NCBI RefSeq assembly: GCF_016924755.1
Contig: NZ_JAFFJX010000003.1
Location: 248,001 to 312,000 of the forward strand
Direction: 5' to 3'
Length of the DNA stretch: 64,000 bases
Source: Longitalea arenae
GTDB lineage: Bacteria; Bacteroidota; Bacteroidia; Chitinophagales; Chitinophagaceae
Part shown: positions 1 to 64,000 of the stretch, piece after piece
Position numbering within the stretch: the first letter of the stretch is position 1
Layout of the letters: every line of letters starts with the position of its first letter
Notes under the pieces: model-generated
Seen by the model: the letters and a program-made list of their open reading frames with translations, nothing else
What the model was told of the DNA's origin: nothing
Database searches by the model: none
Made by a program: the position numbers and the translations under genes

Positions 1-1415
1 TCTGTCTTTTTACCAAACCAGGTGCCGATGTATTCGTTCCAGGTGGGCAGATCGCCAATGAACGACTCATCGTTCTCTTTCCGCCGGAACGTTTCATTAG
101 ATACCACATTCACCAGGCGCGAACTATCCAGTGTTTTTACATATTGCTTCAAGCGCCGGTATTGATCGGGATCCCGGTCATTGCCATGTACTTCATTGCT
201 GATGCCCCAGGCAAAGATGCAGGGATGATTATAATCCCTTTCGATCATTTCCCTGAATTGCAAACGCGCCACCTCTTCCAGTTCAGGGCTTAGCCGGCCG
301 GGTTGCTGCCACCAGGGAATTTCCGCCTGCAGCAGCACGCCTTTTTCATCGAGCTGATCGAGCATATATTCATCTACCTGCCAGTGAAACCGGCTGATGG
401 TCACATTCAGGTCTTTGAACATATTTGCCACCGAATCCATTACCCAGCGCGGTTCTGCACTGCCATGGTCCGGGTGGCTCGAAGGCATATACTCCAGTCC
501 CGGCAAACGAACGGCTTCATTATTCAGGAAAAATTGCGGCCCGCGCAGCTCTATTTTACGGCAACCAAATGTTTGCGTCACCTGGTCGGTGGCTTGGGCA
601 TTATTGCTAACGCTTACCTGCAGCTGATACAGGAAGGGATCGTTAAAATGCCAGAGATGCACTTTGCCGAGATCGATGTAACTGGTGAACGCATCACCTT
701 GCTTTATTAATCTCAGATCTTGCGTGAACACATTTTTCTTAGAGCGTTTTTCATAAATGCGAACGGCTGCCTGTACCGCTTCAACATCCTCCTCCCATAA
801 CTTCAGGTTAAGCCTTGCTGTAGCTGTTGAATCAGCCATATTGATATCGGGTGTAATGTGTACATACCGTATAGAAGGTTTGCCGCTAAGCTGTAACTGC
901 ACGCCACGGATGATACCACCATCATTACACCAGTCGAACTTTTGTTTATACGGCAGGTTGGAAGCCGAGAATGCATTACTTACTGAAACTACCAGTTTAT
1001 TAGGTGTGCCGGTCTTTACACTTTTTGTTACATCTACATAAAAGCTCGTATAACCGGCATTGGTATGCGTAGCAAGCTGGATTCCATTCAGGTAGATCAC
1101 TGCATCATGATATACGGCATCGAATTTCAACCTGATCTGTTTATTACGGTGCTGTGCAGGCACCGTAAAGCTTCTTTCATACCAGGCCAGGCCGCTGTAA
1201 TCTTCCAGTCCCTTCATTACATTCCAGGTATGCGGCACCTGAACTGTAGTTGCATTGGCCGGTAAGCCGGCAGACCAGTTGTTGTTTTGGCCGGCTTTGG
1301 CAGAATCGACGATGAAACGCCAGGCGCCATTCAAAGGGATGGTATTTCTTAAGGTTTGGGCAGGAATCGATATTATAGTAAATAGCAGCAGGCAGGTGCA
1401 GATAGTTCTTTTCAT
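1..1415 (-). CDS. Glycoside hydrolase family 2 protein, truncated by the window edge
   Basis: Reading from an ATG at 1415 towards the left edge, 471 codons are open and the stop lies outside the window. The protein starts with a Sec signal peptide (MKRTICTCLLLFTIISIPAQ), followed by a jelly-roll sugar-binding domain with the GH2-typical stretch DWCNDGGIIR, an immunoglobulin-like domain and the start of the TIM barrel. AWGISNEVHGND contains the Asn-Glu pair in which Glu (about residue 408) is the GH2 acid/base. The nucleophile Glu would lie beyond the edge. GH2 members are beta-galactosidases, beta-glucuronidases, beta-mannosidases or related enzymes; the substrate cannot be chosen here. It is divergent from the AraC-type gene at 1574, a likely local regulator. 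Confidence 0.9.
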   Translation of the reverse strand, partial: MKRTICTCLLLFTIISIPAQTLRNTIPLNGAWRFIVDSAKAGQNNNWSAGLPANATTVQVPHTWNVMKGLEDYSGLAWYERSFTVPAQHRNKQIRLKFDAVYHDAVIYLNGIQLATHTNAGYTSFYVDVTKSVKTGTPNKLVVSVSNAFSASNLPYKQKFDWCNDGGIIRGVQLQLSGKPSIRYVHITPDINMADSTATARLNLKLWEEDVEAVQAAVRIYEKRSKKNVFTQDLRLIKQGDAFTSYIDLGKVHLWHFNDPFLYQLQVSVSNNAQATDQVTQTFGCRKIELRGPQFFLNNEAVRLPGLEYMPSSHPDHGSAEPRWVMDSVANMFKDLNVTISRFHWQVDEYMLDQLDEKGVLLQAEIPWWQQPGRLSPELEEVARLQFREMIERDYNHPCIFAWGISNEVHGNDRDPDQYRRLKQYVKTLDSSRLVNVVSNETFRRKENDESFIGDLPTWNEYIGTWFGKKT

Positions 1416-1573
1416 GAATGGCAGCATTGTTGATCGCATAAAAAATATTATACAAATATGCCGGTAAGCGGTTGGCGGGAAAATAGAAATTTTTACGGAA
1501 ATGATGGACAATGTTATTTTCCGGCTGTTAATTATCAACTATATTTATAGACAAATCACACAAACAGCTTGCC

Positions 1574-2461
1574 ATGCCGGTACTCAAGAAAAGGGAAGGT
1601 TTTCAGGGTCAGCGCTCCATCGTATTGCCCAGGAAGATCATCACGGAATTCAGTAACAGCAATACGATCGCCACAGGGCTTTACATAACAGATATAGGCT
1701 ATTACCCGAAGGCAAAATATCATTACCGGCAGCGAACCCATGGCAGCGATCAGCATATCCTTATATATTGCCTGGAAGGAAAAGGCAAAGCGCAGGTAAT
1801 GAAAAATAATTATTCCCTGCAACCCGGTTCATTTATTATCATTCCGGCCGGACATGCCCATAGTTATGCATCGGCGGAGGAAGATAGCTGGACAATTTAC
1901 TGGATCCATTTTACCGGCTCTTTGTCGAAAAAAATAGTAGACACATTAAAACAAAAAATGAATGGCTATTGCAGCCGGGTCACCTTCAAACAAAAACGGC
2001 TCGATCTGTTTGATGATATGTATGCCTGCCTGGAACGTGGTTATGGAAATGATAACCTCAGTTATGCCAATATGTGTCTGTATCATTTCATCTCCACCTT
2101 CCTGTACGACGACCAGTTCAACCTGGCAGAGAAAGTACATGGTGATGATCCCGTAGAATTGTCCATCAGCTTTATGCAGCAGCATATAGCGCAGGCGCTT
2201 TCCCTGGAGGCCATTGCCCAGTCGGTAAATTTTTCAGCCTCTCATTATTCGGCCCTGTTTCGCAAAAAGACGGGATTTGCGCCTATTGAATATTTCAATC
2301 ATTTGAAGATCCAGCTGGCCTGCCAGTATTTACATTTTACTGAATTGCGGGTAAAGGAGATTGCGGATAAGCTGGGTATTGAGGACCCCTACTATTTTTC
2401 GCGGCTATTCACCAAATTGATGGGCATGTCGCCTAACCAATACCGGAGCAGTAAGAGCTGA
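1574..2461 (+). CDS. AraC family transcriptional regulator with N-terminal cupin
   Basis: This 295-residue protein has an N-terminal cupin-type sugar-sensing half (residues about 45-120, with PGSFIIIPAGHAHSY) and a C-terminal pair of helix-turn-helix motifs (about 195-290) ending in the AraC signature YYFSRLFTKLMGMSPNQYR. It is divergent from the GH2 gene with 158 bp between them, so it probably controls that gene in response to a sugar; this is inferred from position. It resembles the regulator at 30067-30975 (shared GYYPxAxxHY near the N-terminus), so the two are probably paralogues. Confidence 0.9.
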   Translation: MPVLKKREGFQGQRSIVLPRKIITEFSNSNTIATGLYITDIGYYPKAKYHYRQRTHGSDQHILIYCLEGKGKAQVMKNNYSLQPGSFIIIPAGHAHSYASAEEDSWTIYWIHFTGSLSKKIVDTLKQKMNGYCSRVTFKQKRLDLFDDMYACLERGYGNDNLSYANMCLYHFISTFLYDDQFNLAEKVHGDDPVELSISFMQQHIAQALSLEAIAQSVNFSASHYSALFRKKTGFAPIEYFNHLKIQLACQYLHFTELRVKEIADKLGIEDPYYFSRLFTKLMGMSPNQYRSSKS

Positions 2462-2521
2462 TGTGCTAATTAGCTAATGTGCTGATTTGCTGATGTGCTG
2501 ATGTGCTAATGTGCTAATGGA
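2462..2521. repeat. 8-bp tandem repeat tract (GTGCTAAT/GTGCTGAT word)
   Basis: Directly after the AraC stop codon there are about seven head-to-tail copies of an 8-bp word alternating GTGCTAAT and GTGCTGAT. The same word appears in reverse complement at 23379-23420 and 24122-24180. There is no coding potential. Confidence 0.8.
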
Positions 2522-2685
2522 AACAGCCATTAAACAGCTTGATCTAAATCAAAACTTACTCAGGAATGAGCGAACATGTATCATATTTCAACAATATGAT
2601 TATTTTTATGCTATGCGTAATTGTTAGTTAATCAATACCAGCTACCGGTTCCACAACCGGAGCGTTAACCACAAACCTTGATGAT

Positions 2686-3018
2686 ATGGGAAAATTCATT
2701 ATCACCAAACGCGTAAATGGAGAATTCCAGTTCAGCTTAAAGACCGGCAATGGCGAAACCATTCTCAGCAGTGAAGGATATTCCACAAAATCCAATTGCC
2801 AGAATGGGATTGAGTCGGTCAAACGCAATGCTCCGGACGAAAACAAATATGACCGGAAAAGAGCCTCCAATGGCAAATTCTATTTCACCCTGGAAGCGGT
2901 TAATGGTCAAACCATTGGCATCAGCGAACTGTATGAAAGTGAAAGCGGCTGTACGAATGGGATCCTGTCGGTAAGAATGCAGGCCCCGGATGCCACTATC
3001 CAGGATGCAACGATCTAG
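2686..3018 (+). CDS. YegP/DUF1508 family protein, two tandem domains
   Basis: This 110-residue protein is made of two tandem copies of the about 50-residue DUF1508 (YegP) fold. Copy 1 runs over residues 1-50 (GKFIITKRVNGEFQFSLKTG, NGIESVKRNAP) and copy 2 over about 55-104 (NGKFYFTLEAVNGQTI, NGILSVRMQAP). This matches the usual duplicated architecture. The biochemical role of the family is not established. There is no signal peptide, so it is cytoplasmic. It stands alone, with a hairpin terminator 28 bp downstream. Confidence 0.9.
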   Translation: MGKFIITKRVNGEFQFSLKTGNGETILSSEGYSTKSNCQNGIESVKRNAPDENKYDRKRASNGKFYFTLEAVNGQTIGISELYESESGCTNGILSVRMQAPDATIQDATI

Positions 3019-3045
3019 TTTTGAAAGCGCAATTCAGCTACACGC

Positions 3046-3076
3046 GGTCCGCCAACTGGCGGATCGCTTTTTTTAT
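3046..3076 (+). terminator. Rho-independent terminator after the YegP gene
   Basis: The stem GGTCCGCC/GGCGGATC (one G-T pair) with loop AACT is followed by GC and seven T. The TCCGCC...GGCGGA stem with a short ACT-type loop recurs in the stronger hairpin at 34126-34160. Confidence 0.8.
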
Positions 3077-3089
3077 TGCATACAGCATA

Positions 3090-3182
3090 TAACTGGCAAC
3101 TGGTAAAGTTTACCAGATATGGCTGACTGAATACCGGGTATTCCGCCAACTGTTTAACTGGCAACCGGTAACCGGGCAGCGT
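3090..3182. repeat. Degenerate copy of the GGTTACC/GGTAACC repeat family
   Basis: Contains AACTGGCAACTGGTAAAG followed by inverted TTTACCAG, then AACTGGCAACCGGTAACCGG. It is a worn member of the 7-bp word family seen at 4490, 8735, 23257, 28195, 48322, 53663, 54863 and 57763. Confidence 0.55.
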
Positions 3183-3298
3183 CACCCTGTCGCATTCACC
3201 CCCCGAATTTGTCCCAACCACACCCTTTTCAGGTTCGGAATTTGTATCAACTTTATACTGTTGAAAAAACCAATTCTTTCATTCAAAAAAGTATTAAT

Positions 3299-3736
3299 AT
3301 GGAAAAGCAGGAATTCAAGATCACCATCGACGCACCCCGTGAAAAAGTATGGAAGGTTTTATGGACGGATGATTCCTACCGGGCATGGACAGCTCCTTTC
3401 TCTGAAGGATCTCATGCTGTTTCCGACTGGAAGAAAGGCAGCAAAGTGCTGTTCCTGGATGGTAATGGAATGGGTATGGTTTCCAAAATAGATGATGCTG
3501 TTCCAAATGAATACATGAGCTTCTTGCATCTGGGCATTGTGAAAGACGGTGTGGAAGATACCGAAAGCGAAGAGATCAAAGGATGGGCCGGTGCACATGA
3601 GAACTATATTCTGAAAGACGTTCAGGGAAAAACAGAACTCCAGGTAGAACTGGATATCGATGAACAACATAAAGAAATGTTTTCCGACACCTTTCCGAAA
3701 GCGCTGCAAAAGGTTAAGGAGTTAGCGGAGAATTAG
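3299..3736 (+). CDS. SRPBCC/AHSA1 domain protein
   Basis: This 145-residue protein has the start of an Aha1-type START-like fold: an N-terminal strand FKITIDAPREKVWKVLW and a following DDSYRAWTAPFSEGS, a typical AHSA1 pattern, and a C-terminal helix FPKALQKVKELAEN closing the hydrophobic pocket. The ATG at 3299 is preferred because the upstream in-frame extension (from 3209) lacks family-like sequence. Family members bind small hydrophobic ligands or act on stress proteins; the ligand is unknown. It is cytoplasmic and monocistronic, followed by a repeat tract and a terminator. Confidence 0.85.
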   Translation: MEKQEFKITIDAPREKVWKVLWTDDSYRAWTAPFSEGSHAVSDWKKGSKVLFLDGNGMGMVSKIDDAVPNEYMSFLHLGIVKDGVEDTESEEIKGWAGAHENYILKDVQGKTELQVELDIDEQHKEMFSDTFPKALQKVKELAEN

Positions 3737-3856
3737 TTCAAAGTTCATAAGTTCCTGAGTTATTAAGTTCCTAAGTTCTTGAGTTTAGAATTAATCGCAA
3801 GAAAAAATAACTGAATAGCGAAATAACTGAACAACTGAATAACTGAATACTAAATA
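3737..3856. repeat. 8-bp repeat tract in inverted arms (AAGTTCCT/GAGTTATT against AACTGAAT)
   Basis: The left arm repeats AAGTTC and GAGTTATT words. After an A-rich centre the right arm repeats AACTGAAT in the opposite sense, so the tract can fold back on itself. Related tracts are at 19146-19246, 44710-44770 and 49722-49772. Confidence 0.7.
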
Positions 3857-3858
3857 AC

Positions 3859-3898
3859 AGAGCGAACCCCATCCCGGGCAGTTCGCTCTTTTTATTTT
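3859..3898 (+). terminator. Rho-independent terminator
   Basis: A perfect 9-bp stem AGAGCGAAC/GTTCGCTCT with a 13-nt loop is followed by a TTTTTATTTT tract. It ends the SRPBCC transcription unit. Confidence 0.85.
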
Positions 3899-4028
3899 CT
3901 CACCAAAAGTTAACCTTAATTGTCACGGAATTCAGCCACAGTATCATTTTTTGGTAAAGAGCACAACCATCCCTCCCATTATGACGTCATATAGGCCTGA
4001 TTTCTTTAATTTTATCAAAACCAATGTC

Positions 4029-4490
4029 ATGGCTTCCTATACAATTACCGTCAACAATAAAAAACACAGCGTTGATGTGCTGCCTGATACGCCCCTGCTT
4101 TGGGTTTTACGCGATGAGCTGAACCTGGTAGGCGCCAAATTCGGCTGCGGTATTGCCCAATGCGGCGCCTGCACGGTGCTGATGAATGACAATGCCATCC
4201 GCGCCTGCAGCTACCCGGTGTCGGCAGTTGGCACCAATAAAATAACTACCATTGAAGGTTTGAGTGAGAACGGCGATCATCCCGTGCAAAAGGCCTGGGA
4301 CGAAATGGACGTGCCGCAGTGCGGCTATTGCCAGAGCGGCCAGGTAATGGCAGCGGTAGCGCTCTTAAAAAGGAAGCCCAACCCCACTGATGACGATATC
4401 AATGCAGCCATGAGCAATATATGCCGCTGTGGCACATATGTGAGAATTCGTAAGGCCGTGCATTTGGCGGCAAACAAAACTGGGAAATAA
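4029..4490 (+). CDS. iorA: (2Fe-2S)-binding small subunit of a xanthine-dehydrogenase-family molybdenum hydroxylase
   Basis: This 153-residue protein carries the two [2Fe-2S] clusters that pass electrons from the molybdenum subunit. The plant-ferredoxin-type cluster uses Cys40, 45, 48 and 60 (CGIAQCGAC...C). The helical-domain cluster uses Cys98, 101, 132 and 134 (CGYCQSGQ and CRC). The ATG at 4029 is chosen because the 26 residues encoded upstream do not resemble the family. Length and motifs fit the alpha subunit of isoquinoline 1-oxidoreductase-type enzymes. The large subunit follows at 4707, separated by a long repeat tract. The symbol is by family analogy only; the substrate is unknown. 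Confidence 0.88.
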
Positions 4491-4662
4491 CAGTTACCGG
4501 TTACCAGTTACCGGTTACCAGTAACCAGTTACCAGTTACCGGTTTCCGGTTACCGGTTACCAGTTACCGGTTGCCGGTTACCAGTTCCCGGTTTCCGGTT
4601 ACCGGTGATTCCAAAAACAATGAAGGCCGCACCCTGGTAACAGGGAACCGGCGACAGGTAAC
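4490..4662. repeat. Long GGTTACC/CAGTTACC repeat tract with GAAGGCCGCACC core
   Basis: More than fifteen copies of a 7-bp word (CCGGTTA/CCAGTTA) run head to tail from 4490 to about 4606. After a spacer with GAAGGCCGCACC (4622-4633) a short arm in the opposite sense follows (GGTAACAGGGAACCGGCGAC). The tract lies between two genes expected to be co-transcribed. It is the longest single-sense arm of this family in the window. Confidence 0.85.
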
Positions 4663-4706
4663 TAATTCCCATTCACCATTGTCGATTCACATCTAAAGCT
4701 TCTCCC

Positions 4707-6836
4707 ATGAAACAGGTTCAATCAAATATCTCCAGAAGGAATTTCCTGAAGATCACCTCCCTGGCAGGTGGCGGCATCTTATTGGGTTTTGAATTGCTGG
4801 CGAATGCAGGCGCCGAAGCCATAACCGATGCCCCGCTCTTTGCCCCCAATGCCTATCTCTCCATCGATCCGAAAGGCATCATTACATTGATGGCGCCCAA
4901 TCCCGAGATCGGTCAGGGCGTTAAAACCGCCTTACCCATGCTGCTGGCCGAAGAGCTGGACGTGGATTGGAACAAAGTGGTGATCAACCAGGCTGATTAC
5001 GATAAAGAAAAATACGGCAACCAGTCTGCCGGCGGCAGTGGCGCCATCCGTGGCCGTTATGAACCCATCCGCAAAGCAGGCGCCGTAGCCCGGCACATGC
5101 TCATCGCTGCAGCCGCAGAGACCTGGAATGTTCCCGCTGAAGAATGCAGCACGGAAAATGGTTTCGTTCTGCACAAGGCAAGCGGTAAGAAACTCAGTTA
5201 CGGTGAACTGGCCACGAAATCAGCGGGTATGCCGGTTCCGCAGAACGTTTCACTAAAAGACCCGAAAGATTTCAAGATCATAGGGAAACGCATAAAAAAT
5301 ATTGATAACAAAGGCATCCTAACCGGTAAACCTTTGTTTGGGATTGACACCCGGCGCGAAGGCATGCTGTATTGTATGGTATCGCGGCCACCCGCTTTTG
5401 GCAAGAAGCTAAAATCATTCGACGATAGCGATACCCGTAAGATCCCCGGGGTTAAAAATGTGGTACGCACGGAGCATGTCGTGGCCGTACTCGCCACCAA
5501 TACCTGGGCGGCGAAAAAAGGACGCGACGCCCTGAAAGTGGAATGGGAGGATACCGGCAAATTGGAAAGCACCTCCGATCACCTGGCCGCTTTTAAAGAT
5601 CTCATCCAGCAGAAGAACGAAAAACCCGACCGTAACGACGGGGATGCGGAAAAAGCGCTGGCGAACGCCAAAAAGGTGATTGAAAGTGTTTATGAAGTGC
5701 CTGTATTGAGCCATGCGCCCATGGAACCCATCAACTTTTTCGCTGATGTACGCGATGGTAAAGCCGACCTGTACGGACCCACCCAGGTGCCGGGCCGCGC
5801 CATTGCCGATGTAGCCAAAGCACTGGGCATCGCTGAAGCCAATATTACGCTTGGCCTGCCCCGCCAGGGTGGCGGTTTTGGCAGAAAACTACGCAGCGAC
5901 AATGTGGTGGAAGCGGCATTGATCTCTTCCGTTGCCAAAGCGCCGATACAAATGATATGGACACGCGAAGATGATATGCAGGGTGATTTTTACCGCCCCA
6001 ATGGCATGTACCGCTACCGGGCTGCCATCAATGCCAACAACGAACTCGATGGCTGGTACCTGATCGCTGCGGCCCTGAATGCCGGCCGTGCCGCCGCTGC
6101 CGATAATTTCCCCGCGGGCGCCATTACCAATTACCGTACCGACAGCCAGGGGCTTAGCTCCAATATTCAAACCGGCCCATGGCGCGCCCCAACGCATAAT
6201 GCCATTGCATTTGCCGAACAGAGCTTCCTCGATGAAATAGCACATGAACTAAAGAAAGATCCGGTTGCATTCCGGCTTGAATTGCTCGACAAAGCAAAGA
6301 ATAACCCGGCAGGCAAAGTGAATTACAATATCGATAAATTCAGATCTGTTATTGACCTCGTTACCAAAATGAGTAACTGGGGTAAGAATACACCAGGCCG
6401 TTACAAAGGTTTTGCCGCTTATTATTCGTTCAACACCTATGTGGCGGAAGTGGCCGAGATCTCTATGCAGAACGGCAAACCCAAAGTACATAAAGTGTAT
6501 TGCGCCGTGAACTGCGGACAGGTGGTAAACCTCAGCGGTGCCGAAAACCAGGTGCAGGGTGCTATCGTAGATGGCCTGGGCCATGCCTGGTTTACCGAGA
6601 TCACCTTCGATAAAGGCGCTGTACAACAAAAAAATTTCAATACGTATAAGATGATGCGGATGCAGGATGCCCCGCTTGATGTGGAAGTGCAGTTTGTAGA
6701 AACGAATGAAGCTCCAACCGGTTTAGGCGAACCTGCCCTGCCGCCGATCGCTGCGGTCGTATGTAATGCAATCTTCGCCGCAACGGGAAAGCGAATAAGA
6801 AAGCTTCCTTTTAACGGAGCCTTTCAAGATAAATGA
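4707..6836 (+). CDS. iorB: Molybdopterin-binding large subunit, isoquinoline 1-oxidoreductase beta-type, with Tat signal
   Basis: This 709-residue protein starts with a twin-arginine signal ([15 protein letters not shown]), pointing to export of a folded Moco enzyme. The two aldehyde-oxidase/xanthine-dehydrogenase Mo domains follow, with QGGGFGRKL at the cofactor site and [18 protein letters not shown] at the C-terminus, where the conserved active-site Glu of the family lies. It pairs with the 2Fe-2S subunit at 4029, and together they would hydroxylate an N-heterocycle or aldehyde. No FAD subunit and no Moco insertion chaperone is next to them. The substrate is open. Confidence 0.88.
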
Positions 6837-6842
6837 GCAATG

Positions 6843-6935
6843 CGGCAAGAACAGGAAACAGACAATGGCAATAGACAACGGGCAATAAGCAATGGTATGT
6901 TTTGCCAATTGCTTATTGCCAATTGCCGGTTGCAT
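6843..6935. repeat. Inverted repeat tract (GGCAATAAGCAATGG against CCAATTGCTTATTGCC)
   Basis: Between the convergent ends of iorB and the protoglobin gene, a left arm with GGCAATAAGCAATGG faces a right arm CCAATTGCTTATTGCC with about 9 nt between. Short CAATAGACAA/CAATGG words precede it. It can form a hairpin in both transcripts and may act as a bidirectional terminator, though no clean T tract follows. Confidence 0.7.
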
Positions 6936-6936
6936 G

Positions 6937-7530
6937 TCACCATCCGCTTTCACAATATGCCCTTGTCCACAACACAACGTGCAATAATACCGCCTTGCAC
7001 CAGGCCTTATGCATTTTTTCAATAACGCCCAGGCTATGTCCTTTTTTGGCCAGAAACGGTTTTACGGTATCATTCACTACAGCTGTGAAAGCCAGCACAT
7101 ATCGCATAGGGATATGCGGGGGCGTATTCACATTATCTGTTTTGTTCTTTTTGGCCTCCATATGGCGCATACCAATTTCATGCTGATAGTTGAGCCAATC
7201 CTGGTCATATGGTTTGTAACATACATCCAGTATCCATTGCTTGAAGCGCTCTTTTACTTTCTCTTTATATTGTTCATCGATGTTGCCTTGCGCATCTTTA
7301 AAATAATACGACAGGTGTGGTGTAGAACTTATAACCCCACGCCATAAGGTCACGATCGCCTCTGTTTGCGTTTCGAGCACGTCTCCTGCGATCCGCAGGT
7401 ATTTCATATCATCTGAATCCAGGGTGATGGTTTGCTTCAACTGTTCCAGCTCTTTCATAGAAACTGGTGAGGTGGCCAATTCTTTCGCACCATAGTCGTA
7501 CCCGGCTACATTGCCCACTACTGTTTCCAT
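6937..7530 (-). CDS. Protoglobin-domain protein (single-domain haem globin)
   Basis: The 197 residues match the protoglobin family (the haem domain of globin-coupled sensors): an N-terminal extension, helices with YLRIAGDVLETQTEAIVTLW, a conserved aromatic stretch PHLSYYF, and DWLNYQHEIGMRH, in which His117 is the likely proximal haem ligand. No signalling domain is attached, so it is a stand-alone globin that would bind O2, NO or CO in the cytoplasm. It is monocistronic and converges on iorB. Confidence 0.85.
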   Translation of the reverse strand: METVVGNVAGYDYGAKELATSPVSMKELEQLKQTITLDSDDMKYLRIAGDVLETQTEAIVTLWRGVISSTPHLSYYFKDAQGNIDEQYKEKVKERFKQWILDVCYKPYDQDWLNYQHEIGMRHMEAKKNKTDNVNTPPHIPMRYVLAFTAVVNDTVKPFLAKKGHSLGVIEKMHKAWCKAVLLHVVLWTRAYCESGW

Positions 7531-7851
7531 AACTAATTGTTTTTATTCATTTTAAACAATTCTAAAAAAACCGTACCAGCAGTATGGAGAAAATTACACA
7601 CTGCTTGTATAACCTGTAGTTACACCAAACACCTAAAGCTTACCTGTTATAAATCTGTTCATTAGTTCAACGACCCATGCCTGCAGGCCGCTTCAATGCA
7701 AGTAAGACACCAGCCTGGCGGACGAAAAAATGCGGACCAGCGCTTGTTGTAGCGCCGGCATTGTCTACAGCTGCTCAATTTTTGAGGAAGGAACTACCGG
7801 GCCGGTAAGCCATTCGCGGCATGGCCACAGAGAGGATCTGCATTGTATTCC
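7531..7851. other. Intergenic stretch with no recognised feature
   Basis: About 320 bp upstream of the protoglobin gene and downstream of the metallophosphoesterase. It holds no plausible ORF, no repeat word of the local families and no convincing hairpin. An imperfect promoter-like CAATTCTA (reverse TAGAATTG) lies at 7557-7564. Confidence 0.5.
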
Positions 7852-8694
7852 CTAAGAAGCTACCGCCTGCTGCCGCGCCCGCAGTTGGTGCTCGTTCAGC
7901 TTCACGCCTGGATTTAAAATATAGGTAGCAATAGTATTATCGCTCAACACTTCTACCATACGGAAACCTTTATACGTTGTACCCCAGCTTCCGCCAATAT
8001 GCGAGTCAAACAGAAAAGGGATCCCTTCTGTTTCTTTCATATCGTCCTGGTCGTGATCATGGCCGTTAAAGACCGCCCTCACATTTTTATGATCTTTCAG
8101 CAGGCTGATGAATTCCGGACATGCAATTCCATTGTCGGTCCATTTTACCGGCGTGATATGAATGGCTATAAAAACATTCGGCGCCGCTTTGTATTTCTCC
8201 AGCTGCGCGCGCATCCAGTCGAGGTCCGGACAAACATACTCGCCTTTTTCATTGGAGGTGGTGGCCAGCAGGAACACCTGTTTGTCGAGCTCGAATGCAT
8301 GATTCACCGGCATCTTCCAGGTGTTTTGCCACACTTCGGCATTCACCCTGTCATGATTGCCCTGGGTAACATAATAAGGCATCTTCAATTGATCGAGGCG
8401 TTGTTTGGCCAATGGCAACATCGCCGGATCATCGTGGATAATGTCGCCGTTGATGATGCAGGTTTTCAACCGGCTTTTTTTATGCTGCTGGTTGATATGC
8501 TGGATGATATTGGCGTAATCATTTTCCCAGCTGGTCTTGGGTTGACCGAAATGTCCGTCACTGGCCACTGCAAAGCGGAACTTTACGCTTTTGCCTGCAT
8601 TCGCCAGGGAAGAAACAGAACGATACAGCAATTTTCCATTGGTAAGCAGTAATAGAATGGGTGTGGAGTTTTTAAGGAATGAACGACGATCCAT
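7852..8694 (-). CDS. Calcineurin-like metallophosphoesterase with Tat-like signal
   Basis: The 280-residue protein has all dinuclear-metal motifs of the calcineurin-like fold: ASDGHFG (D-x-H), NGDIIHDD (GDxxxD), QGNHDR (GNHD), AIHITP and FNGHDHDQ (GHxH). It starts MDRRSFLKN followed by a hydrophobic stretch, a twin-arginine-like export signal, so it probably acts in the periplasm. The ATG at 8694 is chosen because it begins the RRSFLK signal; an 11-residue longer in-frame start lacks support. The substrate (phosphomonoester or diester) is unknown. Confidence 0.88.
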   Translation of the reverse strand: MDRRSFLKNSTPILLLLTNGKLLYRSVSSLANAGKSVKFRFAVASDGHFGQPKTSWENDYANIIQHINQQHKKSRLKTCIINGDIIHDDPAMLPLAKQRLDQLKMPYYVTQGNHDRVNAEVWQNTWKMPVNHAFELDKQVFLLATTSNEKGEYVCPDLDWMRAQLEKYKAAPNVFIAIHITPVKWTDNGIACPEFISLLKDHKNVRAVFNGHDHDQDDMKETEGIPFLFDSHIGGSWGTTYKGFRMVEVLSDNTIATYILNPGVKLNEHQLRARQQAVAS

Positions 8695-8734
8695 AGATGT
8701 GCACTCTTTAAGGTTAAAGGTAATCAATTGTATT

Positions 8735-8826
8735 TTTGTGTTACCGGTTACCTGTTACCTGTTACCGGTACGAGGACATTGGAGGCCGCGCCACGGGGAA
8801 ACCGGGAACCGGCGACCGGGAAACTG
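8735..8826. repeat. Quasi-palindromic GGTTACC repeat with GGAGGCCGCGCC core
   Basis: The left arm has GTTACCGGTTACCTGTTACC. The core GGAGGCCGCGCC lies at 8781-8792. The right arm runs in the opposite sense with GGAAACCGGGAACCGGCGACC. Arms and core match 54863-54948 closely. It lies between two same-strand genes. Confidence 0.85.
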
Positions 8827-8834
8827 TCGCTCAC

Positions 8835-10817
8835 TCACCACTTCCCCTCCAGCATCTTCATAAAATACCCTCCTACCACACTTCTTGCCTGGAAACCCAC
8901 CTGTTTACCATTGGTGGTTTCGTGCCAGTCGCTCAGGGGGACCCTTGTTGGCGTTTCTGTAAGATACGCATAAACGGGGTTGATCAGTGCATTAAAATCG
9001 GCCGGTTTATCGGCCAGGGTAGCCGTCCAGATGATCCAGTCAGATTTGGTATAGGTCTTCCGGCTGTCGAGCGGCAAGCCATAAGTATTCTGTTTGGTGA
9101 GATAATACCTGATCTCCTTTTCATATACCTCAGCCGGGAAAAGATGGAGCTTTAATATTTTATCCCAGGCCAGGTTGTACTTCTGGCTCCAGGTATTTTT
9201 GTCGGCAAAGGTCAACGCATAATGATCGCCATCGTGGGCCAGCTCCATCCATTTTTTCACCATCTCCTTCGCCATAGCGTGGTATTTTGCGGCGGTATCT
9301 TTTTCCTTAAGCATATCAGCCAATAACGCATAACAGCCGATCCCTACAATGGCTTTTACCGATAGGTTGGCATTTCGCGCCAGGTGCCCGGCAAAATCAT
9401 CGGTACATAACTGGTTGGCAGGATCAAACCCTTCCCGGCTTAAATACTGCACCCAGGTGCTGAGCGCCTTCCAGTGTTTTCTGGCGTAATTGGCGTTGCC
9501 CTCCGCTTTGGCAATGGCTGCGGTCAGAATGATCATATTGCCTGACTCTTCCACCGGCATATCCTCGCCATAGGTTTGTCCGTTCGCCAGCGGATAAGTT
9601 CCCAGGTCATGGGCCGCGAAGGGTTTATTAAAGCGGCCGCTTTCCGAATAATAAAAAATACCATTCAGCATACCTTTCAACAACTCCGGATTGTACAGGA
9701 GGAATAAAGGCGCAGAGGGATAGGTCACATCTACGGTATTGATAGAGCCATTGCTATAATTTTCCTTCGACAGGAACAACAATTCCCCCTGCGGGTCTTT
9801 AACGATCTTATGCGCGGCAATACATTGGCGGTAAGCGGCCACACATAACTGGGCATATTTCTCGCCGCCTGCTTTTTTAACATCGGCATATAGTTTCTCA
9901 TCAAAAGCGCTGCATTGTTTCAATATGGTTTTGTAATCAGCGGCAGCGGTGGCTAGTTCTTTTTCGATGGTACGCCCTTCCGCCCTCCATACCGGCGGAA
10001 GGTTCTGATTGAAATATTGAACAGCATACAGGTCATCATAGCCCAGCATAATGAATTGTTCCTGCGGGCTGCGGCTGCTTTGCAGGGCGGGCAGTACGGT
10101 CTTTAATGACAGCTGCCTGCCGGTGATTGAATCAGCTGTGGGGATGAATGCGGGAAGATCCTTGTCAGCCTCCACGATCGCCTGTTCAGCGCCTGCCGGT
10201 GAAGCCACATACAAATAGCCCCAGTCAATCCGCAGATCATCCCCTTTCTTTTGTAAGACCGGCTGTGCTACCGAACCGGCTTTGATCACCGGCCATTTAG
10301 CTGCGGTCATGTATTTTACGGCAGTGACCTCCTGCTCAGGTTTGTTGATGCACACATTGGTAGATACGCTGATACTTGCCTGCGTCTTATGCGTTTTGCC
10401 ATCGTTCGATTGCACGATGAGTGAAATATAGGAAACGGGCCGCGTGAGCACCGCCCAGTTGTTTAACAATAAAGGAGAGGTGAATTGCACCTGCAGGTCA
10501 ACAGCACCACAGGTGTAACGGTAAATGGTGCGCGTAGCAGTAACAGTTACTTCTTTTTTTACGGCAACCGCTTCCTGTTTGCCATTGCCTTTCCCCAGGA
10601 ACCGGTAATACCTGCCATCAACGAGCAGCCAGCCGGTCAATGCCTGCTCAGCACCCGTCCAGTGTTTTGCATTTTCTGCAGTAAGATCATCGGTGAATGA
10701 CCAGATGCTGAAATAAGGGTCGTGGGTGATCAAAGGATAGGCAGGCATTTTTTTAACCTGGGCAGAAATTACAATTGAAAAAAGCAGGAAAACAGGCAGT
10801 AAAATAGTATTTTTCAT
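8835..10817 (-). CDS. Glutaminase A (GtaA)-like secreted protein, DUF4964/5127/4965/1793 architecture
   Basis: This 660-residue protein has a Sec signal (MKNTILLPVFLLFSIVISAQ). DUF4964/DUF5127-like regions follow (YPLITHDPYFSIWSF, HWTGAEQALTGWLLVDG), then an alpha/alpha-barrel-like DUF4965/DUF1793 part (residues about 300-655) with YGEDMPVEESGNM and PLSDWHETT. These are family hallmarks of the fungal GtaA-type glutaminase group. Bacteroidota members are often about 800 residues; this one ends right after the catalytic-type domain and lacks a C-terminal extension. Glutaminase activity is assigned by family only, since bacterial homologues are little characterised. It is in tandem with the metallophosphoesterase. 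Confidence 0.82.
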   Translation of the reverse strand: MKNTILLPVFLLFSIVISAQVKKMPAYPLITHDPYFSIWSFTDDLTAENAKHWTGAEQALTGWLLVDGRYYRFLGKGNGKQEAVAVKKEVTVTATRTIYRYTCGAVDLQVQFTSPLLLNNWAVLTRPVSYISLIVQSNDGKTHKTQASISVSTNVCINKPEQEVTAVKYMTAAKWPVIKAGSVAQPVLQKKGDDLRIDWGYLYVASPAGAEQAIVEADKDLPAFIPTADSITGRQLSLKTVLPALQSSRSPQEQFIMLGYDDLYAVQYFNQNLPPVWRAEGRTIEKELATAAADYKTILKQCSAFDEKLYADVKKAGGEKYAQLCVAAYRQCIAAHKIVKDPQGELLFLSKENYSNGSINTVDVTYPSAPLFLLYNPELLKGMLNGIFYYSESGRFNKPFAAHDLGTYPLANGQTYGEDMPVEESGNMIILTAAIAKAEGNANYARKHWKALSTWVQYLSREGFDPANQLCTDDFAGHLARNANLSVKAIVGIGCYALLADMLKEKDTAAKYHAMAKEMVKKWMELAHDGDHYALTFADKNTWSQKYNLAWDKILKLHLFPAEVYEKEIRYYLTKQNTYGLPLDSRKTYTKSDWIIWTATLADKPADFNALINPVYAYLTETPTRVPLSDWHETTNGKQVGFQARSVVGGYFMKMLEGKW

Positions 10818-10842
10818 ATGCAGGAAAAGTAATTACGATGTA

Positions 10843-10850
10843 TACATTTG
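10843..10850 (+). promoter_or_regulatory. Candidate -7 box TACATTTG upstream of the P-type ATPase
   Basis: An exact TAnnTTTG (Bacteroidota sigma-A -7 consensus) about 128 bp before the ATPase ATG. No clear TTG lies 17-23 bp upstream, so support is partial. Confidence 0.35.
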
Positions 10851-10977
10851 CAACAAATACTGACCCCGATCAGGCCGGAATATTGCATATGTTCAGGATG
10901 TGTTATAGTATAATGGTCGAATTTAAGGCGTTTAGCAACTTTCAAACCCGATTGACTGTAAAAAAATAATTACCATA

Positions 10978-13557
10978 ATGAACTGGCATACTTCTTCTAT
11001 AGACGACGTTTTAAAAGAACTTCAAAGCCAGCCCGATGGCCTATCTACCGATGAAGCAGCTAAAAGGATGCAACAGTATGGCCCCAATCAGTTGCAGGAA
11101 AAAAAGAAAAAACCGGCCTGGGTCCTGTTCCTCGTACAGTTCAAAGATGTTATGATCCTGATCCTGATGGTGGCCGCCATCATTTCTGCCATCGTTGGCG
11201 ACCTCAAGGACATGATCGTGATTTTGTTTATAATTGTCATTAACGCCATCGTTGGTTTTGTGCAGGAATACCGGGCTGAAAAAGCGATGGAGGCCTTGAA
11301 GAAAATGTCGGCAGCCCATGTGCGGGTGAGAAGGAATAAACGGGTAGAACAAATTCCCGCTGCAGAAGTAGTACCGGGAGATATTGTTTTACTGGAAGCC
11401 GGAGATATGGTGGGCGCTGATCTCCGCATCCGCGAAAGCCATGCATTGAAAATAGAAGAAGCTTCTTTGACCGGGGAATCACAGGCCGTAGATAAATCGG
11501 CTGACGCCCTCACAACAGAAGATGTGCCCCTTGGTGATCGTATTAACATGGCCTATAAAAGCACCCTCGTTACCGCCGGTAATGGAACCGGCGTAGTAGT
11601 GGCCACCGGCATGCAAACCGAGATCGGTAAAATTGCCGGTATGCTGCAGGAAAAAGAGGCCACCACGCCATTGCAACAACGCCTGGCCGACTTCAGTAAA
11701 AAATTATCTTTTATAGTGCTGGGCATCTGCCTGGTCTTGTACTTTATCGGCATCCTGCGCGGCGAAAAACCGGTGAACATGCTGCTTACCACCATCTCGC
11801 TGGCGGTAGCGGCTATTCCTGAAGCGCTGCCGGCTGTAATTACCATTGCGCTGGCCCTGGGCGCTAAAAAGCTGGTGAGAAAAAATGCGCTCATCCGCAA
11901 ACTGCCTGCTGTTGAGACCCTTGGGTCTGTAACGTATATCTGTACCGATAAAACCGGTACGCTTACGCAGAACCAGATGACCGTACAGGAGATCTGGCAG
12001 TATGATCAATCAGACCTTTCCATTCCCGGCATACAAAAAGACCAGGTTTTGCTGCTGGTGATGAGCCTGAACCACGAAACACAGGAAGATCATACCAATA
12101 ACAACAAACGAAAAGGCGACCCTACCGAGGTAGCCCTGGTAGAATATGCTGTTCAACAGGAAAAATACGATAAGAAATGGGAAGCGGCTTTTCCCCGGAA
12201 ACAGGAACTGCCCTTCGATTCAGACCGTAAGCTGATGACCACCGTACACGCGGTGAACAATGAATTCCTCGTCATTACCAAAGGCGCGCTGGAATCTGTA
12301 TTAAAGATCTGCCGCGCCGCCAATGAAGAACAGATCAACACAAAGAGCGATAAACTGGCAGCAGCGGGACAGCGCGTCATTGCCTACTCCTGCAAACTCA
12401 TAAAAGAATTGCCCAAAGAAGGCGACTTTGAAGCGCTGGAAAGCGATCAACATTTTTGCGGACTGGCAGGAATGATCGATCCGCCGCGGCCAGAGGCGCG
12501 CAAAGCCATTGAAGAATGTAAAACTGCCGGTATTGTACCGGTAATGATCACCGGCGACCACCCGATAACTGCCGCTGCCATTGCCCGTGAGATGGGCATC
12601 CTGCAGCACCAGAGTGATAAAACAGTGACAGGTGTGGAGCTGGAGAAGATTTCCGATGAGGACCTCGACAATGAGATCACCCAGATAAAAGTATACGCCC
12701 GTGTATCGCCCCAGCAAAAACTGCGGATCGTTAAAACCCTGCAGAAAAAGGATCAGTTCGTGGCCATGACCGGCGACGGGGTGAATGATGCGCCTGCCCT
12801 GAAACGTGCCAATATCGGTGTGGCCATGGGCATCACCGGAACCGATGTATCGAAAGAAGCCGCTGCCATGATCCTGCTCGACGATAATTTCGCTACCATT
12901 GTAAAAGCGGTGAAAGAAGGCCGCCGCATTTATGACAATATCAGGCGCTTCATCCGCTATGTACTGGCCTGTAACTTTGCAGAAATACTCACCATCTTCA
13001 TTGCTCCTATCGTCGGTTTGCCGATCCCGTTACTGCCTATTCATATTTTGTGGATCAACCTGGTAACAGATAGTTTACCCGGGCTGGCACTGGCGGGGGA
13101 AAGAGCCGATACCAAAGTGATGCAGCGACCGCCGCGGGATCCCCGAGAAAGCATTTTTGCGGTGGGTTTAGGTTTTAATGTGATCTGGGTGGGCGTGCTC
13201 ATGGCTGCGGTTGGACTGGTGACCCAGGCATGGTCGATTCATCATGGTGATGCACACTGGCAAACCATGGTGTTTACCGTACTTTGTTTCAGCCAGATGG
13301 GGCACGCGCTCGTATCGCGCAGTGAACACGAGTATATTTTCCGGCTGGGCGTATTCTCGAACCGGCCATTGATCGGCGCTATTGCACTCACCTTTATTTT
13401 ACAGATCGCCATCATTTATACACCGTTCCTGAACAAGATCTTCAATACAGCGCCCCTTACCTGGAGAGAACTGGGCATATGTCTCCTGATCTCCACCATC
13501 ACATTCCATGCGGTGGAATTTGAAAAATTTATAAAGAAGAGAATGGGCAAAAATTAA
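10978..13557 (+). CDS. Type II P-type cation ATPase (calcium-type)
   Basis: The 859-residue pump has the full type II plan: N-terminal cation-ATPase domain, TGES actuator loop (LTGESQAVDKSA), M4 motif PEALPAV, phosphorylation motif DKTGTLT (Asp324), hinge TGDGVNDAPALK and a C-terminal block of membrane helices with NLVTDSLPG in M6. M5 has NFAEILTIF. The Glu/Asn/Asp pattern is that of Ca2+-transporting SERCA/PMR1-like pumps, with Ala replacing the common Gly in PEGLPAV. It would export Ca2+ (or Mn2+) from the cytoplasm. Ion specificity is not proven by sequence. Its stop codon directly abuts the stop codon of the convergent BNR gene. Confidence 0.92.
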   Translation: MNWHTSSIDDVLKELQSQPDGLSTDEAAKRMQQYGPNQLQEKKKKPAWVLFLVQFKDVMILILMVAAIISAIVGDLKDMIVILFIIVINAIVGFVQEYRAEKAMEALKKMSAAHVRVRRNKRVEQIPAAEVVPGDIVLLEAGDMVGADLRIRESHALKIEEASLTGESQAVDKSADALTTEDVPLGDRINMAYKSTLVTAGNGTGVVVATGMQTEIGKIAGMLQEKEATTPLQQRLADFSKKLSFIVLGICLVLYFIGILRGEKPVNMLLTTISLAVAAIPEALPAVITIALALGAKKLVRKNALIRKLPAVETLGSVTYICTDKTGTLTQNQMTVQEIWQYDQSDLSIPGIQKDQVLLLVMSLNHETQEDHTNNNKRKGDPTEVALVEYAVQQEKYDKKWEAAFPRKQELPFDSDRKLMTTVHAVNNEFLVITKGALESVLKICRAANEEQINTKSDKLAAAGQRVIAYSCKLIKELPKEGDFEALESDQHFCGLAGMIDPPRPEARKAIEECKTAGIVPVMITGDHPITAAAIAREMGILQHQSDKTVTGVELEKISDEDLDNEITQIKVYARVSPQQKLRIVKTLQKKDQFVAMTGDGVNDAPALKRANIGVAMGITGTDVSKEAAAMILLDDNFATIVKAVKEGRRIYDNIRRFIRYVLACNFAEILTIFIAPIVGLPIPLLPIHILWINLVTDSLPGLALAGERADTKVMQRPPRDPRESIFAVGLGFNVIWVGVLMAAVGLVTQAWSIHHGDAHWQTMVFTVLCFSQMGHALVSRSEHEYIFRLGVFSNRPLIGAIALTFILQIAIIYTPFLNKIFNTAPLTWRELGICLLISTITFHAVEFEKFIKKRMGKN

Positions 13558-14640
13558 TTATTCAACGACATAAGCATAGGGATACAACAGCGTTTTCCAA
13601 CTGATGCCTCCGTCGGCGGTGAGGTACAATTTCTGGTCGCCGTACATTATACCATTCTGATCATCCTGGAAATGCAGTTTTTTCATATTGAGGTATTCGT
13701 ATCCTTCGCTGGAAACCGTATTCCAGGTAACGCCGGTATCGCTGCTTTTTACCAGGCTTTCTTTGGTTAACCCATAAATGGTATGTTGGTTTACCATGTG
13801 GGCAAATGTGAGCTTCAGATCGGCGGCAGGCTTCTTCCAGGTTTTGCCGCTATCGGGTGAAACATATACATTGCCAAAATCTTCAATTGCACAGATATTG
13901 CCTTTGCTACCGAGCTGCAAACCGGTGATCACCCGGTTGTCTATAGCTTTCGGTTCACTCCAGGTACGGCCCGTATCGCGGGTTCTGGAGATGAAACTGC
14001 TGTAAGAACTATTTTTGTACAACAACATATAGCCGGTGCTGTCATCTGCGAACTTGATATTCATGGGTTGAAACGCATCGTCAAAATAACTGATACGCAC
14101 CGCTTCGTGGGTGGTAAGATCCAATTTGTAGAATTTGCGGCTGTCTGCGGTGGTCAGCGCCTTTTGCTGATAGGCGAGCATCAGGAAATTAGGGTTCACA
14201 TAACTGGCGGATACCAGTTCGGTGGAATTGAATCCGGCCGTATTGATAGCCGGACTGAATGCAGCCGGAACAACCGTAGTCCAGGTGGTTCCATAATCCT
14301 TTGAATAATGTAAGACCGGCGCCAGGGCACTTCCTGAAGCAACGACGATAGTATTTCCATTGTAACTGAATGGCGTTATTTTCGCATTTGGCAGCGAATA
14401 CGGGCCATAGGTAAAATTCCTGAACTGATCAGTTGTCTGGAAATAGCTGTTGGTGGTAATACCACGAATGCCCGTGGTGCTGTCGAGCCGTACATCCAAC
14501 AGGCTGTTATCTTTAATTAGGACTTTGATATTTGCATTGATGACAGGTTCCGTAGGAATGCTGGTTATCATAAACCGGTCCTTATCGCCACAACCCCAGG
14601 CCACCGCACCCATCAAAAAAAGAAAGTATAATTTTTTCAT
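13558..14640 (-). CDS. Lipoprotein with BNR/Asp-box beta-propeller repeats
   Basis: The 360-residue protein begins with a lipoprotein signal (MKKLYFLFLMGAVAWGC, lipobox Cys17). It contains at least five Asp-box-like motifs of the S-x-D-x-G-x-T-W type (SKDYGTTW, SRDTGRTWS, SPDSGKTWK, SSDTGVTWN, TADGGISWK). These indicate a sialidase-like or YCF48-like beta-propeller on the cell envelope. No sialidase catalytic residues are recognised, so a scaffold or binding role is more likely. Its stop codon is immediately next to that of the ATPase, with no intergenic DNA. Confidence 0.8.
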   Translation of the reverse strand: MKKLYFLFLMGAVAWGCGDKDRFMITSIPTEPVINANIKVLIKDNSLLDVRLDSTTGIRGITTNSYFQTTDQFRNFTYGPYSLPNAKITPFSYNGNTIVVASGSALAPVLHYSKDYGTTWTTVVPAAFSPAINTAGFNSTELVSASYVNPNFLMLAYQQKALTTADSRKFYKLDLTTHEAVRISYFDDAFQPMNIKFADDSTGYMLLYKNSSYSSFISRTRDTGRTWSEPKAIDNRVITGLQLGSKGNICAIEDFGNVYVSPDSGKTWKKPAADLKLTFAHMVNQHTIYGLTKESLVKSSDTGVTWNTVSSEGYEYLNMKKLHFQDDQNGIMYGDQKLYLTADGGISWKTLLYPYAYVVE

Positions 14641-14685
14641 CTGAAAATGTTTATGGTCTTTTACCAGATGTAAGCGTGTATCAGG

Positions 14686-15435
14686 TTATTTTTTGAAATT
14701 CAGGTTAACGCCAACGCTCAGGTTGATAGAGCTGCAGTTGTATACTTTTTTCTCCTGCATGATAATACCTGCTGCCAGCATCTCGCGAACCAGCTCGGGA
14801 TTTACGGTCATTTCGGGTTTATAGTATTCATAATCGAGCTTTACATACAGATCTCCTGAACGAACGACCATAATACCAGCATCGAAGGAAATTCCGGAAC
14901 CGGTAAGCACTTTATCTGTAGTAGTAAAAGCAGGCGTTGCCGTCTTTTCATCATTTATTTTAGTGAACTGGTTTACCGACCAGTTCTGATCAACTCTGAG
15001 GATCGGAAAAAACGAGTATTTCTTTACGGTAAATGCGTTGTATTGTAATTCAATGCCTGCTTTCCAGGTGCGGAATGCTTCGCGCTGGGTTTCGCCCAGG
15101 TTGGCATCTTTAAAATAATATTTCAATCCACCCAATGGCCGGATCCATAACTTGTCTTTCAGGAAAGCTGTTTTTACCCCTGCAGAAGCATTGAGACCGC
15201 CTTTAAAAACATCGCTGATATCTGCGTTGCCCGGACTCGCAAAGCCTGCATCGAAATCAACAGTAAACTTCCATTGCTTTTTAACCTTCGGCTTTTTTTG
15301 TTTACCCTTTTCAATGGTTATTACCGGAGAAACGGTCGTCTGTTGGGTTGCGGGAGCAACCTGCGCCTTTGCGGCATGCTGGAAGAACAGTACAGAAAAG
15401 ACCCATAGGATACAACGGATGCAAAGGGTTTTCAT
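14686..15435 (-). CDS. Outer-membrane beta-barrel-like protein
   Basis: A 249-residue secreted protein with start chosen at 15435 (MKTLCIRCILWVFSVLFF, then AKA cleavage). The body has a basic linker (KKPKVKKQW) and alternating hydrophobic strands, ending SINLSVGVNLNFKK with a C-terminal aromatic-type strand, as in small porin-like or OmpW/OmpA-barrel-like proteins. No specific family is recognised. It is 45 bp downstream of the BNR gene start in the same orientation, so the two may be co-transcribed. Confidence 0.65.
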   Translation of the reverse strand: MKTLCIRCILWVFSVLFFQHAAKAQVAPATQQTTVSPVITIEKGKQKKPKVKKQWKFTVDFDAGFASPGNADISDVFKGGLNASAGVKTAFLKDKLWIRPLGGLKYYFKDANLGETQREAFRTWKAGIELQYNAFTVKKYSFFPILRVDQNWSVNQFTKINDEKTATPAFTTTDKVLTGSGISFDAGIMVVRSGDLYVKLDYEYYKPEMTVNPELVREMLAAGIIMQEKKVYNCSSINLSVGVNLNFKK

Positions 15436-15645
15436 TGGATATTTTTTATGGTCAGGCTTACAAAAATTAAAAATGGTCATACGTTATGTATGCCATATAT
15501 CTACGCTAATTAACATGTAAAACCAGCAACGGATCAATACCATATGCCGGATCTTACGAATAAGCGCTTCAGGACGGCTATAAAACGCTAATGTCCATGC
15601 CGGTATTGTAGAACGGTGTGATTATTTGAGAATGTGCCGGTTAGA

Positions 15646-15755
15646 AGAGTTCAGTTGGCAGTTCGCAGTTGGCAGTTCGCAGTTGGCAAGTCATTCATCG
15701 CCCAGATACAGTTCACAGTTTAAAGTAAACTTTCCATTACCTTAAACTGTGAACT
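15646..15755. repeat. AGTTGGCAGTTCGC tandem repeat plus a 14-bp hairpin
   Basis: 15646-15691 holds alternating AGTTGGC/AGTTCGC 7-bp words, related to 44644-44704 and 59213-59242. At 15710-15755 a perfect 14-bp inverted repeat (AGTTCACAGTTTAA/TTAAACTGTGAACT, 18-nt loop) is followed on the plus strand by TTTTGATTT. No plus-strand gene ends here, so a terminator role is not obvious. The rest of the gap 15436-15791 shows nothing else. Confidence 0.75.
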
Positions 15756-15791
15756 TTTTGATTTAAGAACTTCGGCTTTCGGGTTGAAGTT

Positions 15792-15986
15792 TTACTGTTT
15801 TGCCGGCTGTTCAGAAGGTTCTTCTACCGGAATTTCTCCAGGCGAAGTACCACCGGGATCATCTTCAGGTATAATTTCAGGCTCCTGGAAAGGTGGTGTT
15901 GGCCTGTCAGGAATTATTTCTGGTGATATATCCGGATCTTCTGGCTTGGGTATTTCCGGGTTTTCCGGGTTTATCTTTTTGGCCAT
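15792..15986 (-). CDS. Small Pro/Glu-rich low-complexity protein
   Basis: A 64-residue protein starting MAKKINPENPEIPKPEDPD and composed almost entirely of P, E, D, I and S in PEI/PEP-like words. There is no signal or membrane segment; it is predicted to be disordered. The minus-strand reading is preferred over the Gly/Ser-rich plus-strand reading because it has a clean ATG and resembles small acidic Pro-Glu proteins seen in Bacteroidota. Function unknown. Confidence 0.6.
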   Translation of the reverse strand: MAKKINPENPEIPKPEDPDISPEIIPDRPTPPFQEPEIIPEDDPGGTSPGEIPVEEPSEQPAKQ

Positions 15987-16090
15987 AGTATTTCGTTTAT
16001 GGCGAAAATGCAAAAGCCATTCCACGCCATATGCTTAGCGGGAAACGCCACGGTTAAGTATTGCTGGCATAATTGTTCCATTGATCATAT

Positions 16091-16720
16091 ATGCAAGCTC
16101 AGCCAATATTTCAGGATAGAATGGATGCAGGACTGGCCCTGTCGCGCCATTTACAACATTGCAAAAATGTTGATGGTGTAACGCTGGCTGTACCGCGTGG
16201 GGGTGTGCCTGTAGCCCTGCCCATCGCGAGGATCCTGAAACTTCCCTTAGAGATCATTCTGTCAAAAAAGATAGGTCACCCCCTGCACAAAGAGTTTGCG
16301 ATCGGTGCGGTGAGCTTAACCGGACAGATCATTGCGCCGAATGCCTTTGCCTCGGATGCATATATCAGGGAAGAAACGGAAAATATCCGTGAGGAATTAA
16401 AGGCGATGTATGAAAGGTTCATGGGCGATAAAAAACCAACACCGGTGAAAGGCAAGACCGTTATCATCATTGATGATGGCATTGCTACCGGGCATACTTT
16501 GTTAAGCACGGTGGAAATGATCAAAAAAGAAGCGCCGAAAAAGATCATCGTAGCGGTACCGGTAGCAGCGCAACAGGCCGCGCAAAAAATAAGTGAAGTA
16601 TGTGATGAGTTCATTTGCGCCTGGATACCTTCGCAGTTCCGCTCTGTAGGTGAGTTCTATGAAAATTTTACGCAGGTTACTGATGAAGAAGTGATCAGTA
16701 TGCTGAGCCCGTTAACCTAG
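16091..16720 (+). CDS. Phosphoribosyltransferase-fold protein
   Basis: This 209-residue protein has a type I PRTase fold with the PRPP-binding motif VIIIDDGIATGHTLL (about residues 120-135), the AVPRGGVPVA loop near residue 40 and a ComF-like C-terminus (CDEFICAWIPSQFRSVGEFY). Family members of this stand-alone type have no fixed substrate. An alternative ATG lies 10 codons in. The neighbouring gene on the opposite strand encodes an HPF/RaiA-type factor, a pairing that hints at a stress role (inference). Confidence 0.85.
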   Translation: MQAQPIFQDRMDAGLALSRHLQHCKNVDGVTLAVPRGGVPVALPIARILKLPLEIILSKKIGHPLHKEFAIGAVSLTGQIIAPNAFASDAYIREETENIREELKAMYERFMGDKKPTPVKGKTVIIIDDGIATGHTLLSTVEMIKKEAPKKIIVAVPVAAQQAAQKISEVCDEFICAWIPSQFRSVGEFYENFTQVTDEEVISMLSPLT

Positions 16721-16746
16721 CACTTACCACTTAGAACTATCAACTT

Positions 16747-17100
16747 CTAAACTTTAACCGTGCTCGTTATCTGGTCAGGCAATCCGAGATCCAGTCTTGC
16801 CTGTTCCCGCACGGCTTTTTCGAGTTCATTCACGGCCAAACAGGCGCTTTCATTAAAACTGGCTGAGCGGCGATGCACAAAGAGGGAATCACCATACATG
16901 GTAAGCCTGATCTCACAGATCTTGTTTTCCTGTGGTGAAGCAGCAGTATCGTCTCGCAGTATAATTTCGGCTTTTACAACATCTTTGATCAGGTGGGAAA
17001 ATGATAGTACTTTCTCCTTGATGGGTTTTAATATGGATTCATTTACTTCCGAATGCGGGGCATGAATCTCAATTATCATTGACTCAAATCGGAATGCCAT
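16747..17100 (-). CDS. HPF/RaiA-like ribosome-associated factor
   Basis: About 117 residues (starting MAFRFESMIIEIHAP; the second ATG at 17079 is equally possible) with a beta-alpha-beta-beta-beta-alpha layout of the S30AE/HPF family: NESILKPIKEKVLSF helix, VKAEIILRDD strand, KICEIRLTMYGDSLFVHRRS strands, then a long amphipathic helix ELEKAVREQARLDLG. It lacks the long C-terminal dimerisation domain, so it is a short-form type. Expected to bind the ribosome and inhibit translation at rest. Sequence divergence makes this moderate confidence. Confidence 0.7.
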   Translation of the reverse strand: MAFRFESMIIEIHAPHSEVNESILKPIKEKVLSFSHLIKDVVKAEIILRDDTAASPQENKICEIRLTMYGDSLFVHRRSASFNESACLAVNELEKAVREQARLDLGLPDQITSTVKV

Positions 17101-17231
17101 ATAAAATAGTGTATATCCTAAGTTACGACTATAAATGCAATTAAAAACGCAGCAGCAGGGCTTTAACAACTGACCCGCCGGCGGCACCAATAACACCCCA
17201 ACTGTAACTTAATGATAAACAAGCATCAGGC

Positions 17232-18365
17232 TTACTGCGTACGGTTCGACAAGGTCATGTCCCAATCCTTCCATACCGGTTCATACCCGATGGAAGAAAT
17301 GACCTGCGCCATTTCCGCCGGGCTTCGTTCGTCGGCTATTTCAAACTGCTCCAGGGATTCCGGCTCCACTGCATAACCACCGGGATTGGTCTTTGACCCC
17401 GCACTGATCGATGTGATGCCCAATTTTATCACATGATCGCGGAAGCGCGGCAGCTCACGGGTTGATAAAGACAATTCCACTTCCTGGTTGAAGATCCGCC
17501 AGGCACAGATCAACTGCACCAGCTCGCGGTCAACCATTTCCACTTTTGGTTCCAGTCCGCCCGAGAAAGGCCGCAAGCGGGGAAAAGAGATACTGTATTT
17601 TGTTTGCCAGTAAGTACGCTCCAAATATTGCAAATGCAGGGCTGTAAAGAACGAATCGGTGCGCCAGTCTTCCAAACCTATCAGGATACCCAAACCGATC
17701 TTGTGCACTCCTGCCCTGCCCAGGCGGTCAGGCGTTTCAATACGGTATTGAAAATTCGATTTCTTTCCTTTCGGATGATGTTTTTTATAATCCTCGCGAT
17801 GGTAGGTTTCCTGGTATACCAGCACCGTATGCAAACCGGCTGCGATCAGTTCGCGGTAATCCTCCTCATCGAGTGGCTGCACTTCCATGGAGATATGGGC
17901 AAAATGATCACGTAATAAATGGATCGCATTTTTAAAATACGGCACATGCACCGTATGATTGGCTTCGCCGGTCACCAGCAATACATGCTCATATCCCATC
18001 GATTTGATGGCAGCCGCTTCCTGCAGGATCTCGGTGGCCGTGAGTGTTCTGCGCCGTACTTTGTTATCGAGACTGAACCCGCAATAGGTACAGATATTAT
18101 TGCATTCATTGGAAAGATACATGGGCACATACATCTGTATCGTTTTCCCGAATCGTTGCTGGGTAAGTTGCTGGCTTAATTGAGCCATCGGTTCCAGGTA
18201 AGCAGCTGCAGCGGGCGAGATCAATGCCATAAAATCTTCGAGCGATCTGCCGGGCTTTGTTAAAGCAGCTTCCACATCGGCCGCTGTTTTACTGTAAATA
18301 CGTTCCTTTACCTCGTTCCAGTTATACCTTTCGAATATATTGATAAAACTATCCATAGTGTTCAT
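17232..18365 (-). CDS. thiH: 2-iminoacetate synthase ThiH (radical SAM)
   Basis: The 377-residue protein cleaves tyrosine to dehydroglycine for thiazole formation. The radical-SAM cluster motif CxxxCxxC is at Cys88, 92 and 95 ([13 protein letters not shown]), followed by the BATS-type C-terminal region. Length matches ThiH. It is the last gene of the thi operon and overlaps the end of thiG by 17 bp (8 bp if the ATG at 18356 is used), which implies coupled translation. Using ThiH instead of the oxidase ThiO is typical of Bacteroidota. Confidence 0.95.
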
Positions 18366-19122
18366 CTAAAAATGCCGTTAAGGGACTACTTGCTGCAGCT
18401 GTATGTAATGGTTTGGCCAGGCGGGCTTCGTAGGCTATTCTACCTGCTTCTACTGCCATTCTGAATGCTGTTGCCATTTGCACCGGTTGCCCTGCTACTG
18501 CAATGGCTGTGTTCACCAGTACGGCATCAGCACCGATCTCCAGCGCTTTGGCTGCGTCGGACGGGGAGCCAATCCCCGCATCCACTATCACCGGTACTTT
18601 ACTTTGTTCGATAATGATCTCCAGAAAATCAATTGTCTTTAACCCTTTGTTGCTGCCAATCGGCGAGCCCAGCGGCATTACGGCGGCAGCGCCTGCCTCT
18701 TCCAGGCGTTTGCACAATACCGGATCGGCATGAATATAAGGCAGCACCACAAAACCCATTTTTACGAGCTCTTCGGTTGCCCGTAAAGTTTCTATTGGAT
18801 CGGGCATCAGGTATTTGGGATCCGGATGAATTTCCAGTTTCAGCCAGTTCGTTTGCAATGCTTCCCGCGCCAATTGCGCAGCAAATACCGCTTCTTTGGC
18901 TGTACGCACCCCTGAGGTATTGGGCAGCAAATTGATATGCGGGTGTCGCAGATGCCGCAGGATATCGTCCTGGGGATCGTTCATATCTACCCGCTTTAAG
19001 GCTACCGTCACCAGTTCTGAACCCGATGCCAGTAAGGCATCTTCCATTAATCCGGCAGCACTGAATTTTCCTGTTCCGGTGAATAATCTCGAATTGAATG
19101 TTTTATTTGCTATTGTAAGCAT
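18349..19122 (-). CDS. thiG: Thiazole synthase ThiG
   Basis: This 257-residue TIM-barrel enzyme joins deoxyxylulose phosphate, dehydroglycine and ThiS thiocarboxylate into the thiazole phosphate. Visible family motifs are [21 protein letters not shown], the Schiff-base Lys in [39 protein letters not shown] and [16 protein letters not shown]. It is upstream of and overlapping thiH, and preceded by an inverted 8-bp repeat tract that separates it from thiE. Confidence 0.96.
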
Positions 19123-19145
19123 ACAATGATTTTTTGTGATCAGCA

Positions 19146-19246
19146 GTAGTTAATCAGTTATCGAGTTATTGAGTTATTCAGTTATTGAGTTTATAAGCCA
19201 TTCTGAACTGAATAACTAATGAACCGAATAACTTACGAACTGAATA
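19146..19246. repeat. Quasi-palindrome of 8-bp words (GAGTTATT against AACTGAATAACT)
   Basis: The left arm has about five GAGTTATT/CAGTTATT words. After a centre near TATAAGCCATTC the right arm has AACTGAATAACT and AACCGAATAACT in reverse sense. It lies inside the thi operon between thiE and thiG and extends into the last codons of thiE. Confidence 0.8.
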
Positions 19247-19859
19247 AAGCGTTGATTTTTTTAACCGCTCCCTTTCGATCCGTTGCATTCAGAATAGCGC
19301 CCGATATAGCTACACCATGAATTCCGGCATCCCGTAAACCCGGTACATCATCGGCGACAATACCGCCAATGGCCACAATGGGTAGTTGAATATTGGCGGC
19401 TCGTACCTGGTGCATGATCCGTTGGTAGCCTTCCAATCCTAAGATGGGACTCAGCTTCTCCTTAGTTGACGTAAAACGAAAAGGGCCCAGCCCGATATAA
19501 TCAACGCCTTCCGCTACCCGTTGCTGAATATGATGGAAAGTATTGGCCGTGCCTCCGATGATCATGTTTGGGCCTGCAATCGCCCGCACTTCTTTAACGG
19601 GCATATCCTGTAAACCCACATGTATGCCCCAGGCGCCTACCGTTTTGGCCACCTGCGGAAAATCATTAATGATGAGCTTTGCATGATAGCGGTCGCACAA
19701 TTGTTTGGCGGCGGTTGCCAGCGGCAATACGGCTGCCTCCGGCTGCTTCTTTACCCGCAACTGGATCAGGCGGCAACCAGCTTCCAGCGCTTCTTCAATG
19801 GCCGCCAGGTGCGTTTTTGCCGCTGTTTGTTGTGAAATAAAATACAATCGATCCATCAT
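19233..19859 (-). CDS. thiE: Thiamine-phosphate synthase ThiE
   Basis: This 208-residue TIM barrel couples HMP-PP with thiazole phosphate. Motifs: GCRLIQLRVKKQ, KLIINDFPQVAK (substrate Asn-Asp), GIHVGLQDMPV, IIGGTANTF (variant of the GxS loop), DYIGLGPFRFTSTK and PIVAIGGIVADDV. The length is normal. Its start overlaps the end of thiD by 4 bp (ATGA type). The last residues are encoded by DNA that merges into the repeat tract downstream. Confidence 0.93.
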   Translation of the reverse strand: MMDRLYFISQQTAAKTHLAAIEEALEAGCRLIQLRVKKQPEAAVLPLATAAKQLCDRYHAKLIINDFPQVAKTVGAWGIHVGLQDMPVKEVRAIAGPNMIIGGTANTFHHIQQRVAEGVDYIGLGPFRFTSTKEKLSPILGLEGYQRIMHQVRAANIQLPIVAIGGIVADDVPGLRDAGIHGVAISGAILNATDRKGAVKKINALFSS

Positions 19860-20608
19860 ATTGAATGATACCCCAGTAATGACTGGTTACTGTTTAAAAA
19901 TGATTCTACATATTGTTTTGCCATTTTACAGGCTTTTTTCAGAGGTACACCGGCAGCCAGGCGGGCGGTGATGGCAGCCGCCAGCACGCAACCCGAACCA
20001 TGTTTTTGAAATACTTTCTCAACACCGGCTTCTATCACGGTAAGACCACCCGGTTCATACAGGGAATCGGTGCCCAGGGCATCCGGCCGGTGTCCGCCTT
20101 TCAATAAGACCGAACAAAAAACGGCATGATCGTCCTTTACCAGGTCTTCGCCGGTAATAAGCTGCAGTTGCTGCAATTCATGATAGTTCGGCGTCAACAA
20201 GGTCAGTTCCGTGAGTATTTCTTCCAGGTTATGAAAGGTATTCAGCTCATGAAATTCAAAACCGGCGCTGGCTTTCAGAACCGGGTCCCACACGATGCGG
20301 ATCGCCGGATTATAGTCTTTTATAAAACGGATCACCCGCAGCAGGGTTTGCGGCGAATTGATCACCCCGATCTTACATACGGAGATCACAAACTTGCGCA
20401 GCAGGGGTTCCAGTTGTTCAAAGATCTGCTCTTCGCTCAACCAGTGAATATTCAAGAACTGATCATCGGTTTGAACCGTCCAGGCGGTAGAAACCCCAAA
20501 ACCATATACGCCATGTTGTTCAAAGGTTTTGCAATCGGCCAGCACACCCGCCCCACCACTGGGGTCGAAGCCTGCAATGCTCAATACATACGGTCGTAGT
20601 GGTTGCAT
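19856..20608 (-). CDS. thiD: Hydroxymethylpyrimidine/phosphomethylpyrimidine kinase ThiD
   Basis: The 250-residue ribokinase-fold enzyme makes HMP-PP. Motifs: SIAGFDPSGGAGVLADCKTF at the N-terminus, LLTPNYHELQQL, VLLKGGHRPDALGTDSLY and a C-terminal anion hole GSGCVLAAAITARLA. It lies between thiE-like and thiE with 4-bp or shorter junctions, so it is part of the same transcript. Confidence 0.95.
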   Translation of the reverse strand: MQPLRPYVLSIAGFDPSGGAGVLADCKTFEQHGVYGFGVSTAWTVQTDDQFLNIHWLSEEQIFEQLEPLLRKFVISVCKIGVINSPQTLLRVIRFIKDYNPAIRIVWDPVLKASAGFEFHELNTFHNLEEILTELTLLTPNYHELQQLQLITGEDLVKDDHAVFCSVLLKGGHRPDALGTDSLYEPGGLTVIEAGVEKVFQKHGSGCVLAAAITARLAAGVPLKKACKMAKQYVESFLNSNQSLLGYHSI

Positions 20609-20611
20609 AGT

Positions 20612-21229
20612 TTAATGAGTATGGGTTCGCTTCAACTGGGTTAGTAATGATGTATAATTAGCTACGGCCTTCGCCGGCTCATTCCAGATGGTTCCCAACA
20701 CGGCAGCCCCATCAAAATTCATTGCCGCAACCGATCGAATATTTCCTGCATCGATCCCGCCCAGGCCGATCACCGGAACTGCTTTCTGTTCCTCCTGAAG
20801 ATAAAATCCCTCACCGGCCACGCCTTTGTATTGCTGTTTTGAAATACTATCAAAGACCGGTGAAAAAAAGCTGTACGAAAAACAGCCCGGCAGTATTTGC
20901 AGGGCTGACAACGCATGCACAGAAGTGCTGAGGTTATAACCCTTAGCTTTCATGTCAAAGAAAACATCTTCCTTCGTTGCTTCGCGATGCGCTTCCGTAA
21001 AATGCAAACGCCGGATATCATATTCATGCATCAGCTGATGATGGCCATGTATCGCGATGCGTTGATGCCATTGATCGGGAATGGCGTTCAGCAATTGCCT
21101 TAGCGCCTGATCATCCGCCTGCGGTTTCCGCAGGTGAAAAAGCTCCATGCCTGCTTCAAACAATTGTTGAATAATGGACGCTTCTTCCCGGAACATCTGT
21201 GCATGTGATATGACAACTAATGAAAACAT
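20612..21229 (-). CDS. Second ThiE/TenI-type protein
   Basis: This 205-residue protein (start MFSLVVISHAQMF) shares the ThiE fold: GMELFHLRKPQAD, RLHFTEAHR, NLSTSVHALSAL, FSYSFFSPVFDSISK, PVIGLGGIDAGNI and GAAVLGTIW. It is divergent from ThiE at 19233 and lacks its ND substrate motif (here IAIHGHHQL), as in TenI thiazole tautomerases, so an aromatase role is a reasonable guess. It is the gene between thiC and thiD. The longer in-frame start reads into repeat DNA and is rejected. Confidence 0.82.
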   Translation of the reverse strand: MFSLVVISHAQMFREEASIIQQLFEAGMELFHLRKPQADDQALRQLLNAIPDQWHQRIAIHGHHQLMHEYDIRRLHFTEAHREATKEDVFFDMKAKGYNLSTSVHALSALQILPGCFSYSFFSPVFDSISKQQYKGVAGEGFYLQEEQKAVPVIGLGGIDAGNIRSVAAMNFDGAAVLGTIWNEPAKAVANYTSLLTQLKRTHTH

Positions 21230-21240
21230 AGAACGGCTGT

Positions 21241-21322
21241 TGCAGGTTACCCGTTCCATGTCACAAGGCCATTCCAACATGGAGGCCCAGCAACCTGAAA
21301 ACATGGAACATGGAACCTGTAA
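21241..21322. repeat. Quasi-palindrome with GGTTCCATGTTCCATG arms and GGAGGCCC core
   Basis: The left arm GCAGGTTACCCGTTCCATG faces the right arm AACATGGAACCTGTAAC. GGAGGCCC (21281-21288) lies in the loop. It sits between thiC and the ThiE-like gene. Confidence 0.75.
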
Positions 21323-23218
<1,896 letters not shown>

Positions 23219-23256
23219 TTACGTGGATGATCAATCATCTATAGCGAATATGGTCT

Positions 23257-23420
23257 TGGGTCGCCGGATACCGGTTACCGGTTACCAGGTCCTTATCGCA
23301 GCTTGCACACAAATGACTAAACTGGCGTTCATATGAGCACCGGTAACAGGTAACAGGTAACCGGTAACTGTATTTCATTAGCACATTAGCAAATCAGCAA
23401 ATCAGCACATCAGCACATTG
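23257..23420. repeat. Quasi-palindromic GGTTACC tract followed by an 8-bp word tract
   Basis: Left arm GATACCGGTTACCGGTTACC, a spacer of about 55 bp, right arm ACCGGTAACAGGTAACAGG then TAACCGG. It is followed by ATTAGCAC/ATCAGCAA 8-bp words (23379-23420), the reverse complement of the 2462 tract. It lies between thiS and thiC. Confidence 0.85.
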
Positions 23421-23424
23421 CTCC

Positions 23425-23628
23425 CTACCCGCCCTGCGTAGCGCGTATCAACATCACCTTATCGGCCGGACGTAAGATATAATCCGGCCATTCGGTACTG
23501 GGAATAACGGTTTGGTCTACTGCTACAGCCAAACCAGCCACGGGTATGCCTAATACCTGCGTGAGCAGTTGTTCGAGCGAACATTGATCCGGAATATCCC
23601 TGGGTTGTTGATTGACAAGAATGTTCAT
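23425..23628 (-). CDS. thiS: Sulfur carrier protein ThiS
   Basis: A 67-residue ubiquitin-fold sulfur carrier, MNILVNQQPRDIP at the start and ATQGG at the end; the C-terminal Gly-Gly is the thiocarboxylation site. The ATG at 23628 is chosen because the longer in-frame reading runs through the TPP riboswitch. It is the first gene of the thi operon. No thiF adenylyltransferase is in the window, so activation must come from a gene elsewhere. Confidence 0.92.
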   Translation of the reverse strand: MNILVNQQPRDIPDQCSLEQLLTQVLGIPVAGLAVAVDQTVIPSTEWPDYILRPADKVMLIRATQGG

Positions 23629-23708
23629 AGCCTCGGTTTTAAATACTTCAGGGAATGAACATGCAGCAAAAGAGAGTAAAAGAGAAAGATATATAAAGAA
23701 GACTTTCA

Positions 23709-23783
23709 CTTTTCCCTTCGGCAGTACGAACTGCATCAGGTTCAAAGGGTATTATCTCAGTCCGTTATGGACACCCCTAAAGT
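23709..23783 (-). ncRNA. TPP riboswitch (THI element)
   Basis: On the minus strand the sequence contains the conserved parts of the TPP aptamer in order: TTTAGGGGTGTC (P1/P2 side), ACTGAGATAATACCC (the CUGAGA pyrimidine sensor), TTTGAACCTGATGCAG, and the closing GCCGAAGGGAA. It lies about 80 nt upstream of the thiS ATG. Binding of thiamin pyrophosphate should switch off the operon, probably at translation or early termination; no clear terminator is seen between it and thiS. Confidence 0.96.
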
Positions 23784-23787
23784 GATG

Positions 23788-23816
23788 TAAAGGTATACAA
23801 AAATTGGAATTACCAA
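23788..23816 (-). promoter_or_regulatory. Candidate promoter of the thi operon
   Basis: On the minus strand, TTG at 23816-23814, 18 bp, then TACCTTTA at 23795-23788 (one mismatch to TAnnTTTG). The start point would fall right at the 5' edge of the TPP aptamer. It overlaps a 9-bp hairpin (AAAAATTGG/CCAATTTTT, 23799-23821). Confidence 0.5.
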
Positions 23817-24194
23817 TTTTTTTTTGCAGGCGCTTATTTGTTGCCCTTCTTTTCTACCAATACTGTCATATCTGCTTTCATCCTGCTGATGTTCTTAATT
23901 TATAAACCCCTGAATGAAAAACAGCTATTACCGGCCACTTCATTCAGGTGTATGTTTGACACTTTTCTTGGCTGCATTGATCTGCCGCCTTATAAAATAG
24001 TTTATATTAGTAGAGGGTTATTATTTGAGAACCTGAGAACGTTGAAAAAGTTGATAGCGTTGATAACGGTAAATCCGGGTTCATGACTTGAGTATAACGA
24101 TGCACAATTTGCCGATACTGTATTCCATTAGCTAATCAGCTCATTAGCAAATCAGCACATTAGCTAATCAGCCCATTCACCAAAACACAGTCAT
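23817..24194. other. Intergenic region with repeat words, no gene
   Basis: Between the thi promoter and the GH16 gene. An 82-codon plus-strand reading at 23838 has no family resemblance and is not called. 24038-24070 holds GTTGATAGCGTTGATAA words (as at 29965). 24122-24180 holds ATTAGCAC/ATCAGC 8-bp words ending just before the GH16 start. Confidence 0.6.
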
Positions 24195-25022
24195 ATGAAA
24201 AAAATGCAAGCTTTCCTTTTATGGATCCCCTGCTGCCTACTCTTTGTTCATTGTAAAAAATCCCTGAGCGATCCAACGGCCACCACCGGAAGATCAGCCA
24301 CTCCGGAAGTATTCGAGACCGTTATACAAAACACCTTCGCCAATTACGCCACTTTTGAACAATACTGGAACTATCTGTATCCCTGGGGTTCCGACCACAA
24401 CGGTTCCGCCCGCATGTATGGAAGTTCCACAGATCATAATCATATTTACCTCGATGGCTCCGGTGTCTTAACGATCAAAGCTACCCGCATCAACTGGAAT
24501 GAAGGCAATAGCAGTGCTGACCCATACTTACCCATCCGTTATCATTCCGGCGCCATCAATGCCAAATTCCACGTACTCGTGAACGACCAGTTCCCCAACT
24601 ATGAGGTAAGGGGTGAATTCCAGGCGCCCTCCGTACGAGGCTCCTGGCCTGCTTTCTGGCTTACCGGTGTAAACAGCTGGCCGCCTGAAAGCGATATCAT
24701 GGAATTCAAAGGCAATACCAATAACTGGCAAAATACTTTCCGCGCATGGAACGATGTATCGTCTATTATCACCAATGTTTCATCGCCCGGCAACTGGCAT
24801 ACCTATCGCATCTGGATGCAAAAATCAACGGCCACCGATGTCATCATTCATTACTATATCGATGGCGTGTGGAAAGGACAACACACGGCTAATTTTGTTG
24901 GCAAACCGATGTACATTATTATCAATATGCAAATGGAAGGGTCCAGCGGCTCGCCCGGACCTACTACCGATACGTACCTGCGCGCCCGGAATATTTATGT
25001 AGGAAGAACAAGAGCCTTTTAA
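24195..25022 (+). CDS. Glycoside hydrolase family 16 lipoprotein
   Basis: The 275-residue protein has a lipoprotein signal (lipobox LFVHC, Cys20) and a GH16 concanavalin-like fold. The catalytic motif ExDxxE is PESDIMEF with Glu165 (nucleophile), Asp167 and Glu170 (acid/base). SWPAFWLTG and a C-terminal strand MQMEGSSG support it. GH16 enzymes cut beta-1,3/1,4-glucans, agarose, carrageenan or related galactans; the target is not clear from sequence. It is surface-anchored, stands alone, and is followed by a weak hairpin. Confidence 0.92.
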   Translation: MKKMQAFLLWIPCCLLFVHCKKSLSDPTATTGRSATPEVFETVIQNTFANYATFEQYWNYLYPWGSDHNGSARMYGSSTDHNHIYLDGSGVLTIKATRINWNEGNSSADPYLPIRYHSGAINAKFHVLVNDQFPNYEVRGEFQAPSVRGSWPAFWLTGVNSWPPESDIMEFKGNTNNWQNTFRAWNDVSSIITNVSSPGNWHTYRIWMQKSTATDVIIHYYIDGVWKGQHTANFVGKPMYIIINMQMEGSSGSPGPTTDTYLRARNIYVGRTRAF

Positions 25023-25086
25023 AGGGAACATCAACATGAAAAAATGAAAGTCGGAATAACAGTCCGGAATTTGAAAGCAGTACAGA

Positions 25087-25114
25087 GAGGGTCCTTTCAA
25101 AGCTCCGGACCCTC
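25087..25114. terminator. Weak hairpin downstream of the GH16 gene
   Basis: A perfect 8-bp inverted repeat GAGGGTCC/GGACCCTC with a 12-nt loop. The following sequence (CGGCTTTCT) has only a poor T tract, so termination is uncertain. Confidence 0.45.
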
Positions 25115-25244
25115 CGGCTTTCTGATCAGAGATCGGAGGTCACAGGTCAGCAGTCTGGGTTCCGGCTTCTGACCTCGAAAAATAAATATGACAAAGATCA
25201 AGAGATAGTCTGATACTTTTCATTCGTTATATCCGTTTACCTGA

Positions 25245-25252
25245 TATCTTTG
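25245..25252 (+). promoter_or_regulatory. -7 box TATCTTTG upstream of the Cys-rich/TonB/PepSY set
   Basis: An exact TAnnTTTG match 17 bp before the TTG start codon at 25269. A -33 element is weak. The short leader fits a promoter of this gene set. Confidence 0.45.
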
Positions 25253-25268
25253 CCGGAAATTTGGCATT

Positions 25269-25640
25269 TTGTATAAATGGTGGACGATAGTGTTTTTCAT
25301 CGGCATGCTGGGACAAACCTTCAGCAAGAGCCTTATCGTCCTCAATTTCAAGCTGAATCAAAAAGCCATTGCCGCCAGCTTATGCGAAAACCGTTTCAAG
25401 CCAAAGAGCTGCTGCGCGGGCAAATGTTATTTAGGCAAGCAACTTAATAAAGACGAAGATTCACAGAACACCCCATTGAATGGCGGTTCCGGCTTTAAAT
25501 TCGAAGTAGTGCTGTATAGCGAAAAGAAAGCCGAGACCCATCACCCGCTCATTGACGAAAAACCGGTACATGTATCGCGGTATACCGATCCCATTTCCCA
25601 ACAGGTAATAAAGGCCGTTTTCCATCCTCCCCAGGCCTGA
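25269..25640 (+). CDS. Small Cys-containing membrane-anchored protein upstream of a TonB receptor
   Basis: A 123-residue protein beginning from a TTG codon (MYKWWTIVFFIGMLGQTFSK), which is a signal or anchor helix. The centre has LCENRFKPKSCCAGKCYLGK, four Cys in a short basic stretch that could bind a metal. The rest is polar and unassigned. The TTG start is preferred because the next ATG (25305) would cut the hydrophobic segment. It precedes a TonB-dependent receptor and a PepSY membrane protein, so a role in metal or siderophore uptake is inferred. No characterised homologue is known to me. Confidence 0.7.
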   Translation: MYKWWTIVFFIGMLGQTFSKSLIVLNFKLNQKAIAASLCENRFKPKSCCAGKCYLGKQLNKDEDSQNTPLNGGSGFKFEVVLYSEKKAETHHPLIDEKPVHVSRYTDPISQQVIKAVFHPPQA

Positions 25641-25724
25641 TCGCTACTTCCTTACTTTCCATCAAACACATGCGGGTTTATTAACCGGCAGGATGTATGT
25701 ATTCGTTATGCATGCTGCCAATGG

Positions 25725-25760
25725 CTGATGTCTGTATTCGGCAGACATCAGAAAAAAAAA
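25725..25760. repeat. Perfect 10-bp hairpin followed by A9
   Basis: CTGATGTCTG (25725-25734), 7-nt loop, CAGACATCAG (25742-25751), then nine A. The A run is on the wrong strand for a plus-strand terminator. It lies between the Cys-rich gene and the TonB receptor gene, where it might act as an mRNA processing or stability structure. Confidence 0.7.
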
Positions 25761-25886
25761 GCCCCTTGTTGTGATCCGCTGTGTTTAAGCAGTAACTATT
25801 CCCTGGTTCCCATCCACTTCAACCTGGCATATGCAGGCTTGGAAAGGCATGTTATTGCCTGAACAAACTACGTATGCACCAACGTT

Positions 25887-28187
25887 ATGACTATGAAACT
25901 TTTTATAACCGGTGTAACTGTTCTTTTCATCTTACTTCGGGGCGTCGGTTCCTATGCGCAAACCCATTGTAGCGGCAAAGTAATAGATGCAGCTACGAAA
26001 GAACCTGTGGCCCGCGCCTCCGTACAGATAAAAGATACAAAGCTTGGCACTATTACCAATGCAAATGGAGATTTCACCCTGCCCCTGGCAGATACCGCAT
26101 ACAATCTGATAATAACTTCTTTAGGCTATCAAGCGCAAACCATCCCCGCTTCTTCACAAAGGCCTTTACTGATCAACTTACAAAGCCATAACAATAGCTT
26201 ACAGGAGATCGTGATCAGCGCCAGCAGAACAGCGCAGCGACGCGGTGAGGCGCCGGTGGCCATTGCCACCATCAGCAAACAAACCATGGAAGACACCAAA
26301 GCCACGCGGATCGATCAGCTGGTGAATAAAGTAAGTGGTGTTAACATGGTTAGCCTGGGCAACGAACAGCATCAAATGAGCATTCGCCAACCCATGACCA
26401 CCAAAAGCCTTTTCCTGTATCTGGAAGATGGCATTCCCATTCGCACCACCGGCGTCTACAATCACAATGCCTTGCTGGAAATAAATATGCCTGCAGCCCG
26501 ACAGATCGAGATCATCAAAGGGCCAGCCTCCTCCTTATATGGTGCAGAAGCTATTGGCGGCGCCGTGAATATCATTACCCAGGCGCCACCGGCCATTCTA
26601 AGCGGACAGCTAAGTGTTCAGGCCACCAATACCGGTTACAAAAGAACCGATGTACAGGTGGGCAATACCTTTGGCAAATTCGGCCTGCTGATCAGTGGTT
26701 ATTATGCCAACCGCCGCAATGGCCCTGTCGATCACAGCGATTTTCATAAAACAGGCATTACCATCCGCGGCGATTATACGATCAGCGAAAAAACAAAATG
26801 GGTAAACAATATCACCTATGTAAATTATTACAGTGATATGCTGGGCTCGCTCGACAGTGCACATTTCGCCGATAAAGACTACAGCACTCCGCAAACCTTT
26901 ACCTACAGAAAAGTGCCGGCGCTGCGGTATAAATCACAACTCTTCCATCAATGGAATAACAACAGCAGCACACAGGCTTCGTTTGTATACCGGAATAACT
27001 CCGTGCAGCAAAACCCTTCGTACCGCGTAAGAAATGTGGCCAGCGATCCCACCCTGGCTTATGGCGAGATCAATGAAAGCGCTTTCGATACCTATATGCT
27101 GGCGGTACAACACCAGCAGGCATTCAACTTTCTAAACAGTAAACTGATTGCAGGTATAAGTGTAGATAACAGTCCGTCTACCTACCACAGCAACTTCATT
27201 AAGATCCGCCGCGACGAACGTGGTTATTATGTCAGTTATTCCACCACTGACTCTGTGTTGAGTAAATACAAAACGGATATCAGGAACCTGGCTTCCTATC
27301 TGCATTACGAAGCGGAAATAGTAAAAGGCCTGAAGCTGACAGCCGCCTTGCGGTACGACTTCTATCAATACAATTTCGACAATGCGTTACCACCATCAGC
27401 TTTTACGGGGGCGCCATCTACCAGGAACAATTTCAAACGCTTTTCGCCGAAAATAGGCGCCACCTACAACTATAAAGGCGCCGGTTTATATGCCAATTAC
27501 AGCGAAGGTTTTGTACCTCCGCAGATCAGTGAATTATACACGGGTGTTAAAGTTCCTTACCTGGGACCACAAACATTTTACAATTACGAAGTGGGCGGCT
27601 GGTTTGCCCTGCTGAATAATAAACTGTATGCCGACTGGAGCTGGTATCTTTTACAGGGCACCAATGAGATCATCAGCGTAAAGAACCCCGATGGTTCTAC
27701 CGAAAACCAGAATGCCGGTAAAACAAAACATACCGGTGTCGAATATGGTATTACCTATCGCCCCATAACGGCCCTGGCCATCCGGTTTAGCGCCGCTAAT
27801 AGCAAACATACATTTGTAAATTACATTGAAAAGGGAATAGACTACAATAATAATGAGCTCGCCGGTGGTCCGCGCTTTATTGCGAATGCAGAGGTCACCT
27901 ACAAACCTGCTTTCATGAAAGGCCTACGGCTTGCCGCGGAGTGGCAGCATATTGGTCCTTATTACATGGATAACGCCAATACAAAAAAATACGGCGGGTA
28001 TGATCTCTTACACCTGCGTGCCGGGTATACCATCCGGCAGTTTGAACTATGGGTGAATGCATTGAATGCCGCCAACACTTATTATTCAACCATTGCCAGC
28101 AAATCGGGTAGCCTGCTAAGTTATAACCTGGGTGACCCCAGGGAGTTCAATGTAGGCATAGCGTATAAATTTGGCGCTAAACGGTAA
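25887..28187 (+). CDS. TonB-dependent outer-membrane receptor with N-terminal CarboxypepD_reg domain
   Basis: The 766-residue receptor has a Sec signal (to SYAQ), a carboxypeptidase-regulatory-like beta-sandwich (residues about 27-105, CSGKVIDAATKEPVARASV), a plug domain (about 115-230, with RQIEIIKGPASSLYGAEAIG) and a 22-strand-type barrel ending in an aromatic residue-rich strand (FNVGIAYKFGAKR). At 766 residues it is shorter than SusC proteins and has no SusD partner, so it is a siderophore, haem or metal receptor type. The neighbouring PepSY protein supports siderophore reduction/uptake. Ligand unknown. Confidence 0.92.
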   Translation: MTMKLFITGVTVLFILLRGVGSYAQTHCSGKVIDAATKEPVARASVQIKDTKLGTITNANGDFTLPLADTAYNLIITSLGYQAQTIPASSQRPLLINLQSHNNSLQEIVISASRTAQRRGEAPVAIATISKQTMEDTKATRIDQLVNKVSGVNMVSLGNEQHQMSIRQPMTTKSLFLYLEDGIPIRTTGVYNHNALLEINMPAARQIEIIKGPASSLYGAEAIGGAVNIITQAPPAILSGQLSVQATNTGYKRTDVQVGNTFGKFGLLISGYYANRRNGPVDHSDFHKTGITIRGDYTISEKTKWVNNITYVNYYSDMLGSLDSAHFADKDYSTPQTFTYRKVPALRYKSQLFHQWNNNSSTQASFVYRNNSVQQNPSYRVRNVASDPTLAYGEINESAFDTYMLAVQHQQAFNFLNSKLIAGISVDNSPSTYHSNFIKIRRDERGYYVSYSTTDSVLSKYKTDIRNLASYLHYEAEIVKGLKLTAALRYDFYQYNFDNALPPSAFTGAPSTRNNFKRFSPKIGATYNYKGAGLYANYSEGFVPPQISELYTGVKVPYLGPQTFYNYEVGGWFALLNNKLYADWSWYLLQGTNEIISVKNPDGSTENQNAGKTKHTGVEYGITYRPITALAIRFSAANSKHTFVNYIEKGIDYNNNELAGGPRFIANAEVTYKPAFMKGLRLAAEWQHIGPYYMDNANTKKYGGYDLLHLRAGYTIRQFELWVNALNAANTYYSTIASKSGSLLSYNLGDPREFNVGIAYKFGAKR

Positions 28188-28194
28188 GGCGAAG

Positions 28195-28350
28195 CGTTAC
28201 AGGTTTCAAGGTACAGGTTACAGGGTTTATGTTCCGGATTTAAACCCGGCGTATACGCCCTGAAACCTAAAACTGGCAACCGGTAACTGGAAACCGGCAA
28301 CCGGTAACTGGTAACCGGCAACCGGCAACCGGTAACTGGTAACCGTGAAT
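28195..28350. repeat. Quasi-palindrome with GGTTACAGGG stem and GGTAACTGG/GGCAACCGG tandem arm
   Basis: GGTTACAGGG/CCCTGAAACC arms enclose about 30 bp. They are followed by at least ten 7-bp GGTAACT/GGCAACC words to 28345. It lies between the TonB receptor gene and the PepSY gene. Confidence 0.8.
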
Positions 28351-28385
28351 CACCCACTTTATTAATCATACATTCTATAACAAAG

Positions 28386-29972
28386 ATGTTTCGTAAAAAG
28401 ATCTACGCCTGGCACCGCACCTTATCATTGATCATTGCCATACCGGTATTATTATGGGCAGCCAGCGGTTTTATGCACCCGTTGATGACAAACATCAAAC
28501 CACAGGTAGCCTCTCAAAAGCTCGCGCCCATGGCGGTGGACAGCCAGGCCTTGCGTGTTCCGCTCCGGGAAGCGTTGCAGCGCAATAATATCAAGGCATT
28601 TCATGACGTCCGGCTCATACACATTGATACCAATTTCTTTTACCAGGTACAGCTGGAACTCAATAAGGTGCCTGTATACCTGAGCGCCAGCAACGGCAAA
28701 TTGCTGCCTTCGGGCGATTGGTTATATGCGCAGTACCTGGCCAAACAATTCCTGGAAGCGCCTCAACAGGCGGCGCCGCCCGCTGCTACGGCAGCGACTG
28801 TTGCGATGGTAAGTGAAGCATCGGAAGAAGAACATGATTGCTGCAATGCGGCTACAGCCTGTGTCTTGAAAAATACTACCGGCAGCAAAGTAGGCAATGT
28901 GGCGCGTTTAACAGCATTCGATAAAGAATACAAATACGTGAACCGTTTATTGCCGGTATACAGAGTTGCCTTCAACCGGCCAGACGGCATCAGGATCTAC
29001 GTAGAAACAACGCAGGACCGCTTTGCATTTGCTATGGATAACAGGCGTGCTTCATTTGATGCGCTCTTTCAATGGCTGCATACCTGGTCATGGCTCGATG
29101 CCCTGGGAAATATGAAGTTGTATTTCATCATTGCTATTTGCCTGCTGGCATTATTGACGGCATTGATGGGTATCTATATTTTTTGCATTTCGAAAACGAA
29201 AAAAGCGAACGGGCACACGCTATTGAAAGCACGGCGTAACCACCGGTATACAGCCATTATAGGGGCGCTCTTCACCTTAGCATGGTCGTTCAGCGGGGCC
29301 TGGCATGCATTGGCGAAATTCACTCCTGATGACCGGCTGGCACAGGTGATCAGCAATCAGTTCCCGCCCACTATTGATCTTGATTTTGCGCGATTGCAAT
29401 CGAAGGTTCAGCAACCTGTTGGCAATCTCAGCCTGGTAAAAATGAATGACGAGACCTGGTGGCGTGTGATCACCCTGCCCGGGAAACCACCTGTTACCCA
29501 CACCGCCATGAGCCCAGGCAAAAGCATGGAAGCAAAGTTGCCAACCGTTGTGCTTGTCAGCACAAGGGACTATTCCATTTTACCCCAGGGAGAAGAACAA
29601 TATGCGGCCTGGCTGGCTAAGCAATTCAGCAAAGAGGCCTCCGGGAAAGTGGCGACCGTAACACCCGTTACAAAATTCAATGAGGAATATAATTTCACCG
29701 ACAAACGTTTACCCGTATGGCGGGTGAGTTTTACAGCGCCGAACGATGAACGCTATTTTGTGGAAACAGCAAGCGGCAGATTAGCAGCAAAAGTGAATGA
29801 CATTGAACTGGCAGAAGGTTATTCATTCTCAGTCTTGCATAAACATCATTTTATGGATTGGGCGGGCAAGGCCGCAAGGGATTGGAGCACCATGGTATGG
29901 GCGTTCGTTCAGATTTTGATGATCGTGATCGGCTTGATGCTTTGGCTGAAAAAGAAGAGGTTGAAAAGTTAA
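28386..29972 (+). CDS. PepSY-associated membrane protein with duplicated periplasmic domain
   Basis: The 528-residue inner-membrane protein has four helices: about 13-35 (TLSLIIAIPVLLWAASGF), 250-272 (LYFIIAICLLALLTALMG), 300-318 (ALFTLAWSFSGAWHALA) and 500-522. Two periplasmic PepSY-like regions are clearly internal copies: LPSGDWLYAQYLAKQF with YKYVNRLLPVYRVAFNRPDG against LPQGEEQYAAWLAKQF with YNFTDKRLPVWRVSFTAPND. The first copy carries an extra Cys stretch (EEEHDCCNAATACVLKN). Members next to TonB receptors are linked to siderophore-iron reduction or transport; here that is inferred. Confidence 0.88.
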   Translation: MFRKKIYAWHRTLSLIIAIPVLLWAASGFMHPLMTNIKPQVASQKLAPMAVDSQALRVPLREALQRNNIKAFHDVRLIHIDTNFFYQVQLELNKVPVYLSASNGKLLPSGDWLYAQYLAKQFLEAPQQAAPPAATAATVAMVSEASEEEHDCCNAATACVLKNTTGSKVGNVARLTAFDKEYKYVNRLLPVYRVAFNRPDGIRIYVETTQDRFAFAMDNRRASFDALFQWLHTWSWLDALGNMKLYFIIAICLLALLTALMGIYIFCISKTKKANGHTLLKARRNHRYTAIIGALFTLAWSFSGAWHALAKFTPDDRLAQVISNQFPPTIDLDFARLQSKVQQPVGNLSLVKMNDETWWRVITLPGKPPVTHTAMSPGKSMEAKLPTVVLVSTRDYSILPQGEEQYAAWLAKQFSKEASGKVATVTPVTKFNEEYNFTDKRLPVWRVSFTAPNDERYFVETASGRLAAKVNDIELAEGYSFSVLHKHHFMDWAGKAARDWSTMVWAFVQILMIVIGLMLWLKKKRLKS

Positions 29973-30063
29973 TATAGATCATTATAGCGTTGATAAGGGC
30001 CTGAGGAACCAAAGCGACCGGTTTTTAATGGCCTTTATCCACTTTATCACCTTTATCAACCGC
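29965..30063. repeat. Inverted repeat tract GCGTTGATAAGG against CCTTTATCAAC
   Basis: The left arm GCGTTGATAAGGGCCT faces the right arm GGCCTTTATCCACTTTATC plus ACCTTTATCAAC. It lies between the convergent PepSY and AraC genes. The same GTTGATA word occurs at 24038-24070. Confidence 0.7.
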
Positions 30064-30066
30064 CCC

Positions 30067-30975
30067 TCAATCTTTCTTCTGCGACCGGTATTGCTTGGGC
30101 GATAACCCAATGATCTTTCTGAATCGCTTGGAGAAATAATAAGGATCATCAAAACCCATACTCAGCGCTATGTCCTTTACCGAGCTGGTACTGAAGTCAA
30201 GCTGCTGGCTCGCCTTTTGCATTTTCATCTGAATGAAATAATCAATAGGCGCATAACCGGTCTTTTGCTTGAATAAGCTGGAAAAGCGCGAGGCGGAATA
30301 ATTGTAATGACTGCTCAGGTCCTGCAGGGAAATATTTTCATTGATATGTTCCTGCATGTACAGGATGGCGCTGTCAACCACATCCAGCTTATCGTTCGGA
30401 CTAACGGCCGTATGCTTCGAATTATAAATGAAGAGGCTTAAAAAATGCGGCAAACATAAATTGGCGAAGATGAGGTTATCAGTACTGTATCCCAACTCAA
30501 GGGCTTTATACATCCGGGAGAACATGGTTATGATCTCGCCGCTGCTTTTTATGTAAAAGGGCTTAAAATGCTTTTGTACGGCATGTAATGCATTTAACTG
30601 CGGCAGCGATTCGCCGCCGAAATGGATCCAGTAAATGCTCCAGGGATTGTTATCGTCACTGGCATAGGCATGCTCCACATTCTGTGGTAAAATGAAGAAC
30701 TGGTTCGGACCTACTTCAGATTTCTTATCCCCTATCTGGTACCAGCCAGTGCCATCAACGCAATAAAATAAGAAGTTCTCGGGCAATCCTTTTTTCCGGT
30801 AAGTATAATGACCCCGTGCATTTGGATAATATCCCAGGCTGCAAACGTACATTTGGTTCAGCAACACGTTTGGCAGCACCTTTTGTTTAAGCACCGTTTT
30901 GGGGATTTCTATCCGTTGGCGGCCAATGCCATACCAGATGTTCTTGTGAGACCCTTCTTTATTTTTCGCATTCAT
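30067..30975 (-). CDS. AraC family transcriptional regulator with cupin domain
   Basis: The 302-residue regulator has an N-terminal cupin (VGPNQFFILPQNVEHAYAS) and a C-terminal AraC double HTH (SLQDLSSHYNYSASRFSSLF; VKDIALSMGFDDPYYFSKRF). The ATG at 30975 is used because the longer reading starts at TTG with no support. It is divergent from the DUF5703 gene at 31091 (116 bp apart) and probably controls it. It resembles the regulator at 1574. Confidence 0.9.
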   Translation of the reverse strand: MNAKNKEGSHKNIWYGIGRQRIEIPKTVLKQKVLPNVLLNQMYVCSLGYYPNARGHYTYRKKGLPENFLFYCVDGTGWYQIGDKKSEVGPNQFFILPQNVEHAYASDDNNPWSIYWIHFGGESLPQLNALHAVQKHFKPFYIKSSGEIITMFSRMYKALELGYSTDNLIFANLCLPHFLSLFIYNSKHTAVSPNDKLDVVDSAILYMQEHINENISLQDLSSHYNYSASRFSSLFKQKTGYAPIDYFIQMKMQKASQQLDFSTSSVKDIALSMGFDDPYYFSKRFRKIIGLSPKQYRSQKKD

Positions 30976-31090
30976 ATGGTATAACAAAAGAATTTACGGC
31001 AAGATACTTACATTCGCTGATTCCCGGTCCGGTGGACCTATGTTATCAATGAATATTCCGGAACCGGGAAATACAGAATCGTCTTCACCC

Positions 31091-33430
31091 ATGAACAAAA
31101 AGAATGTCTTTCTTATTACAGGTATCTTCATTGCAAATTTATTACCGCTGGTTTTGCCGGCACAACCTGTATTGCCAACTTACAATATTAGCTGGAATTC
31201 ACAAAGTAAACATGCGGGCGAATCCATGCCCTGCGGCGGCGGGGATATCGGCCTCAATGTATGGGTGGAAAAAGGCGAACTATACTTCTATATGGCCAAA
31301 AGCGGTTGCTTTGATGAAAACAATGCGCTGTTGAAGCAAGGCAGAATACGTGTCAAACTAACACCGAATGTATTTGACGGTGAATACTTTAAACAGGAAC
31401 TGAAATTAGAAGAAGGTTATATCCAGATCGACGGCCGCCATAACAATCAGGCGGCAAGCATCAAAGTATGGGTCGATGTTTTCCGCCCGGTGATCCATGT
31501 CGACGTTACAGGAAATACGGCCCTGAAAGCAGAAGTTGCTTATGAAAGCTGGCGATATACCGACCGTAAAAGTACCGGCAAAGCCAATAATGCCAACTCT
31601 TACAAGTGGGCGCCGCCCGCACCTGTAATTACTAATAAAGATAATATTGGCTTCGACGGTAATACCGTCTTGTTTTATCATCGCAACCGTTCAGATGCAC
31701 CGAATATCTTTGACGTCACGGTAAAACAACAGGGATTGGATGCGGTTAAAGATCAGTTGTATAACCCAATCGCTGGTCTCACTTTTGGTGGAATTATGCA
31801 GGGGAGCAACCTGCAGCCGGCCGGCACCTATACCGGAACGTATATGGATAGCGACTTTACCGGCTGGAAACTCGAAAGCAAAAAAGCGGCCCGCAATCAC
31901 CAGGTCAGTATCATTTTACATAGTGCTCAAACGGCCACAGCCGAAGCCTGGCGCAACGGCCTGCAACAGGTCATAGCCAACGCAGGTAAACAGGCGGCCA
32001 CCGCCTGGCAACAGACCCGCCTCTGGTGGAAACAATACTGGCAACGCAGCTTTATTTATATACAACCCAATAAAGCTGATACCGGTTCCGCCCTCTGGCA
32101 AACCGGCCGCAATTACCAATTGTTCCGGTATATGCTGGGTTGCAATGCATTTGGCAACAATCCTACTAAATTCAATGGCGGTCTCTTCACGTATGACCCC
32201 GCCCTCACCGATACCAGCCTGCGCTTTACGCCCGATTTCCGCAATTGGGGCGGTGGTATTCATACCGCCCAGAATCAGCGGCTGGTCTATTTCCCCATGT
32301 TAAAAAGCGGTGATTACGACATCATGAAACCCCAGTTCGATTTTTACCTGCGCATCCTGCGCAATGCTGAACTACGCAGCAAGGTATACTGGGGTCACCC
32401 CGGCGCCTGCTTTGCCGAACAGCTTGAAAATTTCGGTTTGCCCAATAGTGCCGAATATGGCTGGAAGCGGCCGGCCGATTTTGATAAAGGCATTGAATAC
32501 AATGCCTGGCTGGAATATGAGTGGGATACCGTCCTCGAGTTCTGTTTAATGATGCTTGAAACCGAACGGTATAACGGCAATAATATACAGGAATATATTC
32601 CCTTCATTGAAAGCTGTTTGCGTTTCTTCAATGAACACTACCAATACCTGGCAGGTAAAAGGGGCCGGAAAACACTCGATGGCAATGGCGACCTGGTCAT
32701 CTTCCCGGGATCGGCGGCAGAAACGTATAAAATGGCCTATAATCCCAGCAGCACGGTGGCCGGCCTGCATACCGTACTAACAAGATTACTCGAACTGCCT
32801 CCCTCCTATCTGAACGATTCCGCCCGCAACGAATGGAAATTGATGCTGTCGCGTATTCCACCCATCAGCTTCCGGCAATTCGGTAATTACACGACGATTG
32901 CGCCTGCAAGATTATGGGAACGGATCAATAATACGGAATGCCCGCAATTATACCCGGTTTTTCCCTGGGGTATGTATGGGGTGGGCAAACCCGGACTGGA
33001 TACCGCTATCAATACTTTTAAACATGATACGGATGCAATAAAGTTCAGAAGCCATGTTGGCTGGAAACAGGATAATATTTTTGCCGCACGCCTGGGTTTG
33101 ACCGAAGAAGCGCTACAGCTCACCACACAAAAACTAAAGAACAGCGGCCGCCGCTTTCCGGCATTCTGGGGCCCGGGGTACGACTGGACACCCGACCATA
33201 ACTGGGGCGGCAGCGGTATGATCGGCCTGCAGGAAATGCTCCTGCAAACCGATGGTAAAAAGATCCTGCTCTTCCCGGCCTGGCCCAGCAATGAGGATGT
33301 TCATTTTAAATTACATGCTCCTTATAATACGACGGTAGAAGCATCGCTTGTGAACGGTAAACTGCAATCGCTTACCGTGACACCGGCAGCAAGAAAGCAG
33401 GATGTAATCGTCCTATTGAAAGCTGAATAA
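31091..33430 (+). CDS. Secreted DUF5703-domain protein, GH95-like alpha/alpha-barrel
   Basis: The 779-residue protein starts MNKKNVFLITGIFIANLLPL (Sec signal, cleavage near PAQ); this ATG is preferred to one 17 codons upstream. The N-terminal beta-sandwich (YNISWNSQSKHAGESMPCGG and GDIGLNVWVEKGELYFYMAK) is that of DUF5703. The C-terminal half looks like an alpha/alpha-barrel glycosidase of the GH65/GH95 clan type (YWGHPGACFAEQ, FPGSAAETYKMAYNPSS, FWGPGYDWTPDHNWGGS). GH95 enzymes act on alpha-L-fucose or alpha-L-galactose; activity here is not shown. It is probably controlled by the divergent AraC gene. Confidence 0.8.
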   Translation: MNKKNVFLITGIFIANLLPLVLPAQPVLPTYNISWNSQSKHAGESMPCGGGDIGLNVWVEKGELYFYMAKSGCFDENNALLKQGRIRVKLTPNVFDGEYFKQELKLEEGYIQIDGRHNNQAASIKVWVDVFRPVIHVDVTGNTALKAEVAYESWRYTDRKSTGKANNANSYKWAPPAPVITNKDNIGFDGNTVLFYHRNRSDAPNIFDVTVKQQGLDAVKDQLYNPIAGLTFGGIMQGSNLQPAGTYTGTYMDSDFTGWKLESKKAARNHQVSIILHSAQTATAEAWRNGLQQVIANAGKQAATAWQQTRLWWKQYWQRSFIYIQPNKADTGSALWQTGRNYQLFRYMLGCNAFGNNPTKFNGGLFTYDPALTDTSLRFTPDFRNWGGGIHTAQNQRLVYFPMLKSGDYDIMKPQFDFYLRILRNAELRSKVYWGHPGACFAEQLENFGLPNSAEYGWKRPADFDKGIEYNAWLEYEWDTVLEFCLMMLETERYNGNNIQEYIPFIESCLRFFNEHYQYLAGKRGRKTLDGNGDLVIFPGSAAETYKMAYNPSSTVAGLHTVLTRLLELPPSYLNDSARNEWKLMLSRIPPISFRQFGNYTTIAPARLWERINNTECPQLYPVFPWGMYGVGKPGLDTAINTFKHDTDAIKFRSHVGWKQDNIFAARLGLTEEALQLTTQKLKNSGRRFPAFWGPGYDWTPDHNWGGSGMIGLQEMLLQTDGKKILLFPAWPSNEDVHFKLHAPYNTTVEASLVNGKLQSLTVTPAARKQDVIVLLKAE

Positions 33431-33431
33431 T

Positions 33432-34124
33432 ATGAAGACCTTATTAACCGCCTCCATACTCACAATACTTGTACTCCTGTCACAGGCACAATCGCCCTGC
33501 GACAAGATCAAATACCTGGATAAGCTGGCCATGGCGCCGGGGGAATTACCGGTGCAGGAATTCAAAATAATGGACTATAATCAGATCCCCGATTCGGTGA
33601 AAGCCCGTTTACAAAATGAGATCATTAAAGAAACATCGGCATCCTTCTTTTCATCGCTGCGCGTCAGAAGCGTCAAATACCTCGATTCGGCCATTAATGA
33701 AAAAATGTTCAGTCCGGTAATCATTACCGACGAGAACAACAACCCGGTAGACTTTGTGTATGTTATTTTTTACGAGATGCAATTCAAGGGGAATATCCCT
33801 TTTGTATTTAAACTGGAGGTTAAAGAAAATGGCGGATTATTAAGGAAAGGGCAGTTTGAAGGCGTCTTTGATCAGAAGAAGAGGATCATTCCCTGCACAA
33901 AGGCATTATCGATTGCAGCCACCGATAAGGAAGCGCCCATCACCAAACCGGGTGATATTTACATGTACTATAATCAAACCTATAAGACCATCGTATGGCA
34001 GATCATGGAAGCTGACAACAGCTCGGGCGACAGCCAGCATGTAACCGTGATCAATGTTTTTAATGGCGAGGTACTGGAAAGAAATGAGTTCCTGAAAGGA
34101 ATGACGGAATTTGACAACGATTAA
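33432..34124 (+). CDS. Secreted protein of unknown function
   Basis: A 230-residue protein with a Sec signal (MKTLLTASILTILVLLSQAQ). Its ATG follows the DUF5703 stop by 1 bp, so the two are co-translated. I recognise no family with confidence. The region VIFYEMQFKGNIPFVFKLEV and the ending TVINVFNGEVLERNEFLKGM have the alternating pattern of a beta-sandwich. The close linkage suggests an accessory role to the DUF5703 protein. Confidence 0.75.
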   Translation: MKTLLTASILTILVLLSQAQSPCDKIKYLDKLAMAPGELPVQEFKIMDYNQIPDSVKARLQNEIIKETSASFFSSLRVRSVKYLDSAINEKMFSPVIITDENNNPVDFVYVIFYEMQFKGNIPFVFKLEVKENGGLLRKGQFEGVFDQKKRIIPCTKALSIAATDKEAPITKPGDIYMYYNQTYKTIVWQIMEADNSSGDSQHVTVINVFNGEVLERNEFLKGMTEFDND

Positions 34125-34125
34125 T

Positions 34126-34160
34126 AAATGTGGCCTCCGCCACTGGCGGAGGCCACATTT
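34126..34160. terminator. Perfect 16-bp hairpin between convergent genes, bidirectional terminator
   Basis: AAATGTGGCCTCCGCC and GGCGGAGGCCACATTT pair over 16 bp with a 3-nt loop (ACT). It lies between the stops at 34124 and 34165. Both flanks are A/T-rich, so it can serve both directions. The TCCGCC-loop-GGCGGA part is shared with the terminator at 3046, and it contains the GGAGGCC word of the intergenic repeats. Confidence 0.85.
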
Positions 34161-34164
34161 ATAG

Positions 34165-36186
34165 TTATTTTCTCACCCACACGGTCATATCCGATTTACC
34201 TCTGTTGCCCCATGCATAGTATGGAACCATGGTTATTTTAATCGGTGTTTCAGTAGCACGTACTTCTTTATATAATGCTTTCGACCAGTCTGTTTTAGGT
34301 TGCAGCAGGCCAGTACCCTGCAGCGTTGCTATTTTACTTTTGCTGATCGTGGTCATTACCGGTTTCAGATCATTCTTAACAGGAATGGCAATATCAAATA
34401 CATTGGTGCCTTTGGGAAGATCAGTCGATTCCAGGCAATACACGATCGGTCCGCGCTTAACGGCCATCTGATTCCGGGTCTCTTCCACCAGCGGATTGCT
34501 TTCGATCAGGGTTACCGGCATGCTGAGGTTCAGCTCAATCACATCACCGGCTTTCCAGGTACGGTTGAGCTCTTCGTATTGCGCCGCTTTTGCCTTTAAT
34601 GTCACCGGTTTACCATTCACTTTCAGGTCGGCTTTTTTGCACCAGCCGGGAATACGCAGGAATAATGAGAAAGCGCTGGCGGGCGCTTTGTTGACCGTGA
34701 ATTTAACAGCACCATCCCAGGGATAATTGCTTTGCTGCGACAATTCCACTTCACCGCCTTTTTCCAGCTGCGTCGATAATTTGTTACCGCCATACATATG
34801 CACCCACACGCCTTTATCGGAAGTGGTGTACGCATAATCGCTCACCTGCGTCATGGTGCGCACGGTATTGGGCGGACAACAATTCGACAGGCTGATATAT
34901 GGGATTCGTCCCCCTGCCCAACGCAGGGTATACGGAAAATCAGCTGAAGCACTGAGCGGGTTGGTATAAAAGAAATTATTGCCATCGAGGCTGATGCCCG
35001 ACAAGATCGCATTATACAATTCAAGTTCCACTACATCGGCGTACTTGGCATCACCAGACAATAATAACATCCGCCAGTTCCACAAGAGATTGCCAATGTT
35101 CGCACAGGTCTCATTATGCGCCGTCATATTCGGCAGTTGATATGCACGTCCATAGGCCTGGTGTGTTTTCTGAATATAGGGCGGCTTATAAGAAGTGCCA
35201 TAAGGAGAAACGCCGTCATAAAGGGCGCCGCACCCGCCGGTTACATACATTTTACGGTATACCACATCGTCCCAGATGCTGTGCAGGCAATCCATCAAAG
35301 AGTCGTCCCCGGTCTCTGCATATACGTCGGCTACACCGGCATACAGGTAGTTCGCTCTAACGGCATGGCCCATGGCCACTTTTTGCTGACGGAAAGGAAT
35401 ACGGTCCTGGTTATCATCGGTACCATTCTCTACCAGTCCACGAATGTTGATGAGGTTGATCGCCAGCTGCAGGTATTTGGGATCTTTGGTGGTACGGTAC
35501 ATTTCCACCACACCCATGTAATGGGATGGACAGATCGCATTACGCGCCAGCTCAGGGGAGGATCTTTTATAAAAAGCATCCAGGTAATCGGCTGCTTTAA
35601 TGGCCACATTCAGCAGGGTCTTTTTACCGGTTACACGATAGTGCACACAACCGGCGGTCATCAGGTGGCCCAGGTTGTAGGTCTCAAAATTCAACCTATC
35701 GGCAAATGCTCTTTCTTTATTCGTTTGTTTGCGTTCTTCTATTAATACGGGCGTATGAATATAACCATCCGGGCGCTGACAGGCCGCAATGGTGGCAATA
35801 GCCGTATCCATCATGGTCTCCAGCTTCTTGTCTTTTGTTACGGCATAGAGTTTGGCCACCCCTTCCAGCAACTTGTAAAAATCACCATCATGGAACGGCG
35901 GACCGCTATGCGAACCGGTATCCTTTCCGGCTGCAATTTCGAAATTCTTATAAGCGTGGCTGACATTGGCATCGGTATAGGTGCGCCATAAATTAGGCAC
36001 CATGGAATCTTTACATACCTGCATACGTTCGCCCCAAAATCCGCTGGTCCATACAACCGCGTTCATATTGACCGGCTGCAGTTTTGCGTGGGTACTGTTG
36101 CTGGTATTCACCAGGCTGTTATCCTGGCTATACACAGAACCTCCCAGGCCCAACAGGAAGAAAAAAAGATGAATACGTTTATACAT
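34165..36186 (-). CDS. GH127 beta-L-arabinofuranosidase-like protein
   Basis: The 673-residue secreted protein (signal to about SVYSQ) belongs to the GH127/DUF1680 family. The active-site Zn-thiolate residues known from HypBA1 are visible: Glu359 and Cys361 in HNETCANIG, and Cys436-Cys437 in NCCPPNTVR, with family-like spacing. The (alpha/alpha)6 barrel is followed by beta-sandwiches (GGEVELSQQSNYPWDG, LFLRIPGWCKKADLKVNGK). It should release beta-L-Araf or a similar sugar. It is the last gene of the susC-susD-GH106-GH127 run. Confidence 0.92.
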   Translation of the reverse strand: MYKRIHLFFFLLGLGGSVYSQDNSLVNTSNSTHAKLQPVNMNAVVWTSGFWGERMQVCKDSMVPNLWRTYTDANVSHAYKNFEIAAGKDTGSHSGPPFHDGDFYKLLEGVAKLYAVTKDKKLETMMDTAIATIAACQRPDGYIHTPVLIEERKQTNKERAFADRLNFETYNLGHLMTAGCVHYRVTGKKTLLNVAIKAADYLDAFYKRSSPELARNAICPSHYMGVVEMYRTTKDPKYLQLAINLINIRGLVENGTDDNQDRIPFRQQKVAMGHAVRANYLYAGVADVYAETGDDSLMDCLHSIWDDVVYRKMYVTGGCGALYDGVSPYGTSYKPPYIQKTHQAYGRAYQLPNMTAHNETCANIGNLLWNWRMLLLSGDAKYADVVELELYNAILSGISLDGNNFFYTNPLSASADFPYTLRWAGGRIPYISLSNCCPPNTVRTMTQVSDYAYTTSDKGVWVHMYGGNKLSTQLEKGGEVELSQQSNYPWDGAVKFTVNKAPASAFSLFLRIPGWCKKADLKVNGKPVTLKAKAAQYEELNRTWKAGDVIELNLSMPVTLIESNPLVEETRNQMAVKRGPIVYCLESTDLPKGTNVFDIAIPVKNDLKPVMTTISKSKIATLQGTGLLQPKTDWSKALYKEVRATETPIKITMVPYYAWGNRGKSDMTVWVRK

Positions 36187-36216
36187 AGCTTTTACAAAAT
36201 TTTACAGGTTTCATTG

Positions 36217-39200
36217 TTATTGTTCTGTTACCAGCATCACCGGCCCCAGCAAACCCGCCGGCAACAGTGGTTTATCTTTCGCCCAGAATGGCGCATTTGT
36301 TTGGGTGATCCGTTCTTTCTCCGGCAATAGCAGGTCACCTTTTAGGCGGTTGAACCAGGTATTGGTAACGGCTATCGTCAGGTCATTTTTACCAGGGCGC
36401 AAGGCCTTTGTAATATCCACGCGGTAAGGCGGCGTCCAGGCAACTCCGCAGGACTTACCATTTACAAACACTTCCGCCAGGTTGGCTACATCGCCTACAT
36501 CCAACCAGGTTTTTGCTATGGCGTCATTCGACTTATGATCAAAACCGGTGGTATACACGGCTGTACCTGAATAATATTTAATAGCGTTGTTATTGTCTGT
36601 TGACCAGTCTTTCAATTGATCAAAGACAACGGGTTTTGCCGGACCACCTTTTGTATGATCGAATGTGACCGTCCAGGCAGCCCGGATAGTGTCTACGGAT
36701 ATTTTCCGCTGATCGATCCGCTGAATGGCCTCGTTAGCAGGTTTACTGAATACAACGAATAAAGAACCATTAGCAGGTAATTCCAGGGTCAGTCTGGTAC
36801 CACCATGTACGAACTTATACCCTTTTGCAGGGTACTGCTCACCGGTTACCGGATCCAATACTTCCGGTAAACGGCCGCTTATCCGCAGATCTACCTGGAT
36901 GGTGCGTTTTTCATTGAGCTGATTGCTGATAAAATAGAGATCAAATCCATTCCCGGCCCTATGGGTCCATGCAATGTCCCTGATCATTTTACCGGTACTG
37001 ATATCGCGCACATCCACATCCCGTTTTAATGCGAGCGGTTCGAAAGAACTTTCTTTATAAGGCCCCTGCACCACGGTTCCCTTCCCTAGTTTCCATTTCA
37101 TCAATTTACCGGCAGGTACTTTTTTCCAGAGAGCAGCGGCAACCCTTTTCACCTCTTTATCTGCGGTGGCCGATTGCGTGAGGCTGTACGATTGCTCAGG
37201 CGCATCATTCACAATAATGGTTGCACCGGCCTGCACTAATTCCGCTATTTTTTTTGCAACGGCGGGCGTCATGCGTTTGGTTACCGGCGACATGGGATGT
37301 GGTTGCGGCAACACTAATATTCTATAACTCGCCCCACCGGGAAATTCCACCCTTCCATTGCGCACGGTGGCCTTCATCAATACATCCGGGTTAAAGCAAT
37401 CATACGCATACCCGTGTAAAGGATCGATCCAGTCTTCGGGGTCCGCCATATTGGCCGTATGGGTCACTCCTTCGGGCATCGTCCGCAATGGATTGCCGCT
37501 ATTCGCAAGCCGCTTTTTTTCTGCTTCTACAATAGAATCGCCAAAGATGCCCGGCAGGGTTTTCACCAGCCTGTCTGGCAAGATAGAACGGCGGGGAATC
37601 TCTTCGCCGGTGAAAACGGCTATATCCACCACGGGCTTGCCCAACTGCAGCAAAGCCTGGCAACGCTGCGCATATTCTACCCATGCTTTACCAGGCTTCC
37701 ACCAGGTTTGGTTACGCTGAAAATACAAGCCGATACCATTCAGGGTCATGCCCGGCGCACGATCTACCCAGGGGTTATGCATGAACACATGGTAGGCCAT
37801 GCGATTGACCCCTAATGCAAAATTGCGATCCTTCAGCGCTTTCAACATGCCGGGATGCTCATCCCAGGCCATCCGCAATTCCGTAAACGCTTCTGCACCT
37901 ATAATTTGTTTACCGTAGATATGCGCCCCTGAAATGGCATCGAACATATCATTGGGTTTATCGTGGGTTGGACTGCGCACCCAGAACTCGCCCATGGGAA
38001 CATCAACTACCTGGTAATGTAATAAGCCATCACTCGTCATAGTAGGCGCAATGGTTTCCCCGGTCATGATGCATCCTTTTTTACTGGACAGCTTTTTAAG
38101 GGTCATATAGAAATTATCCTTTACCAGCTCCATAATTGTCTGGCGTACATCATATAAAAACCGCTCTGATACATCAGCGCTTTCCACCGGAACGCCGCTC
38201 ATGGTAATGAGGTAGGGTAAACAATCGTAACCGCGACGTTTCTTAAACTCCTCCCGGAAAACCGGCGACCAGTTCTGGCTACCGCATTCCCAGCTGTCGA
38301 GATGCAGCATTTTTAAAACGTCTTTAGTTATATCAGGGCCGGCACGCCGGATGGCTTCACCAAACCAACTATTGAACTGCAGCGTCACTGCTTCTGGATT
38401 GAATTTATCACACTCGAGCCCCCTGCCGCCACCACCGGTTGCATTGGTTTGCCCGGTAGACGTATGACCAACCCGCATGATGGTCCAGTTACCTTCAGGC
38501 ACATCCCAGTTGAGGCGGCCGTCGGCTGTCATTTTATCGGTGATATTGAGGATGCGATCCAATGGCACACATAAAGAATCAGGAACCATTGCAGCCGTTG
38601 TGCGTTCGCTTACGCGCCATACCGAACCATTTTTTCCCTCGTATTGATGGATCACCGGCTCGCCTGATAACAGGATACCATTTACTTTTAATGTGGGTTT
38701 CCATTTGGCGGCATCCAGGTCTTCCGATCCCGGCTCGAGGCCGGTTCTATCGTATACAAAGCGGAAATAACGGGCGGTGGTTGGTTTTATGGAATAAGTA
38801 ATATCCGCATCAGTATCCTGCCAGCCACTGCGGGGCGCCTGCATGCGTTGGAGGAGTTTGAACTGTTTACCATCATTGCTTACCAGGATCTGTAACTGGC
38901 GCGATGGATAGTTCGTACCACTGGGACGGATCACGATCGAACGGCAGGTAAACGGTTTATCATAAGCGTACTGGATCCAGCAGGCGCTATCGCTTCTAAA
39001 GCTCTGGCGGTTGTTCTTATTGACAAGAAATTGCGGCGATACGCCCGCTACACTGCTGGTGACTACCGGCACCATGGCCGTATCGGTTATGCTTTTTTGG
39101 ATCACGGTAGGATAAGCAAAGACGGCGATATCGCGGTAATAATTCACTCTTGTTTCCGGCTGGGGTAAAATGCCGTTGAACTTCTTTTTACCGCTTACAT

Positions 39201-39687
39201 ATGTAGTAGTACTTACCACGCGCTGCATCGACATTTCCGGTTTGATCCAGGGACCACCGGCCAATGCAAAACCATCACTGACGTGCATACCCAGCTGTAA
39301 ATTCAGCCGTTTGGCCTCCTGCATGGCGAACAATACCAGGCTCCACCAATGGGGTGTTAATTGCTGCGCCGGCGGATCCACCAGGGGAATACTGTCGGCC
39401 CCTTTGATGAACATCATATAGGCGCCGCCAATGCCGGCTTCTTTCATCGCTTCCAGGTCGGCAGTAATGCCTTCCTTGGAAGCAGCAGCCTGCATCCAGT
39501 ACCAGATCACCCAGGGTTTTGCCGATTCGGGGGGATGGCGGAACAAATCATCCAATGAAGTATCTGCAACAGGGGTATTTTCAGGGAACGCAATCGTTCC
39601 CGGAAACTTTTTAGCATACGGGAACAGGAATAATACACCTACACTACATAGTATTACAATGGTACGTTTTCTCATCCTTGTTGTCAT
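36217..39687 (-). CDS. GH106 alpha-L-rhamnosidase-like protein
   Basis: The 1156-residue exported enzyme has an N-terminal signal and the GH106 start FRHPPESAKPWVIWYWMQ with EAGIGGAYMM. A central catalytic part follows (MLHLDSWECGSQNWSPVF, CIMTGETIAPTMTSDG), then a C-terminal beta-sandwich (DVGDVANLAEVFVNGKSC and TPPYRVDITKALRPGKNDL). GH106 members remove alpha-L-rhamnose, including from rhamnogalacturonans. It is in the susC/susD operon. The start is at the first ATG (39687); one at 39675 is possible. Confidence 0.92.
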   Translation of the reverse strand: MTTRMRKRTIVILCSVGVLFLFPYAKKFPGTIAFPENTPVADTSLDDLFRHPPESAKPWVIWYWMQAAASKEGITADLEAMKEAGIGGAYMMFIKGADSIPLVDPPAQQLTPHWWSLVLFAMQEAKRLNLQLGMHVSDGFALAGGPWIKPEMSMQRVVSTTTYVSGKKKFNGILPQPETRVNYYRDIAVFAYPTVIQKSITDTAMVPVVTSSVAGVSPQFLVNKNNRQSFRSDSACWIQYAYDKPFTCRSIVIRPSGTNYPSRQLQILVSNDGKQFKLLQRMQAPRSGWQDTDADITYSIKPTTARYFRFVYDRTGLEPGSEDLDAAKWKPTLKVNGILLSGEPVIHQYEGKNGSVWRVSERTTAAMVPDSLCVPLDRILNITDKMTADGRLNWDVPEGNWTIMRVGHTSTGQTNATGGGGRGLECDKFNPEAVTLQFNSWFGEAIRRAGPDITKDVLKMLHLDSWECGSQNWSPVFREEFKKRRGYDCLPYLITMSGVPVESADVSERFLYDVRQTIMELVKDNFYMTLKKLSSKKGCIMTGETIAPTMTSDGLLHYQVVDVPMGEFWVRSPTHDKPNDMFDAISGAHIYGKQIIGAEAFTELRMAWDEHPGMLKALKDRNFALGVNRMAYHVFMHNPWVDRAPGMTLNGIGLYFQRNQTWWKPGKAWVEYAQRCQALLQLGKPVVDIAVFTGEEIPRRSILPDRLVKTLPGIFGDSIVEAEKKRLANSGNPLRTMPEGVTHTANMADPEDWIDPLHGYAYDCFNPDVLMKATVRNGRVEFPGGASYRILVLPQPHPMSPVTKRMTPAVAKKIAELVQAGATIIVNDAPEQSYSLTQSATADKEVKRVAAALWKKVPAGKLMKWKLGKGTVVQGPYKESSFEPLALKRDVDVRDISTGKMIRDIAWTHRAGNGFDLYFISNQLNEKRTIQVDLRISGRLPEVLDPVTGEQYPAKGYKFVHGGTRLTLELPANGSLFVVFSKPANEAIQRIDQRKISVDTIRAAWTVTFDHTKGGPAKPVVFDQLKDWSTDNNNAIKYYSGTAVYTTGFDHKSNDAIAKTWLDVGDVANLAEVFVNGKSCGVAWTPPYRVDITKALRPGKNDLTIAVTNTWFNRLKGDLLLPEKERITQTNAPFWAKDKPLLPAGLLGPVMLVTEQ

Positions 39688-39765
39688 ATCAGGCGTGAAG
39701 ATAAAACAGAAAATGGGAGACTAAACAGTACTCCCGATTTTCTTACTTGCCATATAAAGAAAACA

Positions 39766-41307
39766 CTATAAATAATCGTCGTTTTGTTGCAATTGTGGAT
39801 TGGCATCGATCTCCGTTTGCGGAAATGGCCAGAAATAATTGCGCTGTTCAAAAACGAATGGAACACCATTCGGATCTTTTAACTTCGGCAAAACAACATG
39901 TGCGATATTCCATCGCTTCAGGTCATTATAGCGGTGGCCTTCCAGCGCCAGCTCTATGCGCCGTTCATGCCTGATAAAATCTCTTAACTTTTCTTTAGTA
40001 TTATATCTTGCTTCATCCACCGCCGGCATATTGATACCGGGCCTGCCGCGCACATCATTGATCGCTTTATATACGGTTGCGTCCGGACCACTTACTTCGT
40101 TCTTTGCTTCTGCATACATCAACAGTACATCGGCATATCGCAAATGAATATAATCCTGGTCGGTTAAGTTAGCGGTTGCCGTAGTGAAGGGGGCTCTTGA
40201 CAGATCGACATATTTTTCCATAATAAAACCAGAAGCCGGATTGTTGATGCTCGGAACATATTCCGAACCATTCGGCGACAGCCATTTTTCGCCCGGCAAT
40301 TTTACCGTAAGATTCAGCCTCGGGTCGCGGTTGGCATAAGGCATCGCAGGATTATATAAAGGTGATTCCGTGATCGGCAGACCATCAATAGCTTCATACT
40401 CATCTACCAGGTTTTTATATGGCTGCATAATGGCATAATGCCCCAGCTCCAGGTCCATGCCATTGAGATTGCGATGGATCTTTGTGGGCGCCAGGTATTG
40501 CGTGCTGAACATGATCTCGGTATTCACAGCAGCATTTGATTGCCCGGCCGTTCTGAACAAGGCAGCATAGTTGTTCGACAGAGCGAATTTACCACTGTTC
40601 ATGATCTGCTGCAGTATGGGCACTGCTTCCGGAAACTTTTGCTGGGTGAGTAAAACGCGGGCCAGTAAAGCGGCGGCGCTGCCTTTCACTGCATGGCCAT
40701 TGTATTTTTCATCGGGCAAATTGTTCATGGCAAATTGCAGGTCTTCTTCTATCAGGGCATATACTTCAGCGCGCGGGCTTTTATCGATCTGCGATTCTTC
40801 GAGCGTAGCTGGTGGTGCGGTATAAATAACTACATCACCGAATGTTTGAACCAGGTCAAAATAAGCCAGTGCTCTTAGGAAACGAACTTCCGCACTGTAG
40901 GTATTTTTTTTCTGGTCTGTCAACGGCGCTTTATCAACATTGGCTAAAAAATAATTGCTGGAAGCGATCACCCGGTAAGGCGTGCTGTACATTTCAGCGG
41001 TGGTTGCGGTGGTGGAAGAGATACCGCCAAACGCTATTGTCGTGATGCCGGAGTGAAAAGGATTCGCAATCAGATAGGCATTATCCGTAAATCCATCGAG
41101 ATAGACCCGTTCATACCCTAAAAAATTTTCCTGCAAACGGGTATATACACCTGCCACAGCACTTTGCACATCAGCTTCAGAGGTCCAGAAGATCTCTGTT
41201 GAAACGGCATTGGGCGGATTCTTATCCAGGAAATCTTTTTTACAGGAAGCACCTGTTACAATGAATGCGACAAGTATAATTTGATATATAAGATGTTTTC
41301 TGTTCAT
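39766..41307 (-). CDS. SusD/RagB family nutrient-binding lipoprotein
   Basis: The 513-residue lipoprotein (lipobox GASC, Cys22, followed by KKDFLDKNPPNAVSTEIFW) has the TPR-rich SusD fold with the usual C-terminal FIRHERRIELALEGHRYNDL and RWNIAH. It captures glycans at the cell surface together with SusC. The ATG at 41307 is chosen as it begins the lipoprotein signal. It follows susC by 10 bp. Confidence 0.95.
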   Translation of the reverse strand: MNRKHLIYQIILVAFIVTGASCKKDFLDKNPPNAVSTEIFWTSEADVQSAVAGVYTRLQENFLGYERVYLDGFTDNAYLIANPFHSGITTIAFGGISSTTATTAEMYSTPYRVIASSNYFLANVDKAPLTDQKKNTYSAEVRFLRALAYFDLVQTFGDVVIYTAPPATLEESQIDKSPRAEVYALIEEDLQFAMNNLPDEKYNGHAVKGSAAALLARVLLTQQKFPEAVPILQQIMNSGKFALSNNYAALFRTAGQSNAAVNTEIMFSTQYLAPTKIHRNLNGMDLELGHYAIMQPYKNLVDEYEAIDGLPITESPLYNPAMPYANRDPRLNLTVKLPGEKWLSPNGSEYVPSINNPASGFIMEKYVDLSRAPFTTATANLTDQDYIHLRYADVLLMYAEAKNEVSGPDATVYKAINDVRGRPGINMPAVDEARYNTKEKLRDFIRHERRIELALEGHRYNDLKRWNIAHVVLPKLKDPNGVPFVFEQRNYFWPFPQTEIDANPQLQQNDDYL

Positions 41308-41317
41308 GGCAAGGCAT

Positions 41318-44300
41318 TTAAAATTTAACATTCAAACCCACATTTAAAATGCGCGTTTGCGGATACTGACTGAAGTTGGTTGACGGACTGTTCTCAGCCG
41401 TTGAGAAATTGGCGCGCTCAGGATCACCATTCTTGAAATCGGTCCAGGTGACCAGGTTATCAGCCGACACATACAACATTAGGTCCTTTACTTTCAATCT
41501 CGACATCATGACCCGCGGGAATGTATACGAAAGCGTTACATTCTTTAACCGCAGATAGGATGCATCGCGCAGAAAATAGGTGGAGCCATTGTAATTGTTC
41601 ATGTGCGGATAATCCTTGATGTAAATCGCCGGCATCGACTGGCTTTGGTTTTCCGGTGTCCAGGCATTCCGCCAATCGGTTGTAGGCGGTGTTCCCTGCA
41701 TAAAAGGATCAACGCCCCAGTTAAGTACCCGGCTCTTCACGCCTTGCACGCCCTGGAAGAAAAAGGTAAGACCAAATCCTTTATAGTCGACATTGCCTCC
41801 GAATGAATAGGTATAATCAGGATAAGCGCCTTTTACGATCACCCGGTCATCCGGTGTAATTCTGCCATCGGGTTTTCCCTCAGGACCGCTTACATCTCTC
41901 ATTTTTATATCGCCCGGCATCAGTGTGGTGGTTTGGCTATGCGGAATAGGCGTTTCTCCTTCCTGTACTATGCCATCCCAGAGATACAAATAATAAGAAT
42001 TGTAAGGAGCACCTACCTGAACAGTAGTGGTTCCAAAGCTTGGGATGCGCACTTCCAGCACTTCATTCCTGGCTGTGCTAACGATGCCATTCAGGCCATA
42101 AGAAACCTTACCGATCCTGTTTTGGTGTGTTAAAGACAATTCAATCCCCAAGTTGCGCATTCTGCCATTATTAATGGTAGGTGCATTCATCCCGATACTC
42201 GCAGGGATAAGCGGTGCGGCCAGAATATCGTAGGTGTATTTATTGAACCAGTCAAAAGTGAGGCCGACCAGGCCTTTCTGAATGACGAGGTCAAAACCGA
42301 AGTCAAGCACACGGGTAGATTCCCATTGTAAACTTTTATCGCGGAAAGTGTTGTTCACAGCGCCCTGTACGGCGGGCTGGTTACCGAAAGGATACTGCAC
42401 ATTGCTGATGGTAAGCACATCCTGGTATAAGTAAGTCCCGATATCCTGGTTACCCAGCACACCATAGGAACCTCTTAATTTCAAATCGGTCAACCAATAG
42501 AATTTGTCCTGCAGGAAATTCTCCCGCGAGATCATCCATCCTGCAGATACAGAGGGGAATAAGCCCCAGCGATAATCGGGATGCACTTTCGACGTACCAT
42601 CATAGCGCAGATTACCTTCCAGGAAATACTTGCCCTGAAAATCATAATTCACACGACCAAAGAAAGAGCGCAAGCCCCACTCCTGCGGATTTACATTTCC
42701 GGGAAGCCGCGGATGGCTGAAGTATAAGGATTCATTGGTATTGTTATAACCCGTAAGGTCGGTGAGCGCCTGGGAAACCGTACTGATCCGGCGGCCCCTC
42801 AATCCCTGGTTGCGTTGTGACACCTGTTCATAACCGGCCAGCACCTTGAGGTTATGATCGCCGAACTGGGTATTGTAGGTAAGTGTGCTATAAAGCGTGG
42901 GTTGTAATAATTTTGAGTATTGATCAGTTACCCCAACAATGTCGGGACCAAAAGTCCACATCCGGTAATCACCGGTAGTAGCATCCCGTTCCTGCAGCAA
43001 ATAAGAATTGTAATTGTGCTGATACATTTTATAGTATTCATCCACATAGTTTATGGCTGCTTTTGATGACCATACGAGGTTCTTCATCAATTTAATATCG
43101 ACGAAGACCTGTCCGTTCAGGTTATACTCCTTGTTATTCTGCCAGCCCATTTCATACATTTCCTGCGGGTTGCGGTTCCTGCCTTCTCTTTCATAAGCGC
43201 GGGTAACGATACGGCCGCTGCCATCTGGCAAGAAAGGCCCGTATAAAGGACCTGCCGCATAAACAGCCAGCATCATGTTCTCACCGGTAAAAGGCGGCTC
43301 CTGCCTGTTCTTATAAGTTGCATTAATAATGGTTCCGATCGTGATGGCCTTGGTAAGCTGACTGGTATAATTGATGAGGCCATTATATCTTTTGAAATTA
43401 TAACCTGGCAGCAAAGCATTCTGATCGAGATATGAAAGCGAGATATTAAAAGTATTTTTTTCACTGCCGCCCGACATGGAAAGGTTGTGATTGTGCACCA
43501 ATGCCGGTCTTACATAGTGATCAATATAATTGAAACTGGGATATTCATCAGACGGCGTCCTGTATTTTTCAATTTCCGCCTGGGGATATCGCACCGGCAC
43601 ACCATTGGTTCTGCCCCGGTCGATCGCTGCATTGAACATCTCCATGTACTCAGCGGAGTTGGTGATGAACTCAGGTAAGCGGGTGGCTGAATGCCGTGAG
43701 ATATTGGTACGGTAACTAAACTGCGTGGCGCCCTTTTTACCTTTTTTAGTGGTCACCAGGATAACGCCGTTTGCCGCCCTCGCCCCATAAATAGAAGCTG
43801 AAGCTGCATCTTTTAAGACGGTCGCTGTCTCGATATCATCAGGAGAAAGATTGTTCAATGATCCCGGTACCCCGTCGATCAATACAAGGGGCGCATTGCT
43901 GCCGGTAAAGGAGCTGCGGCCGCGTATCAATAATGAATTACCATCCCTTCCTGGTTCTGCCGTATTTTGATTTACCGTTAAACCAGGTAAACGCCCCTGC
44001 AAGAGGTTAACCGAATTAGGGGCGGGCCGCTCGGTCAACGTATTACCAGTCACCGTGGCAACGGCGCCGGTTACATTCGCGCGCTTCTGCGTACCATAGC
44101 CAATCACCACGACATCTTCAAGCGCCGCCTCAGCAGGTTTTAACCGTACTGATATCGATGTTGAAGTACCGACGTTCACTTCCTGCGTTTCCATACCGGC
44201 ATAAGAAAAAACAAGCACGGTAACACCCGCAGGCATTTCTAAACTAAAGCTACCTGCTTCATTGGTTTGCGTAACTCTTTGTGTGCCTTTGGCAGCAACT

Positions 44301-44464
44301 GTTACGCCTGGCAATGGCTGATCTTTATCATCAGTTACTTTTCCGGTAACAGGAACAGCCTGATAAAAGCCATTGTTATGGTCAAATATTCGATCGCGGG
44401 GAATGGAAAAGACAGGGGAATACGCCAACAGGCTTACCCCGAGGGAAAGCAAAACCAGTTTCAT
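41318..44464 (-). CDS. SusC/RagA TonB-linked outer-membrane transporter
   Basis: The 1048-residue transporter has a Sec signal, a CarboxypepD_reg domain (VTGKVTDDKDQPLPGVTVAA), the VVVIGYGTQKRANVTGAV TonB-box/plug start, a plug (GVPGSLNNLSPDDIETATVL, DAASASIYGARAANGVILVT) and a 22-strand barrel with the C-terminal RILNVGLNVKF. It imports oligosaccharides of the size class handled by SusD at 39766. It is first in its operon, behind a good promoter at 44534-44564. Confidence 0.95.
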   Translation of the reverse strand: MKLVLLSLGVSLLAYSPVFSIPRDRIFDHNNGFYQAVPVTGKVTDDKDQPLPGVTVAAKGTQRVTQTNEAGSFSLEMPAGVTVLVFSYAGMETQEVNVGTSTSISVRLKPAEAALEDVVVIGYGTQKRANVTGAVATVTGNTLTERPAPNSVNLLQGRLPGLTVNQNTAEPGRDGNSLLIRGRSSFTGSNAPLVLIDGVPGSLNNLSPDDIETATVLKDAASASIYGARAANGVILVTTKKGKKGATQFSYRTNISRHSATRLPEFITNSAEYMEMFNAAIDRGRTNGVPVRYPQAEIEKYRTPSDEYPSFNYIDHYVRPALVHNHNLSMSGGSEKNTFNISLSYLDQNALLPGYNFKRYNGLINYTSQLTKAITIGTIINATYKNRQEPPFTGENMMLAVYAAGPLYGPFLPDGSGRIVTRAYEREGRNRNPQEMYEMGWQNNKEYNLNGQVFVDIKLMKNLVWSSKAAINYVDEYYKMYQHNYNSYLLQERDATTGDYRMWTFGPDIVGVTDQYSKLLQPTLYSTLTYNTQFGDHNLKVLAGYEQVSQRNQGLRGRRISTVSQALTDLTGYNNTNESLYFSHPRLPGNVNPQEWGLRSFFGRVNYDFQGKYFLEGNLRYDGTSKVHPDYRWGLFPSVSAGWMISRENFLQDKFYWLTDLKLRGSYGVLGNQDIGTYLYQDVLTISNVQYPFGNQPAVQGAVNNTFRDKSLQWESTRVLDFGFDLVIQKGLVGLTFDWFNKYTYDILAAPLIPASIGMNAPTINNGRMRNLGIELSLTHQNRIGKVSYGLNGIVSTARNEVLEVRIPSFGTTTVQVGAPYNSYYLYLWDGIVQEGETPIPHSQTTTLMPGDIKMRDVSGPEGKPDGRITPDDRVIVKGAYPDYTYSFGGNVDYKGFGLTFFFQGVQGVKSRVLNWGVDPFMQGTPPTTDWRNAWTPENQSQSMPAIYIKDYPHMNNYNGSTYFLRDASYLRLKNVTLSYTFPRVMMSRLKVKDLMLYVSADNLVTWTDFKNGDPERANFSTAENSPSTNFSQYPQTRILNVGLNVKF

Positions 44465-44533
44465 ACGTTGCAATCGTTTAGATTAATAAATGACTAGGAT
44501 ACGTAGGGATCGCCGGAAGAATAGTTGTGTATC

Positions 44534-44564
44534 CAAATCTAGCTTTATCAATTACAGTAAACAA
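44534..44564 (-). promoter_or_regulatory. Promoter of the susC operon
   Basis: On the minus strand, TTG (44564-44562), 20 bp, then TAGATTTG (44541-44534), an exact match to the Bacteroidota TTG-N17-23-TAnnTTTG consensus. It lies about 70 bp upstream of the susC ATG. Confidence 0.7.
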
Positions 44565-44643
44565 TTACACATTTCACTATAATGATGGACTTTTTTACTA
44601 TTTATAAAAAAGAAAATCTTCCATCTGAATTGTGGAACAGCGC

Positions 44644-44775
44644 TGTTGCCAGTTCGGAGTTCAAAGTTCTCAGTTCTCAGTTCGCAATTGGCAGTTCGCA
44701 ATGGTTAGGTGTAAATTCGATAATTCAATAACTCAAAAAATCAATAACTCAATAACTCAATAACTATATAAACCG
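44644..44775. repeat. AGTTCGCAGTT words followed by 8-bp CAATAACT tandem repeats
   Basis: 44644-44704 holds CAGTTCGGAGTTC, CAGTTCTCAGTTC and GGCAGTTCGCAATGG. 44710-44770 holds six or more CAATAACT words. The remaining part of the 319-bp gap between susC and the BASS gene holds the susC promoter and nothing else recognised. Confidence 0.75.
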
Positions 44776-44783
44776 CTGTCAAC

Positions 44784-46127
44784 CTAGGTCAGCTCCTTCA
44801 CCCCATCCACCTGCTTATTAATTCCGAGCACCGTATCGTTCTCTTCCGGCTTTTTGTCAGCCACCGGCCTTTTGCGCCAGTAATTGGCTAAAATAGAACC
44901 GGCGATATTCATCCATGGACTGAAGACAGCTGCTGGTAAACCCAGGGTACCTAATTTTCCCATGCCTGCCGCAATACCGGAAGCCATGCCTGCATTTTGC
45001 AGGCCCACTTCAAATGCCACTGTACGGGCAGAATTTTTATCCAGCCGGAACAAACGGCCTAACCAGTATCCAAAAAAGAAACCGGCCGCATTATGTATGA
45101 CAGAACAAAGAAATAATAACCACCCTGTTTTTAATAAATTGTCGTGCCCGGCTGCAGTGGTGACAGTAGTAAAATAAATGATCCCGAACATGGAAAAATA
45201 AGGCATGATCCTGTCGAGCCCGGTAAATGTTTTTGCCAACAGGTGATATAACACACCTGCAACGATGGCGCCCAGCAGGAAACCAAAAATTTCCAAAGAT
45301 TGAAGCAGTGGTGTTGAACCAATATGCGTTGCCAGATAATTCCACGAGCCTAATGGCAATGCCGTCAGCCACAAAGCAGCAAAGATGAACATCAAAGTTA
45401 CCAGCCGCACGCCCCGGGGTGAAGCGCCTTTCAGGAAGTCGTGCAAGAGGGCTGCGCCGATGGGTACGATAACGATCTTGATAATCTCCATCATCATGTG
45501 AAGCACTTTCACTTCTACCAGGGTACCGGCCAGCAGTTTCATCAACAAGGGGGTGAAAAAAGGGGCTGCCATCGTAGCCATGGCCGTAACCACTACCGAC
45601 AATACGAGATTGGCCCTTGCCAGATACACCATTACGTTAGAAGCCAGCCCACTCGATGTAGAACCAATGAGAATGATACCGGCTGCTATCTCCGGTTCAA
45701 AGTGAAAAATGCGTGTAAGCAAAAACCCCATCAGCGGCATCACGGAGAAATGACATAATAAACCAATGGCCACTCCCTTGCCGGTCCTTGATACCGCCGT
45801 AAAATCTTCCAGTTTCATTTGTATGCCCATACCGAACATCACCAGCTGGATGATGACCAGCATTAACCATTTATTCCGCAGATCGATCGATCCCCAATTG
45901 GTAAAAGAAGCAGGATACATCATACCGGCTACCACGGCAGCAATGATCCAGCTTGTATATTGATATCCCTTTAATGACGGTATCGCTCCTAAACCGATGG
46001 CCATACATACAGCAGTACCTACGGCCGCCGGCCTATATAAGACCGGCTGCTGCATAATGATTCCGATCAGCAAAACAATGAATGCTGCAATACCGATCAC
46101 CAGGAACAGTTGGGAGATCTTTTTCAT
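44784..46127 (-). CDS. Bile acid:Na+ symporter (BASS/SBF) family transporter
   Basis: The 447-residue membrane protein has about ten hydrophobic segments in the SBF fold, with GMGIQMKLEDF, GSTSSGLASNVMVYLARANL and the Na+-site-like FEVGLQNAGMASGIAAGMG. Such carriers bring in organic acids by Na+ symport. The N-terminal two helices and a polar C-tail make it longer than the about 320-residue core. It is last in the run with the racemase-like protein, DUF1537 kinase and RuBisCO-like protein, so an acid-sugar substrate is inferred. ATG at 46127 chosen over a GTG three codons upstream. Confidence 0.88.
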   Translation of the reverse strand: MKKISQLFLVIGIAAFIVLLIGIIMQQPVLYRPAAVGTAVCMAIGLGAIPSLKGYQYTSWIIAAVVAGMMYPASFTNWGSIDLRNKWLMLVIIQLVMFGMGIQMKLEDFTAVSRTGKGVAIGLLCHFSVMPLMGFLLTRIFHFEPEIAAGIILIGSTSSGLASNVMVYLARANLVLSVVVTAMATMAAPFFTPLLMKLLAGTLVEVKVLHMMMEIIKIVIVPIGAALLHDFLKGASPRGVRLVTLMFIFAALWLTALPLGSWNYLATHIGSTPLLQSLEIFGFLLGAIVAGVLYHLLAKTFTGLDRIMPYFSMFGIIYFTTVTTAAGHDNLLKTGWLLFLCSVIHNAAGFFFGYWLGRLFRLDKNSARTVAFEVGLQNAGMASGIAAGMGKLGTLGLPAAVFSPWMNIAGSILANYWRKRPVADKKPEENDTVLGINKQVDGVKELT

Positions 46128-46135
46128 ATGGAACA

Positions 46136-46225
46136 CAAGGTTACATGTTTCAATTTACAGGCTACAAGGGCAGGTACGGGCATTTCCCTGTAACCTGAAA
46201 CCCTGCAGCCTGCAACTACTAAATA
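46136..46225. repeat. CAGGTTACAGG-type inverted repeat
   Basis: Left words TTACATGTTTCAATTTACAG and GGCTACAAGGG, right words CCCTGTAACCTGAAACC and CTGCAGCCTGCAAC. The arms pair around GGTACGGGCATTT. It lies between the racemase-like gene and the BASS gene. Confidence 0.65.
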
Positions 46226-46258
46226 AGAATAATATAGCTCCTTTATTAGTTTAAGCCA

Positions 46259-46918
46259 TTAAAGAACGGATGCGATATGTTGAACGGCAATACCCGGACT
46301 AGCCAGAATAGGCACTTTCTTATCTTCCGGAGCAAGGTTATCAGCTACCCGCGCCATAGAGGCCTGCGCCAGTACGATCACATCGGTTCTGGCAGATAAT
46401 TCACGCAACGCCTTTGCTACCATGGCATCGTGTTTTTCTGCATCACCGCTCATCAATGCGTCAAAAGCGCCTTCGCACAATACGGCTTCCAGTTCTATGG
46501 ATTTACCCGCTACGGCCGCCCTGCGTTGTACCAGGTCACTGGTCGGTTGCAGGGTGGTTGACAAAGTAGCGATAACACCAATACGTTTCCCCGTGCGCAC
46601 TGCCTGATCTGCCATCGGCTGATCAACCCGTAACACAGGCACATTGGTCAAGGCAGCGGCTGCTTCTACAGCAGCTCCGATAGAAGAACAGGTTACCAGG
46701 ATGAAATCGGCGCCTGCCGCTTCTGCAGATCCCACATAATTTACCACCCGCCGTGCCGTACCAGGTGTTAGTTCGCCACAAGCGATCGTATTTTTAATGA
46801 GACTGTCGTCAACAATGTTGAATACTTTTACCTGGGGTAAAAACTGACTGCACAATTGCTGGAACATAGGCACCAGGGTGGCTGATGTATGAATAAGCCC
46901 TAATGTTTTTTGTTGCAT
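46259..46918 (-). CDS. Asp/Glu/hydantoin racemase-family protein lacking the second catalytic Cys
   Basis: The 219-residue protein has the two-domain racemase fold. The first catalytic Cys is present (Cys77 in ILVTCSSIGAAVE). The place of the second, usually CxGM/C-T-H-like, reads VLAQASMAR (residues 182-190) with no Cys. Family members with one Cys can be decarboxylases or isomerases, so the name racemase is not safe. It is between a DUF1537 kinase gene and a transporter gene in the RuBisCO-like protein cluster, so it probably acts on an acid sugar or its breakdown product. Confidence 0.8.
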   Translation of the reverse strand: MQQKTLGLIHTSATLVPMFQQLCSQFLPQVKVFNIVDDSLIKNTIACGELTPGTARRVVNYVGSAEAAGADFILVTCSSIGAAVEAAAALTNVPVLRVDQPMADQAVRTGKRIGVIATLSTTLQPTSDLVQRRAAVAGKSIELEAVLCEGAFDALMSGDAEKHDAMVAKALRELSARTDVIVLAQASMARVADNLAPEDKKVPILASPGIAVQHIASVL

Positions 46919-46948
46919 GTTTATTCTGTTTACTTCTTTACAGTTAAA

Positions 46949-48286
46949 TTAATCGATCCTTCCTTTCATCAATACTTCAAAATAATTGTCGCCCCCTACC
47001 TGTCCACCTTTGAAATTCACTTCCAATCCATGTACCGGCGATCCCGGCGCAGTGGCCTTACACAATGGCGCACCGGGTACCAGGGCTGCGATCATTTCTA
47101 CCGCTTCAATACCCATTGCCCTTGCTGCATAACTGCTGGTATCGCCACCGGCGATCACGAGCCGTTTTACGGTTGAACCAGCTGCTGCTTCCCTGGCGAT
47201 CTTACCTAATGCCGTACCTAATAAAGCAGCGGGCAGATTGGCAGTTTGTTGTTGCGCAGCGCCACCAGTATGAACAATGACATGTTTTCCGTTATTCAAA
47301 CAGGCAAGGGCTTTACGGATAGATGTATCAACAGAAAGATCATCGTTATTACAGATCGCAGCTGCGTCGATCAGGATCTCTTCAAATCCTGCTGCTATGG
47401 CATATCTGATTTGTGCGGCCGTCACCGGCGAACAGCTTCCGGCAACCACCAGTAATGGTGCTGCTGTTCCGGGATCTTGCCAGGACCTAACGGGCTGCAA
47501 TATGTTGGTATGGTTCCAGTATTGTCCCAATGCCATTTCAATGCCTGATGATCCTACAGAGAACAAAGTACCTGCCCGGGCCTGTGCATCGATCAATTCA
47601 CCGATGCGCAACAATTGCTCCTGGTACAATGCATCCACTAATACGATCTCAAAACCAGCCTGCACCTGGTGTTCCCATTCCCTGTTGATGGCTTCGGCAG
47701 AAGCAGATACCTGGAGGATATCGACCAGTCCGGTCTTCTTACTGGTTTGCTTTGACAAATGCAGGCGCAGGTCGCTTTCATCGGCCGGAGTAACCGGATG
47801 ACGGCTCATCGATGGATGCCGGTCGAGCCGGTAGATATTCCCATTGCTGCCAATGCCCATACGCGCAAACAGATTGCCGAATAAGCAGTAGCGGCCTAAG
47901 ACCGGAGCAGCCACCAGCAAGGGTATTGCCCTGTTCTTAAACACTGCAGCGCCGGTATCAATGGCTTTACCGATACTTCCTATTGCAGGGGAAGAATCGA
48001 ACGTGGAACATACTTTATAATGCACATGACGGGCGCCTGTTTGCTGTAATTTTTCAAATGCAGGCAACAGGGTTTCTTCCATGGCTGCAGGCGACATTGC
48101 GCGGGTTTTACCGGCAACGCCAAAAGCGTTCAAACCCGGATACTTTTTCAATAACTCCACCGTGGGTGGCTCAATGAATAAGGCCGTCCTCGCCCCTGCC
48201 CTGCTTAGGAATTCCAAAGCATCGGTGGAACCGGTGAAGTCGTCGCCGTAGAAGGCTAGTAATATATTACTTTGTTTGTAAGACAT
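46949..48286 (-). CDS. Four-carbon acid sugar kinase family protein (DUF1537), OiaK-like by context
   Basis: The 445-residue kinase has the DUF1537 N-terminal domain start FYGDDFTGSTDALEFL (substrate and phosphate site), HYKVCSTFDSSPAIGSIGK and a C-terminal nucleotide-binding domain with VIAGGDTSSYAARAMGIEAV and PVHGLEVNFKGGQVGG. The family phosphorylates acid sugars such as threonate, erythronate and 3-oxo-isoapionate. It sits one repeat tract downstream of the RuBisCO-like gene. In the D-apionate pathway a DUF1537 kinase makes the substrate of such a protein, so OiaK function is proposed, not proven. Confidence 0.85.
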   Translation of the reverse strand: MSYKQSNILLAFYGDDFTGSTDALEFLSRAGARTALFIEPPTVELLKKYPGLNAFGVAGKTRAMSPAAMEETLLPAFEKLQQTGARHVHYKVCSTFDSSPAIGSIGKAIDTGAAVFKNRAIPLLVAAPVLGRYCLFGNLFARMGIGSNGNIYRLDRHPSMSRHPVTPADESDLRLHLSKQTSKKTGLVDILQVSASAEAINREWEHQVQAGFEIVLVDALYQEQLLRIGELIDAQARAGTLFSVGSSGIEMALGQYWNHTNILQPVRSWQDPGTAAPLLVVAGSCSPVTAAQIRYAIAAGFEEILIDAAAICNNDDLSVDTSIRKALACLNNGKHVIVHTGGAAQQQTANLPAALLGTALGKIAREAAAGSTVKRLVIAGGDTSSYAARAMGIEAVEMIAALVPGAPLCKATAPGSPVHGLEVNFKGGQVGGDNYFEVLMKGRID

Positions 48287-48321
48287 TCGGGTCAATGGAT
48301 ATAATCATTGTTAATGATCCT

Positions 48322-48440
48322 TGTTACCGGTCACCGGTTACCGGTTTCCAGGACCTTACTGTGCGTTTGTTAAAGTTTTTGGTGGTTGCCCGGCAACTGG
48401 TAACTGGCAACTGGTAACTGGTAACTGGTAACTGGTAACT
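48322..48440. repeat. Quasi-palindromic GGTTACC/GGTAACT repeat tract
   Basis: The left arm has TTACCGGTCACCGGTTACCGG, and the right arm (48385-48440) has about seven CTGGTAA/CTGGCAA words in the opposite sense. The about 35-bp loop starts GGACCTTACTGTGCG, somewhat like the loop of 23257-23372. It separates the RuBisCO-like gene from the DUF1537 gene. Confidence 0.85.
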
Positions 48441-49683
48441 ATTTCTTACCAAACTGCTTCACTGACTCGCCGAACTCTTTGTAAGCGGCCGCCGCCTGCT
48501 CCACACTCAAACCATCCACCGCGGCCTGCCATGCCTGTTGCAAAGCTCTTACGCCGGCTGCAGCGCCCATGGGATGCGCCATGATGCCGCCGCCGGCCAT
48601 ATACAAGAGGTCAACGGTTTTTGTACGGCGATACGTTTCTGGCGCTTGTCCGCCCCATTGCCCCGACGATACTACCGGCAATAAAGGCTGGTGATCGTAG
48701 AATGGCTGCAGACATGCTTTGATAGATGCCACCACAGAGTCATCGCTTTCCCAGAATTTATTCTGGATACCATTTACATGCAGCTGGTCAACACCTGCTA
48801 CCCGCCATAATTTTTGATAAGCCCTGAAATCGATCCCGAGCAATGGATGACGGGTTTGCATTCCCCAGCCATTGCGGTGTGCATGAATAGCCAGTTGCCG
48901 CTGATCGCAGATCTTTTTAACACCCGCCATTCCCACACTGTTGATACTTACCATGGCGCAGGTACCGCCACTGCGCAGAATATATTCATAGCGTTGCAGC
49001 ATCTCGTCAATTTCACCGCTGATATTGAATGCATACATTACTTTTTTCCCGGTAGCATCGGCATGTGTATTGATCACTTTCATGATCGCATCTACCCGGT
49101 CATTGAAGCGCGAATTGGCCGATGAAGAGAGCAGCTCATCATCTTTTATAAAATCAATGCCTGCACCCACCAGCGTTTTCACCATCTCAGCGGTTTGTTC
49201 GGGCGTGAGGCCGATACTGGGTTTAATGATGGTGCCGATCAACGGCCTGTTTTCAACCTTGGTAAGCTTTCGGCAACCATCGATACCAAATGCCGGTCCC
49301 TTGTAGTGTTGCGCAAAAGATGCCGGCAGCCCGATATCCATGAGTTTCAAACCAGTGAACTGGCGCAGCTCATACAAATTCCCCTGCAGGGTAGAAATGA
49401 GTACCGGCAGGTTATAACCGAAATTTTCGATACTCCAGGAGACCTGGATCTCCGCGCGATGGTATTGCCCCGTTTTGCTGCTGGCCCCGGGCATGGCTGG
49501 TTCGGACACTGTTTCCAGGGGCGTCACTTTTTCAACCCGGGCGGCAAAACGCTGTTTCAATTCTTCCGTTTCACCAGGCACGGCAATAAAGGTTCCCGAC
49601 GATTGTTCGCCTGCCAATACAGCCGCTGCCTTTTCCGGGTCTAAAGGAGTTTCAATATAATATGTTGCTGTAATTCTGTCCAT
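48439..49683 (-). CDS. RuBisCO-like protein (form IV), candidate 3-oxo-isoapionate-4-phosphate transcarboxylase/hydrolase or decarboxylase
   Basis: The 414-residue protein has the RuBisCO large-subunit N-domain (1-140) and TIM barrel. Active-site equivalents: Lys154 (TIIKP, RuBisCO K175), Lys180-Asp181-Asp182-Glu183 (FIKDDE, carbamate Lys and Mg ligands), His269-Arg270 (HAHR), His302 (DQLHVNG), Lys309 (NKFW) and the phosphate loop AGGGIMAHPMG. Ser156 replaces RuBisCO K177, so CO2 fixation is not expected. Two RuBisCO-like enzymes are known in D-apionate catabolism, one hydrolytic and one decarboxylating; the kinase neighbour supports that use. There are no methionine-salvage genes nearby, which argues against an MtnW role. 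Confidence 0.88.
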   Translation of the reverse strand: MDRITATYYIETPLDPEKAAAVLAGEQSSGTFIAVPGETEELKQRFAARVEKVTPLETVSEPAMPGASSKTGQYHRAEIQVSWSIENFGYNLPVLISTLQGNLYELRQFTGLKLMDIGLPASFAQHYKGPAFGIDGCRKLTKVENRPLIGTIIKPSIGLTPEQTAEMVKTLVGAGIDFIKDDELLSSSANSRFNDRVDAIMKVINTHADATGKKVMYAFNISGEIDEMLQRYEYILRSGGTCAMVSINSVGMAGVKKICDQRQLAIHAHRNGWGMQTRHPLLGIDFRAYQKLWRVAGVDQLHVNGIQNKFWESDDSVVASIKACLQPFYDHQPLLPVVSSGQWGGQAPETYRRTKTVDLLYMAGGGIMAHPMGAAAGVRALQQAWQAAVDGLSVEQAAAAYKEFGESVKQFGKK

Positions 49684-49721
49684 ACTTCTTTTTTTAGTTC
49701 TTAAGGTATTCTGTTCATAAG

Positions 49722-49772
49722 CTATTAGTTAACTCAATGACTGAACCTGATAACTCAATAACTGAATAACTC
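49722..49772. repeat. 8-bp word tract (AACTCAAT/AACTGAAT)
   Basis: About five AACTCAATGACTGAAC/AACTGAATAACT words between GH78 and the RuBisCO-like gene, of the same family as 44710-44770. Confidence 0.7.
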
Positions 49773-51987
49773 ATAAACCCTTATATTTTACTTCATACTG
49801 TTTACCCGCTTCCACCGTCATCTCATACAGGTTATTCCCCTTGCTGGTAATAACGGCACCCTTAGCGGTTGGTTTGCCCTTACTCTTAAAACGCAGGGTT
49901 CCCGTTCCTTCGCTGCTTTTGATCTTAATTACCGTAGTGCTGCAATACACATCGATGTCACCCTTCGGCGTAGGCACTTTACCTTCCATCCATTGCAAAC
50001 CTCCCAGTACCGGCTCCGCTACCCAGCTTGCATAACCTGGTGCTGTGGGCTGAACACCCAAATAGTATTTACCCAGGAGATAGATCGGACTGGCGCCCCA
50101 GGCATGACAAAGGCTTTTGCCAAACGGACGGCCATACATCGCGTAATGTTCAGCACCCTGCTTGGAAGGATTGTATTCTTCCCAGAAAGAAGTGGCGCCT
50201 GCCTGCAACATGCCGCCCCAGTAATTTTTCATTTCATTCAGCACGTATTTCTGTTCACCCATAGCACACAAGGCTTCCAGTTCATAGAACCGCATGTAAG
50301 GCGTGGTGATCTTCTGGATCTTTTCGTTTAACAGCACATGCTCTTTTACCGCCTGCTTCTGTTCATTATTAAAATAATCAAAAAAGATAGCGAACATGTT
50401 GGCATAGCGGGTTACATTGTCGGTAGGTTTGCCATCAACCCGGCTATGCACCAGCGCGTGCTTTTCATCGCTCCAGTAGATAGCGAATAATTTTGCTTTC
50501 AGATCGGCCGCCAGTTGTTTATACAGCTCCGCATTTTTTGTATCGTTCACCATATTGGCACAAAGCGCCATGGTTTCGAGGCTGCGGCAGAACAATAATT
50601 GTTCAAAGCTCACTTCTCCTTTTTTACTTAACCCTGCTGCCCAGTCGATGAATATCCAGTCCCCTGGCAGCCCCTGCATCAGTCCGTCTTTATTGCGGCG
50701 TTGCAGGCAATAGTCCATGAGGCTTTGCATACGCGGATAGAATTGCTGGATAAAGGTCTTATCGCCGGTATACTGGTAGAGATCATAGATACCGAGGAAC
50801 CAGTAAAAAGTATAATCCATAATGGTATTGATGTGACTGGTCACCGGGTCTTTTCCCCGCAGGGCCATCAGCGTGCGTGATACGGTAGGCACATCGAAAT
50901 ACAGGTAGTAGTTCATCAGGTAGCTTTGGTAAGCATCCCCACTCCAGATCCAGCGGTCGCGTTTGATACCATCGATGAAGAACTCGCGGGTATTCAATTC
51001 CATGGTGTAGGCGGCTACATCCCAAATTTTATTGATAGATTCATCTGCGCAACGGAAAGTGCCGCGTTTGGCCACCGGCAGGTATTCATATAACATCGAA
51101 ACCGAGTCAAGCGCAGCACCGCCTTCTGTTTGAATATTCACAAAGCGGAATGCTTTGGATAATTCCATTACAGAATCTTTTTTTGATCCCAGGTTCACTT
51201 CCACCCGATCGAGTGTTTCGCAGGTACCGGTAGCCAGGGCTTCTTCTTTGGATTCGCCATAATACAACGACACTTTGCCGTTGCCCTGTAAACCATGCAG
51301 GCGGATATAGCCAAATGTTTCCTGGCCAAAATCAACCAGTAAAGAGCCGTTGTTCCTGGTTGCGGATACCGCTGATTTCGGTTGTACGGCCAGTTTAAAT
51401 GCAGAGGGCCGTTGTGCGGGATCGTTGAAATTCCAGCTGCCCGCATTTAACCATACAGTCGCCGAAATGTCGGATGTTTTGCCGGTTTCATCGATCCACT
51501 CTTTATCTTCAAAGGTTACCAGCCAGGAGGAATCGGATCTGATCGTTTTTCCTTTCACATAAATAGCCGGCACATTGCCCGTGCTGAACACTTTTACATT
51601 GATGCGGTGTTTACCGGCAGGAACTGTTATTTGTTGCGGCGTTCCTTCAAAACCTTTTCCGTCGAGTTTCAGGATATATTGCCCTTCCACGTATACATCG
51701 ATCTGTTCGGGCTCGGTCAGCTCTACATCTTTGTGAAAATCCATCAGCACATAATGACCATCCAATTTCCAGAATGGTGGAAAGAAGGAACCGCGCTCTG
51801 TACGCCGGTTCTGCATTTTATTGGCCAGCCAGATCTCAAAATCACCTGGATACCAGATCCAGGTCGCTTCTCCGGCAGCTGCCTTTTGCGGCTCTACTGT
51901 GCGGGCAGGTTGCGCCGGCACAGCGCCGGTCGAAAGTAATAGTGCGATCAAAAGTGCCTGTTGCAATATGGCGTGTTTGCAATTCAT
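49771..51987 (-). CDS. GH78 alpha-L-rhamnosidase-like protein
   Basis: The 738-residue exported protein (signal to about VPAQ) has N-terminal beta-sandwiches with TWIWYPGDFEIW, LLVDFGQETFGYIRLHG and RFVNIQTEGG. An (alpha/alpha)6 catalytic domain follows with the GH78 motif DGIKRDRWIWSGD and ATSFWEEYNP (the general-base Glu region), then a C-terminal beta domain. It should remove alpha-L-rhamnose. It is immediately downstream of the SSS symporter gene at 52015 (27 bp), so it is in the same transcription unit. Confidence 0.9.
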   Translation of the reverse strand: MNCKHAILQQALLIALLLSTGAVPAQPARTVEPQKAAAGEATWIWYPGDFEIWLANKMQNRRTERGSFFPPFWKLDGHYVLMDFHKDVELTEPEQIDVYVEGQYILKLDGKGFEGTPQQITVPAGKHRINVKVFSTGNVPAIYVKGKTIRSDSSWLVTFEDKEWIDETGKTSDISATVWLNAGSWNFNDPAQRPSAFKLAVQPKSAVSATRNNGSLLVDFGQETFGYIRLHGLQGNGKVSLYYGESKEEALATGTCETLDRVEVNLGSKKDSVMELSKAFRFVNIQTEGGAALDSVSMLYEYLPVAKRGTFRCADESINKIWDVAAYTMELNTREFFIDGIKRDRWIWSGDAYQSYLMNYYLYFDVPTVSRTLMALRGKDPVTSHINTIMDYTFYWFLGIYDLYQYTGDKTFIQQFYPRMQSLMDYCLQRRNKDGLMQGLPGDWIFIDWAAGLSKKGEVSFEQLLFCRSLETMALCANMVNDTKNAELYKQLAADLKAKLFAIYWSDEKHALVHSRVDGKPTDNVTRYANMFAIFFDYFNNEQKQAVKEHVLLNEKIQKITTPYMRFYELEALCAMGEQKYVLNEMKNYWGGMLQAGATSFWEEYNPSKQGAEHYAMYGRPFGKSLCHAWGASPIYLLGKYYLGVQPTAPGYASWVAEPVLGGLQWMEGKVPTPKGDIDVYCSTTVIKIKSSEGTGTLRFKSKGKPTAKGAVITSKGNNLYEMTVEAGKQYEVKYKGL

Positions 51988-52014
51988 CCGAAATATTTAT
52001 TTAGATACAGAAAA

Positions 52015-53595
52015 TTAATGTCCGTTAAAAAATATATACAATGCCAGCATGACTACGATCAGTAGTCCCCACATAAACCATACCTGCTTATCGGTTTTGG
52101 CCAGGCTTTTAAAGTAAGTGGCCTCTTGTATCTGTTTGGCGCCTTTTTTATCAAATACCGATATTAAATAGGTCATTACACTTAATACCACAAAGAGGTA
52201 GAACGACAACAAGAGGAAATGCGGCCATTTGTCTGATTTTATCACCCACAAATTCAGGATCCCCACCAATAAACAAAATGCAGTACCAACTGTCAATACA
52301 TAATTGATGGCTTTAGGCGTTGTCTTTTTCCAAAGGACACCAAACAGGAAGGCGACTGTCATTGGCGGGGCCAGAAAACCCAGGACCGATTGAAATACAT
52401 TGAACAGGTCGAGTCCTTTTATATTATCAATAGCAAGTGTAACCGAGACCGATACCAATGCGCCGGCCACCGTGATCAGGCGGCCAATGCGAATGATGTC
52501 CTGGTTGCTGGCTTCGGGTTTGTATTTCTTCACGTAAATGTCCATGGTGAATACGGTGCTCACCGAATTCAGCGAAGCGCCAATAGTACTTATCAAACAG
52601 GCTACCAGCACTACAATGATCAAGCCTTTCATACCTGGCGGGAACAAATTGGTCACCATCGTCAGGTAGGCTTTATCAGGATCCTGCAGCTGCGGATATA
52701 AGATGAAACAGATAATGCCAGGAAGAATGAACAGGGGCACATCCAGGATCTTCAACCAGCCAATAAAATTGGCGCCCAGCTGTCCCTGCTTCAGGCTTTT
52801 GGCGCCCAGGACCGATTGCACCATCGATTGTTCCGTACACCAGAACCATACGCCCATGATCGGGTAGCCGAGCAGGATAGCCGGCCAGGGAAATACTTTA
52901 TCACTGGCAGGCTGGAACAGGTTCCAGAAATTGGCGGGCGTCTTTTCATAAATAGCGGCGATACCGCCTGCTTTCGACACCCCGAGCACCACCAGGATCA
53001 ATGATACCACGATCAATAATAACATCTGGAATACACTCGTGTAGGCGATGGTCTTTAAACCACCTGCCAATACAAACAGCGTAGAGACCACCACCATGAT
53101 CATAACGGATAACAACATATCCATTCCCAACAGTTGCTTAATAAGCACGCCACCGGCAAATAAGCCGAGTGACAACCAGGAGATCAAAATGGTGATCAGG
53201 GTATACCAGGCCAGGATATTGCGGGTATTTTCGCCAAACCGTTTACCCAAAAACTCAGGCAGGGTGGATACATTGGCGCCCAGGTAACGGGGGCCGAATA
53301 CCACGGCCAGCATAAGTATGAAAACAAATGCATACCAGGCAAAATTGCCCGCCACAATACCGGTTTGATATCCGGCACTGGCAGATGCCACCAGCATGGA
53401 TGGACCTACATTGGTGCCCCACATGGTAAAGCCGATACTCGCCCAACCCAATGAGCGGTCGGCCAGGAAAAGGTTCTGCTCCCTGTTCTTCTTTTGTCCG
53501 AAGCTTACCCAATATCCGATTGCGATCAGGATGAAAAGGTAAATGCCTACAATGACAAAATCGACAGGTTGTAAAAGGTCATAGATGGCGTTCAT
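52015..53595 (-). CDS. Sodium/solute symporter (SSS, SGLT-like)
   Basis: The 526-residue protein has the SSS fold with 13-14 membrane segments, starting IGYWVSFGQKKNREQNLFLA, with GASLNSVSTVFTMDIYVKKY (typical of SGLT-type sugar carriers) and WCTEQSMVQSVLGAKSLKQG. It takes up a sugar or sugar acid with Na+. Its place directly before the GH78 gene suggests rhamnose or a related product, but this is an inference. Confidence 0.9.
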   Translation of the reverse strand: MNAIYDLLQPVDFVIVGIYLFILIAIGYWVSFGQKKNREQNLFLADRSLGWASIGFTMWGTNVGPSMLVASASAGYQTGIVAGNFAWYAFVFILMLAVVFGPRYLGANVSTLPEFLGKRFGENTRNILAWYTLITILISWLSLGLFAGGVLIKQLLGMDMLLSVMIMVVVSTLFVLAGGLKTIAYTSVFQMLLLIVVSLILVVLGVSKAGGIAAIYEKTPANFWNLFQPASDKVFPWPAILLGYPIMGVWFWCTEQSMVQSVLGAKSLKQGQLGANFIGWLKILDVPLFILPGIICFILYPQLQDPDKAYLTMVTNLFPPGMKGLIIVVLVACLISTIGASLNSVSTVFTMDIYVKKYKPEASNQDIIRIGRLITVAGALVSVSVTLAIDNIKGLDLFNVFQSVLGFLAPPMTVAFLFGVLWKKTTPKAINYVLTVGTAFCLLVGILNLWVIKSDKWPHFLLLSFYLFVVLSVMTYLISVFDKKGAKQIQEATYFKSLAKTDKQVWFMWGLLIVVMLALYIFFNGH

Positions 53596-53662
53596 CGCTG
53601 TTTTTTATATGAAATACTCTAAGGTGAATACTTTCTGATGTAAGGGTTGCTTATCAATGGTA

Positions 53663-53757
53663 CCGGTTACCGGTTACCAGTTACCACCACTTACCAGGGA
53701 CGCGGCCTCCGCTGTGATTCCCGGGAACCGGTGACTGGCGACGGGTAACTGGCAACT
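53663..53757. repeat. Quasi-palindromic GGTTACC repeat, core in reverse sense (CGCGGCCTCC)
   Basis: The left arm CCGGTTACCGGTTACCAG plus TTACC and the right arm GGGAACCGGTGACTGGCGAC plus GGGTAACTGGCAACT enclose CGCGGCCTCC (53701-53710), the reverse complement of the GGAGGCCGCG core. It lies between the oxidoreductase gene and the SSS gene. Confidence 0.85.
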
Positions 53758-54820
53758 ATAGACCATGTGCACTTAAGATTTCACTCACTTTCACCGGCAC
53801 ACCTGTCTTCAAGGATCTCTCCATCGCCTGCAATAAGGCAATGGTGCCGATACCTTCTTTCAGATCAGGATATGCTATTGTATTATTGGTAATGCTGTCG
53901 GCAAAATATTCCAGGTAATTCTGGTATTCACCGGCATGATGGCTCTGGCCTTCAAAACGGAAATAATATTTGATGGTACTATCGCCCCAATGAACTACTT
54001 TTTCTTCGCCGGTCCTATCGGTGATGGCATAACGCAGTTCGTGATAGTCGGCCTGGGAGGCGCCCTCGGTGCCCCGCAGGATCACGCTCATGCCGCTATC
54101 TCTTTGTGCCGGCTGAATAGGCCCGGTATAAGCGCCGCTTACCCGCGCGATGCGGCCATCTGCAGCCCGGAAGATAAAGTGCATGGTATCTTCGTTTTTC
54201 AATCCCGCTTTTTTTCCGTTGCTGCTGATCATCCCATACCCCATCACTTCTTCAATCTCAGGCAGGTACCAACGGATAAAATCAACCGGATGGCTTAAAC
54301 CTCCATAGAGCCATTTGAATGAATGCTCCAAAGCCCATGGCTTTTCTAAAAACCAGCGATGATCGGCATGGTAATGGCTTTCCACGGTGATCAGCTCACC
54401 TAACAAACCAGCTTCAAAGTCCCTGCGCTGCCTTTTGGCCGGCTCAAAGAACCGGGAGCTTTGGCCTACAAACAATTTCTTTCCGGTCTTTTGCTGCAGG
54501 TCAAGCAGTTCTTTGGCAGTCGACAGGTCATCTATCAGGGGTTTCGTACATACCACATGTTTATTGTGCAGCAATGCCTGTTTGATATGCCCGGCATGCC
54601 ATTTGTCGGGTGTATAAATAGCAATGATATCGATCTCCGGATCATTTAGCATGTCTTCATACTTCGTCGTATAATTAAAGAACTGAAATTCCTTGCTCCG
54701 CTGTTTGCACAGGTCTTCGTTCAGGTCGCAAATGGTTTTCAGTTTCAGTTTGCTGCTGCTCAGGGCGGCAGACATGGTGCTGCGACCTTCGCCTAATCCT
54801 AGTATGCCTATCGTTAACAT
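53756..54820 (-). CDS. Gfo/Idh/MocA family NAD(P)-dependent oxidoreductase
   Basis: The 354-residue protein has an N-terminal Rossmann fold (GILGLGEGRSTMSAAL), the Lys-Pro catalytic loop VVCTKPLIDDL (variant of EKP) and a C-terminal beta-sheet domain (ALEHSFKWLYGGLSHPVDFI). There is no signal peptide. It would oxidise a sugar or sugar acid. It lies between a beta-helix protein gene and an SSS symporter gene in the catabolic cluster. Confidence 0.9.
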   Translation of the reverse strand: MLTIGILGLGEGRSTMSAALSSSKLKLKTICDLNEDLCKQRSKEFQFFNYTTKYEDMLNDPEIDIIAIYTPDKWHAGHIKQALLHNKHVVCTKPLIDDLSTAKELLDLQQKTGKKLFVGQSSRFFEPAKRQRRDFEAGLLGELITVESHYHADHRWFLEKPWALEHSFKWLYGGLSHPVDFIRWYLPEIEEVMGYGMISSNGKKAGLKNEDTMHFIFRAADGRIARVSGAYTGPIQPAQRDSGMSVILRGTEGASQADYHELRYAITDRTGEEKVVHWGDSTIKYYFRFEGQSHHAGEYQNYLEYFADSITNNTIAYPDLKEGIGTIALLQAMERSLKTGVPVKVSEILSAHGL

Positions 54821-54862
54821 ATTGTATTTGGTTCTTAGTTCAGTTTCTGCTTTTATTTTGAG

Positions 54863-54948
54863 CGTTACCGGTTACCAGTTCCCGGTTACCGGGAATCTAA
54901 GACAACGGAGGCCGCGCCACCGGTAACCGGCGACCGGGAACCGGTGAC
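54863..54948. repeat. Quasi-palindromic GGTTACC repeat with GGAGGCCGCGCC core
   Basis: Left arm GCGTTACCGGTTACCAG and TTCCCGGTTACC, core GGAGGCCGCGCC at 54907-54918, right arm ACCGGTAACCGGCGACC plus GGGAACCGGTGAC. It is the best-formed copy, and its core and right arm nearly repeat those at 8735-8826. Confidence 0.88.
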
Positions 54949-56829
54949 TTATTTTATATTTTTAATTGCCTTATACGCATCTTCCAGCCCCGCCCTGTTC
55001 TTAATACTATCCGCCACTTTCGGCCCATTGTTATCCCACGTATTACCGGGACCGTTGGAGTTCTTCATAAACTTCTCTTCCTCGCAATAATTATCCTTCA
55101 GCGTGATATAGGCAGAACCTTCATCGAGGTACATGTAAAAGAAATGGTTGGGATCATGGGCATAAGGCGCTTTCAGGATCGTATGCACATAATTCTCACT
55201 GATCACAGAACCAGGTTGGGCCGACAATGTATATAAACCGCCCACATCGTACATATGCTTTGCATAGTGATGCACCAGGTTGGCGTGTACGCGGTTATTC
55301 CGCATGGCATTGATGGTTTTCGTCCAGCCCCAGCCTACGCAAATGCCGCTGTAGGGAAGATCGCTCAATTCATTGTGTTCAATGTTAATGCCCTGTACAT
55401 AACCAGCACTGATACCCACACAACCCCAGTCTTCATTAGCGCAGTTGGTAATAAAACAATTGCTGATGGTGAGCTTGCGGCATAATTCCCTCGCATCGGC
55501 CGGATCATACGGCAAATGCGTCTCAAACGCCGGGTCGGAGAATACGCCGGCCTGAATAGCAGTGCCGCCAATATCACGGAAAGTGCAACCAATAATGGTA
55601 TCGTATTGGGTACCTCGTATATAATCCAATCCGGTAGCGGCCATGTGTGAGAAATTACAACGCTCGAAACCCGTGTTCCGCACATATTGCAATTCAACAG
55701 CTGCAGGCTGACGGCCGATCCAGCCTTGGTTTTCCAAACCTCTTTTATCTGGTGTACCGGGTATTTTCAACTTGTACGCATCCAGCAAATACATACCTGC
55801 CTGTAAGGGTACATGCCCTGCCTGTGAAGGCCTTAACCAGGTGGTATATTTGAAATCGATGCCTTTGAAAAATACATGGGCAACAGGATTGTCAATAGTT
55901 CCTTCTACGCGGGCGATATTCTGTAAATAAGGGACTGTTACCTGGACGCTGCGCAGGTCTTCATTATTGCGCGGCCAGTAAACGATCTGTTGTTGTTTCA
56001 CATCGAGGTACCATTCACCAGGCTCGTCGAGGAACTGAATGGCATTGGTGAGAAAGAAAGCCGAGTTGCCCGTCTTCTGCGAGATCCAGGGAGCCGGCCA
56101 GGGATGTTCCGACTGAATGCGGCTTTCCGGCTGATGAAAACCAAGCAGTGCGCTGTCACCTTTAACCGTAACCGATTTAATGCGTAAGATGGCAATGGCC
56201 CACCATTGGTGAATGACCATTTCCAAACCGGCCACCTTATCCCAACCCGGCGTTTTTGGCGCCGGGATCCAGCATTGTTCCGTTTGATGGTTCCAGGAAA
56301 GAATACGGTTCATGCTATCGGCATTACGATCGCGGGCCCGAGTGGCTTTTTGATCGTTTATGTATAACTGGCGGAAATCGAGCAGGCGGCCTGCTTCCAC
56401 CGGTGCATCCGCTACCCATACTTTGCCCTGCGCTGCAGCCGGCAGTCCGGGCATTTTTCCCGAAGCTTTGCGCCAGCCTTTGACTGACATACCACCGCTG
56501 AACACCGGCCTGGCGCCGGGGGCTGCTTCGATGATGGTAGGGCTGCCGGGCGTACCGGAATCTTCGGGGCGAATAAACAATGGTTCGCTGAAAGTATATA
56601 CGCCGTCGCCGACAATGATGTGAATACCGTTTTCAACCGCCGGGTCTTTCAAGCGGCGCATTTCCCTGGCCTTACGCAATGCCATGGCAACGGTGGCCAT
56701 GGGTTTATCTTTTGTACCAGGGTTCGTATCTGAACCAGTAGGCGCTACATAAATATCAGCGGCCTGAACCGTTATATGGAAACAGGCAAATAATAGAAAT
56801 AAAAGCGCGTAATTGAATAGAGTCTTCAT
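54949..56829 (-). CDS. Secreted right-handed parallel beta-helix protein
   Basis: The 626-residue protein starts MKTLFNYALLFLLFACFHI (signal, cleavage after VQA). The ATG at 56829 is used because the 66-codon extension upstream reads antisense through the neighbouring gene from a GTG. After IYVAPTGSDTNPGTKDKP (a DUF1565-like opening common in exported beta-helix proteins) come repeated beta-helix turns (NCFITNCANEDWGCVGIS, NIEHNELSDLPYSGICVGW). Such proteins are polysaccharide lyases, epimerases or glycosidases; no catalytic set was identified. It is probably part of the polymer-degrading group. Confidence 0.85.
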   Translation of the reverse strand: MKTLFNYALLFLLFACFHITVQAADIYVAPTGSDTNPGTKDKPMATVAMALRKAREMRRLKDPAVENGIHIIVGDGVYTFSEPLFIRPEDSGTPGSPTIIEAAPGARPVFSGGMSVKGWRKASGKMPGLPAAAQGKVWVADAPVEAGRLLDFRQLYINDQKATRARDRNADSMNRILSWNHQTEQCWIPAPKTPGWDKVAGLEMVIHQWWAIAILRIKSVTVKGDSALLGFHQPESRIQSEHPWPAPWISQKTGNSAFFLTNAIQFLDEPGEWYLDVKQQQIVYWPRNNEDLRSVQVTVPYLQNIARVEGTIDNPVAHVFFKGIDFKYTTWLRPSQAGHVPLQAGMYLLDAYKLKIPGTPDKRGLENQGWIGRQPAAVELQYVRNTGFERCNFSHMAATGLDYIRGTQYDTIIGCTFRDIGGTAIQAGVFSDPAFETHLPYDPADARELCRKLTISNCFITNCANEDWGCVGISAGYVQGINIEHNELSDLPYSGICVGWGWTKTINAMRNNRVHANLVHHYAKHMYDVGGLYTLSAQPGSVISENYVHTILKAPYAHDPNHFFYMYLDEGSAYITLKDNYCEEEKFMKNSNGPGNTWDNNGPKVADSIKNRAGLEDAYKAIKNIK

Positions 56830-56855
56830 TTTGTTCTTATAAATAGATGATCCTG

Positions 56856-57743
56856 CTATTGAAATATCGATTTCATGTAAGCGGTATTGGCACCGAAATT
56901 CTTTTTTACGTTCCGCGGGTCCTTCGCATCGCGTGACCGCTCGATCACCAGCCAGCCCTTCCAGTTCATTTTCTCCAGGGTCTGTTTTACTTTCTTCATA
57001 TCTATCTGCGGATCGTTCTGCAGCCACACACTGTCCTTATTGGTGCAATGGATCTGGCAGATGCGATCTTTTCCGAGTATTTCCAGTTCTTTATACAGGT
57101 CTCTTCCCTCTTTTAAGGGATTTGAAAAATTGAAATAGATCTGGATCGCGGGAGAACCGATCTCCTGTAACAGTTTTACCTCTTCCGTAGCGCTTAAGGC
57201 GGTCTCGATACCAATGACCACGCCCGCTGCTTCCGCAGCCTTTCCTACTTCTTTCAGGCGTTCTATAACGGCCGGACGTAATTCCGGGTATTTTACCAGG
57301 TCGCCTTTGATACCTAATGGCAGAAAGCCCACTTTTACATTCATCTGCTTCATGGTATTGATGCAATCCTGCACTGCCTTTACAGCGGTAGGCCGTTCCG
57401 GAAATGATTGCGCGTAAAAACCGGTCATACCGAGAGAGGCAATTTCCAGGTTCAATTCTTTGGCCTTATCCATGAACTGCTTGCGTACCGAATCAATCGC
57501 CAGTTTATTATCGAAGGTCTCGCGTTGCCCCAAACCGCCCATATCCAGTTCCAATCCATCAGCGCCAATGTCTTTGGTCAATTGCAAAGCCCCCAGCTTT
57601 TGACGTTTCAGGATCATCAGGTCAACCACTGCAATTTTATAGAGCTTGCCTTCGTTCTTAGTGTGCGTTTGCCTTGCAGTACTGGCACAGCCGGCCGCTA
57701 TACTCATTAATACTGCTACTGCGAATATTCTTTGCTTTTTCAT
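56856..57743 (-). CDS. Exported lipoprotein with sugar-isomerase TIM-barrel (AP endonuclease 2-like)
   Basis: The 295-residue protein has a lipoprotein signal (MKKQRIFAVAVLMSIAAGC). The xylose-isomerase-like TIM-barrel core shows DGLELDMGGLG, GVVIGIETALSATEE, IQIYFNFSNPLKEG, ICQIHCTNKDSVW and WLVIERSRD. Metal-binding Glu, His and Asp are plausible in the ETAL, IHCT and ERSRD positions. The fold is usually cytoplasmic; here it appears membrane-anchored in the envelope. Possible roles are isomerase, epimerase or hydrolase of a released sugar. Confidence 0.85.
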   Translation of the reverse strand: MKKQRIFAVAVLMSIAAGCASTARQTHTKNEGKLYKIAVVDLMILKRQKLGALQLTKDIGADGLELDMGGLGQRETFDNKLAIDSVRKQFMDKAKELNLEIASLGMTGFYAQSFPERPTAVKAVQDCINTMKQMNVKVGFLPLGIKGDLVKYPELRPAVIERLKEVGKAAEAAGVVIGIETALSATEEVKLLQEIGSPAIQIYFNFSNPLKEGRDLYKELEILGKDRICQIHCTNKDSVWLQNDPQIDMKKVKQTLEKMNWKGWLVIERSRDAKDPRNVKKNFGANTAYMKSIFQ

Positions 57744-57762
57744 ATCATGTATTGTGCATCGT

Positions 57763-57798
57763 AATCAGTTACCAGTTCCCGGAACTGGTAACCGGGAA
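57763..57798. repeat. Near-perfect short palindrome GTTACCAGTTCC/GGAACTGGTAAC
   Basis: GTTACCAGTTCC (57768-57779), one C, GGAACTGGTAAC (57781-57792). It is a minimal two-unit member of the GGTTACC family with no loop, between the isomerase gene and the STN-esterase gene. Confidence 0.85.
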
Positions 57799-57804
57799 AG
57801 CCAT

Positions 57805-59193
57805 CTACTTCACTGGATCAAACATTGCTTTCAATTGATCATAACTACGGATAGCATTCGCCGGTAACTTCTCCCCTTTTTCACCAAATACTTTCAGCGC
57901 TGCTTCCGGCTCAATGGTCACTTTGGTTTCATCGAACTTACCGGTCTTGTCTTTTACGGCATTCAGATCCAGCTTGAAATGTTTAGCGATAAACTCATAT
58001 AAGGCAATACGTTTGTTAATGCCATAATCATGTCCTTCTGCCGGCAGGTGTACATTCTCTACCAGTTCCGGTTGGCCGTAATAAGAATACATTTTTTGCA
58101 GGTAAGGGAATTCCGTTTCCGGTACGTGGGCGGTCCAGTCCTTGCCATCCGAAACCACCAGTTGCGGACGAGGCGCCGCCATGGCTGCGATCTCGGCATT
58201 ATTGGTGCCGTTGCCGCATAAATGCACAGGCATTCCGCTTTCACAGGGACAACCGCCACTATGATAGCTGGATAACATGACCACCGGCGCACTTAATTTA
58301 ATCCGGTCGTCCAGGGCCGTTATCAGCATGGTATGGCTGCCCCCTCCCGAACCGCCGCTGATGGCCACACGGCTGGTATCTGCTTCTTTTAACCTCAGCA
58401 AATAATCCAGGATGCGAAAAGCACCCAGTGCCTGCACCGTCATGGCCAGGCTGCGGCGATGATCTTCCGGTTTGAACTGCAACAGCGATTCACCCCAGGC
58501 AAAAATATCATAGCTGATGGCGATGCAGCCCATCCGGGCCAGGGTAGCACAGCGATACTGGCAATCGGCCCGGTAGCGGTGTTTGTCCCAATGACCATCG
58601 GGACATAATACCACAGGCAGTTTCCCTTTTACTTTTGCGGGACGGTATAATGACCCGGCCGTATATACGCCGGGTAATATTTCGAATGCAATATTCTCTA
58701 CCGTGTATCCATCCATTTTCCGTACAGGTGTAAGGATGGGTTTTGACGCAGGCGCCGCAGGCATGGGCGATAATTTCAGTGCTTCGAACATACAGGCCCG
58801 CATCTCTTTTTTGCGCTGCTCCCAGCTGGCTGCATCATTGTATAAAGTGGACAGGTATTCCAGTTGCGCTTTGCCTTCCTCCACCGTTTTTAAATGGTAT
58901 TGAAAAGCGCTGATCTTATAACTCTTATCCCCTGTTTTGCTGAAGGAAAGGTCCTGCGAGGCCAATACATTGCTCAATGTTTTCTCCACATCGGGCCGGA
59001 AGCGCCAGCGCGCATAGGTGACCCAGCGGTCGCTCACCATATTTTCACTGTAACGGATCTTGATACCATACTGCTGCTCAATTTCCGTTAACACCTGCTT
59101 CAATGGTTCTTTATAGGCATCATCTGAGGTCTGGCTGAAACAATCGATCCAGATCAACAGGCAACCAATGATATAGATTAATTTGCGTATCAT
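57805..59193 (-). CDS. Secreted fusion: STN domain plus acetylxylan-esterase-like alpha/beta hydrolase
   Basis: The 462-residue protein has a Sec signal, then an STN-like domain (residues about 28-100, VLTEIEQQYGIKIRYSENMV and VEKTLSNVLASQDLSFSKTG), which normally occurs in secretins and TonB/FecR proteins. It is followed by an alpha/beta hydrolase (about 130-440) with CPDGHWDKHRY, the nucleophile elbow SGGSGGGSHT and the catalytic His candidate LPAEGHDYG. The hydrolase resembles acetylxylan/glucuronoyl esterase relatives. It would de-acylate the target glycan in the periplasm. The STN fusion is unusual. Confidence 0.82.
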   Translation of the reverse strand: MIRKLIYIIGCLLIWIDCFSQTSDDAYKEPLKQVLTEIEQQYGIKIRYSENMVSDRWVTYARWRFRPDVEKTLSNVLASQDLSFSKTGDKSYKISAFQYHLKTVEEGKAQLEYLSTLYNDAASWEQRKKEMRACMFEALKLSPMPAAPASKPILTPVRKMDGYTVENIAFEILPGVYTAGSLYRPAKVKGKLPVVLCPDGHWDKHRYRADCQYRCATLARMGCIAISYDIFAWGESLLQFKPEDHRRSLAMTVQALGAFRILDYLLRLKEADTSRVAISGGSGGGSHTMLITALDDRIKLSAPVVMLSSYHSGGCPCESGMPVHLCGNGTNNAEIAAMAAPRPQLVVSDGKDWTAHVPETEFPYLQKMYSYYGQPELVENVHLPAEGHDYGINKRIALYEFIAKHFKLDLNAVKDKTGKFDETKVTIEPEAALKVFGEKGEKLPANAIRSYDQLKAMFDPVK

Positions 59194-59212
59194 ATTTATA
59201 ATTAGTCATTAA

Positions 59213-59300
59213 TCGGGCCGGTTCGCAGTTGGCAGTTGGCAATCAAAAAACAGTTATTAAGCCTGTAAATTGAATAACCTTAAACTATAAACCACAAACC
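59213..59300. repeat. AGTTGGCAGTTGGCAA words and short inverted AACTATAAACC repeats
   Basis: GTTCGCAGTTGGCAGTTGGC (59221-59240) resembles 15646-15691. It is followed by AAACTATAAACCACAAACC. It lies between the SSS gene and the STN-esterase gene. Confidence 0.6.
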
Positions 59301-59311
59301 ATAAACTGCCT

Positions 59312-60895
59312 TCATACTGCCCGTAAAGCGACCCGCTCTTTCTGCCCGTTTTTTCTTGCTTCTTTCCAGCCCGAGTACAGGAGGTTTTTATCCAGCACCG
59401 GTTTGGGAAAGAAAAGACTGGCAATATACCCCACAACAATCACTACCAGGTGACTGTACACTCCCAGCATAAGTTTATCGTGTTTGAAATTGTAATCACC
59501 CAGATCAAGCAAGAGGTGTTTTTCTTCGCCCGTCCCGATACGGGTAGAAGTCAAAAACGCATATGCCGTAAAGAGGATACAGGCAATAATGCCAATGGTG
59601 ATCCCCTGCCGGTTGGCACGGGCGGTAAAAATACCCAGCAGGAAAATACCGACAATACCGCCGGAAAAGATCGCATATAAAGTGAACACAATACCCAGGA
59701 CGCCCTCACTACCAGCATTGATATATAAGGCGCCGATGCCGATGGCGATCAGTCCCGAGATCACTACCGTCCATTTACCCGCTTTTAAATAGTCTTTATC
59801 CGGTAGATTACGGCGCATCTTTTTATAATAATCCTCCACCCCTACAGCAGCCAGGCTGTTCAGATCGGCACTCAAACTGCAGATGGCTGCAGAGATCATG
59901 GCGGAAAGAATGAGTCCGGTTATCCCTACCGGTAACTTTGTTGCAATAAAATAAGGAAACACCTGTTCGGCGCGGATCCCTTCCGGCAAACTGTGCTGCT
60001 GATAATACGCAAACAGGGCCGTACCAATGAACATAAACAACATCCACACGGGAACTGTCAATAATATGCCCATAAGCGAAGCCCTGATAGCGCCTTTGTC
60101 GGTTTTTGCCGTCAGGTAACGTTGCACCACAGTTTGATCGGTACCATATTTTTGAATAGCGTAAAAAGCGCCATTGATGGCCATGACCAGGAAAGTAAGC
60201 CTGGTAAGATCTGCATCATATGGACCAAACCCCGTCCGGCCATTGGCTTTGGCGATCTGCCAAACAGCCGGGGCGCCGCCATCTGTCGAGAACAGGATCA
60301 CGGTTAAACATATTATACCGGTAGCAAAGAGCATGAAGCCCTGGAATACATCGAGCCAGATAACGGCTTCAATGCCCCCCATCAGGTTCACCGCAATGAT
60401 AATTAAACCAATGATCAGGATCATGATCATGGTATTGCCACCAATCATATAATCGAGCGCAGATGCCAGTAAGAACAAGACGGTTCCCATAGAAGAGAAC
60501 TGGCGCAGCACAAATGCCAGGGAGCTGTAATAGCGAGCAAAGGCGCCGAAGCGTTTTTCAAAATATTCGTAGGTGCTTAACCCGATCACTTTGCGGTACA
60601 AGGGAACAATGAACCAGATGGTGCCTAACAAAACGACCGGCACCATCAGGCCCTGTACCAATAAGATCCAGTTGCTGGTGAATCCGGTCCCGGGATAGGC
60701 AAGAAAGGTAACACTGCTGATGAGCGTGGCCAGCAGCGACATCCCGATCGCCCAGGCTGGCACCCGGCCCTGCGCCAGGAAAAAGGACTTCAACGAAGTT
60801 TGCCGGCGCGCAAACCGGAAGCCAACATATAAGGTCACCACCAGGAAACTGATGATGATGATATAGTCAATTAAATGCAATGATATTTTCTGCAT
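59312..60895 (-). CDS. Sodium/solute symporter (SSS family)
   Basis: The 527-residue protein starts MQKISLHLIDYIIIISF, the preferred ATG. About 13 membrane segments are visible, with RRQTSLKSFFLAQGRVPAWA, VIGLSTYEYFEKRFGAFARY and AAICSLSADLNSLAAVGVED typical of SSS carriers. It differs from the symporter at 52015, so the region has two sodium-driven carriers. It lies directly downstream of the second DUF1537 gene (29-bp spacing), which points to an acid sugar as ligand. Confidence 0.9.
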   Translation of the reverse strand: MQKISLHLIDYIIIISFLVVTLYVGFRFARRQTSLKSFFLAQGRVPAWAIGMSLLATLISSVTFLAYPGTGFTSNWILLVQGLMVPVVLLGTIWFIVPLYRKVIGLSTYEYFEKRFGAFARYYSSLAFVLRQFSSMGTVLFLLASALDYMIGGNTMIMILIIGLIIIAVNLMGGIEAVIWLDVFQGFMLFATGIICLTVILFSTDGGAPAVWQIAKANGRTGFGPYDADLTRLTFLVMAINGAFYAIQKYGTDQTVVQRYLTAKTDKGAIRASLMGILLTVPVWMLFMFIGTALFAYYQQHSLPEGIRAEQVFPYFIATKLPVGITGLILSAMISAAICSLSADLNSLAAVGVEDYYKKMRRNLPDKDYLKAGKWTVVISGLIAIGIGALYINAGSEGVLGIVFTLYAIFSGGIVGIFLLGIFTARANRQGITIGIIACILFTAYAFLTSTRIGTGEEKHLLLDLGDYNFKHDKLMLGVYSHLVVIVVGYIASLFFPKPVLDKNLLYSGWKEARKNGQKERVALRAV

Positions 60896-60924
60896 ATGGC
60901 AATAGATAAAAAAAAACAATCTGA

Positions 60925-62082
60925 TTAAAAATTCCATAGCCCATCCGGCCATTGGTAACTGCCTGGCTTAACGGTTATGAACAAACCGGTATGATTTGTC
61001 TGCATCCGCACGACCCCCGGCGCCATTTCTTCCACCGGAAAAAAGCGGGTAAATCCGGCCTGTTTGATCAGCGCCCAGGCAGTAGCGCCGCCTTCCACGA
61101 TCAGTTCCTGCACCTTGCTGCGCTGCAGCACTTCAAACACCAAGCCCGCCATTTTATCCTTTAAAAGGCTGGGATCCACTGCGGCATCCCTGGTTGCATC
61201 TTCATGGATGGCCACAATCGCTTTCCGATGGGTATTCAGCCGGGCCACCACTTCATTGGCCCATTTCACATAGCTGGTAGCGTCCAACTGCGCCGACAGC
61301 ACCAGGTCATTGGGCATATAACATACCGGCCCACCAGCAGCCTTGATCTTTTTAATAGCATGGCGGCTATTGGCAAAGGTGGTTCCACATACAAATAAAC
61401 TCGTCACCTCACCTTCTTTTGGCAGCACCTTTGGATCGCCGGATCTTTTGCCCGCCAGCAGCTTTTCAAGTATGGCAGTGAAAAAGCCCGAGGCGCCTGC
61501 CAGCAAGGTGCTGTTATCCATTTTTGCCGCCCAGGCATCCAGGTCGCCTGTGTCGCTGGCTTCGCCTGCAATAATTCCCGCTGCAGGCAAACTAATTTCC
61601 GGTCGCTGGATGTGAACCGGAAAGTTCCTGCAACGCAACATATCAACGATCGCAGAGCTGGCAATGGGAAAATCTGGATCATCTGAAAAGCTGGATTCAT
61701 GTACCGGCTTTCCGTGCAGGTAATAGGTACCGTTCACGATCGTTCTTCCCAATGCAGGATTAGCCGCTACCAGCAGCGCTTTATCAAAACCGGTCAACGA
61801 CAATTGCGCCCGTAATTCTGCCAGCACATGGCCGCGCAATACGGAATCTGTCTTTTTAAAGATCAGCGCCGGTTGCAGGGCCAGCAATGCTTTCGTATGT
61901 TCTTGCATGATCTGCACCGCTTCCAGCTGTGGCAAAGAACGGGTATCGGTCGCGATCACCAGCAGATCTGCTTTTGTGTCTTTATTTACCTCAGTGACCA
62001 GCTCCACATTCAGGCGATAGCGAACACCAATCCCCGCCAGTTCTGCCGCCCCGGTAAAATCATCAGCTATCACCACTATCAT
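60925..62082 (-). CDS. Four-carbon acid sugar kinase family protein (DUF1537), DtnK-like by context
   Basis: The 385-residue protein starts VIADDFTGAAELAGIGVRY, with KKTDSVLRGHVLAELRAQLS and the C-terminal IVEGGATAWALIKQAG and TVKPGSYQWPDGLW. It belongs to DUF1537 and is shorter than the 46949 copy. Its ATG overlaps the stop of the PdxA2-like gene by one base (TAATG). The kinase-PdxA2 pair is the known way to turn D-threonate or erythronate-type acids via the 4-phosphate into dihydroxyacetone phosphate and CO2, so DtnK/similar is proposed. Confidence 0.87.
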   Translation of the reverse strand: MIVVIADDFTGAAELAGIGVRYRLNVELVTEVNKDTKADLLVIATDTRSLPQLEAVQIMQEHTKALLALQPALIFKKTDSVLRGHVLAELRAQLSLTGFDKALLVAANPALGRTIVNGTYYLHGKPVHESSFSDDPDFPIASSAIVDMLRCRNFPVHIQRPEISLPAAGIIAGEASDTGDLDAWAAKMDNSTLLAGASGFFTAILEKLLAGKRSGDPKVLPKEGEVTSLFVCGTTFANSRHAIKKIKAAGGPVCYMPNDLVLSAQLDATSYVKWANEVVARLNTHRKAIVAIHEDATRDAAVDPSLLKDKMAGLVFEVLQRSKVQELIVEGGATAWALIKQAGFTRFFPVEEMAPGVVRMQTNHTGLFITVKPGSYQWPDGLWNF

Positions 62083-63128
62083 TACACTGTTTTTTGTTGT
62101 TTAATGCGGTGTTTGCTTAATTGCACGGCCGCTTCAATGGCCAGTACCATTGCATCAGGACTGGCAATGCCTTTACCCGCGATCTCGAAAGCGGTTCCGT
62201 GATCAACCGAAGTGCGGATGATCGGTAATCCCATAGTGATGTTCACGCCTTTCACACTATCCATCTGCTGTTTCTCGGCATTCCAGTGAAAGCCGGTCAG
62301 TTTAAAAGGGATATGTCCCTGGTCGTGGTACATGGCCACTACCCCACCATAATAACCGGTAGCTGATTTGGAAAACAGGGTATCTGCAGGTACGGGGCCA
62401 TCTACATCATAACCCAGCTTACGCGCTTCTTCCACAGCCGGTTTGATCTCCCCGTCATCCTCTGTACCAAACAAACCGGAATCACCTGCATGCGGGTTTA
62501 AGCCGGCCACCCCGATTCTTGTATTGGTAGCACCCAACTGTAAAATACCGTTGTGCAACAATTCGATCACCTGGATGATCCTGTCTTTTTTAACCAGGTC
62601 GCAGGCTTCGCGTAAGGACACATGGGTTGACACATGTATAACCCGCATATTTTCTTCTACCAGCAACATGGCGTATTTCTTTGTGCCGGTGTAATGCGCA
62701 TATATTTCGGTGTGACCGGCAAAGTGATGCCCGGCCTCGTTAATCGATTTTTTATTGATTGGGCCAGTTACAGTAGCGTCCACTTCACCTGTCATCGCCA
62801 GCTCGATCACTTTCTTTACGGCATCAAAGGAAGCGCCGCCTGCCATGGCCGAGATCTCGCCAAAGACGAGTTTGCCCGGATCCACATTCTTCAGATCGAA
62901 CACATCAACGGTGCCCGGTATAAAGGTGGCATCCTTCACAGCAGTGATGGCGTTCACTTTTGCCGGAAGCTTCAACCGTTTTACGATATCATTGAACACA
63001 CCGGCATCACCTACCAGCAAGGGCCGGCAAATGGCATGGATACGGTCATTCAATAATGCTTTAACAGCTATCTCCGGTCCTATGCTGGCCGGATCACCCA
63101 TAGTAATTCCTATAATTGGTTTTTGCAT
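62082..63128 (-). CDS. PdxA2-like 4-phosphate dehydrogenase of acid sugars
   Basis: The 348-residue enzyme shows the PdxA family start IGITMGDPASIGPEIAVKAL, the metal His region HHFAGHTEIYAHYTG, HAGDSGLFG and GYYGGVVAMYHDQGHIPFKL. In acid-sugar pathways PdxA2 oxidises and decarboxylates D-threonate 4-phosphate or D-erythronate 4-phosphate. Because it overlaps a DUF1537 kinase gene, this role is preferred over pyridoxine synthesis. A separate PdxA for vitamin B6 would be elsewhere. Confidence 0.9.
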   Translation of the reverse strand: MQKPIIGITMGDPASIGPEIAVKALLNDRIHAICRPLLVGDAGVFNDIVKRLKLPAKVNAITAVKDATFIPGTVDVFDLKNVDPGKLVFGEISAMAGGASFDAVKKVIELAMTGEVDATVTGPINKKSINEAGHHFAGHTEIYAHYTGTKKYAMLLVEENMRVIHVSTHVSLREACDLVKKDRIIQVIELLHNGILQLGATNTRIGVAGLNPHAGDSGLFGTEDDGEIKPAVEEARKLGYDVDGPVPADTLFSKSATGYYGGVVAMYHDQGHIPFKLTGFHWNAEKQQMDSVKGVNITMGLPIIRTSVDHGTAFEIAGKGIASPDAMVLAIEAAVQLSKHRIKQQKTV

Positions 63129-63129
63129 C

Positions 63130-64000
63130 TTAGTTTATTTTACTTGTCCGGTAACCCGATACGGCTTCCAGGTTATTAAGTACTTTCTGTTCTTCTTCAA
63201 CAGGCAACTGGTGTAATGGCGGCATCATATACGTATCGCAGAGACCTTCTTTTTTCATCAACACCTTTAATGCCCATAATGATTCACCCAGGGTTTTACC
63301 GCCCTGGTATACATTGCCCAGGACATCCGACTGTTTTTGCAATGCATTGGCTATTTCTGCATTCCCATTGACTGCTGCCTTGTACAATTCTTCATACACT
63401 CCGGGGGCAAAATTGCCGGTGCTGGGGATGATGCCATCACCACCTTTCAGAAGGGTTTGCGCAGATTGCGCTGCCCATCCGGCAAAATAGCTGAAGTCAT
63501 TTCGCTGTGCACAGAGTTGCAAGGCGGCCAGCAGGCGTTCTTCGTTGCGTTCAGAATCTTTCAAACCCACGATATTGGGATGATGGCTCAATGCTTCCAC
63601 TATCTCTAATGGGATGGACATATGTACGGTAGGCGGAATATTATAGATCATCAATGGACCGGGCACTTTCTCGGCCAGCTGTTCAAAATAAGTTTTTATT
63701 TGTGCGGCCGTTAGCGGATAATAGTTTGGCAGGGTCGCCACTACTACATCCACCCCCGCATCAAAACAGCGGTTGGCAAAAGCGATCGATTCTTCCAATA
63801 CGTTGGAAGAAATACCGGCATATAATACATCACCCGGTTGTTTCAACCGGGCGGCGGTTTTAAGATAGTCCTGTTTTATCTGTTGAGGCAGCGATGCTGC
63901 TTCCCCGGTCGTTCCGAGGATAAAGGGCGCAACATGATGTTTGCGAAAATTAGCCAGCATCCTTTCCACAGCGCCTTCGTCTAATGTAAGCCGGGCGGTC
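63130..64000 (-). CDS. Dihydrodipicolinate synthase (DapA) family aldolase/dehydratase, truncated at the window edge
   Basis: At least 290 residues are visible, ending near SGYRTSKIN; the reading is open through 64000, so the N-terminus lies outside. The TIM-barrel motifs are FILGTTGEAASL, LMIYNIPPTVHMSIP (active-site Tyr) and HPNIVGLKDSERNEE (Schiff-base Lys). In this neighbourhood it is more likely a 2-keto-3-deoxy-sugar-acid or tartronate-type aldolase than lysine-pathway DapA. It ends 1 bp before the PdxA2-like start, so the genes are co-transcribed. Confidence 0.9.
   Translation of the reverse strand, partial: TARLTLDEGAVERMLANFRKHHVAPFILGTTGEAASLPQQIKQDYLKTAARLKQPGDVLYAGISSNVLEESIAFANRCFDAGVDVVVATLPNYYPLTAAQIKTYFEQLAEKVPGPLMIYNIPPTVHMSIPLEIVEALSHHPNIVGLKDSERNEERLLAALQLCAQRNDFSYFAGWAAQSAQTLLKGGDGIIPSTGNFAPGVYEELYKAAVNGNAEIANALQKQSDVLGNVYQGGKTLGESLWALKVLMKKEGLCDTYMMPPLHQLPVEEEQKVLNNLEAVSGYRTSKIN

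Follow-up and report, generated by a model that had tools for sequence, protein, structure and literature searches.

A RuBisCO-like protein in a probable aceric acid cassette of rhamnogalacturonan-II loci in Bacteroidota

The window, a stretch of 64,000 nucleotides of Longitalea arenae DNA (contig NZ_JAFFJX010000003.1, positions 248,001 to 312,000), contains a rhamnogalacturonan-II (RG-II) utilisation locus. In it the genes for a RuBisCO-like protein (RLP), a DUF1537 acid-sugar kinase (KIN), an Asp/Glu racemase family protein (RAC) and a BASS carrier probably form a self-contained cassette by which aceric acid is imported, isomerised, phosphorylated and then cleaved by RLP. The substrate, the reactions, the role of RAC and the products are those that we infer from gene content and order, co-occurrence, the predicted RAC fold and the active-site residues. 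RuBisCO is the CO2-fixing enzyme, RG-II is the most complex plant pectin and aceric acid is a rare branched plant sugar. RG-II is an essential and highly conserved component of the plant cell wall (PMC12168206), and aceric acid, first discovered in it, is 3-C-carboxy-5-deoxy-L-xylose (PMC5698469). The aceric acid hydrolase is known, and the breakdown route of the free sugar appears to be undescribed, no account of its fate being found in the titles and opening lines of abstracts of the open-access papers surveyed.

All genes described here lie on the minus strand. The cassette consists of RLP (414 aa, 48439–49683; PF00016 230 bits, PF02788 33.1 bits), KIN (46949–48295; PF07005 196.5, PF17042 106.2), RAC (46259–46918; PF01177 91.5) and the BASS carrier of the sodium symporter type (44784–46136; PF01758 105). 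The same gene run includes a SusC-like TonB-dependent importer (41318–44473; TIGR04056 861.7 bits), a SusD-like lipoprotein (39766–41331), a GH106 alpha-L-rhamnosidase (36217–39687; PF17132 561 bits) and, beyond the interval covered by the earlier note, an aceric acid hydrolase of the BT_1003 type (GH127, 34165–36186), which scored 1152.8 bits with model NF049879 (cut-off 950), the next match listed in the same genome being at 470.5 bits. On the other side of RLP are genes found in most or some of the 21 loci of the family: a GH78-type alpha-L-rhamnosidase-like protein (49771–51987; PF21209 287.7, PF17389 111.6; 17/21 loci), an SSF sodium:solute symporter (52015–53595; 16/21), a Gfo/Idh/MocA oxidoreductase (53756–54820; 16/21), a GH141-type protein (54949–57027; 16/21), whose true start is probably internal since the long start overlaps the neighbouring ORF, a sugar isomerase/epimerase-like TIM barrel (56856–57743; PF01261; 9/21) and a glucuronyl/acetyl-xylan-esterase-like hydrolase (57805–59193; 13/21). 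The RLP, kinase, racemase-like, BASS and GH78 ORFs are located as given in the earlier note.

The RLP–kinase–RAC–BASS order was kept in all 21 family loci, with small extra ORFs in between in three of them, and the arrangement is therefore not due to chance. RLP was present in 21 and the hydrolase, above cut-off, in 41 of 244 family genomes, all 21 falling within the 41 (Fisher p 2.4e-19); by genus, the 16 RLP genera were all among the 23 hydrolase genera of 101 (p 1.5e-13), and in 395 genomes of the phylum all eight with RLP were among the 20 with the hydrolase (p 9.2e-12), three of the eight belonging also to the family draw; since gene clusters are inherited together, these counts are not independent events. 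All 26 RLP genomes carry the aceric acid hydrolase; the two matches were no more than 143 bp apart in 13 genomes, and in four the hydrolase lay on a different contig or at a distance of 717 kb. RAC was found in 26/26 RLP genomes versus 0/31 hydrolase-positive genomes without RLP, and a BT_1020-like protein in all 57 hydrolase-positive genomes examined. As the earlier note expected, these genes co-occur in many Bacteroidota, and its link to pectin-type side chains is supported as a tie to RG-II, with the hydrolase in the same gene run.

In a wider set of 80 loci, searched with our own hydrolase HMM at a self-set threshold of 800 bits, the hydrolase was inside the stretch examined in 38 and was the ORF adjoining RLP in 26; these loci were mostly from Bacteroidota, and the hydrolase also stood in the RLP stretch in Verrucomicrobiota (L186, L192, L209). 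The hydrolase score was below the threshold within the stretch examined in the other 42, among them L143, L153 and L211 with a hydrolase piece or weaker match at a contig or stretch edge. The Cytophagales bin L141 has the hydrolase and RLP, with kinase, RAC and BASS absent from the stretch examined, and in L149 (Flectobacillus) the kinase was absent from that stretch; the remaining absences of cassette genes fall at contig ends.

RLP belongs to the RuBisCO superfamily, scoring above the curated cut-offs of PF00016 and PF02788 and having the carbamate Lys and the metal ligands. Lys154, Ser156, Lys180/Asp182/Glu183, His302 and Lys309 were identical in every row of the core-clade alignment (104 rows for 97 distinct proteins, seven rows being a protein entered via two collections). 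In RuBisCO numbering, Ser156 takes the position of Lys177. The active-site residues listed in the earlier note, including the change of the second KPK Lys to Ser, were thus correct, and with K177 of the KPK motif (K175, K177) being Ser in 104/104 rows RLP differs from the carboxylating RuBisCOs (forms I–III). The equivalents of E60, N123, K175, K201, D203, E204, H294, H327 and K334 were kept in every core row, with one gap at E60. The rows of the OiaX clade have D, G and Q at the E60, N123 and H327 equivalents (8/8), and their letters D26, G102, K184, D274 and Q302 (window numbering) stand against E, N, L, G and H in the core rows. Core and OiaX rows have in common Trp311, which belongs to the loop following Lys309, and L238 and L239 have it too.

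Identity with MtnW was rejected (TIGR03332, 135.9 bits against a cut-off of 513.6; PRK09549, 180.5 against 409), as the earlier note had anticipated in naming this comparison. Assignment to OiaX was not supported either: RLP scored 526 bits on the equivalog model NF042437 (cut-off 700), on which Rhizobium OiaX scores 780, and no genome among the 244 of the family or the 395 of the phylum had a match above that cut-off. In trees read after re-rooting, the core RLP clade had FastTree supports of 0.79–0.86 and SH-aLRT/UFBoot values of 72/91 (24 of the 104 core rows) and 82/95 (20 of 104), and the OiaX clade was separate from it (100/100 and 99.9/100). OiaX was sister to the core clade in FastTree (0.98–0.997) and in one of the IQ-TREE runs (98.2/100); a run that included more outside rows left this branch unsettled (84.1/52). 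RLP branched outside OiaX in both FastTree and IQ-TREE.

KIN is a DUF1537 four-carbon acid sugar kinase by PF07005 and PF17042 and is 43% identical to the kinase adjoining Rhizobium OiaX. Its score with the OiaK model NF042436 was 394 bits, below the cut-off of 700; the kinase beside Rhizobium OiaX is also below (477), which makes this cut-off poorly discriminating. RAC is assigned to the Asp/Glu racemase family by PF01177 and by its predicted fold (mean pLDDT 95.9), and is 16% identical to aspartate racemase 1jfl. RAC has an invariant Cys77. Opposite the second catalytic Cys of 1jfl it has Ala186 (by-eye alignment), the same in 56/56 sequences, so that RAC is not a two-Cys racemase. Its earlier description as a one-Cys protein holds for the catalytic pair; other Cys residues (23, 148) are common. 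We know of no enzyme of the Asp/Glu racemase fold that acts as an aldose–ketose isomerase. The BASS carrier matches PF01758, the narrower NCBIfam carrier models not being reached. The conserved cassette order and the presence of RAC in 26/26 RLP genomes support the earlier suggestion of a pathway role for both RAC and the BASS carrier.

In the proposed pathway, aceric acid would be released by the locus's own GH127 hydrolase, and BASS would import this organic anion with sodium. RAC, whose isomerase role is assigned by elimination, would convert the aldose to the 2-ketose of aceric acid by a one-base proton shift. In the resulting keto-aceric acid C1 bears a primary hydroxyl, which KIN would phosphorylate, and a ketone lies next to the carboxylate-bearing carbon. 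The predicted RLP substrate is keto-aceric acid 1-phosphate, HOOC-C(OH)(CHOH-CH3)-CO-CH2-OPO3. By chemical reasoning, keto-aceric acid is the methyl homologue of 3-oxo-isoapionate, with 1-hydroxyethyl in place of hydroxymethyl, and to our knowledge aceric acid is the only branched carboxy sugar of RG-II whose ketose has the skeleton of the OiaX substrate. RLP would then catalyse carboxylate transfer and hydrolysis to 3-phosphoglycerate and L-lactate; if the substrate is right, this reaction is somewhat favoured over decarboxylation because RLP keeps RuBisCO residues lost by OiaX. The complete scheme, a first aceric acid route in which RAC is a one-Cys isomerase, RLP a transcarboxylase/hydrolase and four proteins lead from outside the cell to glycolysis, with an adjoining module handling Dha via D-threonate, is put forward tentatively, as a possibility.

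That second module comprises an SSF symporter (SSF2, 59312–60952), a second DUF1537 kinase (KIN2, 60925–62082; 121 bits with its best model, D-threonate kinase, whose cut-off is 450), a PdxA-family dehydrogenase (62082–63128) and a DHDPS-family aldolase (63130–64000; 307 aa in full, its 5′ end beyond the window end), with an Fe-dependent alcohol dehydrogenase (L092:56–1204) upstream of the aldolase. The dehydrogenase scored 336 bits with TIGR00557, above cut-off, and 373 and 315 with PRK03743 (PdxA) and PRK03371 (D-threonate 4-phosphate dehydrogenase), both below cut-off. The module suits Dha, another RG-II acid.

RLP might instead be a plain decarboxylase acting on the same sugar, giving 5-deoxy-L-pentulose 1-phosphate and CO2, the former being split by rhamnulose-1-phosphate aldolase to DHAP and acetaldehyde. 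The sister position of OiaX, a decarboxylase by name and the nearest group in the FastTree trees and one IQ-TREE run, speaks for this, as do the shared Trp311 and the rhamnulose-1-phosphate aldolase/dehydrogenase encoded above cut-off in the L. arenae genome. However, the core clade keeps the E60, N123 and H327 equivalents that OiaX rows have lost; residue-keeping RLPs outside OiaX adjoin pyruvate kinase and/or enolase in three of 14 plasmid loci examined, as expected if 3-phosphoglycerate is made; and, apart from the DHDPS types of the second module, the family loci show no recurrent aldolase family alongside the cassette. Plain decarboxylation of aceric acid is thus rather doubtful. That the cassette serves some other acid co-occurring with RG-II use, either an RG-II acid altered by the Gfo/Idh protein or an unrelated plant acid, would fit G018 and G157, where the four genes form a group of their own at a distance from the hydrolase, the RLP–kinase pairs of other loci that have TRAP or ABC importers of unassigned substrate as neighbours, and the 20 of 41 hydrolase-positive family genomes that have no RLP, from which it follows that RG-II users can do without it. 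The presence of the hydrolase in every RLP genome, and next to RLP in 26 of the 80 loci, makes this reading unlikely.

A D-apionate route of Bacteroidota, in which an OiaX-like or transcarboxylase/hydrolase-like RLP would act on 3-oxo-isoapionate 4-phosphate from the apiose of RG-II, had been the earlier proposal. OiaX (RLP, 526 bits) and OiaK (KIN, 394 bits) are the best NCBIfam models, the mean identity of RLP to OiaX is about 47%, and the same active-site letters occur in RLPs of Roseibium, Phyllobacterium, Shinella and Paraburkholderia whose loci are of apionate type according to annotation and gene place. Nevertheless, in the 21 family RLP genomes neither the D-apionate lactonase ApnL (NF049900) nor the D-apionate oxidoisomerase ApnO was found, the control record being found in both searches; the ApnO query was a single Rhizobium johnstonii protein, which we take to be ApnO from its gene place, so that a very different oxidoisomerase could escape this search. 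Identity between the Gfo/Idh protein of the window and the one adjoining ApnL in Rhizobium is low (20% across 206 residues). In two of the 21 loci (G077, G172) the cassette has a sugar ABC importer, an FGGY kinase and half genes of a transketolase as neighbours, the set of genes that makes up the non-oxidative route for apiose, and G172 has both halves and an isomerase-like gene. A split transketolase like that of G172, at least 67% identical, was present in 15 of the 26 RLP genomes (not found at that level in 11), and apiose may therefore be handled otherwise. Since RLP is also tied to the aceric acid hydrolase and lies outside OiaX, and since this route leaves RAC without a role, D-apionate is a very improbable substrate; the broader idea of an acid-sugar pathway of the RLP plus DUF1537 type is supported.

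If aceric acid is the substrate, it would be a new one for RuBisCO-like proteins, tying them to complete RG-II use, and the Asp/Glu racemase fold would gain a sugar-isomerase role. It would also give a reason why 21 of the 41 hydrolase-positive family genomes carry the cassette and the others do not, and in Bacteroidota and Verrucomicrobiota from soil or associated with plants the cassette would mark the complete use of RG-II.

The nearest known system is the D-apionate pathway of Proteobacteria (ApsD, ApnL, ApnO, OiaK, OiaX), represented here by the Rhizobium johnstonii pRL12 locus L095 and also reported in strain LCG007 (PMC11747546). Both systems have an RLP next to a DUF1537 kinase and concern a branched plant cell-wall sugar, and the predicted RLP substrate class, a 2-hydroxy-2-alkyl-3-oxo acid 4-phosphate, is the same. 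The cassette differs in its RAC and BASS genes and its tie to the hydrolase, ApnL and ApnO being found in 0/21 RLP genomes, and its RLP differs from OiaX in clade and active-site letters. A 3-oxo-isoapionate-4-phosphate transcarboxylase/hydrolase was reportedly described by Carter et al. in 2018, and L224, L233, L235 and L236 possibly represent it. These RLPs share the nine active-site letters (E60 to K334) with the core RLPs but lie outside the core clade and have ApnO-, ApsD- or ApnL-type neighbours by annotation and place; unlike the cassette loci, their listed stretches hold no RAC, BASS or aceric acid hydrolase. The control genome of Bacteroides ihuae matched the hydrolase (not placed relative to the cut-off) and BT_1020 models and gave no RuBisCO-family match. 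In the RG-II loci of Bacteroides BT_1003 is the aceric acid hydrolase (PMC5698469), and loci of the window type resemble these loci (BT_1003, BT_1020) in having an aceric acid hydrolase and BT_1020-like proteins.

The genome holding the window (7.28 Mb, completeness 99.98%) encodes the RuBisCO-like protein (RLP) at 48439-49683 on the minus strand, and its closest relative among the titled records is that of Niastella sp. OAS944 (92% identity). The large genes between 64 kb and 34 kb are all on the minus strand, in the order aldolase, PdxA, second DUF1537 kinase, SSF, esterase-like protein, PF01261 protein, GH141, Gfo/Idh, SSF, GH78, RLP, DUF1537 kinase, an Asp/Glu-racemase-like protein (RAC, 46259-46918), BASS carrier, SusC, SusD, GH106 and a GH127 protein. 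The presence of the RLP beside a DUF1537 kinase, as observed in the earlier note, was confirmed. The GH127 protein (34165-36186, minus strand) matched the NCBIfam model 'aceric acid hydrolase' with 1152.8 bits against a cut-off of 950. A BT_1020-like protein is also encoded about 11 kb past the window end, and the two proteins together mark this as a rhamnogalacturonan-II (RG-II) locus. The cassette of RLP, kinase, RAC and BASS carrier probably serves aceric acid. The study of Ndeh et al. 2017 reportedly dealt with RG-II. Among the papers listed from a mostly open-access literature, none dealt with what becomes of aceric acid once released, and this absence is weak evidence.

The order RLP-kinase-RAC-BASS was found in 21/21 family loci, with small extra ORFs interspersed in three. 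An ORF-based count in 80 titled loci gave the RLP in 77, the kinase in 76, BASS in 72 and RAC in 71; tblastn of 12 of these loci located the RLP in 3 further (80/80), RAC in 4 and BASS in 2 (one contig-cut). Contig ends aside, the cassette is truly incomplete only in L141, a Cytophagales bin without kinase, RAC and BASS, and in L149 from Flectobacillus, without kinase, in each case within the stretch examined. The kinase position behind the RLP is occupied in both by a large secreted-looking protein (L141:11257-13095 and L149:11348-13195), which in Flectobacillus is BT_1020-like (PF24067). In two family loci (G018 and G157) the cassette is solitary. Gfo/Idh, SSF, GH78 and GH141, present in only 16-17 of the 21 loci, were rejected as pathway parts.

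Several other genes accompany the cassette. Just past the window end, L092:1457-5248 encodes a 1264-residue GH78-type rhamnosidase fused to a BNR_2 domain; in G004, G087 and G172 a BNR_2 protein is instead encoded on its own, close to the second-module SSF or the esterase. A DUF5703 protein (796 aa, 31040-33430, plus strand) is found near the cassette in 14/21 family loci. The protein L081:7190-8404 and its relatives (cluster c17) occur in 8/21; it matches positions 1-362 of the 1400-position model 'beta-D-glucuronidase/beta-L-arabinofuranosidase' with 520 bits, missing the cut-off of 1800. In Paradesertivirga and Rufibacter, a Gfo/Idh gene directly adjoins one for a MaoC-like dehydratase in the cassette neighbourhood, with a permease or RhaT close by (L154:1129-2746 and L093:1-562).

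The RLP and the hydrolase occur together. Among the 244 genomes of the family survey the RLP was detected in 21 and the hydrolase, over its cut-off, in 41, with both in 21 (p 2.4e-19); counted per genus, all 16 RLP genera fell within the 23 hydrolase genera of 101 (p 1.5e-13). In the phylum survey of 395 genomes, an RLP of the window's clade was present in 8 (at least 491 bits, the next score down being 225), the hydrolase in 20, and both in 8. Across the two draws there were 26 distinct RLP genomes; the RLP-hydrolase distance was at most 143 bp in 13, at most 15 kb in 4 more and at most 60 kb in 5 more, and in the remaining 4 the two genes were 717 kb apart (G018) or on separate contigs (G077, G157, G161). 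The hydrolase lay inside the examined stretch in 15/21 family loci. In the 80 titled loci, 7 of which carry RLPs already in the genome counts so that the two sets were not summed, it exceeded our own threshold in 38, Verrucomicrobiota included, and was an adjoining ORF in 26. On the Croceibacterium plasmid stretch L094:10175-14525, where no RAC or BASS is annotated, a GH127-like gene adjoins RLP and kinase; its product scored only 87 bits with the hydrolase model, and the locus was not counted as an independent case.

The earlier note had read the operon as a D-apionate-type route, and this reading has been replaced by that of aceric acid on three grounds: the absence of D-apionate lactonase (ApnL) and oxidoisomerase (ApnO), the model cut-offs and the trees. 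ApnL and ApnO were found in 0/21 RLP genomes, and both were present in the control record. The 3-oxo-isoapionate-4-phosphate decarboxylase (OiaX) model is the best for the RLP, yet the score was 526 bits with 700 required; this cut-off was reached in none of the 244 family and none of the 395 phylum genomes, and the Rhizobium johnstonii OiaX scored 780 bits. The clade of the window's RLP (104 core rows, representing 97 distinct proteins, of which the IQ-TREE runs took 24 and 20) was separated from OiaX with support of 0.79-0.86 in FastTree and 72/91 and 82/95 in IQ-TREE. OiaX was its sister in FastTree (0.98 and 0.996) and in one IQ-TREE run (98.2/100); a second IQ-TREE run, which took in additional outside rows, left this branch unsettled (84.1/52), and a firm sister relation was withdrawn. 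The row photo_L110, a wrong-frame translation, was included in two FastTree trees, in one of them beside OiaX, and left out elsewhere; without it both clades were unchanged. Identity of the RLP with the methionine salvage enolase MtnW was set aside on the model score.

In G077 and G172 the cassette adjoins genes for a sugar ABC importer, an FGGY kinase and transketolase; G172 has the two halves of the transketolase as well as an isomerase-like gene. In Dyadobacter (L173) the cassette's neighbours encode a protein with an apiosidase domain and an FGGY kinase. A transketolase half at 67% identity or more was found in 15/26 RLP genomes, the window's own among them. The FGGY kinase and transketolase genes presumably serve apiose, and we take apiose to be handled by a separate route in those genomes.

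A second module, of SSF, DUF1537 kinase, PdxA, DHDPS aldolase and Fe-dehydrogenase, spans 59312-64000 and L092:56-1204. Its five genes mutually adjoin in 5/21 loci (G000, G003, G150, G172, G213), and in the Verrucomicrobia bin L185 the module lies directly behind the cassette. Its kinase had matches, spanning 36-100% identity and possibly not all the same enzyme, in 17/26 RLP genomes versus 1/31 hydrolase-positive genomes without RLP. The best model for this kinase was D-threonate kinase, and those for PdxA included D-threonate 4-phosphate dehydrogenase, both below cut-off; the module would suit breakdown of Dha, the second RG-II acid, via D-threonate.

The equivalents of E60, N123 and H327 (RuBisCO numbering) are kept in every core row (one gap at E60), and all 8 rows of the OiaX clade carry D, G and Q at these positions. 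This difference was dropped as evidence against apionate and bears at most on reaction type, because non-OiaX RLPs of apionate-type loci (L224, L233, L235, L236) also keep E, N and H. Genes for pyruvate kinase or enolase lie beside related E/N/H-keeping RLPs, not annotated as OiaX, in 3/14 plasmid loci, and those for triose-phosphate isomerase and RpiB near 1/7 annotated OiaX loci; such lower-glycolysis context lends thin support as to the RLP product. Further RLP and DUF1537 kinase pairs (L096, L097, L225, L234, L238, L239, including a haloarchaeon), with TRAP carriers, VOC proteins, pyruvate kinase or enolase as neighbours, perhaps represent additional RLP-dependent acid-sugar pathways.

Acting as a decarboxylase, the RLP would give 5-deoxypentulose 1-phosphate, which the rhamnulose-1-phosphate aldolase/dehydrogenase encoded in the same genome could split. 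On the kept E/N/H residues and the pyruvate kinase or enolase neighbours, 3-phosphoglycerate is moderately favoured as the product over decarboxylation. Carter et al. 2018, in a study on apionate, reportedly described two reactions for the class, one a decarboxylation and the other a transcarboxylation coupled to hydrolysis, which yields 3-phosphoglycerate and glycolate. The proposed substrate of the RLP, keto-aceric acid 1-phosphate (2-hydroxy-2-(1-hydroxyethyl)-3-oxo-4-phosphooxybutanoate), would have a 1-hydroxyethyl group where that of OiaX has a hydroxymethyl, and with this additional methyl group transcarboxylation and hydrolysis would yield 3-phosphoglycerate and lactate.
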